A stretch of 64,000 nucleotides of DNA, taken from the NCBI GenBank assembly GCA_947652115.1, contig OX393563.1, positions 26,686,867-26,750,866 of the forward strand, in the 5' to 3' direction. Both the position numbers and the translations under genes were made by a program. This DNA is from Blastomussa wellsi (taxonomy: Eukaryota; Cnidaria; Anthozoa; Scleractinia; Plerogyridae). Each line of letters starts with the position of its first letter. Position 1 is the stretch's first letter. The notes under the pieces were generated by a model that was given only the letters and a program-made list of their open reading frames with translations, made no database searches and was not told where the DNA came from. Of the stretch, positions 1-64,000 are shown in pieces.

Positions 1-3000
1 GCCAAAATGGCTATTTTTTCACTTTTTTCCAAGGGGGGACCATAGGAAATTTTTCAAAAATTTAAACTTGTCCGATTCTAGTCTAATTGCTATGGATGGA
101 CTTAGAAGCCATCGTAGTTTTCATCTGAGCAAAAAACCGCTTGAAAAAAGCTCAATTGGCTGAGAAATGACACGATTTTAAAAGTTGGCCAAAATGGCCA
201 ATTTCATAGGGGGGACCATAGGAAATTTTTCAAAAACGGCCGATCTTTTTGCTCGACTTTGCAAGGCTGTAAAATTGAAACTACTTGTTCGATTTTAACC
301 TAATTGGTATCGATGGACTCGGCAACTATCCTAGATTTTTTCTTGTGTGAAGAAACGCTTGAAAAGATCTCAAATAGCTGAGAAATAACACGATTTTTAA
401 AAGTCGCCAAAATGGCTATTTTTTCACTTTTTTCCAAGGGGGGACCATAGGAAATTTTTCAAAAAATTTAAACTTGTCCGATTCTAGTCTAATTGCTATG
501 GATGGACTTAGAAGCCATCGTAGTTTTCATCTGAGCAAAAAACCGCTTGAAAAAAGCTCAATTGGCTGAGAAATGACACGATTTTAAAAGTTGGCCAAAA
601 TGGCCAATTTCATAGGGGGGACCATAGGAAATTTTTCAAAAACGGCCGATCTTTTTGCTCGACTTTGCAAGGCTGTAAAATTGAAACTACTTGTTCGATT
701 TTAACCTAATTGGTATCGATGGACTCGGCAACTATCCTAGATTTTTTCTTGTGTGAAGAAACGCTTGAAAAGATCTCAAATAGCTGAGAAATAACACGAT
801 TTTTAAAAGTCGCCAAAATGGCTATTTTTTCACTTTTTTCCAAGGGGGGACCATAGGAAATTTTTCAAAAAATTTAAACTTGTCCGATTCTAGTCTAATT
901 GCTATGGATGGACTTAGAAGCCATCGTAGTTTTCATCTGAGCAAAAAACCGCTTGAAAAAAGCTCAATTGGCTGAGAAATGACACGATTTTAAAAGTTGG
1001 CCAAAATGGCCAATTTCATAGGGGGGACCATAGGAAATTTTTCAAAAACGGCCGATCTTTTTGCTCGACTTTGCAAGGCTGTAAAATTGAAACTACTTGT
1101 TCGATTTTAACCTAATTGGTATCGATGGACTCGGCAACTATCCTAGATTTTTTCTTGTGTGAAGAAACGCTTGAAAAGATCTCAAATAGCTGAGAAATAA
1201 CACGATTTTTAAAAGTCGCCAAAATGGCTATTTTTTCACTTTTTTCCAAGGGGGGACCATAGGAAATTTTTCAAAAAATTTAAACTTGTCCGATTCTAGT
1301 CTAATTGCTATGGATGGACTTAGAAGCCATCGTAGTTTTCATCTGAGCAAAAAACCGCTTGAAAAAAGCTCAATTGGCTGAGAAATGACACGATTTTAAA
1401 AGTTGGCCAAAATGGCCAATTTCATAGGGGGGACCATAGGAAATTTTTCAAAAACGGCCGATCTTTTTGCTCGACTTTGCAAGGCTGTAAAATTGAAACT
1501 ACTTGTTCGATTTTAACCTAATTGGTATCGATGGACTCGGCAACTATCCTAGATTTTTTCTTGTGTGAAGAAACGCTTGAAAAGATCTCAAATAGCTGAG
1601 AAATAACACGATTTTTAAAAGTCGCCAAAATGGCTATTTTTTCACTTTTTTCCAAGGGGGGACCATAGGAAATTTTTCAAAAAATTTAAACTTGTCCGAT
1701 TCTAGTCTAATTGCTATGGATGGACTTAGAAGCCATCGTAGTTTTCATCTGAGCAAAAAACCGCTTGAAAAAAGCTCAATTGGCTGAGAAATGACACGAT
1801 TTTAAAAGTTGGCCAAAATGGCCAATTTCATAGGGGGGACCATAGGAAATTTTTCAAAAACGGCCGATCTTTTTGCTCGACTTTGCAAGGCTGTAAAATT
1901 GAAACTACTTGTTCGATTTTAACCTAATTGGTATCGATGGACTCGGCAACTATCCTAGATTTTTTCTTGTGTGAAGAAACGCTTGAAAAGATCTCAAATA
2001 GCTGAGAAATAACACGATTTTTAAAAGTCGCCAAAATGGCTATTTTTTCACTTTTTTCCAAGGGGGGACCATAGGAAATTTTTCAAAAAATTTAAACTTG
2101 TCCGATTCTAGTCTAATTGCTATGGATGGACTTAGAAGCCATCGTAGTTTTCATCTGAGCAAAAAACCGCTTGAAAAAAGCTCAATTGGCTGAGAAATGA
2201 CACGATTTTAAAAGTTGGCCAAAATGGCCAATTTCATAGGGGGGACCATAGGAAATTTTTCAAAAACGGCCGATCTTTTTGCTCGACTTTGCAAGGCTGT
2301 AAAATTGAAACTACTTGTTCGATTTTAACCTAATTGGTATCGATGGACTCGGCAACTATCCTAGAATTTTTCTTGTGTGAAGAAACGCTTGAAAAGATCT
2401 CAAATAGCTGAGAAATAACACGATTTTTAAAAGTCGCCAAAATGGCTATTTTTTCACTTTTTTCCAAGGGGGGACCATAGGAAATTTTTCAAAAAATTTA
2501 AACTTGTCCGATTCTAGTCTAATTGCTATGGATGGACTTAGAAGCCATCGTAGTTTTCATCTGAGCAAAAAACCGCTTGAAAAAAGCTCAATTGGCTGAG
2601 AAATGACACGATTTTAAAAGTTGGCCAAAATGGCCAATTTCATAGGGGGGACCATAGGAAATTTTTCAAAAACGGCCGATCTTTTTGCTCGACTTTGCAA
2701 GGCTGTAAAATTGAAACTACTTGTTCGATTTTAACCTAATTGGTATCGATGGACTCGGCAACTATCCTAGATTTTTTCTTGTGTGAAGAAACGCTTGAAA
2801 AGATCTCAAATAGCTGAGAAATAACACGATTTTTAAAAGTCGCCAAAATGGCTATTTTTTCACTTTTTTCCAAGGGGGGACCATAGGAAATTTTTCAAAA
2901 AATTTAAACTTGTCCGATTCTAGTCTAATTGCTATGGATGGACTTAGAAGCCATCGTAGTTTTCATCTGAGCAAAAAACCGCTTGAAAAAAGCTCAATTG

Positions 3001-6000
3001 GCTGAGAAATGACACGATTTTAAAAGTTGGCCAAAATGGCCAATTTCATAGGGGGGACCATAGGAAATTTTTCAAAAACGGCCGATCTTTTTGCTCGACT
3101 TTGCAAGGCTGTAAAATTGAAACTACTTGTTCGATTTTAACCTAATTGGTATCGATGGACTCGGCAACTATCCTAGATTTTTTCTTGTGTGAAGAAACGC
3201 TTGAAAAGATCTCAAATAGCTGAGAAATAACACGATTTTTAAAAGTCGCCAAAATGGCTATTTTTTCACTTTTTTCCAAGGGGGGACCATAGGAAATTTT
3301 TCAAAAAATTTAAACTTGTCCGATTCTAGTCTAATTGCTATGGATGGACTTAGAAGCCATCGTAGTTTTCATCTGAGCAAAAAACCGCTTGAAAAAAGCT
3401 CAATTGGCTGAGAAATGACACGATTTTAAAAGTTGGCCAAAATGGCCAATTTCATAGGGGGGACCATAGGAAATTTTTCAAAAACGGCCGATCTTTTTGC
3501 TCGACTTTGCAAGGCTGTAAAATTGAAACTACTTGTTCGATTTTAACCTAATTGGTATCGATGGACTCGGCAACTATCCTAGATTTTTTCTTGTGTGAAG
3601 AAACGCTTGAAAAGATCTCAAATAGCTGAGAAATAACACGATTTTTAAAAGTCGCCAAAATGGCTATTTTTTCACTTTTTTCCAAGGGGGGACCATAGGA
3701 AATTTTTCAAAAAATTTAAACTTGTCCGATTCTAGTCTAATTGCTATGGATGGACTTAGAAGCCATCGTAGTTTTCATCTGAGCAAAAAACCGCTTGAAA
3801 AAAGCTCAATTGGCTGAGAAATGACACGATTTTAAAAGTTGGCCAAAATGGCCAATTTCATAGGGGGGACCATAGGAAATTTTTCAAAAACGGCCGATCT
3901 TTTTGCTCGACTTTGCAAGGCTGTAAAATTGAAACTACTTGTTCGATTTTAACCTAATTGGTATCGATGGACTCGGCAACTATCCTAGATTTTTTCTTGT
4001 GTGAAGAAACGCTTGAAAAGATCTCAAATAGCTGAGAAATAACACGATTTTTAAAAGTCGCCAAAATGGCTATTTTTTCACTTTTTTCCAAGGGGGGACC
4101 ATAGGAAATTTTTCAAAAAATTTAAACTTGTCCGATTCTAGTCTAATTGCTATGGATGGACTTAGAAGCCATCGTAGTTTTCATCTGAGCAAAAAACCGC
4201 TTGAAAAAAGCTCAATTGGCTGAGAAATGACACGATTTTAAAAGTTGGCCAAAATGGCCAATTTCATAGGGGGGACCATAGGAAATTTTTCAAAAACGGC
4301 CGATCTTTTTGCTCGACTTTGCAAGGCTGTAAAATTGAAACTACTTGTTCGATTTTAACCTAATTGGTATCGATGGACTCGGCAACTATCCTAGATTTTT
4401 TCTTGTGTGAAGAAACGCTTGAAAAGATCTCAAATAGCTGAGAAATAACACGATTTTTAAAAGTCGCCAAAATGGCTATTTTTTCACTTTTTTCCAAGGG
4501 GGGACCATAGGAAATTTTTCAAAAAATTTAAACTTGTCCGATTCTAGTCTAATTGCTATGGATGGACTTAGAAGCCATCGTAGTTTTCATCTGAGCAAAA
4601 AACCGCTTGAAAAAAGCTCAATTGGCTGAGAAATGACACGATTTTAAAAGTTGGCCAAAATGGCCAATTTCATAGGGGGGACCATAGGAAATTTTTCAAA
4701 AACGGCCGATCTTTTTGCTCGACTTTGCAAGGCTGTAAAATTGAAACTACTTGTTCGATTTTAACCTAATTGGTATCGATGGACTCGGCAACTATCCTAG
4801 ATTTTTTCTTGTGTGAAGAAACGCTTGAAAAGATCTCAAATAGCTGAGAAATAACACGATTTTTAAAAGTCGCCAAAATGGCTATTTTTTCACTTTTTTC
4901 CAAGGGGGGACCATAGGAAATTTTTCAAAAAATTTAAACTTGTCCGATTCTAGTCTAATTGCTATGGATGGACTTAGAAGCCATCGTAGTTTTCATCTGA
5001 GCAAAAAACCGCTTGAAAAAAGCTCAATTGGCTGAGAAATGACACGATTTTAAAAGTTGGCCAAAATGGCCAATTTCATAGGGGGGACCATAGGAAATTT
5101 TTCAAAAACGGCCGATCTTTTTGCTCGACTTTGCAAGGCTGTAAAATTGAAACTACTTGTTCGATTTTAACCTAATTGGTATCGATGGACTCGGCAACTA
5201 TCCTAGATTTTTTCTTGTGTGAAGAAACGCTTGAAAAGATCTCAAATAGCTGAGAAATAACACGATTTTTAAAAGTCGCCAAAATGGCTATTTTTTCACT
5301 TTTTTCCAAGGGGGGACCATAGGAAATTTTTCAAAAAATTTAAACTTGTCCGATTCTAGTCTAATTGCTATGGATGGACTTAGAAGCCATCGTAGTTTTC
5401 ATCTGAGCAAAAAACCGCTTGAAAAAAGCTCAATTGGCTGAGAAATGACACGATTTTAAAAGTTGGCCAAAATGGCCAATTTCATAGGGGGGACCATAGG
5501 AAATTTTTCAAAAACGGCCGATCTTTTTGCTCGACTTTGCAAGGCTGTAAAATTGAAACTACTTGTTCGATTTTAACCTAATTGGTATCGATGGACTCGG
5601 CAACTATCCTAGATTTTTTCTTGTGTGAAGAAACGCTTGAAAAGATCTCAAATAGCTGAGAAATAACACGATTTTTAAAAGTCGCCAAAATGGCTATTTT
5701 TTCACTTTTTTCCAAGGGGGGACCATAGGAAATTTTTCAAAAAATTTAAACTTGTCCGATTCTAGTCTAATTGCTATGGATGGACTTAGAAGCCATCGTA
5801 GTTTTCATCTGAGCAAAAAACCGCTTGAAAAAAGCTCAATTGGCTGAGAAATGACACGATTTTAAAAGTTGGCCAAAATGGCCAATTTCATAGGGGGGAC
5901 CATAGGAAATTTTTCAAAAACGGCCGATCTTTTTGCTCGACTTTGCAAGGCTGTAAAATTGAAACTACTTGTTCGATTTTAACCTAATTGGTATCGATGG

Positions 6001-7360
6001 ACTCGGCAACTATCCTAGATTTTTTCTTGTGTGAAGAAACGCTTGAAAAGATCTCAAATAGCTGAGAAATAACACGATTTTTAAAAGTCGCCAAAATGGC
6101 TATTTTTTCACTTTTTTCCAAGGGGGGACCATAGGAAATTTTTCAAAAAATTTAAACTTGTCCGATTCTAGTCTAATTGCTATGGATGGACTTAGAAGCC
6201 ATCGTAGTTTTCATCTGAGCAAAAAACCGCTTGAAAAAAGCTCAATTGGCTGAGAAATGACACGATTTTAAAAGTTGGCCAAAATGGCCAATTTCATAGG
6301 GGGGACCATAGGAAATTTTTCAAAAACGGCCGATCTTTTTGCTCGACTTTGCAAGGCTGTAAAATTGAAACTACTTGTTCGATTTTAACCTAATTGGTAT
6401 CGATGGACTCGGCAACTATCCTAGATTTTTTCTTGTGTGAAGAAACGCTTGAAAAGATCTCAAATAGCTGAGAAATAACACGATTTTTAAAAGTCGCCAA
6501 AATGGCTATTTTTTCACTTTTTTCCAAGGGGGGACCATAGGAAATTTTTCAAAAAATTTAAACTTGTCCGATTCTAGTCTAATTGCTATGGATGGACTTA
6601 GAAGCCATCGTAGTTTTCATCTGAGCAAAAAACCGCTTGAAAAAAGCTCAATTGGCTGAGAAATGACACGATTTTAAAAGTTGGCCAAAATGGCCAATTT
6701 CATAGGGGGGACCATAGGAAATTTTTCAAAAACGGCCGATCTTTTTGCTCGACTTTGCAAGGCTGTAAAATTGAAACTACTTGTTCGATTTTAACCTAAT
6801 TGGTATCGATGGACTCGGCAACTATCCTAGATTTTTTCTTGTGTGAAGAAACGCTTGAAAAGATCTCAAATAGCTGAGAAATAACACGATTTTTAAAAGT
6901 CGCCAAAATGGCTATTTTTTCACTTTTTTCCAAGGGGGGACCATAGGAAATTTTTCAAAAAATTTAAACTTGTCCGATTCTAGTCTAATTGCTATGGATG
7001 GACTTAGAAGCCATCGTAGTTTTCATCTGAGCAAAAAACCGCTTGAAAAAAGCTCAATTGGCTGAGAAATGACACGATTTTAAAAGTTGGCCAAAATGGC
7101 CAATTTCATAGGGGGGACCATAGGAAATTTTTCAAAAACGGCCGATCTTTTTGCTCGACTTTGCAAGGCTGTAAAATTGAAACTACTTGTTCGATTTTAA
7201 CCTAATTGGTATCGATGGACTCGGCAACTATCCTAGATTTTTTCTTGTGTGAAGAAACGCTTGAAAAGATCTCAAATAGCTGAGAAATAACACGATTTTT
7301 AAAAGTCGCCAAAATGGCTATTTTTTCACTTTTTTCCAAGGGGGGACCATAGGAAATTTT
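1..7360. repeat. 406-bp dimeric satellite array (about 18 copies)
   Basis: The same sequence recurs at 406-bp intervals (for example the GCCAAAATGG motif at 406, 812 and 1218) from the window start to about 7360. The unit is two diverged halves, 187 bp and 219 bp. Both start with AAGT-GGCCAAAATGG-like sequence, share GGGGGGACCATAGGAAATTT, and end in a GAAATNACACGATTTT-like stretch. The longer half has about 32 extra bases, GC-rich at the start. Copies are almost identical: I noticed one substitution (T to A at 2366) and one A fewer in the first copy. No long open frame or known gene is present. The array continues to the left of the window. Confidence 0.96.
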
Positions 7361-8569
7361 TTTTTTAAACTTCTTCCTGAGCTTGAGACCATGCATAGAT
7401 TTAGGACGCGGTCGAATTGTCTGTATTTATTAGATGCCATATCATGACTGTTGCATTAAGAAAAACTTGAGTCTGCTCAACTTGCGGGAATGTTTTGATT
7501 GAGCGGCAGGGCATACAACTCCCCTCAAATTCCAACTTTTTGACCCAGCATGTCATTCCGGAAACAAAACACTATTTCTCTTATGAAATAGCTTTTTGTT
7601 GCCGTTGTTAGCAAGTCTCGATCTCCAGATAACGATCGATTTGAAATTCGACAACTCCCGCTAAACTGCAATTGATCTCTAGAATTATTTATTCTGCCTT
7701 CTATAGGAAATTTCCTGGAGGACATCATTAAGTCCAATGAAGTTGAAAGTCTAACGATTTGATAGTTATGGGTCGGCTATTATCTCGCCTTAGCAAAGTT
7801 CGAACTGCTTGACTCCAGTGCACTCCGACTCGTTCCGTCGTGCGAGGCAAGAAAATGAAGTGCTTGCTTTAGAAGGCAAAGGGTCTTTCGTCACATCAAA
7901 TACGACCAGCAACCAGACTTATTGCGTGATTTAAAAGACGTCATATCGATATTTGGCTTGAACTTGACTGTGGCGAAAGACAAAGGGGGGGGAGGGGGGG
8001 CTAATCGTACAAAAGACTCTTGGTAGTTGAAACAGGATAAGGAAAGCCTGGAAGATAAAGAACACGAGAATTGAATAAATATTCTGATAAATCAATAGTA
8101 TAGTAGTATCAATAGTATTGTACCGAAACTTGAACTGGCTGAGCTGCGGCCGGTCTTCTGCGACAACTGGATGGTTGACCAACGAACAAGAAGCTTCGAA
8201 GAACAAAAATGGCCGACAAAACAACACTAACCGAAAATAACGAAACGAGAACAAAGGACAAAGGACCCTAAACCAAAAAAATTGCAGGGCCTCCGGCCAT
8301 ACACTGGTTAGGTCAATGAGCGACAATGGCCAAGACTTGTGGGATGTGCAGTTTGACAGGCTTCAAACAATTTAACGGAGGCTTAAGAATCCCTGAATTT
8401 GAGTTATTTTTAAGGTCTAGATTCTTGCGAAACATTAATCCTACCTAATGAAATTTGAAGTTGTCTGTTTTTAACCCATTTTAACTGTTCTGACAGAGTA
8501 CGCATTCTCAGTCACAACCCCTAATTTGCAAACTCAACACACCGACTTTTTATGCTAATATCCCAAGGG

Positions 8570-8788
8570 ATTACAGAGGTGGCCTAGCGGTCATCGTGGC
8601 GCGCAACGAGGACAGAAACGTCACCAGAGGTCGAGGGTTCGAGTCTCGCTCATAGGGATTATTCTACAACTGGCTTGGGGGCCGAATAATTCCTCCCCGG
8701 AGTGGAGATTTGGATCTAAGACTAAGGAATTACTCTCGATCAGGCTTGGGGGCCGGGTAATTCCTCCCCGGAATCCGATTTTTTTTTT
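8570..8788 (+). repeat. tRNA-derived SINE-like module (first of about 16 copies)
   Basis: The A-box-like TGGCCTAGCGG (8580-8590) and the B-box-like GGGTTCGAGTC (8635-8645) are about 55 bases apart, the arrangement of a Pol III internal promoter in a tRNA gene. The sequence between cannot be folded by eye into a normal tRNA. It is followed by two copies of a GGCTTGGGGGCCG...CCTCCCCGG hairpin and then a T run that would serve as a Pol III terminator. This is the layout of a tRNA-derived SINE now locked into the satellite unit. The same module recurs once per unit, e.g. near 14082, 15765, 17451 and 29147. Copies at about 30838, 32530, 34218 and 35910 have CCTACCGG in the A box, and the copy near 25860 has lost its B box. 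Confidence 0.72.
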
Positions 8789-10020
8789 TTAAAACCTTTT
8801 TTTGGTAATTTTTGGCGTTATTTCCTTTTTTTTTTTTTTTTGCTGCACAGCCTTAACTGGAACGATATCTATATTTTTTCAAAATTAGGCGAATTTTACA
8901 TTTTCTTTCCTTCATTTTGGTAACGAAAACCGCTGTTTGGTAAAATAAAGATACACTTTATTCAAAAGAAATGCATTTTGTTGCATTTGCAGAAGAATTT
9001 GATGACCAAATAGAAGTTCTCTCGTTTCTTTCTTCCTGAGCTTGAGACCATGCATAGATTTAGGACGCGGTCGAATTGTCTGTATTTATTAGATGCCATA
9101 TCATGACTGTTGCATTAAGAAAAACTTGAGTCTGCTCAACTTGCGGGAATGTTTTGATTGAGCGGCAGGGCATACAACTCCCCTCAAATTCCAACTTTTT
9201 GACCCAGCATGTCATTCCGGAAACAAAACACTATTTCTTTTATGAAATAGCTTTTTGTTGCCGTTGTTAGCAAGTCTCGATCTCCAGATAACGATCGATT
9301 TGAAATTCGACAACTCCCGCTAAACTGCAATTGATCTCTAGAATTATTTATTCTGCCTTCTAAAGGAAATTTGCTGGAGGACATCATTAAGTCCAATGAA
9401 GTTGAAAGTCTAACGATTTGATAGTTATGGGTCGGCTATTATCTCGCCTTAGCAAAGTTCGAACTGCTTGACTCCAGTGCACTCCGACTCGTTCCGTCGT
9501 GCGAGGCAAGAAAATGAAGTGCTTGCTTTAGAAGGCAAAGGGTCTTTCGTCACATCAAATACGACCAGCAACCAGACTTATTGCGTGATTTGAAAGACGT
9601 CATATCGATATTTGGCTTGAACTTGACTGTGGCGAAAGACAAAGGGGGGGAGGGGGGGCTAATCGTACAAAAGACTCTTGGTAGTTGAAACAGGATAAGG
9701 AAAGCCTGGAAGATAAAGAACACGAGAATTGAATAAATATTCTGATAAATCAATAGTATAGTAGTATCAATAGTATTGTACCGAAACTTGAACGGGCTGA
9801 GCTGCGGCCGGTCTTCTGCGACAACTGGATGGTTGACCAACGAACAAGAAGCTTCGAAGAACAAAAATGGCCGACAAAACAACACTAACCGAAAATAACG
9901 AAACGAGAACAAAGGACAAAGGACCCTAAACCAAAAAAATTGCAGGGCCTCCGGCCATACTCTGGTTAGGTCAATGAGCGATGATCTGAGTCAAATGTGT
10001 TTTGATCTCGGACAATGGCC

Positions 10021-13000
10021 AATAATAATAATAATAATAATAATGGTTTATTGACATTCCACAAAAATAGGCTCTTCTATGCCAATATATATCTACACTA
10101 ATTTAATGATTAAGAAATTAAGTTTACAATATATTGATGAAAATAATTAATTGAATAAATAAACAAATAAATAATAAAAACGATAGCTATTTACATTTAC
10201 AGTCTTGAATTTACTTTATCATTAAAAAAACGTTTGGCATTACGCTTAAAGACAGCGAACTCCTTTGCCTCCCTCGTTGCAGTCGGTAGTGAGTTGAAAA
10301 TATTTGAGGCATTATGCCTGAAAGTGTCTGGATAGTGAACAGTACTTAGCTTAAAGTCACTACTAGATCTTAAAGTTCTTCCAGGAATGTACTGTCGAAG
10401 TTGGAGGTGCGTAGGCCAATTTGAATGGTGGACGGCCTTATAGGCTAAACTTGCGAGATGGAAATCACGCCTCTCGGAGATAGGTAGCCAGCCTAGCTTG
10501 AGTACATCTTCTAAATTGGCGTATTTCTTCAAAACAAAACCTGCGGCAGCTAGTTGCACCCTTTGCAGGCGTGCAAGGAGATAGTCCGGTGCAGGATAGG
10601 TGACTACATCATTAAAGTCTATCTTGGACAAAACTAGAGTCTCGGCTAGTAACTTCCTAACACGGAAAGGAGCTAGGTTTTTAAGTTTCCTAAGTACAGA
10701 CAGAGTAGAATAACAGGAGGAGATTTTACTGTTAAAGTCATTATGCCACTTAAGGTTTTGCTGAACTTCAGTGCCCAGGAGACGCGTAGTTTGTACCCTC
10801 TCGAGAGGCTGTCCATTGACAGTGAGTAGAACTTGGTGTTCATCAAGGTTGTGGTGACGGGCCATCTGGGCAGTTGAGAAGAGCATGGTTTTCGTCTTCT
10901 TGGGATTTAGAGCAAGATTACAGTCGCTCGACCACGACGAGAGGCGATCTAGGGCAAGCTGAAGGCGTTTTTCACATTCACTGATGTCGCGTGGTTTGGC
11001 ATGAGCATAAAACGTGGTGTCATCGGCGTATTGGTGACATGTAGCAGGGCTCAGGTGCTCAGCGAGGTCATTAACGTAAAGATTGAATAATACGGGACCT
11101 AACACTGATCCCTGAGGCACACCGAAGCACACTTCCAAAGGTCTTGAGGCCTTGTCGTCAATTTGCACGAACTGTTTGCGTCCGGTTAAGTAACTAGTGA
11201 CCCACATAAGGAAAGACTTGGAGAAACCGAGGCGATGTAACTTCTTAAGGGCGACTTCATATGCGACAGTGTCAAATGCCTTGGAGAAATCGGCTAGAAC
11301 AGCCAAGGTTACTTCTCCACGCTTCATGGCTTTTATTATATCGTCTTTAATTGCTAGAAGGCTAGTGGTTGTGCTATGTCCTTTCCTATAGGCGCTGACA
11401 GTGTCTCCTAAGATACCGTGAGGACCACTTGAAACAAAGCCACTCATTTGGTCCAATACTAGGCGTTCATAAACTTTTGAAAGGACGGGTAGAATGGAGA
11501 TTGGACGTAAGTCGTTCCTGTCCTTTATGTCGGCCTGCTTGGGAATGGGGCTTATACGAGCAACTTTCCAGGCTGATGGAAAAAACTTCAGCGAGATGTA
11601 GGTGTTCAAAATATGGGTTAGTGGCGACGCCAGATGGTCAGCGGCGTATTTGATGAACTTCACCGGAATCCCGTCCGGACCGCAGGAGCAATCTGACCTT
11701 AATTTCTTGAGTGTCGTAAGGACTTGGAGACAAGTGACCGGCTTCAACACAAAAGCGCCAGGCTCATCCTCTGGTAGTGCTTGAATGAGGTTCGAGATAC
11801 TATCAGCAGAGGTGGGCGTGGCTCCGGTGACACGTTCTGCAGTAGAGGCGAAGTGCGTGTTGAGCGCATCAGGGTCGAACCTTAGAGGCTGTGGGTTCGG
11901 GTGGAGTATTCGATGGATTATTTTCCATACTTCCTTAGGCTTCGAAGACGAAAGCGCTTTGTTGTAAAACTCGCGTTTTGCTTTGCCAATCATAGTCTTC
12001 AGCTGGTTTCGTTTCTCCCTGAAAGAATTCCATGTCGAATCGCTCTTGTCTTTACGTGCCTGGGTGTACATACTGCGACAGTCCTGTTGAAGCTTTTGGA
12101 TGTCGAGTTGCTTTAGCCAAGGAGCAGGAGGTCGTGTAACCTTAGTGCGCTTTAACGGAGCGTGCCGATCAATGCAATCACGTAATAATTTATTGAGTAT
12201 TTCGAGCTGCATCTCGGGGTCATCGGTGGAATAGACGACGCTAAGAGGGAGTTGTTTGAGATCTTCGGTGAAAGCGTCTTCATCAAAGTTGCGCTCATCA
12301 CGTATGTACTTGTATCTCGGTGTAAAGCGCGTAACGCGAACGTTCAGGCACACGTATGGTGCGTCATGGTCGCTTATATTCGGACACGGGAGAACGTTAC
12401 AGTACGACACTTGCTTTGGCATGTTCGTGATCATGTGATCAATGAGTGTCTCAGAAAGCAGGGTTGTGCGCGTTGCCTTGGTTACAAGTTGAGTTAAATT
12501 TAAAGACTTCAAGACGTCCATATACTTTTGCACAAAGCGCTCCGATGGGCGGAAGAGATCCACGTTGACATCTCCTGTGACAAGCAACATTCCATCCCAA
12601 GATACAGACAAATCAGATAGAAGTGACTCCAAAGTGTCTAGCCAATCAGAATATGTCATAACAGCACCAGATCTATAGACCACTCCCAACAGCAGGTTAC
12701 TGTGCTTGTTGCGGCCTTTGATTTCCAGCCAGAGATGTTCCATTGCCGGATAACGCATTTCTATGTCAGTTCTTCTTTTGTATTCGATCGACTCCTTGAG
12801 ATAGACACCAACACCGCCGCCCTTCATTTTATCTCTGTTGTTGAAAGCCTGAACATACCCAGGTATAGTCACATGCTGTAACCGGAGTGGGTTATCCTTT
12901 AACCAAGTTTCACTCATGGTAATGATGTCAAGAGAATAGCGGTTGACAGTATAAAGCAGACTGTCGAAAGTTGAAGTCATGCATTGAGTATTAATATGCA

Positions 13001-13832
13001 TAATCTTGAGTTGTTGTTCTCTTTTATTCAGAGCGCATAAGTGAGGGTCATCATCCACGAGGTTCCCGTCAGACAGATCAGAGGTATCTAGAGATCGTTG
13101 ACCGAAGAAAGGCAATTCGGAGAGCATACAATTTGCGCAAGTCCAGGTGCAGGGAGAAACGGAGCGAATTGTTTTAATTTGGAAGCCAGAGACCGATGCA
13201 CAGCGTGCATGAGTTGAGTCTTTACACGTCTCACAAACAAACCGCTTCTGATTACGCTTGACTGCCTTCTCACAGACAGGGCATACAGGTGCTGGACCAC
13301 GACGAGTAGACAAAGACGTTTTGTTCTTAGGAGTGGCACGAGGAATTTGATCGCTGGTATTGTTTAAAGGACCGGGATTTAGTTTGAAGATTAAATCACC
13401 CTCAAGGAGGCAATGGAATGTAGCAGTGCTGTTCGTATAATACGCACACGGGCGTTTGGCACGTTTGATCTTTGATCCGAGATTCACACATACCAGACGA
13501 TCCACAAATGAACCCAAGTAACACAATCCGGCGTTCCAGAGGGGCCAGGAGGACAATAGCCTGTGAGTGCTGGAATCCAAGTCATTGTTCGCGAAGTGAA
13601 CTTGATTTGCAAAGTCGGAGCGAGTCAACCAAAGCGAGGAAGCAAAACTCTCGTTTCTCAGAGACGCAAAGGCGAAACCAGGCACACGAAGACACCCGAA
13701 GCCGCAACAGCACCCTAGAGGCACATCAGCGTGGTTCTCCTTGACAATAATGCAGTTTGGAAGGAGAAAAGTGACGACGAATAGAGCGCTCCAAGAAGCA
13801 TGGCATGCCATAATTATGTATTCATGTGAATA
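10021..13832 (-). mobile_element. Non-LTR retrotransposon (CR1/L2-like LINE) inserted in the satellite
   Basis: The satellite unit is interrupted exactly here: CAATGGCCAA stops at about 10022 and GGGATGTGCAG resumes at 13833. The element reads on the minus strand and ends in an (ATT)n tail (10021-10044 on the + strand) preceded by an AATAAA-like signal. It carries one long ORF with endonuclease and reverse transcriptase. Only about 21 bases precede the first internal ATG, so an upstream ORF1 or 5' UTR may be missing through 5' truncation. No target-site duplication is present; instead 7 target bases (GACTTGT) are missing. Unit arithmetic agrees: 5491 minus 3812 is 1679, which is 7 less than 1686. 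The CR1/L2-like assignment rests on domain order and the microsatellite tail. Confidence 0.95.
10197..13811 (-). CDS. LINE ORF: PHD-like finger, endonuclease, reverse transcriptase
   Basis: Encodes the replication protein of the non-LTR element: an APE-like endonuclease that nicks target DNA and a reverse transcriptase that primes on the nick. The frame is open for 1221 codons, but the first 17 come from flanking satellite, so I start at the first internal Met (MACHASW), giving 1204 residues. In the 1221-residue numbering, a Cys/His-rich PHD-like finger lies at 194-245 (CPVC...CETC...H..C...CANC). The endonuclease is at about 285-510, with SETWL, GDVNVD (430-435) and SDHD (497-500). The reverse transcriptase is at about 700-1000, with DFSKAFD (858-864), PQGSVLGP (916-923) and YADD (945-948). 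The C-terminal tail has NSLPTATREA. All catalytic motifs are intact with no stop or frameshift, so the copy is young. No ORF1 is visible. Confidence 0.95.
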   Translation of the reverse strand: MACHASWSALFVVTFLLPNCIIVKENHADVPLGCCCGFGCLRVPGFAFASLRNESFASSLWLTRSDFANQVHFANNDLDSSTHRLLSSWPLWNAGLCYLGSFVDRLVCVNLGSKIKRAKRPCAYYTNSTATFHCLLEGDLIFKLNPGPLNNTSDQIPRATPKNKTSLSTRRGPAPVCPVCEKAVKRNQKRFVCETCKDSTHARCASVSGFQIKTIRSVSPCTWTCANCMLSELPFFGQRSLDTSDLSDGNLVDDDPHLCALNKREQQLKIMHINTQCMTSTFDSLLYTVNRYSLDIITMSETWLKDNPLRLQHVTIPGYVQAFNNRDKMKGGGVGVYLKESIEYKRRTDIEMRYPAMEHLWLEIKGRNKHSNLLLGVVYRSGAVMTYSDWLDTLESLLSDLSVSWDGMLLVTGDVNVDLFRPSERFVQKYMDVLKSLNLTQLVTKATRTTLLSETLIDHMITNMPKQVSYCNVLPCPNISDHDAPYVCLNVRVTRFTPRYKYIRDERNFDEDAFTEDLKQLPLSVVYSTDDPEMQLEILNKLLRDCIDRHAPLKRTKVTRPPAPWLKQLDIQKLQQDCRSMYTQARKDKSDSTWNSFREKRNQLKTMIGKAKREFYNKALSSSKPKEVWKIIHRILHPNPQPLRFDPDALNTHFASTAERVTGATPTSADSISNLIQALPEDEPGAFVLKPVTCLQVLTTLKKLRSDCSCGPDGIPVKFIKYAADHLASPLTHILNTYISLKFFPSAWKVARISPIPKQADIKDRNDLRPISILPVLSKVYERLVLDQMSGFVSSGPHGILGDTVSAYRKGHSTTTSLLAIKDDIIKAMKRGEVTLAVLADFSKAFDTVAYEVALKKLHRLGFSKSFLMWVTSYLTGRKQFVQIDDKASRPLEVCFGVPQGSVLGPVLFNLYVNDLAEHLSPATCHQYADDTTFYAHAKPRDISECEKRLQLALDRLSSWSSDCNLALNPKKTKTMLFSTAQMARHHNLDEHQVLLTVNGQPLERVQTTRLLGTEVQQNLKWHNDFNSKISSCYSTLSVLRKLKNLAPFRVRKLLAETLVLSKIDFNDVVTYPAPDYLLARLQRVQLAAAGFVLKKYANLEDVLKLGWLPISERRDFHLASLAYKAVHHSNWPTHLQLRQYIPGRTLRSSSDFKLSTVHYPDTFRHNASNIFNSLPTATREAKEFAVFKRNAKRFFNDKVNSRL

Positions 13833-16800
13833 GGGATGTGCAGTTTGACAGGCTTCAAACAATTTAACGGCGGCTTAAGAATCCCTGAATTTGAGTTATT
13901 TTTAAGGTCTAGATTCTTGCGAAACATTAATCCTACCTAATGAAATTTGAAGTTGTCTGTTTTTAACCCATTTTAACTGTTCTGACAGAGTACGCATTCT
14001 CAGTCACAACCCCTAATTTGCAAACTCAACACACCGACTTTTTATGCTAATATCCCAAGGGATTACAGAGGTGGCCTAGCGGTCATCGTGGCGCGCAACG
14101 AGGACAGAAACGTCACCAGAGGTCGAGGGTTCGAGTCTCGCTCATAGGGATTATTCTACAACTGGCTTGGGAGCCGAATAATTCCTCCCCGGAGTGGAGA
14201 TTTGGATCTAAGACTAAGGAATTACTCTCGATCAGGCTTGGGGGCCGGGTAATTCCTCCCCGGAATCCGATTTTTATTTTTTAAAACCTTTTTTTGGTAA
14301 TTTTTGGCGTTATTTCCTTTTTTTTCTTTTTTGCTGCACAGCCTTAACTGGAACAATATCTATATTTTTTCAAAATTAGGCGAATTTTACATTTTCTTTC
14401 CTTCATTTTGGTAACGAAAACCGCTGTTTGGTAAAATAAAGATACACTTTATTCAAAAGAAATGCATTTTGTTGCATTTGCAGAAGAATTTGATGACCAA
14501 ATAGAAGTTCTCTCGTTTCTTTCTTCCTGAGCTTGAGACCATGCATAGATTTAGGACGCGGTCGAATTGTCTGTATTTATTAGATGCCATATCATGACTG
14601 TTGCATTAAGAAAAACTTGAGTCTGCTCAACTTGCGGGAAATGTTTTGATTGAGCGGCAGGGCATACAACTCCCTCAAATTCCAACTTTTTGACCCAGCA
14701 TGTCATTCCGGAAACAAAACACTATTTCTTTTATGAAATAGCTTTTTGTTGCCGTTGTTAGCAAGTCTCGATCTCCAGATAACGATCGATTTGAAATTCG
14801 ACAACTCCCGCTAAACTGCAATTGATCTCTAGAATTATTTATTCTGCCTTCTAAAGGAAATTTGCTGGAGGACATCATTAAGTCCAATGAAGTTGAAAGT
14901 CTAACGATTTGATAGTTATGGGTCGGCTATTATCTCGCCTTAGCAAAGTTCGAACTGCTTGACTCCAGTGCACTCCGACTCGTTCCGTCGTGCGAGGCAA
15001 GAAAATGAAGTGCTTGCTTTAGAAGGCAAAGGGTCTTTCGTCACATCAAATACGACCAGCAACCAGACTTATTGCGTGATTTGAAAGACGTCATATCGAT
15101 ATTTGGCTTGAACTTGACTGTGGCGAAAGACAAAGGGGGGGAGGGGGGGCTAATCGTACAAAAGACTCTTGGTAGTTGAAACAGGATAAGGAAAGCCTGG
15201 AAGATAAAGAACACGAGAATTGAATAAATATTCTGATAAATCAATAGTATAGTAGTATCAATAGTATTGTACCGAAACTTAAACTGGCTGAGCTGCGGCC
15301 GGTCTTCTGCGACAACTGGATGGTTGACCAACGAACAAGAAGCTTCGAAGAACAGAAATGGCCGACAAAACAACACTAACCGAAAATAACGAAACGAGAA
15401 CAAAGGACAAAGGACCCTAAACCAAAAAAATTGCAGGGCCTCCGGCCATACTCTGGTTAGGTCAATGAGCGATGATCTGAGTCAAATGTGTTTTGATCTC
15501 GGACAATGGCCAAGACTTGTGGGATGTGCAGTTTGACAGGCTTCAAACAATTTAACGGAGGCTTAAGAATCCCTGAATTTGAGTTATTTTTAAGGTCTAG
15601 ATTCTTGCGAAACATTAATCCTACCTAATGAAATTTGAAGTTGTCTGTTTTTAACCCATTTTAACTGTTCTGACAGAGTACGCATTCTCAGTCACAACCC
15701 CTAATTTGCAAACTCAACACACCGACTTTTTATGCTAATATCCCAAGGGATTACAGAGGTGGCCTAGCGGTCATCGTGGCGCGCAACGAGGACAGAAACG
15801 TCACCAGAGGTCGAGGGTTCGAGTCTCGCTCGTAGGGATTATTCTACAACTGGCTTGGGGGCCGAATAATTCCTCCCCGGAGTGGAGATTTGGATCTAAG
15901 ACTAAGGAATTACTCTCGATCAGGCTTGGGGGCCGGGTAATTCCTCCCCGGAATCCGATTTTTATTTTTTAAAACCTTTTTTTGGTAATTTTTGGCGTTA
16001 TTTCCTTTTTTTTTTTTTGCTGCACAGCCTTAACTGGAACGATATCTATATTTTTTCAAAATTAGGCGAATTTTACATTTTCTTTCCTTCATTTTGGTAA
16101 CGAAAACCGCTGTTTGGTAAAATAAAGATACACTTTATTCAAAAGAAATGCATTTTGTTGCATTTGCAGAAGAATTTGATGACCAAATAGAAGTTCTCTC
16201 GTTTCTTTCTTCCTGAGCTTGAGACCATGCATAGATTTAGGACGCGGTCGAATTGTCTGTATTTATTAGATGCCATATCATGACTGTTGCATTAAGAAAA
16301 ACTTGAGTCTGCTCAACTTGCGGGAATGTTTTGATTGAGCGGCAGGGCATACAACTGCCCTCAAATTCCAACTTTTTGACCCAGCATGTCATTCCGGAAA
16401 CAAAACACTATTTCTTTTATGAAACAGCTTTTTGTTGCCGTTGTTAGCAAGTCTCGATCTCCAGATAACGATCGATTTGAAATTCGACAACTCCCGCTAA
16501 ACTGCAATTGATCTCTAGAATTATTTATTCTGCCTTCTAAAGGAAATTTGCTGGAGGACATCATTAAGTCCAATGAAGTTGAAAGTCTAACGATTTGATA
16601 GTTATGGGTCGGCTATTATCTCGCCTTAGCAAAGTTCGAACTGCTTGACTCCAGTGCACTCCGACTCGTTCCGTCGTGCGAGGCAAGAAAATGAAGTGCT
16701 TGCTTTAGAAGGCAAAGGGTCTTTCGTCACATCAAATACGACCAGCAACCAGACTTATTGCGTGATTTGAAAGACGTCATATCGATATTCGGCTTGAACT

Positions 16801-19800
16801 TGACTGTGGCGAAAGACAAAGGGGGGGAGGGGGGGCTAATCGTACAAAAGACTCTTGGTAGTTGAAACAGGATAAGGAAAGCCTGGAAGATAAAGAACAC
16901 GAGAATTGAATAAATATTCTGATAAATCAATAGTATAGTAGTATCAATAGTATTGTACCGAAACTTGAACGGGCTGAGCTGCGGCCGGTCTTCTGCGACA
17001 ACTGGATGGTTGACCAACGAACAAGAAGCTTCGAAGAACAAAAATGGCCGACAAAACAACACTAACCGAAAATAACGAAACGAGAACAAAGGACAAAGGA
17101 CCCTAAACCAAAAAAATTGCAGGGCCTCCGGCCATACTCTGGTTAGGTCAATGAGCGATGATCTGAGTCAAATGTGTTTTGATCTCGGACAATGGCCAAG
17201 ACTTGTGGGATGTGCAGTTTGACAGGCTTCAAACAATTTAACGGAGGCTTAAGAATCCCTGAATTTGAGTTATTTTTAAGGTCTAGATTCTTGCGAAACA
17301 TTAATCCTACCTAATGAAATTTGAAGTTGTCTGTTTTTAACCCATTTTAACTGTTCTGACAGAGTACGCATTCTCAGTCACAACCCCTAATTTGCAAACT
17401 CAACACACCGACTTTTTATGCTAATATCCCAAGGGATTACAGAGGTGGCCTAGCGGTCATCGTGGCGCGCAACGAGGACAGAAACGTCACCAGAGGTCGA
17501 GGGTTCGAGTCTCGCTCATAGGGATTATTCTACAACTGGCTTGGGGGCCGAATAATTCCTCCCCGGAGTGGAGATTTGGATCTAAGACTAAGGAATTACT
17601 CTCGATCAGGCTTGGGGGCCGGGTAATTCCTCCCCGGAATCCGATTTTTTTTTTTTAAAACCTTTTTTTGGTAATTTTGGGCGTTATTTCCTTTTTTTTT
17701 TGCTGCACAGCCTTAACTGGAACGATATCTATATTTTTTCAAAATTAGGCGACTTTTACATTTTCTTTCCTTCATTTTGGTAACGAAAACCGCTGTTTGG
17801 TAAAATAAAGATACACTTTATTCAAAAGAAATGCATTTTGTTGCATTTGCAGAAGAATTTGATGACCAAATAGAAGTTCTCTCGTTTCTTTCTTCCTGAG
17901 CTTGAGACCATGCATAGATTTAGGACGCGGTCGAATTGTCTGTATTTATTAGATGCCATATCATGACTGTTGCATTAAGAAAAACTTGAGTCTGCTCAAC
18001 TTGCGGGAATGTTTTGATTGAGCGGCAGGGCATACAACTCCCCTCAAATTCCAACTTTTTGACCCAGCATGTCATTCCGGAAACAAAACACTATTTCTTT
18101 TATGAAATAGCTTTTTGTTGCCGTTGTTAGCAAGTCTCGATCTCCAGATAACGACCGATTTGAAATTCGACAACTCCCGCTAAACTGCAATTGATCTCTA
18201 GAATTATTTATTCTGCCTTCTAAAGGAAATTTGCTGGAGGACATCATTAAGTCCAATGAAGTTGAAAGTCTAACGATTTGATAGTTATGGGTCGGCTATT
18301 ATCTCGCCTTAGCAAAGTTCGAACTGCTTGACTCCAGTGCACTCCGACTCGTTCCGTCGTGCGAGGCAAGAAAATGAAGTGCATGCTTTAGAAGGCAAAG
18401 GGTCTTTCGTCACATCAAATACGACCAGCAACCAGACTTATTGCGTGATTTGAAAGACGTCATATCGATATTTGGCTTGAACTTGACTGTGGCGAAAGAC
18501 AAAGGGGGGGAGGGGGGCTAATCGTACAAAAGACTCTTGGTAGTTGAAACAGTTTAAGGAAAGCCTGGAAGATAAAGAACACGAGAATTGAATAAATATT
18601 CTGATAAATCAATAGTATAGTAGTATCAATAGTATTGTACCGAAACTTGAACGGGCTGAGCTGCGGACGGTCTTCTGCGACAACTGGATGGTTGACCAAC
18701 GAACAAGAAGCTTCGAAGAACAAAAATGGCCCTCAAAACAACACTAACCGAAAATAACGAAACGAGAACAAAGGACAAAGGACCCTGAACCAAAAAAATT
18801 GCAGGGCCTCCGGCCATACTCTGGTTAGGTCAATGAGCGATGATCTGAGTCAAATGTGTTTTGATCTCGGACAATGGCCAAGACTTGTGGGATGTGCAGT
18901 TTGACAGGCTTCAAACAATTTAACGGAGGCTTAAGAATCCCTGAATTTGAGTTATTTTTAAGGTCTAGATTCTTGCGAAACATTAATCCTACCTAATGAA
19001 ATTTGAAGTTGTCTGTTTTTAACCCATTTTAACTGTTCTGACAGAGTACGCATTCTCAGTCACAACCCCTAATTTGCAAACTCAACACACCGACTTTTTA
19101 TGCTAATATCCCAAGGGATTACAGAGGTGGCCTAGCGGTCATCGTGGCGCGCAACGAGGACAGAAACGTCACCAGAGGTCGAGGGTTCGAGTCTCGCTCA
19201 TAGGGATTATTCTACAACTGGCTTGGGGGCCGAATAATTCCTCCCCGGAGTGGAGATTTGGATCTAAGACTAAGGAATTACTCTCGATCAGGCTTGGGGG
19301 CCGGGTAATTCCTCCCCGGAATCCGATTTTTTTTTTTTAAAACCTTTTTTTGGTAATTTTGGGCGTTATTTCCTTTTTTTTTTGCTGCACAGCCTTAACT
19401 GGAACGATATCTATATTTTTTCAAAATTAGGCGACTTTTACATTTTCTTTCCTTCATTTTGGTAACGAAAACCGCTGTTTGGTAAAATAAAGATACACTT
19501 TATTCAAAAGAAATGCATTTTGTTGCATTTGCAGAAGAATTTGATGACCAAATAGAAGTTCTCTCGTTTCTTTCTTCCTGAGCTTGAGACCATGCATAGA
19601 TTTAGGACGCGGTCGAATTGTCTGTATTTATTAGATGCCATATCATGACTGTTGCATTAAGAAAAACTTGAGTCTGCTCAACTTGCGGGAATGTTTTGAT
19701 TGAGCGGCAGGGCATACAACTCCCCTCAAATTCCAACTTTTTGACCCAGCATGTCATTCCGGAAACAAAACACTATTTCTTTTATGAAATAGCTTTTTGT

Positions 19801-22800
19801 TGCCGTTGTTAGCAAGTCTCGATCTCCAGATAACGACCGATTTGAAATTCGACAACTCCCGCTAAACTGCAATTGATCTCTAGAATTATTTATTCTGCCT
19901 TCTAAAGGAAATTTGCTGGAGGACATCATTAAGTCCAATGAAGTTGAAAGTCTAACGATTTGATAGTTATGGGTCGGCTATTATCTCGCCTTAGCAAAGT
20001 TCGAACTGCTTGACTCCAGTGCACTCCGACTCGTTCCGTCGTGCGAGGCAAGAAAATGAAGTGCATGCTTTAGAAGGCAAAGGGTCTTTCGTCACATCAA
20101 ATACGACCAGCAACCAGACTTATTGCGTGATTTGAAAGACGTCATATCGATATTTGGCTTGAACTTGACTGTGGCGAAAGACAAAGGGGGGGAGGGGGGC
20201 TAATCGTACAAAAGACTCTTGGTAGTTGAAACAGGATAAGGAAAGCCTGGAAGATAAAGAACACGAGAATTGGATAAATATTCTGATAAATCAATAGTAT
20301 AGTAGTATCAATAGTATTGTACCGAAACTTGAACGGGTTGAGCTGCGGCCGGTCTTCTGCGACAACTGGATGGTTGACCAACGAACAAGAAGCTTCGAAG
20401 AACAAAAATGGCCTTCAAAACAACACTAACCGAAAATAACGAAACGAGAACAAAGGACAAAGGACCCTAAACCAAAAAAATTGCAGGGCCTCCGGCCATA
20501 CTCTGGTTAGGTCAATGAGCGATGATCTGAGTCAAATGTGTTTTGATCTCGGACAATGGCCAAGACTTGTGGGATGTGCAGTTTGACAGGCTTCAAACAT
20601 TTAACGGAGGCTTAAGAATCCCTGAATTTGAGTTATTTTTAAGGTCTAGATTCTTGCGAAACATTAATCCTACCTAATGAAATTTGAAGTTGTCTGTTTT
20701 TAACCCATTTTAACTGTTCTGACAGAGTACGCATTCTCAGTCACAACCCCTAATTTGCAAACTCAACACACCGACTTTTTATGCTAATATCCCAAGGGAT
20801 TACAGAGGTGGCCTAGCGGTCATCGTGGCGCGCAACGAGGACAGAAACGTCACCAGAGGTCGAGGGTTCGAGTCTCGCTCATAGGGATTATTCTACAACT
20901 GGCTTGGGGGCCGAATAATTCCTCCCCGGAGTGGAGATTTGGATCTAAGACTAAGGAATTACTCTCGATCAGGCTTGGGGGCCGGGTAATTCCTCCCCGG
21001 AATCCGATTTTTTTTTTTTAAAACCTTTTTTTGGTAATTTTGGGCGTTATTTCCTTTTTTTTTTGCTGCACAGCCTTAACTGGAACGATATCTATATTTT
21101 TTCAAAATTAGGCGACTTTTACATTTTCTTTCCTTCATTTTGGTAACGAAAACCGCTGTTTGGTAAAATAAAGATACACTTTATTCAAAAGAAATGCATT
21201 TTGTTGCATTTGCAGAAGAATTTGATGACCAAATAGAAGTTCTCTCGTTTCTTTCTTCCTGAGCTTGAGACCATGCATAGATTTAGGACGCGGTCGAATT
21301 GTCTGTATTTATTAGATGCCATATCATGACTGTTGCATTAAGAAAAACTTGAGTCTGCTCAACTTGCGGGAATGTTTTGATTGAGCGGCAGGGCATACAA
21401 CTCCCCTCAAATTCCAACTTTTTGACCCAGCATGTCATTCCGGAAACAAAACACTATTTCTTTTATGAAATAGCTTTTTGTTGCCGTTGTTAGCAAGTCT
21501 CGATCTCCAGATAACGACCGATTTGAAATTCGACAACTCCCGCTAAACTGCAATTGATCTCTAGAATTATTTATTCTGCCTTCTAAAGGAAATTTGCTGG
21601 AGGACATCATTAAGTCCAATGAAGTTGAAAGTCTAACGATTTGATAGTTATGGGTCGGCTATTATCTCGCCTTAGCAAAGTTCGAACTGCTTGACTCCAG
21701 TGCACTCCGACTCGTTCCGTCGTGCGAGGCAAGAAAATGAAGTGCTTGCTTTAGAAGGCAAAGGGTCTTTCGTCACATCAAATACGACCAGCAACCAGAC
21801 TTATTGCGTGATTTGAAAGACGTCATATCGATATTTGGCTTGAACTTGACTGTGGCGAAAGACAAAGGGGGGGAGGGGGGCTAATCGTACAAAAGACTCT
21901 TGGTAGTTGAAACAGTTTAAGGAAAGCCTGGAAGATAAAGAACACGAGAATTGAATAAATATTCTGATAAATCAATAGTATAGTAGTATCAATAGTATTG
22001 TACCGAAACTTGAACGGGCTGAGCTGCGGACGGTCTTCTGCGACAACTGGATGGTTGACCAACGAACAAGAAGCTTCGAAGAACAAAAATGGCCCTCAAA
22101 ACAACACTAACCGAAAATAACGAAACGAGAACAAAGGACAAAGGACCCTGAACCAAAAAAATTGCAGGGCCTCCGGCCATACTCTGGTTAGGTCAATGAG
22201 CGATGATCTGAGTCAAATGTGTTTTGATCTCGGACAATGGCCAAGACTTGTGGGATGTGCAGTTTGACAGGCTTCAAACAATTTAACGGAGGCTTAAGAA
22301 TCCCTGAATTTGAGTTATTTTTAAGGTCTAGATTCTTGCGAAACATTAATCCTACCTAATGAAATTTGAAGTTGTCTGTTTTTAACCCATTTTAACTGTT
22401 CTGACAGAGTACGCATTCTCAGTCACAACCCCTAATTTGCAAACTCAACACACCGACTTTTTATGCTAATATCCCAAGGGATTACAGAGGTGGCCTAGCG
22501 GTCATCGTGGCGCGCAACGAGGACAGAAACGTCACCAGAGGTCGAGGGTTCGAGTCTCGCTCATAGGGATTATTCTACAACTGGCTTGGGGGCCGAATAA
22601 TTCCTCCCCGGAGTGGAGATTTGGATCTAAGACTAAGGAATTACTCTCGATCAGGCTTGGGGGCCGGGTAATTCCTCCCCGGAATCCGATTTTTTTTTTT
22701 TAAAACCTTTTTTTGGTAATTTTGGGCGTTATTTCCTTTTTTTTTTGCTGCACAGCCTTAACTGGAACGATATCTATATTTTTTCAAAATTAGGCGACTT

Positions 22801-25800
22801 TTACATTTTCTTTCCTTCATTTTGGTAACGAAAACCGCTGTTTGGTAAAATAAAGATACACTTTATTCAAAAGAAATGCATTTTGTTGCATTTGCAGAAG
22901 AATTTGATGACCAAATAGAAGTTCTCTCGTTTCTTTCTTCCTGAGCTTGAGACCATGCATAGATTTAGGACGCGGTCGAATTGTCTGTATTTATTAGATG
23001 CCATATCATGACTGTTGCATTAAGAAAAACTTGAGTCTGCTCAACTTGCGGGAATGTTTTGATTGAGCGGCAGGGCATACAACTCCCCTCAAATTCCAAC
23101 TTTTTGACCCAGCATGTCATTCCGGAAACAAAACACTATTTCTTTTATGAAATAGCTTTTTGTTGCCGTTGTTAGCAAGTCTCGATCTCCAGATAACGAC
23201 CGATTTGAAATTCGACAACTCCCGCTAAACTGCAATTGATCTCTAGAATTATTTATTCTGCCTTCTAAAGGAAATTTGCTGGAGGACATCATTAAGTCCA
23301 ATGAAGTTGAAAGTCTAACGATTTGATAGTTATGGGTCGGCTATTATCTCGCCTTAGCAAAGTTCGAACTGCTTGACTCCAGTGCACTCCGACTCGTTCC
23401 GTCGTGCGAGGCAAGAAAATGAAGTGCATGCTTTAGAAGGCAAAGGGTCTTTCGTCACATCAAATACGACCAGCAACCAGACTTATTGCGTGATTTGAAA
23501 GACGTCATATCGATATTTGGCTTGAACTTGACTGTGGCGAAAGACAAAGGGGGGGAGGGGGGCTAATCGTACAAAAGACTCTTGGTAGTTGAAACAGGAT
23601 AAGGAAAGCCTGGAAGATAAAGAACACGAGAATTGGATAAATATTCTGATAAATCAATAGTATAGTAGTATCAATAGTATTGTACCGAAACTTGAACGGG
23701 TTGAGCTGCGGCCGGTCTTCTGCGACAACTGGATGGTTGACCAACGAACAAGAAGCTTCGAAGAACAAAAATGGCCTTCAAAACAACACTAACCGAAAAT
23801 AACGAAACGAGAACAAAGGACAAAGGACCCTAAACCAAAAAAATTGCAGGGCCTCCGGCCATACTCTGGTTAGGTCAATGAGCGATGATCTGAGTCAAAT
23901 GTGTTTTGATCTCGGACAATGGCCAAGACTTGTGGGATGTGCAGTTTGACAGGCTTCAAACATTTAACGGAGGCTTTAGAATCCCTGAATTTGAGTTATT
24001 TTTAAGGTCTAGATTCTTGCGAAACATTAATCCTACCTAATGAAATTTGAAGTTGTCTGTTTTTAACCCATTTTAACTGTTCTGACAGAGTACGCATTCT
24101 CAGTCACAACCCCTAATTTGCAAACTCAACACACCGACTTTTTATGCTAATATCCCAAGGGATTACAGAGGTGGCCTAGCGGTCATCGTGGCGCGCAACG
24201 AGGACAGAAACGTCACCAGAGGTCGAGGGTTCGAGTCTCGCTCATAGGGATTATTCTACAACTGGCTTGGGGGCCGAATAATTCCTCCCCGGAGTGGAGA
24301 TTTGGATCTAAGACTAAGGAATTACTCTCGATCAGGCTTGGGGGCCGGGTAATTCCTCCCCGGAATCCGATTTTTATTTTTTAAAACCTTTTTTTTGGTA
24401 ATTTTGGGCGTTATTTCCTTTTTTTTTTTTTGCTGCACAGCCTTAACTGGAACGATATCTATATTTTTTCAAAATTAGGCGAATTTTACATTTTCTTTCC
24501 TTCATTTTGGTAACGAAAACCGCTGTTTGGTAAAATAAAGATACACTTTATTCAAAAGAAATGCATTTTGTTGCATTTGCAGAAGAATTTGATGACCAAA
24601 TAGAAGTTCTCTCGTTTCTTTCTTCCTGAGCTTGAGACCATGCATAGATTTAGGACGCGGTCGAATTGTCTGTATTTATTAGATGCCATATCATGACTGT
24701 TGCATTAAGAAAAACTTGAGTCTGCTCAACTTGCGGGAATGTTTTGATTGAGCGGCAGGGCATACAACTCCCCTCAAATTCCAACTTTTTGACCCAGCAT
24801 GTCATTCCGGAAACAAAACACTATTTCTTTTATGAAATAGCTTTTTGTTGCCGTTGTTAGCAAGTCTCGATCTCCAGATAACGATCGATTTGAAATTCGA
24901 CAACTCCCGCTAAACTGCAATTGATCTCTAGAATTATTTATTCTGCCTTCTAAAGGAAATTTGCTGGAGGACATCATTAAGTCCAATGAAGTTGAAAGTC
25001 TAACGATTTGATAGTTATGGGTCGGCTATTATCTCGCCTTAGCAAAGTTCGAACTGCTTGACTCCAGTGCACTCCGACTCGTTCCGTCGTGCGAGGCAAG
25101 AAAATGAAGTGCTTGCTTTAGAAGGCAAAGGGTCTTTCGTCACATCAAATACGACCAGCAACCAGACTTATTGCGTGATTTGAAAGACGTCATATCGATA
25201 TTTGGCTTGAACTTGACTGTGGCGAAAGACAAAGGGGGGGAGGGGGGCTAATCGTACAAAAGACTCTTGGTAGTTGAAACAGGATAAGGAAAGCGTGGAA
25301 GATAAAGAACACGAGAATTGAATAAATATTCTGATAAATCAATAGTATAGTAGTATCAATAGTATTGTACCGAAACTTGAACGGGCTGAGCTGCGGCCGG
25401 TCTTCTGCGACAACTGGATGGTTGACCAACGAACAAGAAGCTTCGAAGAACAAAAATGGCCGACAAAACAACACTAACCGAAAATAACGAAACGAGAACA
25501 AAGGACAAAGGACCCTAAACCAAAAAAATTGCAGGGCCTCCGGCCATACTCTGGTTAGGTCAATGAGCGATGATCTGAGTCAAATGTGTTTTGATCTCGG
25601 ACAATGGCCAAGACTTGTGGGATGTGCAGTTTGACAGGCTTCAAACAATTTAACGGAGGCTTAAGAATCCCTGAATTTGAGTTATTTTTAAGGTCTAGAT
25701 TCTTGCGAAACATTAATCCTACCTAATGAAATTTGAAGTTGTCTGTTTTTAACCCATTTTAACTGTTCTGACAGAGTACGCATTCTCAGTCACAACCCCT

Positions 25801-28800
25801 AATTTGCAAACTCAACACACCGACTTTTTATGCTAATATCCCAAGGGATTACAGAGGTGGCCTAGCGGTCATCGTGGCGCGCAGAGTGCGCGGAGTGGAG
25901 ATTTGGATCTAAGACTAAGGAATTACTCTCGATCAGGCTTGGGGGCCGGGTAATTCCTCCCCGGAATCCGATTTTTTTTTTTTAAAACCTTTTTTTACTA
26001 ATTTTTGGCGTTATTTCCTTTTTTTTTTTTTGCTGCACAGCCTTAACTGGAACGATATCTATATTTTTTCAAAATTAGGCGAATTTTACATTTTCTTTCC
26101 TTCATTTTGGTAACGAAAACCGCTGTTTGGTAAAATAAAGATACACTTTATTCAAAAGAAATGCATTTTGTTGCATTTGCAGAAAAATTTGATGACCAAA
26201 TAGAAGTTCTCTCGTTTCTTTCTTCCTGAGCTTGAGACCATGCATAGATTTAGGACGCGGTCGAATTGTCTGTATTTATTAGATGCCATATCATGACTGT
26301 TGCATTAAGAAAAACTTGAGTCTGCTCAACTTGCGGGAATGTTTTGATTGAGCGGCAGGGCATACAACTCCCCTCAAATTCCAACTTTTTGACCCAGCAT
26401 GTCATTCCGGAAACAAAACACTATTTCTTTTATGAAATAGCTTTTTGTTGCCGTTGTTAGCAAGTCTCGATCTCCAGATAACGATCGATTTGAAATTCGA
26501 CAACTCCCGCTAAACTGCAATTGATCTCTAGAATTATTTATTCTGCCTTCTAAAGGAAATTTGCTGGAGGACATCATTAAGTCCAATGAAGTTGAAAGTC
26601 TAACGATTTGATAGTTATGGGTCGGCTATTATCTCGCCTTAGCAAAGTTCGAACTGCTTGACTCCAGTGCACTCCGACTCGTTCCGTCGTGCGAGGCAAG
26701 AAAATGAAGTGCTTGCTTTAGAAGGCAAAGGGTCTTTCGTCACATCAAATACGACCAGCAACCAGACTTATTGCGTGATTTGAAAGACGTCATATCGATA
26801 TTTGGCTTGAACTTGACTGTGGCGAAAGACAAAGGGGGGGAGGGGGGCTAATCGTACAAAAGACTCTTGGTAGTTGAAACAGGATAAGGAAAGCCTGGAA
26901 GATAAAGAACACGAGAATTGAATAAATATTCTGATAAATCAATAGTATAGTAGTATCAATAGTATTGTACCGAAACTTGAACGGGCTGAGCTGCGGCCGG
27001 TCTTCTGCGACAACTGGATGGTTGACCAACGAACAAGAAGCTTCGAAGAACAAAAATGGCCGACAAAACAACACTAACCGAAAATAACGAAACGAGAACA
27101 AAGGACAAAGGACCCTAAACCAAAAAAATTGCAGGGCCTCCGGCCATACTCTGGTTAGGTCAATGAGCGATGATCTGAGTCAAATGTGTTTTGATCTCGG
27201 ACAATGGCCAAGACTTGTGGGATGTGCAGTTTGACAGGCTTCAAACAATTTAACGGAGGCTTAAGAATCCCTGAATTTGAGTTATTTTTAAGGTCTAGAT
27301 TCTTGCGAAACATTAATCCTACCTAATGAAATTTGAAGTTGTCTGTTTTTAACCCATTTTAACTGTTCTGACAGAGTACGCATTCTCAGTCACAACCCCT
27401 AATTTGCAAACTCAACACACCGACTTTTTATGCTAATATCCCAAGGGATTACAGAGGTGGCCTAGCGGTCATCGTGGCGCGCAACGAGGACAGAAACGTC
27501 ACCAGAGGTCGAGGGTTCGAGTCTCGCTCATAGGGATTATTCTACAACTGGCTTGGGGGCCGAATAATTCCTCCCCGGAGTGGAGATTTGGATCTAAGAC
27601 TAAGGAATTACTCTCGATCAGGCTTGGGGGCCGGGTAATTCCTCCCCGGAATCCGATTTTTATTTTTTAAAACCTTTTTTTTGGTAATTTTTGGCGTTAT
27701 TTCCTTTTTTTTTTTTTGCTGCACAGCCTTAACTGGAACGATATCTATATTTTTTCAAAATTAGGCGAATTTTACATTTTCTTTCCTTCATTTTGGTAAC
27801 GAAAACCGCTGTTTGGTAAAATAAAGATACACTTTATTCAAAAGAAATGCATTTTGTTGCATTTGCAGAAGAATTTGATGACCAAATAGAAGTTTTCTCG
27901 TTTCTTTCTTCCTGAGCTTGAGACCATGCATAGATTTAGGACGCGGTCGAATTGTCTGTATTTATTAGATGCCATATCATGACTGTTGCATTAAGAAAAA
28001 CTTGAGTCTGCTCAACTTGCGGGAATGTTTTGATTGAGCGGCAGGGCATACAACTCCCCTCAAATTCCAACTTTTTGACCCAGCATGTCATTCCGGAAAC
28101 AAAACACTATTTCTTTTATGAAATAGCTTTTTGTTGCCGTTGTTAGCAAGTCTCGATCTCCAGATAACGATCGATTTGAAATTCGACAACTCCAGCTAAA
28201 CTGCAATTGATCTCTAGAATTATTTATTCTGCCTTCTAAAGGAAATTTGCTGGAGGACATCATTAAGTCCAATGAAGTTGAAAGTCTAACGATTTGATAG
28301 TTATGGGTCGGCTATTATCTCGCCTTAGCAAAGTTCGAACTGCTTGACTCCAGTGCACTCCGACTCGTTCCGTCGTACGAGGCAAGAAAATGAAGTGCTT
28401 GCTTTAGAAGGCAAAGGGTCTTTCGTCACATCAAATACGACCAGCAACCAGACTTATTGCGTGATTTGAAAGACGTCATATCGATATTTGGCTTGAACTT
28501 GACTGTGGCGAAAGACAAAGGGGGGGAGGGGGGGCTAATCGTACAAAAGACTCTTGGTAGTTGAAACAGGATAAGGAAAGCCTGGAAGATAAAGAACACG
28601 AGAATTGGATAAATATTCTGATAAATCAATAGTATAGTAGTATCAATAGTATTGTACCGAAACTTGAACGGGTTGAGCTGCGGCCCGTCTTCTGCGACAA
28701 CTGGATGGTTGACCAACGAACAAGAAGCTTCGAAGAACAAAAATGCCCGACAAAACAACACTAACCGAAAATAACGAAACGAGAACAAAGGACAAAGGAC

Positions 28801-31800
28801 CCTAAACCAAAAAAATTGCAGGGCCTCCAGCCATACTCTGGTTAGGTGAATGAGCGATGATCTGAGTCAAATGTGTTTTGATCTAAGACAATGGCCAAGA
28901 CTTGTGGGATGTGCAGTTTGACAGGCTTCAAACAATTTAACGGAGGCTTAAGAATCCCTGAATTTGAGTTATTTTTAAGGTCTAGATTCTTGCGAAACAT
29001 TAATCCTACCTAATGAAATTTGAAGTTGTCTGTTTTTAACCCATTTTAACTGTTCTGACAGAGTACGCATTCTCAGTCACAACCCCTAATTTGCAAACTC
29101 AACACACCGACTTTTTATGCTAATATCCCAAGGGATTACAGAGGTGGCCTAGCGGTCATCGTGGCGCGCAACGAGGACAGAAACGTCACCAGAGGTCGAG
29201 GGTTCGAGTCTCGCTCATAGGGATTATTCTACAACTGGCTTGGGGGCCGAATAATTCCTCCCCGGAGTGGAGATTTGGATCTAAGACTAAGGAATTACTC
29301 TCGATCAGGCTTGGGGGCCGGGTAATTCCTCCCCGGAATCCGATTTTTTTTTTTTAAAACCTTTTTTTACTAATTTTTGGCGTTATTTCCTTTTTTTTTT
29401 TTTGCTGCACAGCCTTAACTGGAACGATATCTATATTTTTTCAAAATTAGGCGAATTTTACATTTTCTTTCCTTCATTTTGGTAACGAAAACCGCTGTTT
29501 GGTAAAATAAAGATACACTTTATTCAAAAGAAATGCATTTTGTTGCATTTGCAGAAAAATTTGATGACCAAATAGAAGTTCTCTCGTTTCTTTCTTCCTG
29601 AGCTTGAGACCATGCATAGATTTAGGACGCGGTCGAATTGTCTGTATTTATTAGATGCCATATCATGACTGTTGCATTAAGAAAAACTTGAGTCTGCTCA
29701 ACTTGCGGGAATGTTTTGATTGAGCGGCAGGGCATACAACTCCCCTCAAATTCCAACTTTTTGACCCAGCATGTCATTCCGGAAACAAAACACTATTTCT
29801 TTTATGAAATAGCTTTTTGTTGCCGTTGTTAGCAAGTCTCGATCTCCAGATAACGATCGATTTGAAATTCGACAACTCCCGCTAAACTGCAATTGATCTC
29901 TAGAATTATTTATTCTGCCTTCTAAAGGAAATTTGCTGGAGGACATCATTAAGTCCAATGAAGTTGAAAGTCTAACGATTTGATAGTTATGGGTCGGCTA
30001 TTATCTCGCCTTAGCAAAGTTCGAACTGCTTGACTCCAGTGCACTCCGACTCGTTCCGTCGTGCGAGGCAAGAAAATGAAGTGCTTGCTTTAGAAGGCAA
30101 AGGGTCTTTCGTCACATCAAATACGACCAGCAACCAGACTTATTGCGTGATTTGAAAGACGTCATATCGATATTTGGCTTGAACTTGACTGTGGCGAAAG
30201 ACAAAGGGGGGGAGGGGGGGGGCTAATCGTACAAAAGACTCTTGGTAGTTGAAACAGGATAAGGAAAGCCTGGAAGATAAAGAACACGAGAATTGAATAA
30301 ATATTCTGATAAATCAATAGTATAGTAGTATCAATAGTATTGTACCGAAACTTGAACGGGCTGAGCTGCGGCCGGTCTTCTGCGACAACTGGATGGTTGA
30401 CCAACGAACAAGAAGCTACGAAGAACAAAAATGGCCGACAAAACAACACTAACCGAAAATAACGAAACGAGAACAAAGGACAAAGGACCCTAAACCAAAA
30501 AAATTGCAGGGCCTCCGGCCATACTCTGGTTAGGTCAATGAGCGATGATCTGAGTCAAATGTGTTTTGATCTCGGACAATGGCCAAGACTTGTGGGATGT
30601 GCAGTTTTACAGCCTTCAAACAATTTAACGGAGGCTTAAGAATCCCTGAATTTGAGTTATTTTTAAGGTCTAGATTCTTGCGAAACATTAATCCTACCTA
30701 ATGAAATTTGAAGTTCTCTGTTTTTAACCCATTTTAACTGTTCTAACAGAGTACGCAATCTCAGTCACAACCCCTAATTTGCAAACTCAACACACCGACT
30801 TTTTATGCTAATATCCCCAAGGGATTACAGAGGTGGCCTACCGGTCATCGTGGCGCGCAACGAGGACAGAAACGTCACCAGAGGTCGAGGGTTCGAGTCT
30901 CGCTCATAGGGATTATTCTACAACTGGCTTGGGGGCCGAATAATTCCTCCCCGGAGTGGAGATTTGGATCTAAGACTAAGGAATTACTCTCGATCAGGCT
31001 TGGGGGCCGGGTAATTCCTCCCCGGAATCCGATTTTTTATTTTTTAAAACCTTTTTTTGGTAATTTTGGGCGTTATTTCCTTTTTTTTTTTTTTTTTGCT
31101 GCACAGCCTTAACTGGAACGATATCTATATTTTTTTCAAAATTAGGCGACTTTTACATTTTCTTTCCTTCATTTTGGTAACGAAAACCGCTGTTTGGTAA
31201 AATAAAGATACACTTTATTCAAAAGAAATGCATTTTGTGGCATTTGCAGAAGAATTTGATGACCAAATAGAAGTTCTCTCGTTTCTTTCTTCCTGAGCTT
31301 GAGACCATGCATGGATTTAGGACGCGCTCGAATTGTCTGTATTTATTAGATGCCATATCATGACTGTTGCATAAAGAAAAACTTGAGTCTGCTCAACTTG
31401 CGGGAATGTTTTGATTGAGCGGCAGGGCATACAACTCCCCTCAAATTCCAACTTTTTGACCCAGCATGTCATTCCGGAAACAAAACACTATTTCTTTTAT
31501 GAAATAGCTTTTTGTTGCCGTTGTTAGCAAGTCTCGATCTCCAGATAACGATCGATTTGAAATTCGACAACTCCCGCTAAACTGCAATTGATCTCTAGAA
31601 TTATTTATTCTGCCTTCTAAAGGAAATTTGCTGGAGGACATCATTAAGTCCAATGAAGTTGAAAGTCTAACGATTTGATAGTTATGGGTCGGCTATTATC
31701 TCGCCTTAGCAAAGTTCGAACTGCTTGACTCCAGTGCACTCCGACTCGTTCCGTCGTGCGAGGCAAGAAAATGAAGTGCTTGCTTTAGAAGGCAAAGGGT

Positions 31801-34800
31801 CTTTCGTCACATCAAATACGACCAGCAACCAGACTTATTGCGTGATTTGAAAGACGTCATATCGATATTTGGCTTGAACTTGACTGTGGCGAAAGACAAA
31901 GGGGGGGAGGGGGGGCTAATCGTACAAAAGACTCTTGGTAGTTGAAACAGGATAAGGAAAGCCTGGAAGATAAAGAACACGAGAATTGGATAAATATTTT
32001 GATAAATCAATAGTATAGTAGTATCAATAGTATTGTACCGAAACTTGAACGGGTTGAGCTGCGACCGGTCTTCTGCGACAACTGGATGGTTGACCAACGA
32101 ACAAGAAGCTTCGAAGAACAAAAATGCCCGACAAAACAACACTAACCGAAAATAACGAAACGAGAACAAAGGACAAAGGACCCTAAACCAAAAAAATTAC
32201 AGGGCCTCCGGCCATACTCTGGTTAGGTCAATGAGCGATGATCTGAGTCAAATGTGTTTTGATCTCGGACAATGGCCAAGACTTGTGGGATGTGCAGTTT
32301 GACAGCCTTCAAACAATTTAACGGAGGCTTAAGAATCCCTGAATTTGAGTTATTTTTAAGGTCTAGATTCTTGCGAAACATTAATCCTACCTAATGAAAT
32401 TTGAAGTTCTCTGTTTTTAACCCATTTTAACTGTTCTAACAGAGTACGCAATCTCAGTCACAACCCCTAATTTGCAAACTCAACACACCGACTTTTTATG
32501 CTAATATCCCCAAGGGATTACAGAGGTGGCCTACCGGTCATCGTGGCGCGCAACGAGGACAGAAACGTCACCAGAGGTCGAGGGTTCGAGTCTCGCTCAT
32601 AGGGATTATTCTACAACTGGCTTGGGGGCCGAATAATTCCTCCCCGGAGTGGAGATTTGGATCTAAGACTAAGGAATTACTCTCGATCAGGCTTGGGGGC
32701 CGGGTAATTCCTCCCCGGAATCCGATTTTTATTTTTTAAAACCTTTTTTTGGTAATTGTTGCCGTTATTTCCTTTTTTTTTTTTTTGCTGCACAGCCTTA
32801 ACTGGAACGATATCTATATTTTTTCAAAATTAGGCGAATTTTACATTTTCTTTCCTTCATTTTGGTAACGAAAACCGCTGTTTGGTAAAATAAAGATACA
32901 CTTTATTCAAAAGAAATGCATTTTGTTGCATTTGCAGAAGAATTTGATGACCAAATAGAAGTTCTCTCGTTTCTTTCTTCCTGAGCTTGAGACCATGCAT
33001 AGATTTAGGACGCGGTCGAATTGTCTGTATTTATTAGATGCCATATCATGACTGTTGCATTAAGAAAAACTTGAGTCTGCTCAACTTGCGGGAATGTTTT
33101 GATTGAGCGGCAGGGCATACAACTCCCCTCAAATTCCAACTTTTTGACCCAGCATGTCATTCCGGAAACAAAACACTATTTCTTTTATGAAATAGCTTTT
33201 TGTTGCCGTTGTTAGCAAGTCTCGATCTCCAGATAACGATCGATTTGAAATTCGACAACTCCCGCTAAACTGCAATTGATCTCTAGAATTATTTATTCTG
33301 CCTTCTAAAGGAAATTTGCTGGAGGACATCATTAAGTCCAATGAAGTTGAAAGTCTAACGATTTGATAGTTATGGGTCGGCTATTATCTCGCCTTAGCAA
33401 AGTTCGAACTGCTTGACTCCAGTGCACTCCGACTCGTTCCGTCGTGCGAGGCAAGAAAATGAAGTGCTTGCTTTAGAAGGCAAAGGGTCTTTCGTCACAT
33501 CAAATACGACCAGCAACCAGACTTATTGCGTGATTTGAAAGACGTCATATCGATATTTGGCTTGAACTTGACTGTGGCGAAAGACAAAGGGGGGGAGGGG
33601 GGGCTAATCGTACAAAAGACTCTTGGTAGTTGAAACAGGATAAGGAAAGCCTGGAAGATAAAGAACACGAGAATTGAATAAATATTCTGATAAATCAATA
33701 GTATAGTAGTATCAATAGTATTGTACCGAAACTTGAACGGGCTGAGCTGCGGCCGGTCTTCTGCGACAACTGGATGGTTGACCAACGAACAAGAAGCTTC
33801 GAAGAACAAAAATGGCCCTCAAAACAACACTAACCGAAAATAACGAAACGAGAACAAAGGACAAAGGACCCTAAACCAAAAAAATTGCAGGGCCTCCGGC
33901 CATACTCTGGTTAGGTCAATGAGCGATGATCTGAGTCAAATGTGTTTTGATCTCGGACAATGGCCAAGACTTGTGGGATGTGCAGTTTGACAGGCTTCAA
34001 ACAATTTAACGGCGGCTTAAGAATCCGTGAATTTGAGTTATTTTTAAGGTCTAGATTCTTGCGAAACATTAATCCTACCTAATGAAATTTGAAGTTGTCT
34101 GTTTTTAACCCATTTTAACTGTTCTGACAGAGTACGCATTCTCAGTCACAACCCCTAATTTGCAAACTCAACACACCGACTTTTTATGCTAATATCCCCA
34201 AGGGATTACAGAGGTGGCCTACCGGTCATCGTGGCGCGCAACGAGGACAGAAACGTCACCAGAGGTCGAGGGTTCGAGTCTCGCTCATAGGGATTATTCT
34301 ACAACTGGCTTGGGGGCCGAATAATTCCTCCCCGGAGTGGAGATTTGGATCTAAGACTAAGGAATTACTCTCGATCAGGCTTGGGGGCCGGGTAATTCCT
34401 CCCCGGAATCCGATTTTTTATTTTTTAAAACCTTTTTTTGGTAATTTTGGGCGTTATTTCCTTTTTTTTTTTTTTTTTGCTGCACAGCCTTAACTGGAAC
34501 GATATCTATATTTTTTTCAAAATTAGGCGACTTTTACATTTTCTTTCCTTCATTTTGGTAACGAAAACCGCTGTTTGGTAAAATAAAGATACACTTTATT
34601 CAAAAGAAATGCATTTTGTGGCATTTGCAGAAGAATTTGATGACCAAATAGAAGTTCTCTCGTTTCTTTCTTCCTGAGCTTGAGACCATGCATGGATTTA
34701 GGACGCGCTCGAATTGTCTGTATTTATTAGATGCCATATCATGACTGTTGCATAAAGAAAAACTTGAGTCTGCTCAACTTGCGGGAATGTTTTGATTGAG

Positions 34801-37800
34801 CGGCAGGGCATACAACTCCCCTCAAATTCCAACTTTTTGACCCAGCATGTCATTCCGGAAACAAAACACTATTTCTTTTATGAAATAGCTTTTTGTTGCC
34901 GTTGTTAGCAAGTCTCGATCTCCAGATAACGATCGATTTGAAATTCGACAACTCCCGCTAAACTGCAATTGATCTCTAGAATTATTTATTCTGCCTTCTA
35001 AAGGAAATTTGCTGGAGGACATCATTAAGTCCAATGAAGTTGAAAGTCTAACGATTTGATAGTTATGGGTCGGCTATTATCTCGCCTTAGCAAAGTTCGA
35101 ACTGCTTGACTCCAGTGCACTCCGACTCGTTCCGTCGTGCGAGGCAAGAAAATGAAGTGCTTGCTTTAGAAGGCAAAGGGTCTTTCGTCACATCAAATAC
35201 GACCAGCAACCAGACTTATTGCGTGATTTGAAAGACGTCATATCGATATTTGGCTTGAACTTGACTGTGGCGAAAGACAAAGGGGGGGAGGGGGGGCTAA
35301 TCGTACAAAAGACTCTTGGTAGTTGAAACAGGATAAGGAAAGCCTGGAAGATAAAGAACACGAGAATTGGATAAATATTTTGATAAATCAATAGTATAGT
35401 AGTATCAATAGTATTGTACCGAAACTTGAACGGGTTGAGCTGCGGCCGGTCTTCTGCGACAACTGGATGGTTGACCAACGAACAAGAAGCTTCGAAGAAC
35501 AAAAATGCCCGACAAAACAACACTAACCGAAAATAACGAAACGAGAACAAAGGACAAAGGACCCTAAACCAAAAAAATTACAGGGCCTCCGGCCATACTC
35601 TGGTTAGGTCAATGAGCGATGATCTGAGTCAAATGTGTTTTGATCTCGGACAATGGCCAAGACTTGTGGGATGTGCAGTTTGACAGCCTTCAAACAATTT
35701 AACGGAGGCTTAAGAATCCCTGAATTTGAGTTATTTTTAAGGTCTAGATTCTTGCGAAACATTAATCCTACCTAATGAAATTTGAAGTTCTCTGTTTTTA
35801 ACCCATTTTAACTGTTCTAACAGAGTACGCAATCTCAGTCACAACCCCTAATTTGCAAACTCAACACACCGACTTTTTATGCTAATATCCCCAAGGGATT
35901 ACAGAGGTGGCCTACCGGTCATCGTGGCGCGCAACGAGGACAGAAACGTCACCAGAGGTCGAGGGTTCGAGTCTCGCTCATAGGGATTATTCTACAACTG
36001 GCTTGGGGGCCGAATAATTCCTCCCCGGAGTGGAGATTTGGATCTAAGACTAAGGAATTACTCTCGATCAGGCTTGGGGGCCGGGTAATTCCTCCCCGGA
36101 ATCCGATTTTTATTTTTTAAAACCTTTTTTTGGTAATTGTTGCCGTTATTTCCTTTTTTTTTTTTTTGCTGCACAGCCTTAACTGGAACGATATCTATAT
36201 TTTTTCAAAATTAGGCGAATTTTACATTTTCTTTCCTTCATTTTGGTAACGAAAACCGCTGTTTGGTAAAATAAAGATACACTTTATTCAAAAGAAATGC
36301 ATTTTGTTGCATTTGCAGAAGAATTTGATGACCAAATAGAAGTTCTCTCGTTTCTTTCTTCCTGAGCTTGAGACCATGCATAGATTTAGGACGCGGTCGA
36401 ATTGTCTGTATTTATTAGATGCCATATCATGACTGTTGCATTAAGAAAAACTTGAGTCTGCTCAACTTGCGGGAATGTTTTGATTGAGCGGCAGGGCATA
36501 CAACTCCCCTCAAATTCCAACTTTTTGACCCAGCATGTCATTCCGGAAACAAAACACTATTTCTTTTATGAAATAGCTTTTTGTTGCCGTTGTTAGCAAG
36601 TCTCGATCTCCAGATAACGATCGATTTGAAATTCGACAACTCCCGCTAAACTGCAATTGATCTCTAGAATTATTTATTCTGCCTTCTAAAGGAAATTTGC
36701 TGGAGGACATCATTAAGTCCAATGAAGTTGAAAGTCTAACGATTTGATAGTTATGGGTCGGCTATTATCTCGCCTTAGCAAAGTTCGAACTGCTTGACTC
36801 CAGTGCACTCCGACTCGTTCCGTCGTGCGAGGCAAGAAAATGAAGTGCTTGCTTTAGAAGGCAAAGGGTCTTTCGTCACATCAAATACGACCAGCAACCA
36901 GACTTATTGCGTGATTTGAAAGACGTCATATCGATATTTGGCTTGAACTTGACTGTGGCGAAAGACAAAGGGGGGGAGGGGGGGCTAATCGTACAAAAGA
37001 CTCTTGGTAGTTGAAACAGGATAAGGAAAGCCTGGAAGATAAAGAACACGAGAATTGAATAAATATTCTGATAAATCAATAGTATAGTAGTATCAATAGT
37101 ATTGTACCGAAACTTGAACGGGCTGAGCTGCGGCCGGTCTTCTGCGACAACTGGATGGTTGACCAACGAACAAGAAGCTTCGAAGAACAAAAATGGCCCT
37201 CAAAACAACACTAACCGAAAATAACGAAACGAGAACAAAGGACAAAGGACCCTAAACCAAAAAAATTGCAGGGCCTCCGGCCATACTCTGGTTAGGTCAA
37301 TGAGCGATGATCTGAGTCAAATGTGTTTTGATCTCGGACAATGGCCAAGACTTGTGGGATGTGCAGTTTGACAGGCTTCAAACAATTTAACGGCGGCTTA
37401 AGAATCCGTGAATTTGAGTTATTTTTAAGGTCTAGATTCTTGCGAAACATTAATCCTACCTAATGAAATTTGAAGTTGTCTGTTTTTAACCCATTTTAAC
37501 TGTTCTGACAGAGTACGCATTCTCAGTCACAACCCCTAATTTGCAAACTCAACACACCGACTTTTTATGCTAATATCCCAAGGGATTACAGAGGTGGCCT
37601 AGCGGTCATCGTGGCGCGCAACGAGGACAGAAACGTCACCAGAGGTCGAGGGTTCGAGTCTCGCTCATAGGGATTATTCTACAACTGGCTTGGGAGCCGA
37701 ATAATTCCTCCCCGGAGTGGAGATTTGGATCTAAGACTAAGGAATTACTCTCGATCAGGCTTGGGGGCCGGGTAATTCCTCCCCGGAATCCGATTTTTAT

Positions 37801-38043
37801 TTTTTAAAACCTTTTTTTGGTAATTTTTGGCGTTATTTCCTTTTTTTTTTTTTTTGCTGCACAGCCTTAACTGGAACAATATCTATATTTTTTCAAAATT
37901 AGGCGAATTTTACATTTTCTTTCCTTCATTTTGGTAACGAAAACCGCTGTTTGGTAAAATAAAGATACACTTTATTCAAAAGAAATGCATTTTGTTGCAT
38001 TTGCAGAAGAATTTGATGACCAAATAGAAGTTCTCTCGTTTCT

Positions 38044-38330
38044 TTCTTCCTGAGCTTGAGACCATGCATAGATTTAGGACGCGGTCGAATTGTCTGTATT
38101 TATTAGATGCCATATCATGACTGTTGCATTAAGAAAAACTTGAGTCTGCTCAACTTGCGGGAAATGTTTTGATTGAGCGGCAGGGCATACAACTCCCTCA
38201 AATTCCAACTTTTTGACCCAGCATGTCATTCCGGAAACAAAACACTATTTCTTTTATGAAATAGCTTTTTGTTGCCGTTGTTAGCAAGTCTCGATCTCCA
38301 GATAACGATCGATTTGAAATTCGAAATTCG
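38044..38330. repeat. Truncated last unit of the 1.68-kb array
   Basis: Normal unit sequence from TTCTTCCTGAGC runs to GATTTGAAATTCG, then jumps to GATCAGGCTTGGGGG. About 1.2 kb of the unit is missing, and the short word AAATTCG is repeated at the joint. Its head shares rare variants (GGGAAATG; ACTCCCTC) with the unit that starts at 14521. Confidence 0.85.
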
Positions 38331-38826
38331 ATCAGGCTTGGGGGCCGGGTAATTCCTCCCCGGAATCCGATATTTTATTTTTTAAAACCTTTTTTTGGTA
38401 ATTTTTGGCGTTATTTCCTTTTTTTTTTTTTTTTTGCTGCACAGCCTTAACTGGAACGATATCTATATTTTTTTCAAAATTAGGCGACTTTTACATTTTC
38501 TTTCCTTCATTTTGGTAACGAAAACCGCTGATAAAGATACACTTTATTCGAAAGAAATGCTTTTTGTGGCATTTGCAGAAGAATTTGATGACCAAATAGA
38601 AGTTCTCTCGTTTCTTTCTTCCTGAGCTTTAGACCATGCATGAATTTAGGACGCGCTCGAATTGTCTGTATTTATTAGATGCCATATCATGACTGTTGCG
38701 TAAAGAAAAACTTGAGTCTGCTCAACTTGCGGGAATGTTTTGATTGAGCGGCAGGGCATGCAACTCCCCTCAAATTCCAACTTTTTGACCCAGCATGTCA
38801 TTCCGGAAACAAAACACTATTTCTTT
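38331..38826. repeat. Rearranged terminal partial unit
   Basis: A second partial unit starts at the GATCAGGCTTGGGGGCCGGG hairpin, passes the unit boundary near 38617 and ends after CAAAACACTATTTCTT. It is more diverged than internal units (for example a 7-base loss in CCGCTG/ATAAAGATAC near 38530, and several substitutions), as expected at an array edge. Confidence 0.85.
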
Positions 38827-38915
38827 TTTATTCTTAGTTGGAACGATGTCTATATTTTTTCAATATTAGGCGTATTTTACCTTTTTTTTTTTTCATTTTG
38901 GTAGCGAAAACCTGG
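38827..38915. repeat. Diverged fragment of the 1.68-kb unit
   Basis: CTTAGTTGGAACGATGTC, AATATTAGGCGTATTTTACC and TTCATTTTGGTAGCGAAAACC match, with several mismatches, the unit segment beginning CCTTAACTGGAACGATATC. This is an old, decayed copy just outside the array. Alternatively this segment is a separate interspersed repeat captured by the unit. Confidence 0.65.
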
Positions 38916-38923
38916 TTGTGCTT

Positions 38924-39675
38924 AACTCTAGCCCCAGGTACCATGTACATTTTCCTGCCAAGAAAAAATATCCCTTTTCAAACTAAAAATTCAGCTTTTC
39001 TACCCACCCCACCGCCCCTGGGTTTGCATCATAGGTGCCCAACGTTGTACGAGCTTAAAGCCAGGTGCCAGGGCAGTATGGTGATACCTTTGTTGACGTT
39101 AAGGCAGTCAGGCAAAAACGTTTTGGCTCAAGGTTGACCTCGTTCTCAAAAATCCAGACACATGATGGCCAAGTTTGCCAGCAAATTGTACAACCTGCTG
39201 GCTGGTGCCATCCAGCTGTTGCCCTTGCCGTCTCGGAGTGCAATCGGCCACGGACAGGCCAATTCCAGTCCCATAACCTCGCATCATATGACTGGATTTA
39301 TGAGAACCGTGTCAAAGTCGCACAGGCCGGCCTCGGAATTTTCCAGCAAAAACACAGGCTTTTCCAATCAATCAATCCCAGCCAACCTGTCACCAGGTAG
39401 CATGCACACCCACCTTTCTTGTGAGTGGCAGGCTGGCACTGGTTGTTCTTAATCCAGGCCCCAGGGACCATGTAGCCGTTCCTGTCAAGAAAAAAACAGT
39501 TTTCAGACTAAAAATTCAGCTTTTCTATCCACCCCACCCCCCAGGGTTTGCATCATTTGTGCCCAACGTGGTACGCGCTGAAAGCCAGATGCCAGGGCAG
39601 TATGGTGATACCTTTGTTGACGCTACGCCCCCTGGTATTTTGGCTCAAGGTTGACCACGTTCTCAAAAATTCAAA
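38924..39675. repeat. Pair of diverged direct repeats (about 235 bp, about 517 bp apart)
   Basis: 38924-39160 and 39441-39675 align well in direct orientation. Shared words include ACTAAAAATTCAGCTTTTCT, GGGTTTGCATCAT, AGTATGGTGATACCTTTGTT and TTTTGGCTCAAGGTTGACC. The 280 bases between them are not repeated and hold no recognisable gene. Short open frames run through the region, but they are interrupted differently in the two copies. Confidence 0.75.
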
Positions 39676-41027
39676 CATATATATTTATCTAATAATGAGC
39701 TCAAATACTCGTCCGGAACTTCAGCAAAGCGCAATTCAGCCGCCATTGTGTTGGTTTCCCTACTGGTGGGCTATAACATATAGCCTGGTAGTAGCTCAAC
39801 CAATCAGAACGCAGCATTGATAATAGACCACTAGTTTGAATTTACTGATAAGAAAAAACCTGACTTTGCGGGATGCCCATATGTGCTCCCAGAGTCATCC
39901 CAAAGCATCATCCGAAATCTTCTACGGCGATGTATAAACGCGATTGTTCTAACTGTAAAATGCGTTTCGTAAATAATTTGTTGAATAATAAAACAGTGAT
40001 CGTACACAATTGTGTTAACTACGCGAATAATCGCGTCATTGTACGTGAAGTCTAACGACTAAATTGCTGCCAAAAAAATATTGTGCACAATCGTGTTCTA
40101 CTTCTGCAACATTAGTGATCACGCGCAAAAGTTTTGGTATGTGTCCACTTGAAATTGAGTCTAAGCAGCAGGTCGCTTGGCAACAAGTCGCTCCGTTTGT
40201 ACTGTTTCCAAACAAATTAGCTGCGTCACGTCGCGGGGAGAGGTCGTGGCAACAATTCGTCATAAACTTTCATTGCTGTTTGATGAAAAATCTTTGTCGC
40301 TATCGGGGCAGAATTTTTCTCTGCGATCAGTTGCAATTATGACAGATCGCGATGACCAAAAAATAACGGAGGCGAGTTCTTGCAGTGTCTTGCCTGTACC
40401 TTGACTTTTCACAGCGACTGCCTAGGCTCGTTTGGTGCGTGCGTCGATTTGCGATGCCCTGCGTTCACTTTTTGGCATTACCAAAGTTGGTCAAAGTTTT
40501 TCAGGCCTACAGATTGATACACAAGCGCCAATTGGGCGCAATCAGGCAACGCAATAAAATATATTGAAACGCTCCAACGCAGGGCACGATTACAAAAGGC
40601 GGGAACACACCCTCCTACGCGTACGCGCTAGTTTGTGAGCAATATTTTTTACTTGTCTTGGCAATACGCTTCAACGTCACCCAACAGTGTGATAAGATGC
40701 CAAGCAGTTCGCTATTGTGATTTTTACAACAACGTAATCAAAATGGCGGTGGTACCGGGTAGCGCAAGGAAAAAGTTACGAAATATTAATGTCAGTCACA
40801 GCAGTGTTTTCACTTGCAAAACGTGCAATAAAATATTCTATCATATTTTCACAAACAAGTGTCATAAAGTAGTCCCAGAAGTTATCAAAGGTTCCTTGTT
40901 GTCAATGATCCTGGCTCTCATGCATATTTTAATTGCTACGTGCAAATATTTTAAAAGTTGTGAAAATGAATTTTGGCCGGTCCAATCAACGCTTTAAGAT
41001 GTCCCTGAAGGGAAAACATTTTTTTTT
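39676..41027. other. Intergenic, no gene recognised
   Basis: Several short open frames (60-120 codons) occur, the longest at 40635-40997 on the + strand. Its translation contains two CxxC-like words but resembles no family I know and has no supporting splice context. The stretch around 39715-39835 (ACCAATCAGAACGCAGCATT) resembles interspersed coral repeats. A CCAATCA word lies at 40981, about 90 bases before the H1 TATA box. Confidence 0.5.
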
Positions 41028-41074
41028 TCAGAACATTGTGTCGTGAATAAATTGTCCACATGGGCGTAACAGAC

Positions 41075-41080
41075 TATATA
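41075..41080 (+). promoter_or_regulatory. TATA box of the histone H1 gene
   Basis: ACTATATAAG lies 83 bases upstream of the H1 start codon, which predicts transcription start near 41105 and a 5' UTR of about 50 bases. Histone genes usually have TATA promoters. Confidence 0.65.
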
Positions 41081-41157
41081 AGTTTCTATCCGCGTGCAAT
41101 TCGTTGTTACGTTTTCGTCGCTTGCTAGTAAAGTTAGATTGAAACCCATTACTGATT

Positions 41158-41898
41158 ATGGCCGAGGAAAGTGAAAAAGTTGTTGCTGCACCCTCGAAGA
41201 AGCCGAAAAACCCAAAGTACACTGTGATGGTAGAAGAAGCTGTTAAAATTCTTGATGATAAAGGTGGCTCCTCTCGACAGGCCATAATAAGGTACCTCAA
41301 GGGAAAATACCTCGTTGGCGACAACGCTATAAAGTTTCGGCTGATCAATCTTGCGTTGGTAAAGAGTGTTACTATCGGGCGCCTCGTGCATACCAAAGGA
41401 GTGGGCGCTTCGGGCTCATTCAAGCTTTCGAAGGAGGTAAAAGAAGAGACGAAGAAAGAGGAGAAAAGGAAATTAAAAGCTTTGAAAGACAAGGAAAACG
41501 TAAAACCCGAGAGTGACGGCAAAGCGCGCAAATCCAAACCGAAGAAATCGAAAAAATCTAAGAAAGAACAAGAGGAAGGCAGCGAAGAGAAGGCGAAAAA
41601 GAAAAAGAATGCGACCGCAAAGAAACCTAAAGACGGCAAGATGAAGACTTCAAAGGATTCCGGAGAGAAAAAAGCTAATTCAAAAGCGAAAAAGTCTAAA
41701 GACGAAGAGAACGGCGAAGAACGCGTGGAAGAAAAGAAGAGTAAAAAGCCCGCGGCGAAAGCCAAGACGAGTAAAAAATCTTCTCCTGGCAAGAAAGCAA
41801 CCGCCGGAAAGAGCAAAAACTCGACAAAAGTTCCGAAACCGAAGAAAACTGCTGAAGCAAAACCCAAGGCGAGAAAACAACTTGCTGAGAAAAACTAG
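41158..41898 (+). CDS. Linker histone H1
   Basis: Binds the nucleosome and linker DNA and compacts chromatin in the nucleus. The product has 246 residues and no intron. A short N-terminal tail is followed by a winged-helix globular domain at about 19-92 (PKYTVMVEEAVKILDDKGGSSRQAI... ending ASGSFKLSK) and then a lysine-rich C-terminal tail with many KK, AKK and KKSKK runs and one SPGKK motif. The start is the first ATG after the TATA box. No canonical histone 3' stem-loop is visible within about 200 bases after the stop, so the message may be polyadenylated, as in replacement-type H1 genes. A 279-codon open frame on the opposite strand is a shadow of the Lys/Glu-rich codons. The gene is alone here; no core histone genes flank it. 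Confidence 0.92.
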   Translation: MAEESEKVVAAPSKKPKNPKYTVMVEEAVKILDDKGGSSRQAIIRYLKGKYLVGDNAIKFRLINLALVKSVTIGRLVHTKGVGASGSFKLSKEVKEETKKEEKRKLKALKDKENVKPESDGKARKSKPKKSKKSKKEQEEGSEEKAKKKKNATAKKPKDGKMKTSKDSGEKKANSKAKKSKDEENGEERVEEKKSKKPAAKAKTSKKSSPGKKATAGKSKNSTKVPKPKKTAEAKPKARKQLAEKN

Positions 41899-42440
41899 AA
41901 AGTAAGATGACCGAATTATTAGAATTTGTATATGTGTTGTAAATAACAGAAAATAGTTTACTTGTAGATACCGCCCACGATCACACCAAACGTTGTTTCA
42001 TAAAACAATATATTTTGTTGTTGCTCTTTCATTTTAAATCATTCATTCTTGGACCAATTTTGAGCTTCGTCAAGTTTTTTTAACGAATATTCTGCAGATT
42101 ATATTTTGCTTTTCATTTTAACGACCGCATCACGAGAACCGTTCATTGTAAATAGCTTTGCGCCAACATATTAAAAAGGTTCAGTGAACGCAATTGTTTT
42201 CATTTTTTTTTTTTTTTCCTTAGAAAACGTATAAACTCCTGTCGAAATGCCTTTTCACTAAAGCGCAGTATAATATTCAACTTAAGACAAAATAAATTCT
42301 CTCGCGACTTGCACGCACACACCCCTCAACACCACCCGCCGAAAAAAAAATAACACTAAAAAACAAAAATACGCGCGAAATAAGCCTGGGACCAAAAGAA
42401 AGTGGAAGGGGTGAAAAAAGGGTGTGGAAGATTTCACCCA
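41899..42440. other. 3' flank of H1, no gene recognised
   Basis: AT-rich. No histone downstream stem-loop (GGCTCTTTT-AGAGCC type) and no canonical AATAAA near the stop. ATTAAA-like words occur further down (about 42170). Nothing coding is recognised. Confidence 0.5.
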
Positions 42441-42764
42441 TTCTCGTACCAATGGCCCTTTTCGTTTCTCTTAACCAGCAGGGTCTGGGCATGAAAAACG
42501 AAGGGCTCTGGAGACATGGGATTTCCAGTCCCAGATTCTAGGACTTCCGTACCTCGTGTATATAGCATTGTTGTTTCTACATGTCGTGTGGTGTAATATA
42601 GCGGCCGGCGAACATGTAGACTTCCGTTTAAGACTCGTTGTTCTCAAACAGTGCCAATAAAGAGTCAGTTTTTTTTGGAAAATCGTGTTTCCCCAGAGCC
42701 CTTCGTTTTTCGTGCCAAGGCCCTGCCGGCTAAGAGAAACAAAAAGGTGTATGGGGACGAGAAA
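42441..42764. mobile_element. Foldback MITE (family F1, copy 1)
   Basis: The two ends are inverted copies over about 70 bases. The left arm has TTTCGTTTCTCTTAACCAGC, then AACGAAGGGCTCTGG; the right arm read in reverse has TTTGTTTCTCTTAGCCGGC, then AACGAAGGGCTCTGG. The middle contains CTAGGACTTCCG and ACATGTAGA-like words shared with the second copy at 51541-52050. No coding capacity. Confidence 0.85.
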
Positions 42765-43211
42765 GGTTTCACCGCGCTTATAACGGTCATAAAGTTAATG
42801 GAAGCATAAAGAACATAGTCAAAGACCAAAAAAATAGCAAAACTTTATTCCTATCTTGATGTGAGTGAGCGGAATATCTGTCTGAGTTAATGTATTCGTT
42901 TTCTGTTTTTAGCTCGTGAATGTTTGCCTGTGGGATCAGTGCCTGCAGTCGTGAAATTAATTTTTTTACGTTGAGTTGATCCGCCGTTTTTAACCCCCCC
43001 TGAAAAAACTGGGATGTGTTAACAGTGTAACACATTTCACATATTTTGCTTGTAGCCACAGCAAGGTGACAGCTTTAAGTTAATTCGTGTCCTTTTTGCA
43101 TGCGGACTATCCTCTGAGACTGGATACCTCTCAGCTTTTGATTGTATGAATGTGTAACACAAACATAACTGCAAGGCGTCTACTTTCTAAATGTGTGCAC
43201 GATAGAATTCT
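42765..43211. other. Intergenic, no gene recognised
   Basis: A 90-codon frame on the minus strand (42787-43059) has no recognisable domain and I do not call it a gene. Confidence 0.45.
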
Positions 43212-43370
43212 TGGGTTGCAACCACGTGACAGGGCGGTCATGTTGGGGGTCAAAACAAAGAAGTATTTTCGAAAGATTTACATAAAAATATAATTTAGTT
43301 CCCAGCAGAGAGAAAGGCTATTGTTCTTGACCACCAACATGGCCGCCGTGACGTCACTTGCGTGCCAGCA
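43212..43370. mobile_element. Short foldback MITE
   Basis: The left end (CACGTGACAGGGCGGTCATG, then TTGGGGGTCAA) is the reverse complement, with few mismatches, of the right end (TTGACCACCAACATGG, then CCGTGACGTCACTTGCG). The arms are about 45 bases with an AT-rich loop. No open frame. Confidence 0.72.
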
Positions 43371-43439
43371 ATATGAATTAATCACTTACAGGGTCCTCTT
43401 TAATCTTTAATAAATATACTCCTAAAAACAGCATTACTA

Positions 43440-43625
43440 TACTAGGAGTTTTAAAAAAAAAAATAAATAAATAAATAAATAAATATGTAGATAATTATAA
43501 AATATATGTACAAAAGTCATATGAACATGCAATAAAATTAGCCTATTAAAATTCACGAATTAAAGTAATAAAATAATTACAATTAAAATAAATAAATAAA
43601 TTATTATTATTATAATAGTAATAAT
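43440..43625. repeat. AT-rich microsatellite tract and LINE tail
   Basis: (AAAT)n at 43452-43485 and mixed (TAA)/(ATT) repeats to 43625. The right part joins directly to the minus-strand LINE fragment and is probably its 3' tail. Confidence 0.7.
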
Positions 43626-43626
43626 C

Positions 43627-44190
43627 CTACATACTTGAGATTGCGACCTTAAACTCATCTAATGAATTAGGAATTAAAGCTAAAGGTAAGCTGTTCCAGG
43701 TTCTTGTGGCTCTAGGGTAAAAAGAATATTTATAAGTGTCATTTAGTGTTGCAAGTTGGCAAAATGGTGCACAATTAGGAAGCCTTGAAGCTCTTGCATT
43801 ACAAACTACTTCAGGTGGTAAAGCAATACCAACAAGCCCTGTGTAGATCTTATAAAACATAAACACTTGATTAGTCAGTCCAAGGAGTCCCACCCCAGGG
43901 CTTTGATTAATGGAGAGACATGAGTGAAACGCGAATAATCATTGTGAACAAATCTGGCTGCGCGACGTTGGACCACTTCTATCTTGTTGATGTTACACTG
44001 CGTATGTGGGTTCCATACACAACTGGCATACTCCAGTTTAGGGCGTACAAGTGTAAGATATACTGTACTCTTGACCTCCGGAGTACAACCAGATAAGATT
44101 CGCCTGAGAAGACCAAGGGTTGAATTCGCCTTGTTACAAATAATATCACGCTGATTTCCGTTTCGTAAACGGTCTGTGCCCTTTTTAACG
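43627..44190 (-). pseudogene. 5'-truncated, frameshifted LINE reverse transcriptase C-terminus
   Basis: Two overlapping minus-strand frames (about 44190-43875 and 43893-43627) together give the region downstream of the reverse transcriptase catalytic core: ANSTLGLLRRIL, VRPKLEYASCVWNP, VVQRRAARFV, then a frameshift near 43880, then FYPRATRTWNSLP. This order is typical of the C-terminus of CR1/Jockey-like non-LTR elements. The catalytic YADD part is absent. The sequence differs from the intact element at 10021-13832, so it is a different family. The first codons of the upper frame come from the neighbouring MITE. Confidence 0.85.
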
Positions 44191-44202
44191 GTCGATGCCA
44201 TA

Positions 44203-44401
44203 ATTGACCTCTTTAGCTTCGTATGTAAATTGGCCATTTCAAATCATGTGATGCTCTCCAGAGAATTTGTCCTTTGTTTATCTGCAAATTATTCATTTAT
44301 TTTCACGTGGATTTTTTTAAATTTGAAAGCAATAATTCTCAAGGGTAACATCACGTGGTCTGAAATGGGACAACAAACAAACGAAGCTAAAGAGGTCTAT
44401 T
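44203..44401. mobile_element. Foldback MITE abutting the LINE fragment
   Basis: The left end GACCTCTTTAGCTTCGT and the right end ACGAAGCTAAAGAGGTC are perfect inverted copies. Complementarity continues, with mismatches, over about 55 bases (CCATTTCA / TGAAATGG; GTGATG / CATCAC). The total is about 200 bp with an AT-rich centre. It lies directly against the broken 5' end of the LINE fragment. Confidence 0.8.
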
Positions 44402-45150
44402 GGTAACCAAGCTTTTAGGGTTCTATATCTGTCCTAGTTTAGGCCTGGCCTAGGTCGAAACTGGCTATAATTTGGAGATAGACTAATACACCTGTACACT
44501 CTTGCCAAATGCTTAATCGTTCATTTTCACACTGGTTTGATTGCGGTTAGCTTTATTTGGTGGGTGGGGCAATACTATAAGTAAAATGGACTAAGAAATC
44601 CATCTTTTATAACGAAAATTTGTGAGGATTTGGCGGATTGCCCTGGTAGTAGTTGTGAAATAGGGATGTTGGCATGTCAGAGGTTCAGGGTTCGATTCTG
44701 ATCATTAACGAACAATTTTTCTTTTTTTGTGGGTAAAAAAATTCGATGATAACCCAAAAGTGTCGACCGCAACGCCTACACGTATATACGGACCAGGAGC
44801 TCATTACGGACGTATTTCTTTATCCGTGAATTGCGGTTGCACACACGGCGATAAATGGCATTTCCCATGGTATTTTTTTTTCCACGGTGCATCACACTAC
44901 GGTTTCGGTGTTGATGACAAACGCAGCATCTTGATTGGTTCTTTTACCCTGGGCATCAAAATACATTTCTACTTACCACGTGGAAACCTAAAGAAGACCA
45001 GCATCATACCAAAATCTACTTTGACGTGACGTTGGTATATCTTTCACGACGACATTTCGAATTCTTTCCCGTAAATTCCATCATATTGGTGTAACTCCTG
45101 ACTTCCAGTGAAATTAATTGAAACAAGACGCATATCTGCGTGAACTCGGG
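44402..45150. other. Intergenic, no gene recognised
   Basis: A B-box-like GGGTTCGATTCT near 44688 with a weak A-box-like word near 44644 could be a decayed tRNA-derived SINE head. Otherwise nothing is recognised; the 100-codon + frame at 44727-45029 has no known domain. Confidence 0.4.
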
Positions 45151-45352
45151 CTTTCTTAAGAACATAATTTGGTTTTGTCAACTGGGTTGATAATGTCAAT
45201 TGGCCACAATAAAGAGATTCAAGAGCTGACGTTTCGAGCGTTAGCCCGCTCCGACGAAGGGCTAACGCTCGAAACGTCAGCTCTTGAATCTCTTTACGGT
45301 GGCCAGTTGACATTATCAACCCAGTTGATAAAACCAAATTATATTGTTATAC

Positions 45353-45397
<45 letters not shown>

Positions 45398-45412
45398 CCT
45401 TTCTTAAGAACA
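45151..45412. mobile_element. Retrozyme/Penelope-like inverted dimer with 14-bp target-site duplication
   Basis: CTTTCTTAAGAACA occurs at 45151-45164 and again at 45399-45412, flanking a 234-bp insert (45165-45398). The insert is an almost perfect inverted repeat. The right arm (45247-45398) is a full unit, reverse-oriented relative to the solo unit at 62997-63150. The left arm (45165-45247) is a shorter inverted copy. On the + strand at 45248-45281 a hammerhead-like series is seen: GCT, CCGACGA, GGGC-TAAC-GCTC, GAAA, CGTC, AGC. Two deviations from the hammerhead consensus exist: C for the conserved U in CUGANGA, and an extra A before stem II. No protein coding. Confidence 0.75.
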
Positions 45413-45846
45413 ATTTTACACCTTTTTGTTCATGTCGTTGCCGCCTCATTCCTTATGAACTGGCAAAGTTGTGACCTGATGCCCGAGTTTACTCTGTAAA
45501 ATTTGAATTTGGAATGCCAGTGTTTTTAAAACAATTCAACCCTCTCGCGTGCAAGACGCAACAATGATAATTAGTAATGGCAACAACGACAATTGCAATT
45601 AACCAGTTAGCTCGCTGCCTCGTATGAACGTAACGTCACGCATGCGTGTTAAGGACTTGACTGCGATTTGCGGTAGAACGTAAAAAATAACAAAGCCGGA
45701 ATTACAGTTAGGACATCGTTTCCTTTGGAAAACCCGAATAATTAGTGACATTATAAATTTAGACCTGGTTTTGTTTGGTTAACTTCGAAAGCAATTCTGG
45801 ACTTCGTTCAGACGAACGTTCGAACAAGTCGCAGAACATGAAAGGA

Positions 45847-45854
45847 TGACGTCA
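45847..45854 (+). promoter_or_regulatory. CRE-like palindrome upstream of the MARCH gene
   Basis: A perfect TGACGTCA, the CREB/ATF site, lies 40 bases upstream of the putative start codon at 45895. This is a common position for such sites in TATA-less promoters. Function is inferred only. Confidence 0.4.
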
Positions 45855-45894
45855 CAATCATAATAACATCCCGATACGAAAGCAAACAGGATTT

Positions 45895-48799
45895 ATGGCC
45901 GCGCGCGAACGGAGACACACGGCGTATGAAATAACTGTTGGAAAAATACTTAAAAAGATTTCTCTGGCCAGAGTGGAAAGCAGTTTAATAATGGATAAAC
46001 AGAATATGGTTTCTGCTGCAGATCAGAGAATATCGCCTGACGATACTGACCAATCAACGGTGAGTATCTCGTCGGTCTTGCTCCTTGATAAGTTTGATAT
46101 TTCAGATAAGCTTAATAGATAGGGTCAACCAGTTTTTACGTTTCGGTTACTTTCGCTTTCAAATGTTACTGCGCCTTGGTTAGTCTTAACCATATTCCTT
46201 TCTGAAAATATAGGTGCAAACGTTGTCGTAAAAATTAATGGAAAATTAATGTAAGCTAAACGTATATGTACATGTGTACGGGCGTACGGGTATATTTCGA
46301 TATATTACAAGAGGAGAGTTTGCTAATTGCACTGATGGTGTTTATGCTATTAATCAGGGATGCCTGGTGTGTTTTTCACTTATTTTGTTGGTACCAGGGT
46401 CAGGCGTAAAGTAGAATAAAGATTGTATAAAAAATTCTTGAGCTCTTATAATACCAGTCGACGACTTGAACGTATAATTTCTTTGCCGGTTAGTTTATGT
46501 GTTCCTTGCCGGAACAAGAGAATTCGGAAATAGTCCTACTTCTAGGACAAACAAATTAACAAATGCGTGAAAGAAACTGAACTGGCCGCATGCTAAATAT
46601 TTTTTATTAGCCTCGCCAGTTTTGGAGAATTTTTATTGCTTGTGTTCAATAAATAACCACTTGGCAATATAAAGTCAAAGGCGGACGACATTAGCTCTTC
46701 GTGACATTTAGCATCTTTCTCCCAGCACTTGAAGTAATTCCCCATTCCGTTTGCTGTAACTAAACTCGGATTCACGTCATTCGCTGGTGTTGTGTAGTTG
46801 CCTGGGAACGAGTATTGCGTTGTAGCCCAGAGTAACGGGTCAACTTGTGGCTGGCAAGTATGAAATAGAAGAATGTCGTGGGTACTAAAAATTGGTCTAA
46901 AACGAGACAAGTCAGCCATGCACGCCTTTGTTATTGTTTACATGCGAAGAGATCGCTAAAAGTTATTTAACTTACTTCCAGTAACAACTTACAGCAATGC
47001 AATAAGATTATGCTTCTCCATACAATTGCGATAATTTCGATGGCATCGAAAATGTCGGAGGCTGACTAGCGCTCTTTAATACTAAATTTTTGTCGAATCA
47101 CCTTTTTGGGGATTTTAGAGCGGTGAGTATCGAAAGTAATTCGCGAATTGCTTTGGCTTTGAATTACTACGCTCAGTGATTGGTTTAAAAATCTCGCGCT
47201 ACTTTTTCAACCAATCACTAGTAAAACCAAAACCAGTCGCGACTCCCGCGCGCACGTTTTCCCAGTCGCGCTTTGTGTCGGTTACGTGTAATTGCTTCGA
47301 GTTTTGATTGAATCACTGGATTGTCTCCGTCCTTTTTGATTGGCAAAAGTAATTACTTTGGTTTAGTTTTATGGCACTCAATTGAAATGCGCTCTATGGC
47401 ATCATAGGGAAACCAACTCGTTAACAAGGAAATCCGTTTTCTCTGGGGCGAGGTGCCAGGGTTGCCAAAAAGGCTAGAAATTGTTAACCAAACTTCCATA
47501 TTCGCCTATATTTGAATCCATTTTTCCCAAAGCAAAAAATCATTCAAGATTCTATTAACAAGAATCTTTTTCCTATTAAAGTTGTTGCGTTTTATTTGCG
47601 CACAGGATTTTCAGGTGGAAATCACATCGTATTCGTCGGACGATTTGTTGAACACCTGTCGCATCTGCAGGGATGAAACAGTTCGCGAATCTTTGATCAG
47701 TCCGTGTCATTGTTCTGGAACACTGGGAAAGTGCCACGTGCAGTGTCTGGAGGAGTGGCTCTCCAGAGCCAATAAGAACTCTTGTGAAATCTGCGGTCAC
47801 GTGTATGACACCAGGAGGCTTCCAAGGTCTTTTAAAGAGGTAGGTAACCATGGCAGCACCGGCAAATCGCTGAGTTCTAACAGCTATACCTTAGCAGCCA
47901 AATAGTAAAGACATAGTTCAGGAGTACACAATAAAAATAAAATTGTTAAAGGAAAAATGGGCAAAGGTAAATAGGCCCTTTTATAACAGCATTGAGGCTA
48001 ACGAAAGCTAAAAACAACTTAAAAACCTAACCAAGAATTTGGTGAAAAATATGTACTATAATAACTTTCGAGAATTCTCCCAAACCCCCGAGTGTTTAGG
48101 CGAGGATATGTAAACCCGGAAAAAAGTCCTCTATTGCTTTTATGAAACATTTGTTAAAAATAAACACGAAACGAATACATATCAACCAATGAGAGCGCAC
48201 GTAGTATCTAAGTTATTTTATAAAAATTAATCTTTATTCAAATCCAACCTGGAACCAGCATTGCGATCAGCCATTACAGGCCCATCAGTGACGTGAAAAT
48301 GTAGGCTGGTGCAAACTCATACGTCCACCCGCTCTATGACTCCCGTTGAAATCACATCTGCCCAGCGCATCTCCACCCAGAGCCAAGCGGTTCTGAGGAG
48401 GGAAATGGCACCCACCCCGCTGCATTGAACCTCTCTCTTACTTTGCAGTGGTTTACTAAAGGCCAAAGTCGTCAAGAGCGTCGCTATTTGTTGGGAGACT
48501 TGTTCTGCTTGCTTATCCTCAGTCCATTGGTGATTGTGAGCTCGTATCTTTGCGCTAAAGGAGCCTGGCACTACATGATCCTGACCGATACGTGGACTGG
48601 GGCGGGGCTGATTATTTTAAGCATGTTCTTGTGGTGTATTTATGGATTCTGGTTGGTTGTAACCATACGCTTTCATCAAAAATGCTGGTTTGACTGGAGA
48701 AATCGAAATCATGTAGTAAAACTAGTGAAAATTGATAAGTTCGATGACATAGAATTAGAGAGTCAGGGAAGCGATGCTCCAGTGGAAACCACTGTGTAA
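45895..48799 (+). CDS. MARCH2/MARCH3-like RING-CH membrane E3 ubiquitin ligase (3 exons)
   Basis: Transfers ubiquitin to membrane proteins and drives their endocytosis or lysosomal sorting; the family sits in endosomal and plasma membranes. Exons: 45895-46059 (donor G/GTGAGT), 47606-47839 (acceptor CACAG, donor GTAGGT), 48449-48799 (acceptor TTTGCAG); all phase 0, giving 249 residues, close to vertebrate MARCH2/3 (about 246-253). The RING-CH domain has C73, C76, C89, C91, H99, C102, C115 and C118, the C4HC3 order of this family. Two membrane segments lie at about 147-169 and 184-207, and a cytosolic tail follows. The QERR...GDLFCLLILSP and later RFHQKCWFDWR stretches match the MARCH2/3 subgroup. 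Exon 1 is the weakest part; a second Met at 45991 is an alternative start. Whether it is MARCH2 or MARCH3 cannot be decided, as cnidarians may predate the split. Confidence 0.93.
46593..46919 (-). CDS. Hypothetical 108-residue ORF antisense in MARCH intron 1
   Basis: An uninterrupted frame starting MADLSRFRPIF and ending RLIKNI, with evenly mixed amino acids rather than the low-complexity look of most chance frames here. It contains several Cys and Trp residues (HTCQPQVDPLLW, FKCWEKDAKC). I recognise no family, promoter or polyadenylation signal. It may be chance, an exon of an antisense gene, or a retrocopy fragment. Confidence 0.22.
   Translation of the reverse strand: MADLSRFRPIFSTHDILLFHTCQPQVDPLLWATTQYSFPGNYTTPANDVNPSLVTANGMGNYFKCWEKDAKCHEELMSSAFDFILPSGYLLNTSNKNSPKLARLIKNI
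47110..47410. repeat. Probable MITE/interspersed repeat in MARCH intron 1
   Basis: The ends carry GAGCGGTGAGTATCGAAAGTAATT and its partial inverse (AAAGTAATTACTTTGG ... AATGCGCTC), with inner words such as CCAATCACTAG and CAGTCGCG. The layout resembles common small coral repeats, but the inverted arms are imperfect and I saw no target-site duplication. Confidence 0.45.
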
Positions 48800-48911
48800 T
48801 CTGGGCTAGTGACATCCCAGTAAAAAAACAAACACCTTGCATGAACGCCATCTATGTTGCATTCGATTGAAGTAAAACCTTTACACGATTATTCACCAGC
48901 CTTGTTTTGTA

Positions 48912-48960
48912 AATAAATCGATAGAGTGTACACGGGGGTGTAGGCCAAGGACTAAATAAA
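48912..48960 (+). terminator. Polyadenylation signals of the MARCH gene
   Basis: Two AATAAA hexamers, at 48912-48917 and 48955-48960, lie 113 and 156 bases after the stop codon. Either would give a short 3' UTR. Confidence 0.55.
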
Positions 48961-49077
48961 AACGATAATAACAATTACTGAGTTGCCGAGTATTTGATGA
49001 CAAATTAGGAAGGGCCATCATGATAGGGGGCTTGTTGAAGGTGCATGAACAGCCGGTACAATGACAGGAAGGTCTTT

Positions 49078-49275
49078 GCTTTAGCGGTTGCTCATTTAAT
49101 TAACAATTATTCCACGAGCGCGCGTTGGATATAAGATGGTAGATAGCCAACGAGGCGCGTAGCGCAAGTTAATTAAACTACCAACATTTTGATAACTTGT
49201 TTTCGCCACTACGAGTTTCAGTGAGAATGTCGTAGTCGCGTAAACAAGTTATCAAAATGTCAGTAGCTTCATCGA
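49078..49275. mobile_element. Compound foldback repeat between MARCH and MCEE
   Basis: A strong hairpin at 49183-49261: ACATTTTGATAACTTGTTT pairs with AAACAAGTTATCAAAATGT, and inside it CGCCACTACGA pairs with TCGTAGTCGCG. To the left, GAGCGCGCGTTGGATAT faces ATAGCCAACGAGGCGCG as a second inverted pair. No coding capacity; probably one or two MITEs. Confidence 0.65.
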
Positions 49276-49737
49276 CTTTATCATTTCGCGATTAGGAGAA
49301 GTCAAACTGCCTTCAATAATAATGACCATGTTAACTTTGCTGCTGACAAAAAGGAAAATGAAGCTTTCTGGTGAGGCTATTTTGTTAGTACGCGCAACAG
49401 AACTTAAATTAAAATCTCGTACTCGTAGTCGTCCTCGTCGTAGAATCTAAAGATCTCTATTATTTCGTTGAAGCCCTGGCTTCTTTGATCATTTTCAGGA
49501 CTAGATATTAGCGCTATAGTGTAAAAAACGTTTCCTTTTTCCTGAACTGGGTAGATGTATGACGTTATTTTTGTCCTAACCACGGTCAGGGATACTACCC
49601 CAATACCCAAATATGGGCCAAGTGCCCTCTCCGGGGGCTGCGCTGAATCTACGCTCTTAGCCGGTTAAGACTGAGCACTAATTCTACATAAACTCTTTAC
49701 CAATCCTCTGTGTGCAAATCTGCAAATCAAACAAAAC

Positions 49738-52700
49738 ATGGCTTCCAGACTGATCAGTTCGTTTCTTGTTCGAACTGCCGTCTTGCCTCGCTCCCGTAGA
49801 TCTCTGGTCAATTTACTAGTAAGCAGCGAGAAAAATGTGCACGATTGGGACTATTATTCTTTCAATTTAATAAAAACGTAATTATTTCATTAATCACAGA
49901 CGCGAAATGGAATCACAACTTCAGCCATAGTCTGTCAGGTAAGTGGTTTACAGAAGTCGATCTTGTTGGTGTATAAATCTTGGTCTTCGTGGTATGTGCT
50001 TTTTATGGCGTGTAATATAATTTTCCTAATCTCTATTGGTGGTATTTTGATAGTTTGATAGTTTTGGTTTCTTCGTCGATATTTTGTGGACAAATTGTGA
50101 TATTTTCCGTGCATGCAAGTTTGCATGTTTTCTGTCGTGCGTGACTGTGCTCATGGTTCTGGTATGACATGGACCTGTTTACAAGGAGGGTGGGATATCC
50201 TAGCACAAAGATCATCCTAGGGGGTGGGGAAACCTTATTTGGTTTACATGCAGAAATGCTAACAGCTTTGATGCTGGTGCTGTTGCTAAGGGTCCTGAAT
50301 GGGAGGGTGTGTGTGTGGGTGTGGGAGAGGTGGTTGGGGGGGATGGCTGAGGCCCAGGGGCTACTGGCATTATACATGACGGGGGAGGGGGGGAAGGGAG
50401 TCCGACGGAGCTTCACATTGCAAACACAAAAAAATACACGAGCCTGACATTTTAACACCCTCAAAAATAGCTGGCATCAAAATTTCCTACCCAAAAAATA
50501 CAAGAATTAAACACCTCAATACAGATTTATTCAATCAAACCGACTCTTCTAGTAATGATTTTGCATCAATAGCCTAATAAGATCGGAGATGTGACCCAAA
50601 AATATACGCGTATTTTTAAGACCTAAAAAATATGTGACAGATCTCTTGACCCCCAAAAACACCGAGCATGTAAATTTTCAACCCCAAAAAATGTCGGACC
50701 TTCCCGTCATGTGTAATGTGATTACCCCCTGTGGGGTGAGGTACCAATTCCTATTTTCCAGCCAAAATTTTGTCCAAATTCCATTCCAAGCCTTCCGGCC
50801 CCTCATTATTAAATTATGGACAGAAAGCATGACACCAAAAAATTGTTTCAGAACTTCTAGATATCACTTCCGACTTCTGGGAAATCTCCTGATCTGTTTA
50901 AACACTGCTCAGAGAGTTATCAGAAATGAATCAGTCTGACTTTCAATGTCATGCTATATCTGCTTTGAATCCTGCCCTTATCGGTCTTTATCAAAGAAAT
51001 ATGGTCTGAAGCATCAATTTTCTTCTGCAGTTTTGTATAGCAAGGGCGTCATAAAATTATCTTCCCTTTGCTGATAGCTCAGTTTCCACCACACTGTTTT
51101 TAAATGCAAGTTTTCCTTAGCACTAGGATCTTCCTAACTCTCAGGAAGATCCCAGTACTAGCAACAAGTACAACCCCACGTAAACTGAAAGAGGAAAATA
51201 TACACATATGGCACAAGGATGATCCACCTTCTTGGATGGCCTATTGCTAGGATCTGGCATGGGGGTGAGGAGAAGGATGAACACTTGATCGGTGCAACCA
51301 TAGTAACCCTTGCCTCTCTTCACTCTTGTGCTTTCCAGTTGTTTCATATAACTCCCAAGCTTGATAAATTTATATTGCCTTGTTCTGTTTTGAAGGGTAC
51401 ACAAGAAAAGCTGTGGAAGCTTGGAAAATTGAATCATGTTGCAATTGCTGTTCCTGATTTGGGTAAACCATTAACATTTGTCTGCTTTTGAGTAATTATT
51501 AGACTACAAGCAGCCCATTTTTTTCTAAATCTGTCAAACCATTCCTGGTCCCATAGCCCTTTTCATTTCTCGTAGCTGACAAGGCCTTGACACTAGTAAT
51601 GAAGGGCTCTGGTGACATAGGATTTTCAAAAATATTTGAATTTTTGTTATTGGCTGGTCCAGAACAAATAAATCTTAAATGGAAATCAAAATGTTCACTG
51701 GTCGCCATATTGCAGTACACAACATGTAGAAACGTCGATACAACATGTACATGAAGTCCGGAAGTCCAAGAATCTAGGACTGGAAATTCTATGTCCCCAG
51801 AGCCCTTCATTTCTTGTGCCAAGGCCAGGGCTTTGACTATGGGCTGGGGACCGGGGTATTCCCCTGGCTACTACGAGTTTGAGCCCCGGCTACGTTGAAA
51901 CAAAACCAAAACACTGGAAAGTGAAAAGTACATCAAACAGTAAAATCCCCCAGCTACTTTTTTTACCTTCCCTGCCTACTTGAAAAATTAGTTACAGCCC
52001 TGCAAGGCCCCACTGTCTAAGAGAAACGAAAAGGTCTATGGGACGAGAAAGCTGTCAAAACATGTAGTGCATACTGTAAATATAGTTGCCAGGCCCCCAG
52101 ATTTCATGTGACAATATTTATTCATTTCATCAGGGCTCAACACTAACGGTAGCCAACTAGCCACAGACTAGTAGAAATTTAGTTTTGGTTAGTAGGTTTT
52201 CGATTTCAAATGAAATTGGCTGAAGCAGTTTCTGTCTTCCTCAAGCAAGACAAAAACAAACACTTTGCTTGGAAACTGAAGATCCGAATTTCATCATGGC
52301 CATCTCATGCTACCAGACTATGCTCCACAAAAATAATGTTTTATTATTGAAACTGATTTCTGAATTACGTAAATTTAGAAAAAAACCTTTCAAAAATAAA
52401 TTCATGATTATGTTGATGTCTCTACTTTAATGTTAAAAATTACTAATTAAACTCAGTAGCCATTATTATTATTAATTTCTCATGTTTTGTAAATCCTAGC
52501 TATTTGTATATGTGTATTTGTATATGTCTATTGGTATATGTGTATACCTATTTATATTTATTTATTTACTTATTTATTTTATTCATTTACCTAATTTTAA
52601 TATTAATGTATTTTTGCTAAATTTCATTGTAAGTTGTACAACCCGCCTCGATTAGCTTTGCTATATGCGGGTTGTACAAATCTGTAAATTTGTATTATAT

Positions 52701-55700
52701 TAGATATTCCAGTAAATGATGATGATGAATGATGATGATTGCCAACGTGATGTATTCAAAGAAAGTCGCTTGCTTTGTGCGTGCAAGTCTTGCTAGGGAT
52801 CAACTGTTATCGTTCCTAGCCAACACCAACGCTGGGCTGGTAAAAATTTTTTTTGGCTAGTAACATCTAAGTTGTCACTAGCCACGAGGCTAGTAAGCTG
52901 AAAAGTTAGTGTCGAGCACTGTTTCATGCTTGATGGGCTAAGAGCTGCTCATACTCCCCAGTAAATTTATAACTTTCAGTGGATAGATGTGGGGTTAGGA
53001 AAAAAAGACTTGTGAATTGATTTATTTGCTTTGTATCAGAATTTCTCAATAGAAATAGGCCAGTTCTGAGTTCTCTTTTGCCTCGGTGTCAAAACAAGTG
53101 TAAGTGTGAAACTATGGAAATGTTTTCAACCTGAAAGTTCATTTTCATGTAAATCAAACTCATTTTCATATGAATGGTTTTGCACTTAGACTTGTTTTGA
53201 AGTGGAAGGAAAAGGGAACTCGGAAATGGCCTATTTTAAGTGATGGTCAGTGATGTTTAATTTGTGTTGATTGCAGGCCAAGCCAGTAAAATGTACAAGA
53301 ATGTGTTAGGTGCTGATGTTAGTGATGTATTGGTGAGTGAAGTTAATGGTCCACTGCCCTTGCTTTGCTAAGGATCTTGTTGTGTTAACTATTTGTGTTT
53401 TTAGGATCTCCCAGAACATGGAGTTTCCACTGTTTTTGTGAACTTGGGGAACAGCAAACTAGAGGTATAATGCAAAAATTGAATAATTTTCTAGTTTAAT
53501 CTGGCTTATGTTAAGTTGGAATAATTACCCAATGACCACAAATGAAACTTGAATGTGACATGCCAAGACTTCTAGAGTTCCCCCTTCCGCTTTCATTGTT
53601 AAACCATTTGTAGATAAGGACTGCTTGTGCAATACTACTCTTATGTTTGTATGTTGGAGAGCTCGATATTTGAGATGGGCAAGGGGAAGGTAGGAAGAAA
53701 TTTGGTTGTCGACAAGGGTCATAATTCAGGGGGCAGATCCAGATCCAGATTCTTAGGAGGGGCTGCACCACTAAGGAATGACATTACCACAAATAAACCA
53801 CATACATTTTTTTTGGCAGAATACTAGTTGTATTAGAAAGCTGCAGGTGAACCCCTCCCCTGGATTCACCCCTGTAAATTTAAAGTGGACGTAATTTCAG
53901 ATCCCTGGTTTCAATGACATGAAATCCAATGAGACAGAAAACAGATTTAAATTGCATGTGTTTCTTACCATTAGCTGTTACATCCTTTGGGAGAAAACAG
54001 CCCAATAGCTGGATTCCTAAAGAAAAAGACAGATGGTGGAATTCATCACATCTGTATTGAGGTCAGACAGTAAGATGGTTCTATTTTGTAATTGGTGGTG
54101 CTGCTGTTACTGTTGTTTTATCACAGCAAGTAACCAGGGTACTGTAAAGACTTATGACAGTAACTTACAATCTTATCAGTTCATGCATCAAAAACCAGTT
54201 TAAAGGTAGGTTAAAAATTTCCTAGCATTAAGACTTTCTTTATAAAACGTGTGAGGAACGATGTGTGCTATTATCGGTCAATTCAAGTTAACTATAACTC
54301 CATAAAGCACACAACTTAAATCATGGGCATTCTTTATTAACTATTTCTTAGCCTAGGGTGACATCTTTATGGGAAAATCTCAACTTTAGGCCTTGCTGTA
54401 TATGTGAGTTAAATACTGCAATGCTCAGAGGCAGAACATTCAAGGTTAACAAGTTATTTATTATATGGCTTAAAAAAAACCCAACTTAAAGTTGTTCACT
54501 TGTGTGCGCATACCCCGGGCATTTGACGCCCTTGCCTTTCCCGGGGGTGGGGAATTTGATCATCACTCATATAGGGTGGGGAATTTGAACGTTCGCTTCG
54601 ATATCATGTTACGATTCCATGTGGGTTGATAAATCATGGCGGAGGCAAACGACTTAATTACTGGCGTTTGAGAAGCATGTGGTACCCTTTGGAGCTCTGC
54701 TGGGTATTCTGCTACGAATCGTAGGCTAAAATTCTATTGCTCTCTGGCAGGTGCCACACTAGGGCAGCATCCAACTTCAAGTCTTATTATAAAGCTTTGT
54801 TAATTGTTAGAATCCACAGTGAATTATTATACTGCCATGTCTTGTATAGGTTGATGACATAAAAGCCGCAATGAAAGATCTGCAAGAACACAATATAAGA
54901 GCCCTAAATCCAGAACCCAAGGTAGGTTACATCTACATACAAGCCTAGTGACCCATAAACTGGAGCTTATCCCGGTTTCCTTAGCATGAAGCAACAGAGA
55001 GTTTTTCTTCTCCCCCCTGGATGGGATGCTTGTACATCATAAGGTTACCCCCCCAGCAGTAAATTTGCCGGTACCAATTTATGCACCTGGGTGTAAAGAG
55101 GCACTGTGAGAGTAAAGTGTCTTGCCCAAGAACACAACACATTGCCCCTGCCAGAGCTTGAACCCAGACGCCCACGTGAGAGCAATTCATAATCCACGTC
55201 CTCCTAATGCCAACTGCTTGCTTACTGTTTTTATCCCTGCCCCCATCCCCAGGAGGTTACTCGCCTTACACATGATGGGAAGGTGTGACATATTTTTTTG
55301 GGTTGAAAAATTACGCGCTCAGTATTTTTTGCCTTTTTGGGGTCAAGAGATCTGTCACATATATTTTTTTTGGGCTCAAAAATGCGTGTATCTCCGATCT
55401 CATTAGCTTATTGATGCAAAATCATGCATTAGAAGAGTCTGATTGATTGAATAAATCCTTTTTCTTTGGATAGGAAATTGTGATGCCAGGTACTTCTTGG
55501 ATCTAAAAGTTCAGGCTCGTGTATTTTTGGGGTTTGCAATATGAAGGTCCGTTGGACCCCCCCCCCCCCCTCCCCCCTTCCGTCATGTATAATGTTAACC
55601 CCCTGGGCCACCATCTCTCATTCTCATCTCATTTGGCCAAATAACAATGTTTTGACAGCTTAAATTATTATCTATTGACCTGTCTGTTTGGCAGATTGGT

Positions 55701-55775
55701 GCTCACGGCAAGCCAGTGGTGTTTTTGCACCCTAAAGACTGCGGTGGGGTGTTGGTGGAAATGGAACAAGCATAA
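49738..55775 (+). CDS. MCEE: Methylmalonyl-CoA epimerase, mitochondrial (8 exons)
   Basis: Interconverts (2S)- and (2R)-methylmalonyl-CoA in the mitochondrial matrix, between propionyl-CoA carboxylase and the B12-dependent mutase in propionate breakdown. Exons: 49738-49818, 49900-49938, 51396-51462, 53277-53332, 53405-53464, 53975-54061, 54850-54921, 55695-55775. All introns are GT-AG and frames join exactly, giving 180 residues (human about 176). The first 27 residues are Arg-rich with no acidic residue, typical of a mitochondrial presequence. The vicinal-oxygen-chelate fold follows, with metal ligands at H54 (KLNHVAIAVPDL), H125 or H126 (GGIHHICIE) and E176 (GGVLVEMEQA). Conserved LLHPLGENSPIAGFL and GAHGKPVVFLHPKDCGG are present. 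Introns 2, 3 and 7 carry several transposons. I saw no broken motif. Confidence 0.96.
50355..50732. mobile_element. CAGGGG-ended MITE with iterated CCCAAAAAATA motif (copy A, MCEE intron 2)
   Basis: The ends are inverted: CAGGGG...GCATTATACATGACGGG on the left and CCCGTCATGTGTAATG...CCCCCTG on the right. The body repeats a short (A)CCCAAAAAATA-like word every 20-40 bases. Related copies are at 55250-55605 and 59636-60062. The termini resemble hAT ends (CAGGG), but I saw no clear 8-bp duplication. Confidence 0.8.
51541..52050. mobile_element. Foldback MITE (family F1, copy 2) with nested insertion
   Basis: The left arm GGTCCCATAGCCCTTTTCATTTCT mirrors the right arm AGAGAAACGAAAAGGTCTAT, then GGGACGAG. 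Inner words GAAGGGCTCTGG and CCAGAGCCCTTC are also inverted. It shares arms and internal CTAGGACT-type words with the copy at 42441-42764. The right arm is interrupted by another element at 51827-52001. Confidence 0.82.
51827..52001. mobile_element. hAT-like MITE nested in the F1 copy
   Basis: AGGGCTTTGACTA at the left and TTAGTTACAGCCCT at the right form short inverted ends. The flanking octamers CCAAGGCC and GCAAGGCC match at 7 of 8 bases, the duplication size of hAT elements. Removing it restores the right arm of the surrounding MITE. Confidence 0.72.
52131..52921. mobile_element. Non-autonomous hAT-like element in MCEE intron 3
   Basis: The left end CAGGGCTCAACACTAAC and the right end GTTAGTGTCGAGCACTG are inverted copies. 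Sub-terminal GTAGCCAACTAGCCAC and CTAGCCACGAGGCTAG add further inverted words. Flanks share TTTCAT (an imperfect 8-bp duplication). No transposase frame remains, and a LINE tail is nested inside. Confidence 0.75.
52440..52745 (+). mobile_element. LINE 3' tail fragment nested in the hAT-like element
   Basis: AT-rich sequence carries a hairpin (ACAACCCGC ... GCGGGTTGT, 52638-52678), a TGTAAATTTGTATTATA stretch and a terminal (GATGAT)n microsatellite (52717-52740). This is the layout of 3' UTRs of CR1/Jockey-like elements that I associate with cnidarian genomes. Almost all coding sequence is missing. Confidence 0.5.
54955..55225 (-). mobile_element. tRNA-derived SINE with conserved central domain (MCEE intron 7)
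   Basis: Read on the minus strand it starts with an A-box-like TGGCATTAGGA (55202-55212) and a B-box-like GGTTCAAGCTC (55154-55164). It then has a body with TTCTTGGGCAAGACACTTTA, CACAGTGCCTCTTTACACCC and TAAATTGGTACCGGC. From memory this body resembles the conserved central (Nin-type) domain shared by SINEs of fishes, molluscs and cnidarians. The 3' end is not sharply defined. Confidence 0.7.
55250..55605. mobile_element. CAGGGG-ended MITE, copy B (reverse orientation, MCEE intron 7)
   Basis: Ends CAGGAGGTTACTCGCCTTACACATGATGGG and CCGTCATGTATAATGTTAACCCCCTG. The body is the reverse of copy A: TTTTTTGGGGT-like words in series, and GATGCAAAATCATGCATTAGAAGAG matches copy A's CTCTTCTAGTAATGATTTTGCATC. 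A C13-plus homopolymer lies near its right end. It lies 25 bases from the SINE on its left. Confidence 0.8.
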
Positions 55776-56084
55776 CATGCTGCCAGACAAAGCAGAGCCT
55801 GAAAAATCTGTTGGCTTTAACAGCAGTTTATGTCATAAGCAACTCCTGGATTTCTTTTTTAGTTATTTAACTGAAGAATACACTTTACAGTGAAGGCACA
55901 CAACATGACTTTCAATAACAATAATTGAGTGTCTGATCTAGAATTTTTTTGAATTTATTTCGGAAGGAATTAAAACAGTTTTAAGGAATTAAAACAGTTT
56001 TAAGTATTCCATTATAGTTTTAAAATATATAAAAATTTTCGTCTGTCAGCTGACACTTTTTGGCTAATGTGCAGGCCATCTGTC

Positions 56085-56146
56085 GACCGACAATCGGCCG
56101 ACTGTCGGTGATGTGTCGGTAATATATCGGTAATGTGTCGGTAAGT
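56085..56146. repeat. Minisatellite of GTGTCGGTAAT words
   Basis: GTGTCGGTAA-like words repeat about four times, preceded by the palindromic GACAATCGGCCGACTGTCGG. Length about 60 bases. Confidence 0.6.
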
Positions 56147-56151
56147 TTTCT

Positions 56152-56398
56152 AATACCCGATTCACACCAAAGCTTAACCACGTTTAAAAGCTGTTTAGGT
56201 AAACACGATTTAAAATTGTTTTGTTCATAAAAGTTACCAACTGATGATTGTTGACTTCAAATTGGGCACAATGAAAGAACACATTAGAACTTACTTGAAT
56301 CCTATGTGAAATTCAGTCTTTCAGTCTTCTGTTGCTTGTTTTCATTTTGTCTAACCAGGTTTAACTAAACAAGTTTTGTTGGTGTGAATGGGGTATAA
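56152..56398. mobile_element. Foldback MITE between MCEE and ABHD8
   Basis: AATACCCGATTCACACCAAA at the left is mirrored by TTGGTGTGAATGGGGTATAA at the right. Inner CCACGTTTAAAAGCTGTTTAG and CTAACCAGGTTTAACTAAACAAG are partly inverted. About 247 bp, no coding capacity. Confidence 0.72.
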
Positions 56399-57322
56399 GT
56401 TTTCTTTACATGCCGCCGCCGATATGTATAACAAATTGAAAAGAAAGTTAAGTCCTCTTTAGTTTTGGTAGTCACTGCTTAAAACTGGCGTCAATGTTTC
56501 TAGTTTGATTTTTTTATGGGGAAACCGTGAATATTTGTTTTTTGATCTTTGGCGAGGTTTTAACCAAAGCTATACCTTTTTAACCGAAAAATCGCCCGCG
56601 CCTTTTACTTTCCAAAAACGTTGCTAGTTCATGTAGAAAAATTAATAATCTGTCGATGCTACCAGTTAGTGCAAGAAAAGTCGCTTATTGAGTCAAGGAT
56701 TATGCAGAGTATGGAAAGTTTTAATAGTAAACTGACATGAATTGAACGAGATTTTAATCGACCGCAGGTGAGATTTGATCGCCTAAGCGATCAAAATAAT
56801 ATAAGGTTCACAAGGTTTATTATTAGAATGGCGCGAACAAATACACTCTTGAATGCTTGATTTGCTTTAATATGAATGAAGCTATTTAGTTATAGACATA
56901 ACTTTACGAAACCAGCAAGAAAAGGAAAACGACCAGAAGATCGAGTAAAATAACATAAAAAAATAATATAAGTCCGACAACCTGTTAGGGAAGGACGAGA
57001 TAGACAAGCTGTTTGATCTAAAGTAACTGTTGCAGGACTGCAGTCGTTTAGAGAAAAACTAGTGTAGAAATAAAATGGCAAAGAAGAATATTGGTTAATG
57101 ATGTTGAGTTTATCAAATAAAATTATTGTAATATATTTTTGTTCATCTTTCAAGCAATCGAAAAAAACGGGTGTTTTGTAAATTTTTTAGTGATTTGTGG
57201 GTCTATGATCTTTGGGAAAAATAGCTTTCTCAATTGAAAGGAGTTGTAAAATCGAGAAAAATAGTGGATGGACCACAGGTCCTCCAAACTCGAAATGTGA
57301 GCGTCTAGGGAGCCGATTTATG

Positions 57323-57426
57323 GCCATTCTATGGGTTTTAGTGGAACCTGTTCGCTCTCTCTAAAGCTAAAAGGGAAAGGATATATAGAGAGAGCAAACC
57401 GGTTCCACTAAAACTAATAGAATGGC
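57323..57426. repeat. Long hairpin, 41-bp arms
   Basis: GCCATTCTATGGGTTTTAGTGG...CGCTCTCTCT is mirrored by AGAGAGAGC...CCACTAAAACTAATAGAATGGC with about four mismatches; the loop is about 22 bases. Probably a small MITE core. No gene around it. Confidence 0.7.
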
Positions 57427-57430
57427 TCGA

Positions 57431-58914
57431 AGACCACACAGGAGGGAAAAAACACTCATCTAATGTAAGGTAAGATGATTTTTATTTTCATAGGTTACAG
57501 AAACAATCGTTATTTTCTCCATACAAATCCTTATATTTCGAAGGTTACGTAACGGTGCCGACGCTTACATTTCGAGCTTGGGGAACCTGTGGATGGACAC
57601 CAAAATCTGTTGACTGAGATCGGGAACCTGGGATTAATTCTCTTTCGTGGGGGTCAACTGTCTGTTGGTGTTCGAAAACTAATTTACGAGGCTCCAGCGT
57701 CGGTAACCTGCGATTGGGCGTTCGACAAAATTATGATCGCAAATTTATTTATGGAGGAGGCAGTGCGCGGTCAAAATTGATAAGGATTGGGGTTTGGTTT
57801 GGCTAACTAGTATTGTGAAAGGAAGGATCAACATTATTTGAACATTATCGAATTATTTGACAAGAATCCAAAACGTTTGTGCTGGTTGTTTGAAGACTTG
57901 AGCAAATATTTTCCAAAAAGATGGCAGCAGATACTCTTTATCAATGCACACTGAACATGAACAGATAATTACGAAAAGAACCCCTTATTTGTGTTTCTTG
58001 GTACAGGTTGCTTTGTTTTTCAATGAACAAAATAGCGTCCGCCACCCGCCAGGAACCTTCTGGGGCACTTGAACTTTGATCATAACGCGATTCAAACTTG
58101 CTTTAAGCTTTTGATCACATTAAACTTAAAAAGAAATTAATACTGGGTACAAGCAAAGAAAAAAAAGGCATTCGTGTGTTCCGAATACATTCAGGAAAGC
58201 ACACCGCTGTTTGTGTGCCGTTTCCCGTAGCAACACAAGATGTGGCGACTTCCGGCGGATCGATGTGTAGAAGGATCTGTACGGCGAGAATTTATGCGTT
58301 TGACCGGTTCGCCGCTATTTTGTACAAACCACGGGAAGTTTTATTATTCCAAGCCGTGAATTCGATTTCTCCAAGTCACAAAGGTTAGTCAAGCTGTAAT
58401 ATAGGTTTTTCATAGCGTGTTCTAAGTGAAATTACTTGATGTTGTCAGCGCCATATTTGAACTGGTGTCGATCCCTTGTTTATCGTAGAACGCAGCTGCC
58501 TCTGTGAACTGAAAAATAGCATTCTGATCAACATTTTCATCTTTGCATTTTCAGCAAACAAAGAAGAATTAGCAAGAAAAATATGTACCTTTTATCTTGC
58601 CTTTTGAGGAATATTATTATCCATGATTATATTAATGCTGTTTCACGCCGATAATTTATGGAATGATATGCAAACCTGAGCTCAAACTCAATCGTCGCAC
58701 GAACTTGCTGTCTCAGGAAATTATTAATCTGGCACTTGAAGTGAATGGACTGCAAATTTTCTTCTCTCAAACCGGGACATGAACCAGAAAGGTTATTATA
58801 TCATCAACAGTTGACAAAAGCTGGCCAGAAAAGCAAACCTGAAAAGAACTTGTACAGTTGGAAATAGGGACGCACAGCAGTGGAAGATTTTAAAAGAGTT
58901 CTTCCCCGTTCCCG
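57431..58914. other. Upstream region of ABHD8, no gene recognised
   Basis: Short open frames at 57589-57780 and 58176-58388 show no known domain. The second ends at CACAAAG/GTTAGTC, a plausible splice donor, so it could lie in a 5' untranslated exon of ABHD8. I cannot confirm this. Confidence 0.35.
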
Positions 58915-61900
58915 ATGTGTGGGGCGTTTCGAGGACACAATCAAAACAAGATTTCCCCCATTACAGATCTATCATCTGAAAAGATTGAAATACGTAAAGG
59001 CCGTTGGCTGAGAATTATACACTACAAGCCTCGCTTGTCACGTTCTGATAGCGGATTTAGCCGCGAAGAAATTCAGTCAAATCGTTCTGAACATTCTGCG
59101 TCGTCCACCGTTTCTAGAACAAGTGATCCGGATTACAAGAGGATCGTTGTTATATTTTTCATTCACGGAGTTGGAGGGAGTGCTGATCTTTGGTACGAAC
59201 AACTGCTGTACTTTTGCAAGGCAGGATATGAGGTAGTGGCGCCCGATTTGCTGGGACACGGGCAAAGTTCCGCGCCGAACAATCCTGCAGATTATGAGTT
59301 TTCAGAGCTATCGTATGATTTAATCTATTTATTTGACCGCTATCATAAGAAGAGGAACGTTTTGGTTGGACATTCATATGGGTAAGTCTCTTCATTTCCT
59401 CAGACGTGCACATAGATAAAGTATTTACATGTAACATTCCTTTTCCGCTGTAAAAATTGACCCCGGGTAAACGTTGGGGTCATGGGGTAGGTATTTTTTT
59501 GGCCCTTTGGGCGTTACATTTTCAAGAGAAGCGACGTCACCCTAAATCTGTCTCCGGCTCCCTGATATAAAGTACCCTTGAAACAGACTAGTACATAGTC
59601 GCCATTTACGGGTTCAGGGCATGAGAGAAGGTCCCCAGGGGGGTACTCGAAGTATACATCATCACGGGGGGGGGGTGGGAAGGGGGGTCCGACGGACCTT
59701 CATATTGCAAACCCAAAAAATACAAAATTTTAGACCCAAAAAAATACCTGGCATCAAAATTTCCAACCCAAAAAAATACAAAAAAGTTTGTATGAATATT
59801 TTTCTGATCCACTGATCAGAAACATTTTTGTTTCTGATCAGCATCATTTCAATGTTGATATATTTCTTTCATTGCTCTCTTGGAGATCCACTGACCCCCA
59901 AAACGAAAAGCTCATTCGGGGATAAGACCCAAAAATACGCGTATTTTTTAAGACCAAAAAAAATACGTGACATCTCTTGACCCCAAAAAATACCAAGCGT
60001 GTAAATTTTCAACCCAAAAAAATGTGTCGCCCCCCCTCATGTATACTTCGAGTACCCCCCTGAGGAGAATATTTGATACCAGGGAAGACTGAGGGATGTG
60101 GGGTGTCATGGGACCTTGCGTACCTCAATCTTAACTAGTACCCAATCTACACCCTGCACGCCTCGATCTTCACTACTAGTATCCAATCTTCTCTTGTCCC
60201 CAGAACCCATAAATAGCGACTGCGTTCGAGTCTGCCCTTGAAAGTACTTGCAGTATTCATGAGCTTTCTCAACCAGTGTTCTGTGGGTCCATGGAAATCC
60301 ACTTCAAGGATGGTCACGGAATTCTGATTGGCAGGGGATTATTTTGAAGGAAAGAATTAGGCTAAAGAGGTGTGGGAGGTTCATACTAAACACCCTAGAA
60401 CTATCTTCCTGTATGCCTCTTTTTATTGTTTTCTATTGTTTTCTTGCAATAAGTATGCAATGCCCGTCATGTTTTATGACAGTATAATACATGGCTTAGG
60501 TTTCTTTATTTGTTAAATAAGAGGTTTTGACAGCATTCTAAAGTTTTCTGACCATTTTCCAAAGATTTCTAAAGACTCCCAATGTGTTGTCTGAAGATTT
60601 CCAAAACTTTCCAAAGTGTCTGAAGTTTGCCAAAGAATTGCAAGAAAGATCTGAACATGGTTTCACTATGCAACAACAAATGTAATTAAAGTTAAAGGGG
60701 ACAAATATGATATCAAAAATAAAGTCATTTATCATCACTGAAAGTAAAATTTTCATAATTTTATGTGTACTGTGTTTAGTAATGGTTTTTATTTCCCAGG
60801 GCTGGAAATGCTTGTAAAAATCATTGAGCAGCACTGTTTATATATATTTACTAGTATATAGTTATAACCAATCTGAGAGTAAACTTCATTTTATTGGTTA
60901 TCTGTTTGCAGGGCGTCATTTTGTGCAGTTATTGCATGTGAGCGTGCTCGACTAGTGTCCAAGATGGTTCTTATAGCTGGTGGAGGTCCTGTGCCGCTTG
61001 TGGGAGTTGGTTCTTGTGATGTGTTCTGCTTGCCATCACCATTGTTATCATGCATCAAGCCTGTGTTTTTGTCTGTTTATGAAAGGTTAGCTGTAAATAT
61101 TTAGCACTTATGAGGCCCTGTTAGGGAGGGTCTTTATGTTCCCCATCTGAATTTCAAACCTTTCCACGTCGCAATTTCGGAACGTTCACATGTCGCTGTC
61201 AGAATTTCATGTGAGCGGCTTTTCGTTTGTCGTCATTTCAGCTCCTTCATGTCACTGTTTCAGAGCCGTGTTGCCTGTCGGAATTTACCCTAACATGGCC
61301 TCACTTATGCGATATTCAAATAATTATTTGACTTCAATTCAGTTACTTACCTGCCAACTTTTTTCCGGGGCCAGGGGGTTCTCAAAGAGGAGACAACCTG
61401 TTTTTTTGCAGATGACAGAAATGGGAGTATCATAGATGTATGATTTCACTCAGTTTGTCTCTATTGTAAACAGAAGTCATTTTTCAAGCCCTGTATACAC
61501 CTTATTAATAAATGGCGGACGCGCAGTTAAAGCTTGGGCCGAGTACATGAAAACAAGGCTAGTGCGGGAACTCTTCGCGGGAAATAGAAAGGTTTGTATG
61601 GCAGATTTGCTATTTTTTAACTTTCATCTTTGTTTTTGGCAGTATTTAAAGGTTTATTGCTAAAAGCTTTACAGCACAGCTTACAGTGACTTGTCTTGAG
61701 ATCACATAGCGATTTTATTGCGGTTATTATCTGTCAGTGTATAGGAAAATGGTTTTGTCACCTTTGGTTTCCTTGGGTGAAGATGATATCCCTGGTGCTT
61801 CGTTTGGCACAAGAAAGCCAGCGGAACTAGTAAACGATGCCCTAAGATTCTGGCTAAAATGCCGTGGAGACAAATGCAAGGGATTGAAAACAAAAGCACA

Positions 61901-62996
61901 GCTATTGAAATGGCGAGTGGAGATGTGAGATCGCGGATGTTTACTATTTTGACCTAGCTGTAAACTGTAATATTTTTACATTCATCTTGGAGTCGTTTTC
62001 TTGGCGAGCTCCTTTTCCATGCGAACTTAGAAGGGATAGCACCAGTGTTCAGATACAGACGGCCGCCACTTATCTCCTTCCTCAAATTGCTTTCATTAAA
62101 ATGCAAGGAACACACTTCGGTCCACTTGGTAATTTGAAAGACACTTCCAACATCTCTTTGAATGGGGTGAATCCATTGTTTTCTTAACTCCTCTTCGGCT
62201 GGAAAGCTTAAGAAACTGATGATTTTGCCAACAGGCCCTTTCTCGCCTCTTTGAGGACGCCGAGGTACACAACAGTGTGCGAATTTGAAGCAATCCCTGA
62301 GAATAATCGTGATCTCAAGACAAGTCACTGTAAGCTGTGCTGTAAAGCTTTTAGTGATAAACCTTTAAATACTGCCAAAATAGAAGATAGCAAATCTGCG
62401 ATACAAAGCTTTCTATTTCCCGGGAAGAGTTGCCGCACTAGCCTCAGCCCAAGCTTTAACCGCGCGTCCGCCATTTATGAATAAGGTGTATTAAGCTGCA
62501 ATAATGTACCCGTAGTTCTTCTACATGTATTTGTCACTTGCCTTGTATAATTTAAATTTGCTGAATGTATATTTGTGTTCTTTTTACAGGAGAGCATACA
62601 ACAGTCAGAGGGCAAGATCAATGAAGAAGAAGGTCAAAGCTTTCAGTGCCTCTTCATTTGTGTTGAAAGCTGTAATGGCTGGACAGGTCAGTCAATCTCT
62701 GTCTTTTGGGCATAATTAATAATAATTAATAATTAATTAATGCAAGGCCTCAAGTTGTTGCCTAAATTTCATTTAACTATGTATGATTGTAAGTAGCCAG
62801 TTACTGGAAAAATTGTCCGTAGCCAGACATTTGACATAGATGAAGCAAAAGTTGTGAGCACCAAGGCCCTAACTGGTTGGCGGTCTGCAGATTTTTCGCC
62901 CACCTTTCCTTTCTTCTTGCTATCTACGACCCTGGTCAGACATGAAAAAGGTATCTTTTTAGCAGTCAGAAAAAGCTCAAGTCACACTCAGAATAG

Positions 62997-63041
<45 letters not shown>

Positions 63042-64000
63042 GTATGACAATATAATTTGGTTTTATCAACTGGGTTGATAATGTGAATTGGCCACCGTAA
63101 AGAGATTCAAGAGCTGACGTTTCGAGCGTTAGCCCTTCGTCGGAGCGAATCACTCAGAATAGCCTCCTTTGTGGACTTAATTAAAATTATTCTTCTATGT
63201 GCATACCTGGAGAGTAAAGTTTCTTTGCTTGTCATTTGAGTCAATGAGTCATAAGCCATGAGTCAATGAGTAAGTGAGTCAAATTTTAAATCACATTTAT
63301 TGATTTAAAAATAGTGTTGCCCTTACTAACAAATATAGGTTAACTGCAATCAAACTAACCACATTATAGCAAACCTAAGTGGAACTAACTGCAAGCAAGC
63401 TGGAGTGGAATTAACTGCATTGAAGCAAATCAGGGTAGAACTATCCACAGCAAAGTGGGGTGCTTCTAAGCTAATTTGCATGCAGGCAAACCATGACTCA
63501 CTAGATCATAACCTTTGTGTAAAAATCTCCTTGACTCATGCCTCATAGACAAATTTGACTCATAAAACATGGGACATCACATCCCTGTTCCCCCTCCCCC
63601 TTGGGCCTCAGTGCTCAAAATAACAAAAATTTAAGGCAAAAGTTGTGGAAATCATCATATTCCAATGGCAATACAAAGACAAGATTTAAAAAATATATTT
63701 TAATTAAAAATAATACATATTGTCTGCCTAGTGTGATTGCCTCTTGTCCTCCCCGCCCGCCCCCCCCCCCCCCCCCCTATCCAGCAGGTTAATTTAAAAA
63801 CGTTTGCTTCACGATATGAGATATGAGTAGAGTTTGGCAATGGTACAGTAAATCTTTAAATGAATGATGGACATCCTGATCAGTGTCGTAATCATGGCTT
63901 CTTTAACAGGTATGGGAAGAGGGTGATGAAAGCTACCATCAGGAGCTGATGGTTCCAGCGTTGTTGATTTATGGCGCTCAGGACAAATTTGTTACTCTTG
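58915..64000 (+). CDS. ABHD8: ABHD8-like alpha/beta hydrolase (first four exons; runs off the window)
   Basis: A serine hydrolase of the alpha/beta fold; the substrate of ABHD8 is not well established. Exons: 58915-59381, 60912-61085, 62590-62686 and 63910 onward (window edge). Joins are GT-AG and keep frame, giving 276 residues here. The start is the first ATG after an in-frame TAA 24 bases upstream. Visible: oxyanion-hole HGVGG (84-88), [10 protein letters not shown], nucleophile elbow GHSYG (152-156; the last Gly codon is split by intron 1), the IAGGGP stretch, [14 protein letters not shown], and GAQDKFV with the likely catalytic Asp271. The catalytic His must lie beyond the edge. [10 protein letters not shown] and [16 protein letters not shown] match ABHD8 rather than other ABHD families. 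The N-terminus before the hydrolase fold is low in known motifs. Confidence 0.94.
59636..60062. mobile_element. CAGGGG-ended MITE, copy C (ABHD8 intron 1)
   Basis: Perfect inverted ends of 24 bases beginning CAGGGGGGTACTCGAAGT and ending ACTTCGAGTACCCCCCTG. The body holds about seven spaced ACCCAAAAAAATAC words and a small hairpin (TTTCTGATC words near 59810-59840). The perfect ends make this the youngest-looking of the three copies. Same orientation as copy A. No coding frame. Confidence 0.85.
61737..61928 (+). pseudogene. SAP-like DNA-binding fragment in the foldback element
   Basis: Translation gives [20 protein letters not shown], then [24 protein letters not shown]. The pattern L-x-x-W/F-L-x2-RG-x4-G-x-K-x-L resembles SAP motifs seen in cnidarian transposon-linked proteins. 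It stops after 63 codons. Only a fragment of a longer ancestral protein can be supported. Confidence 0.5.
61954..62328 (-). pseudogene. THAP-domain fragment in the foldback element
   Basis: A 124-codon frame with a THAP-like finger, the DNA-binding domain of P-element-type transposases: CC at 19-20, SFLSFP (38-43), W52, CSLHF with C73 and H76, and the AIPSKF box (97-102). The second zinc Cys expected near residue 23-25 is missing (CCVPRR where a CxxxC pattern is usual), so zinc binding is probably lost. No catalytic part follows. The frame starts inside the right inverted arm. Confidence 0.65.
62985..63162 (-). mobile_element. Solo retrozyme/Penelope-like unit, 154 bp, 12-bp target-site duplication (ABHD8 intron 3)
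   Basis: CACTCAGAATAG at 62985-62996 and again at 63151-63162 flanks a 154-bp insert (62997-63150). The insert begins AGGGGGTAAGTTTC and ends TCGTCGGAGCGAAT on the + strand. On the minus strand, 63150 to 63105 gives a hammerhead-like order: ATTCGCT (stem I), CCGACGA (core), GGGC-TAAC-GCTC (stem II), GAAA, CGTC, then AGC...GAAT closing stem I with a TCTT bulge. It matches the right arm of the inverted dimer at 45165-45398 closely. No coding frame. Confidence 0.78.
63236..63500. repeat. Minisatellites (ATGAGTCA words, then about 30-bp units)
   Basis: ATGAGTCA-type words repeat at 63236-63290. From about 63340 an imperfect 30-base unit (AGTGGAACTAACTGCAAGCAAG-like) recurs three to four times. 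Noncoding intron sequence. Confidence 0.6.
63751..63779. repeat. Poly-C tract
   Basis: A C-rich run with about 18 consecutive C near 63761-63778, preceded by CCCCGCCCGCC. Likely length-variable. Confidence 0.85.

Follow-up and report, generated by a model that had tools for sequence, protein, structure and literature searches.

What kind of element left a 154-bp unit with a hammerhead-like RNA motif inside a perfect target-site duplication (TSD) at this locus, and does the motif set the ends of its copies? We analysed the window, i.e., the whole 64-kb stretch of DNA (64,000 nucleotides) around the unit. The perfect 12-bp duplication reported in the original prediction is present: CACTCAGAATAG occurs exactly twice in the whole 64-kb window, both strands considered, at 62985 and 63151, around 154 bp. 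The features of this first copy are as follows.

62985 to 62996, no strand: left copy of the target-site duplication, CACTCAGAATAG, from the sequence.
62997 to 63150, minus strand: copy 1, the 154-nt unit, read as the probable solo pseudo-LTR (pLTR), with its tail, of a Penelope-like element (PLE).
63053 to 63150, minus strand: proposed pLTR body, 98 nt, whose 3' limit CCAAATTA is the exact end of the inverted arm of copy 2; the ends of antisense translations are mixed.
62997 to 63052, minus strand: proposed tail, 56 nt, which both direct copies have and the inverted arm of copy 2 lacks; named by analogy with PMC3846280 (as excerpted) and PMC11167929.
63006 to 63019, minus strand: terminal stem-loop GTTTCTTTAGAAAC just 5' of the 3' end of the unit, from sequence and fold.
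63151 to 63162, no strand: right copy of the target-site duplication, CACTCAGAATAG, from the sequence.

Read on the minus strand, copy 1 starts at its 5' end with ATTCGCTCCGACGAAGGGC and finishes at its 3' end with ACTTACCCCCT, the proposed tail terminating in the stem-loop and ACCCCCT. Between positions 38001 and 64000 of the window, four exact direct repeats with a length of 12 bp or more are found at a spacing of 140–260 bp, two of which are the duplications of copies 1 and 2 and two of which are AT-rich; a first-order Markov null for 12-mer pairs gives a mean of 0.57 and a maximum of 3 in 60 resamples. The whole unit folds better than its shuffled versions (z = -2.92, 0 of 200 as good), into a structure that is not the hammerhead. 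Copy 1 sits in an apparent intron with splice-like signals near 62690 and 63909, and the upstream exon of the host gene (58894-59382) matches alpha/beta hydrolases; we take this gene to be ABHD8.

The remainder of the window is rich in repeats. Eighteen copies of a 406-bp unit (99% match) form a tandem array that runs from the window edge over positions 1-7361, and a long array with units of ~1.6–1.7 kb, in which the same minus-strand open frames recur, spans ~7900-37200. Inside the latter, an uninterrupted LINE-type retrotransposon frame of 1225 aa lies on the minus strand at 10200-13874, with a reverse transcriptase match at E 2e-32 and weak matches to an endonuclease and a PHD finger that fall short of their cut-offs. 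A linker histone gene with a long basic tail is found on the plus strand at 41158-41895 (Pfam E 5.9e-20); its two best named relatives are from the anthozoans Nematostella and Desmophyllum, and 17 matches score better than these. The unit may therefore reside in an anthozoan genome. Open frames on the minus strand at 43630-44243 are, by resemblance, presumably the C-terminal remnant of another LINE.

The hammerhead-like motif occupies the 5' end of the unit and has the following parts.

63105 to 63150, minus strand: minimal type I hammerhead-like motif, 46 nt.
63137 to 63143, minus strand: core strand CCGACGA, with C at position 4.
63124 to 63135, minus strand: stem-loop II, GGGC-UAAC-GCUC, with one extra A (63136) ahead of it.
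63116 to 63123, minus strand: GAAA followed by CGUC; stem III consists of the palindrome ACGU only, and cleavage is predicted after the C at 63116.

The predicted cleavage point follows standard hammerhead motif numbering. The canonical hammerhead core strand is CUGANGA. All elements occur in the minus-strand order originally described, namely ATTC-GCT, CCGACGA, the extra A, GGGC-UAAC-GCUC, GAAA, C-GUC and AGC-UCUU-GAAU, and the two deviations flagged at the same time, one changed core base and an extra A before stem II, are real, as is the reduction of stem III to the ACGU palindrome. The canonical CUGANGA...GAAA...UH core is thus absent: the order of the elements and stems I and II are present, with C4 and the inserted A in both window copies. 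A strict CTGANGA descriptor has no match in the 64-kb window, and a relaxed descriptor allowing any base at position 4 and one inserted base, loosened post hoc with the sequence already known, has two matches in 64 kb, both of them copies of this unit, where 40 Markov resamples give an expectation of 0.05. The suggested comparison with Rfam hammerhead models came back negative, with no match at gathering thresholds over the whole window and none at E <=10 over 62950-63200. As an isolated 46-nt RNA, the motif has a different hairpin as its minimum-energy fold (-11.2 kcal/mol, compared with -5.9 kcal/mol when paired as a hammerhead), so folding of the monomer alone as a hammerhead would be disfavoured.

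The Rfam result and the competing hairpin are what would be seen if the unit were a MITE or SINE with an accidental resemblance to a hammerhead. Chance, however, would supply the relaxed descriptor just 0.05 times per 64 kb. Terminal inverted repeats of at least 8 nt are also missing from copy 1, where the sole inverted pair of that length is internal (63063-63070 with 63074-63081). The window also holds a second copy, a composite at 45165-45398 that the original prediction did not mention.

45151 to 45164, no strand: left copy of the 14-bp target-site duplication, CTTTCTTAAGAACA, from the sequence.
45165 to 45247, minus strand: inverted arm, 83 nt, without the tail and the first 15 nt.
45247 to 45398, plus strand: direct arm, without the first 3 nt, with the same CCGACGA core at 45251-45257.
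45399 to 45412, no strand: right copy of the target-site duplication, CTTTCTTAAGAACA, from the sequence.

The direct arm is 98% identical to copy 1 over 152 bp, and its 5' end joins the inverted partial copy head-to-head, the composite having its own 14-bp duplication. The inverted arm ends exactly past CCAAATTA, at unit position 98, leaving the last 56 nt missing; the tail border is therefore clear in copy 2, where the direct arm has the tail and the inverted arm lacks it. The duplications of the two copies are unlike in sequence and in length (12 and 14 bp), a further point against a MITE or SINE.

The wider family was sampled through chance translations in a protein database rather than through DNA, with the open frame crossing copy 2 as query; this query is itself head-to-head and favours head-to-head matches. 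All 100 listed matches carry translations of the repeat, which, together with the second window copy, bears out the claim of a multi-copy family. By layout, 51 of the 100 are head-to-head (antisense then sense), 32 antisense only and 17 sense only, and the 51 head-to-head translations have 49 distinct junction peptides, pointing to many separate events. None of the 100 contains two sense or two antisense copies, a weak test of head-to-tail arrays because a sense frame running through an array would usually be interrupted by the stop codon in the tail. Of the 83 antisense arms, 40 are truncated by the ORF start and were set aside; among the others, an end within 2 codons of the body/tail border is seen in 16 of the 26 rows that are antisense only and in 4 of the 17 that are head-to-head. 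The body/tail border is thus weakly supported outside copy 2. The translations do not show that most inverted arms lack the tail. Three translations (P0196, P0136 and P0128) contain short repeated pieces of the hammerhead region, i.e., partial tandems of the 5' end, perhaps from template jumps. Core patterns, exact and degenerate, had no match in viral and genome contig collections, which may omit the window's own genome, and a protein search of viral contigs with P0141 gave 16 pattern matches, of which none was confirmed.

A search with the sense-frame peptide of the unit, padded so that longer proteins qualify, retrieved six proteins (P0221–P0226). In P0221, P0222 and P0223, the peptide lies downstream of a GIY-YIG endonuclease, past a shared SVYK..THNSS spacer; the endonuclease is called by Pfam above the cut-off in P0221 (E 1.8e-6) and P0222 (E 8.1e-5) and below it in P0223 (E 0.0021), which runs on into unrelated sequence. 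The unit is present without the endonuclease in P0224, P0225 and P0226. The GIY-YIG association thus holds in three of six proteins, i.e., in relatives of the unit and not beside the window's own copies. One antisense translation, P0177, continues past the hammerhead and is compatible with this spacer in four sense proteins: counted within the spacer alone, conflicts affect 11–16% of positions at the best offset, against medians of 33–36% and next-best values of 18–23%. The N-terminal stretch of P0221 is presumably Penelope reverse transcriptase-like; Pfam did not call a reverse transcriptase part in P0221, and comparison of P0221 with solved structures gave one chance-level match (E 0.7). With P0221–P0223 as queries, tblastn found no PLE coding sequence in the window and matched only at the two unit loci. 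The unit was seen on the downstream side of the endonuclease only and not ahead of a reverse transcriptase frame, and none of the six proteins shows a full PLE with pLTRs on both sides. The arrangement of a shorter pLTR head-to-head, with a short TSD, is found in copy 2, and 51 of the 100 translations show the layout. The link to Penelope-like elements in the original prediction is upheld by the unit following the GIY-YIG frame in P0221, P0222 and P0223.

This association also bears on the two readings of the unit that do without a Penelope-like element. For a MITE or SINE, a place downstream of a GIY-YIG frame would be unexpected, and PLEs are known hammerhead carriers (PMC11167929 and the accessible part of PMC7761336); in addition, the most variable sense codon of the motif falls on the stem I bulge (F 33, S 18, L 13, P 4). 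We consider an accidental resemblance in a MITE or SINE highly improbable. The second reading is a free-standing non-LTR retrozyme, whose hammerhead-processed circular RNA would be reverse-transcribed by another element's enzyme. Animal retrozymes are described, in the accessible parts of PMC7229834 and PMC7761336, with circRNAs of ~170–400 nt, repeats of ~150–300 bp and duplications of >4 bp, and in PMC7229834, likewise as excerpted, with head-to-tail tandem repeats. Measured against these partial accounts, our unit is similarly small, near the animal size range, and non-coding, has a type I hammerhead-like motif and duplications of >4 bp, and some of its copies lie without adjacent coding sequence; it differs in showing no tandem array at either of the two window loci (and in none of the 100 translations, weak as that test is), in its head-to-head copies and in the link to a GIY-YIG frame, and its stem III is nearly absent and its core non-canonical. 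A free-standing retrozyme is therefore an improbable explanation. Of the originally proposed small retrozyme-like family, retroposition, the TSD, the hammerhead-like motif and the multi-copy state stand, whereas its free-standing nature is less well supported, given that neither of the two loci is head-to-tail and given the GIY-YIG link.

Taken together, as judged from sequence, the unit is very probably a solo pLTR plus tail of a Penelope-like retroelement, one that would encode a GIY-YIG endonuclease and a reverse transcriptase. Its anatomy resembles that of Penelope elements in Adineta vaga. As excerpted, PMC3846280 describes for Pen2a_Av and Pen3a_Av solo pLTRs, direct pLTRs that can meet a shorter, inverted one head-to-head, and an optional tail extending one of the two, with TSDs of 8–10 bp in the quoted cases, some insertions without a TSD, and junction palindromes. 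Solo pLTR, shorter inverted head-to-head arm, junction palindromes and short TSD are common to both on this partial account, and the optional tail would be as well if its border holds beyond copy 2, whereas the Adineta pLTRs measure ~181–218 bp with TSDs of 8–10 bp and here the body is 98 nt with TSDs of 12 and 14 bp. The word "hammerhead" is absent from the text of PMC3846280, whereas the motif is present here.

A second point of comparison is PAc, a Poseidon-type PLE of Anolis carolinensis, whose tail is defined by the internal sites from which reverse transcription sets out (PMC11167929). The hammerhead at the pLTR and the GIY-YIG endonuclease are shared with PAc, and internal starts defining the tail would be shared as well if our reading is right. 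In PAc, however, stem II marks the beginning of the ORF, and a main reverse transcription start lies 111–118 bp into that frame (PMC11167929); its core was treated as a normal hammerhead (C3 and G8 were tested), whereas here C4 and the extra A are found. Hammerhead mutants of PAc left insertion in vitro unchanged, and cleavage by its hammerhead requires protein (PMC11167929).

For the solo pLTR plus tail, we propose the following course. A protein of the element would nick the target, and reverse transcription would begin internally, at the tail of the 5'-most pLTR of the transcript. Copying would run to the 5' end of the RNA, at the foot of stem I, producing the 154-bp stub, to which a shorter inverted copy could be added via a template jump or self-priming. 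The hammerhead would remain uncut in the template, so that the copy ends would not be set by cleavage. A cleaved template would be expected to give copies starting 35 nt further in, at AGCTCT. Of the 51 translations with head-to-head layout, 26 have a sense arm that extends to the foot of stem I, 2 have one that runs further upstream and 23 have one that stops short; copy 1 also begins at the foot of stem I. That copies often start there, and not at the cleavage site, favours uncleaved RNA as the template.

How far the unusual core is a property of the family can be read from the translations, in which one antisense codon covers core positions 3–5, arginine (CGG) standing for C4 and glutamine (CAG) for U4. 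Among 83 antisense translations, this codon reads R in 57, Q in 10, W in 4 and another residue in 12, some of which are junctions. A second anchor gives R 57, Q 8 and other 14 of 79 (W 4, L 3, S 3, and I, N, E and P one each), a third R 44, Q 7 and other 5 of 56, and the strictest R 38, Q 3 and other 5 of 46; the query carried R, a modest bias in all these counts. In copies reaching toward the endonuclease, the readout is R 8 and Q 2 of 10 (11 rows minus the loose match P0130, left out as being without upstream extension). Because Q and W are both expected from decay of a methylated CpG in CGG, C4 looks ancestral. The leucine that demands the extra A is kept in 79 of 83 antisense translations, this residue being part of the search anchor. 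Most retrieved copies share C4 and the extra A, which are therefore not damage to one copy. The original caution that this copy may be inactive was thus right about the oddities of the core, but they are no defect of this copy in particular.

Elsewhere in the motif, conservation was counted in 68 of 106 sense proteins. Between stem II and the end of AGC, each of the eight codons is retained in 56–66 of the 68 translations, most of these codons lying within the search anchor; the five codons ahead of stem II are retained in 39–56 of 68, a lower retention that is partly due to copies truncated there. The remaining core, GAAA and GUC included, is conserved in most translations. In the stems, the translations show conservation and not covariation, and the DNA copies are two and near-identical.

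These counts bring in a further possibility, compatible with the pLTR reading, that the hammerhead has lost its activity in this lineage and persists as a protein-binding RNA structure or a promoter component. It would account for C4 in 57 of 83 and the supported extra A in 79 of 83 translations and for copy ends that lie often at the stem I foot and not at the cleavage site, and cleavage is dispensable for insertion in vitro (PMC11167929). Conservation of the rest of the core, with GAAA and GUC, in most translations argues against it, as does a viroid hammerhead with U4C, which, in the accessible part of PMC3088659, has considerably lower activity in vitro and nevertheless supports infectivity. 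We regard loss of the hammerhead as a real possibility, though one we lean against. With C4 and almost no stem III, slow cleavage, or cleavage only as a dimer or with protein, would be expected, and by analogy with a viroid hammerhead that is weak in vitro yet infectious, the family may cleave slowly, only when helped, or not at all.

Cervera (2014) and Lunse (2017) reportedly described minimal type I hammerheads in PLEs. PLE-like minimal hammerhead motifs also occur in Acropora millepora, as excerpted from PMC7229834, and the accessible part of PMC7761336, a 2020 review, reports that minimal type I hammerheads act as dimers and calls the in vivo role of those in PLEs "still a mystery". On these partial accounts, the motif described here has in common with the minimal hammerheads of PLEs and Acropora millepora its type I form and a nearly absent stem III, whereas C4 and the extra A prevail here; the comparison covers the excerpted text of PMC7229834.

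PLE hammerheads are already known, and what is notable here is the core variant; no paper giving the CCGACGA-type core was noticed among the open-licence papers listed, and a 22-mer of the core had no match in published text. A Penelope lineage may have spread widely with C in place of the canonical U4 and an extra base at stem II, a proposal to which we give somewhat short of an even chance. If true, the hammerhead would have given up RNA cleavage for a role that is structural or switched by protein, and copies starting at the stem I foot would be evidence from the genome for an uncleaved RNA template. A changed core in most copies, together with a whole motif often kept at the 5' end of insertions, would make this family a natural test of the need for cleavage in transposition. 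The solo units fit the internal-initiation model drawn from one reptile element and would extend that model to another animal group.
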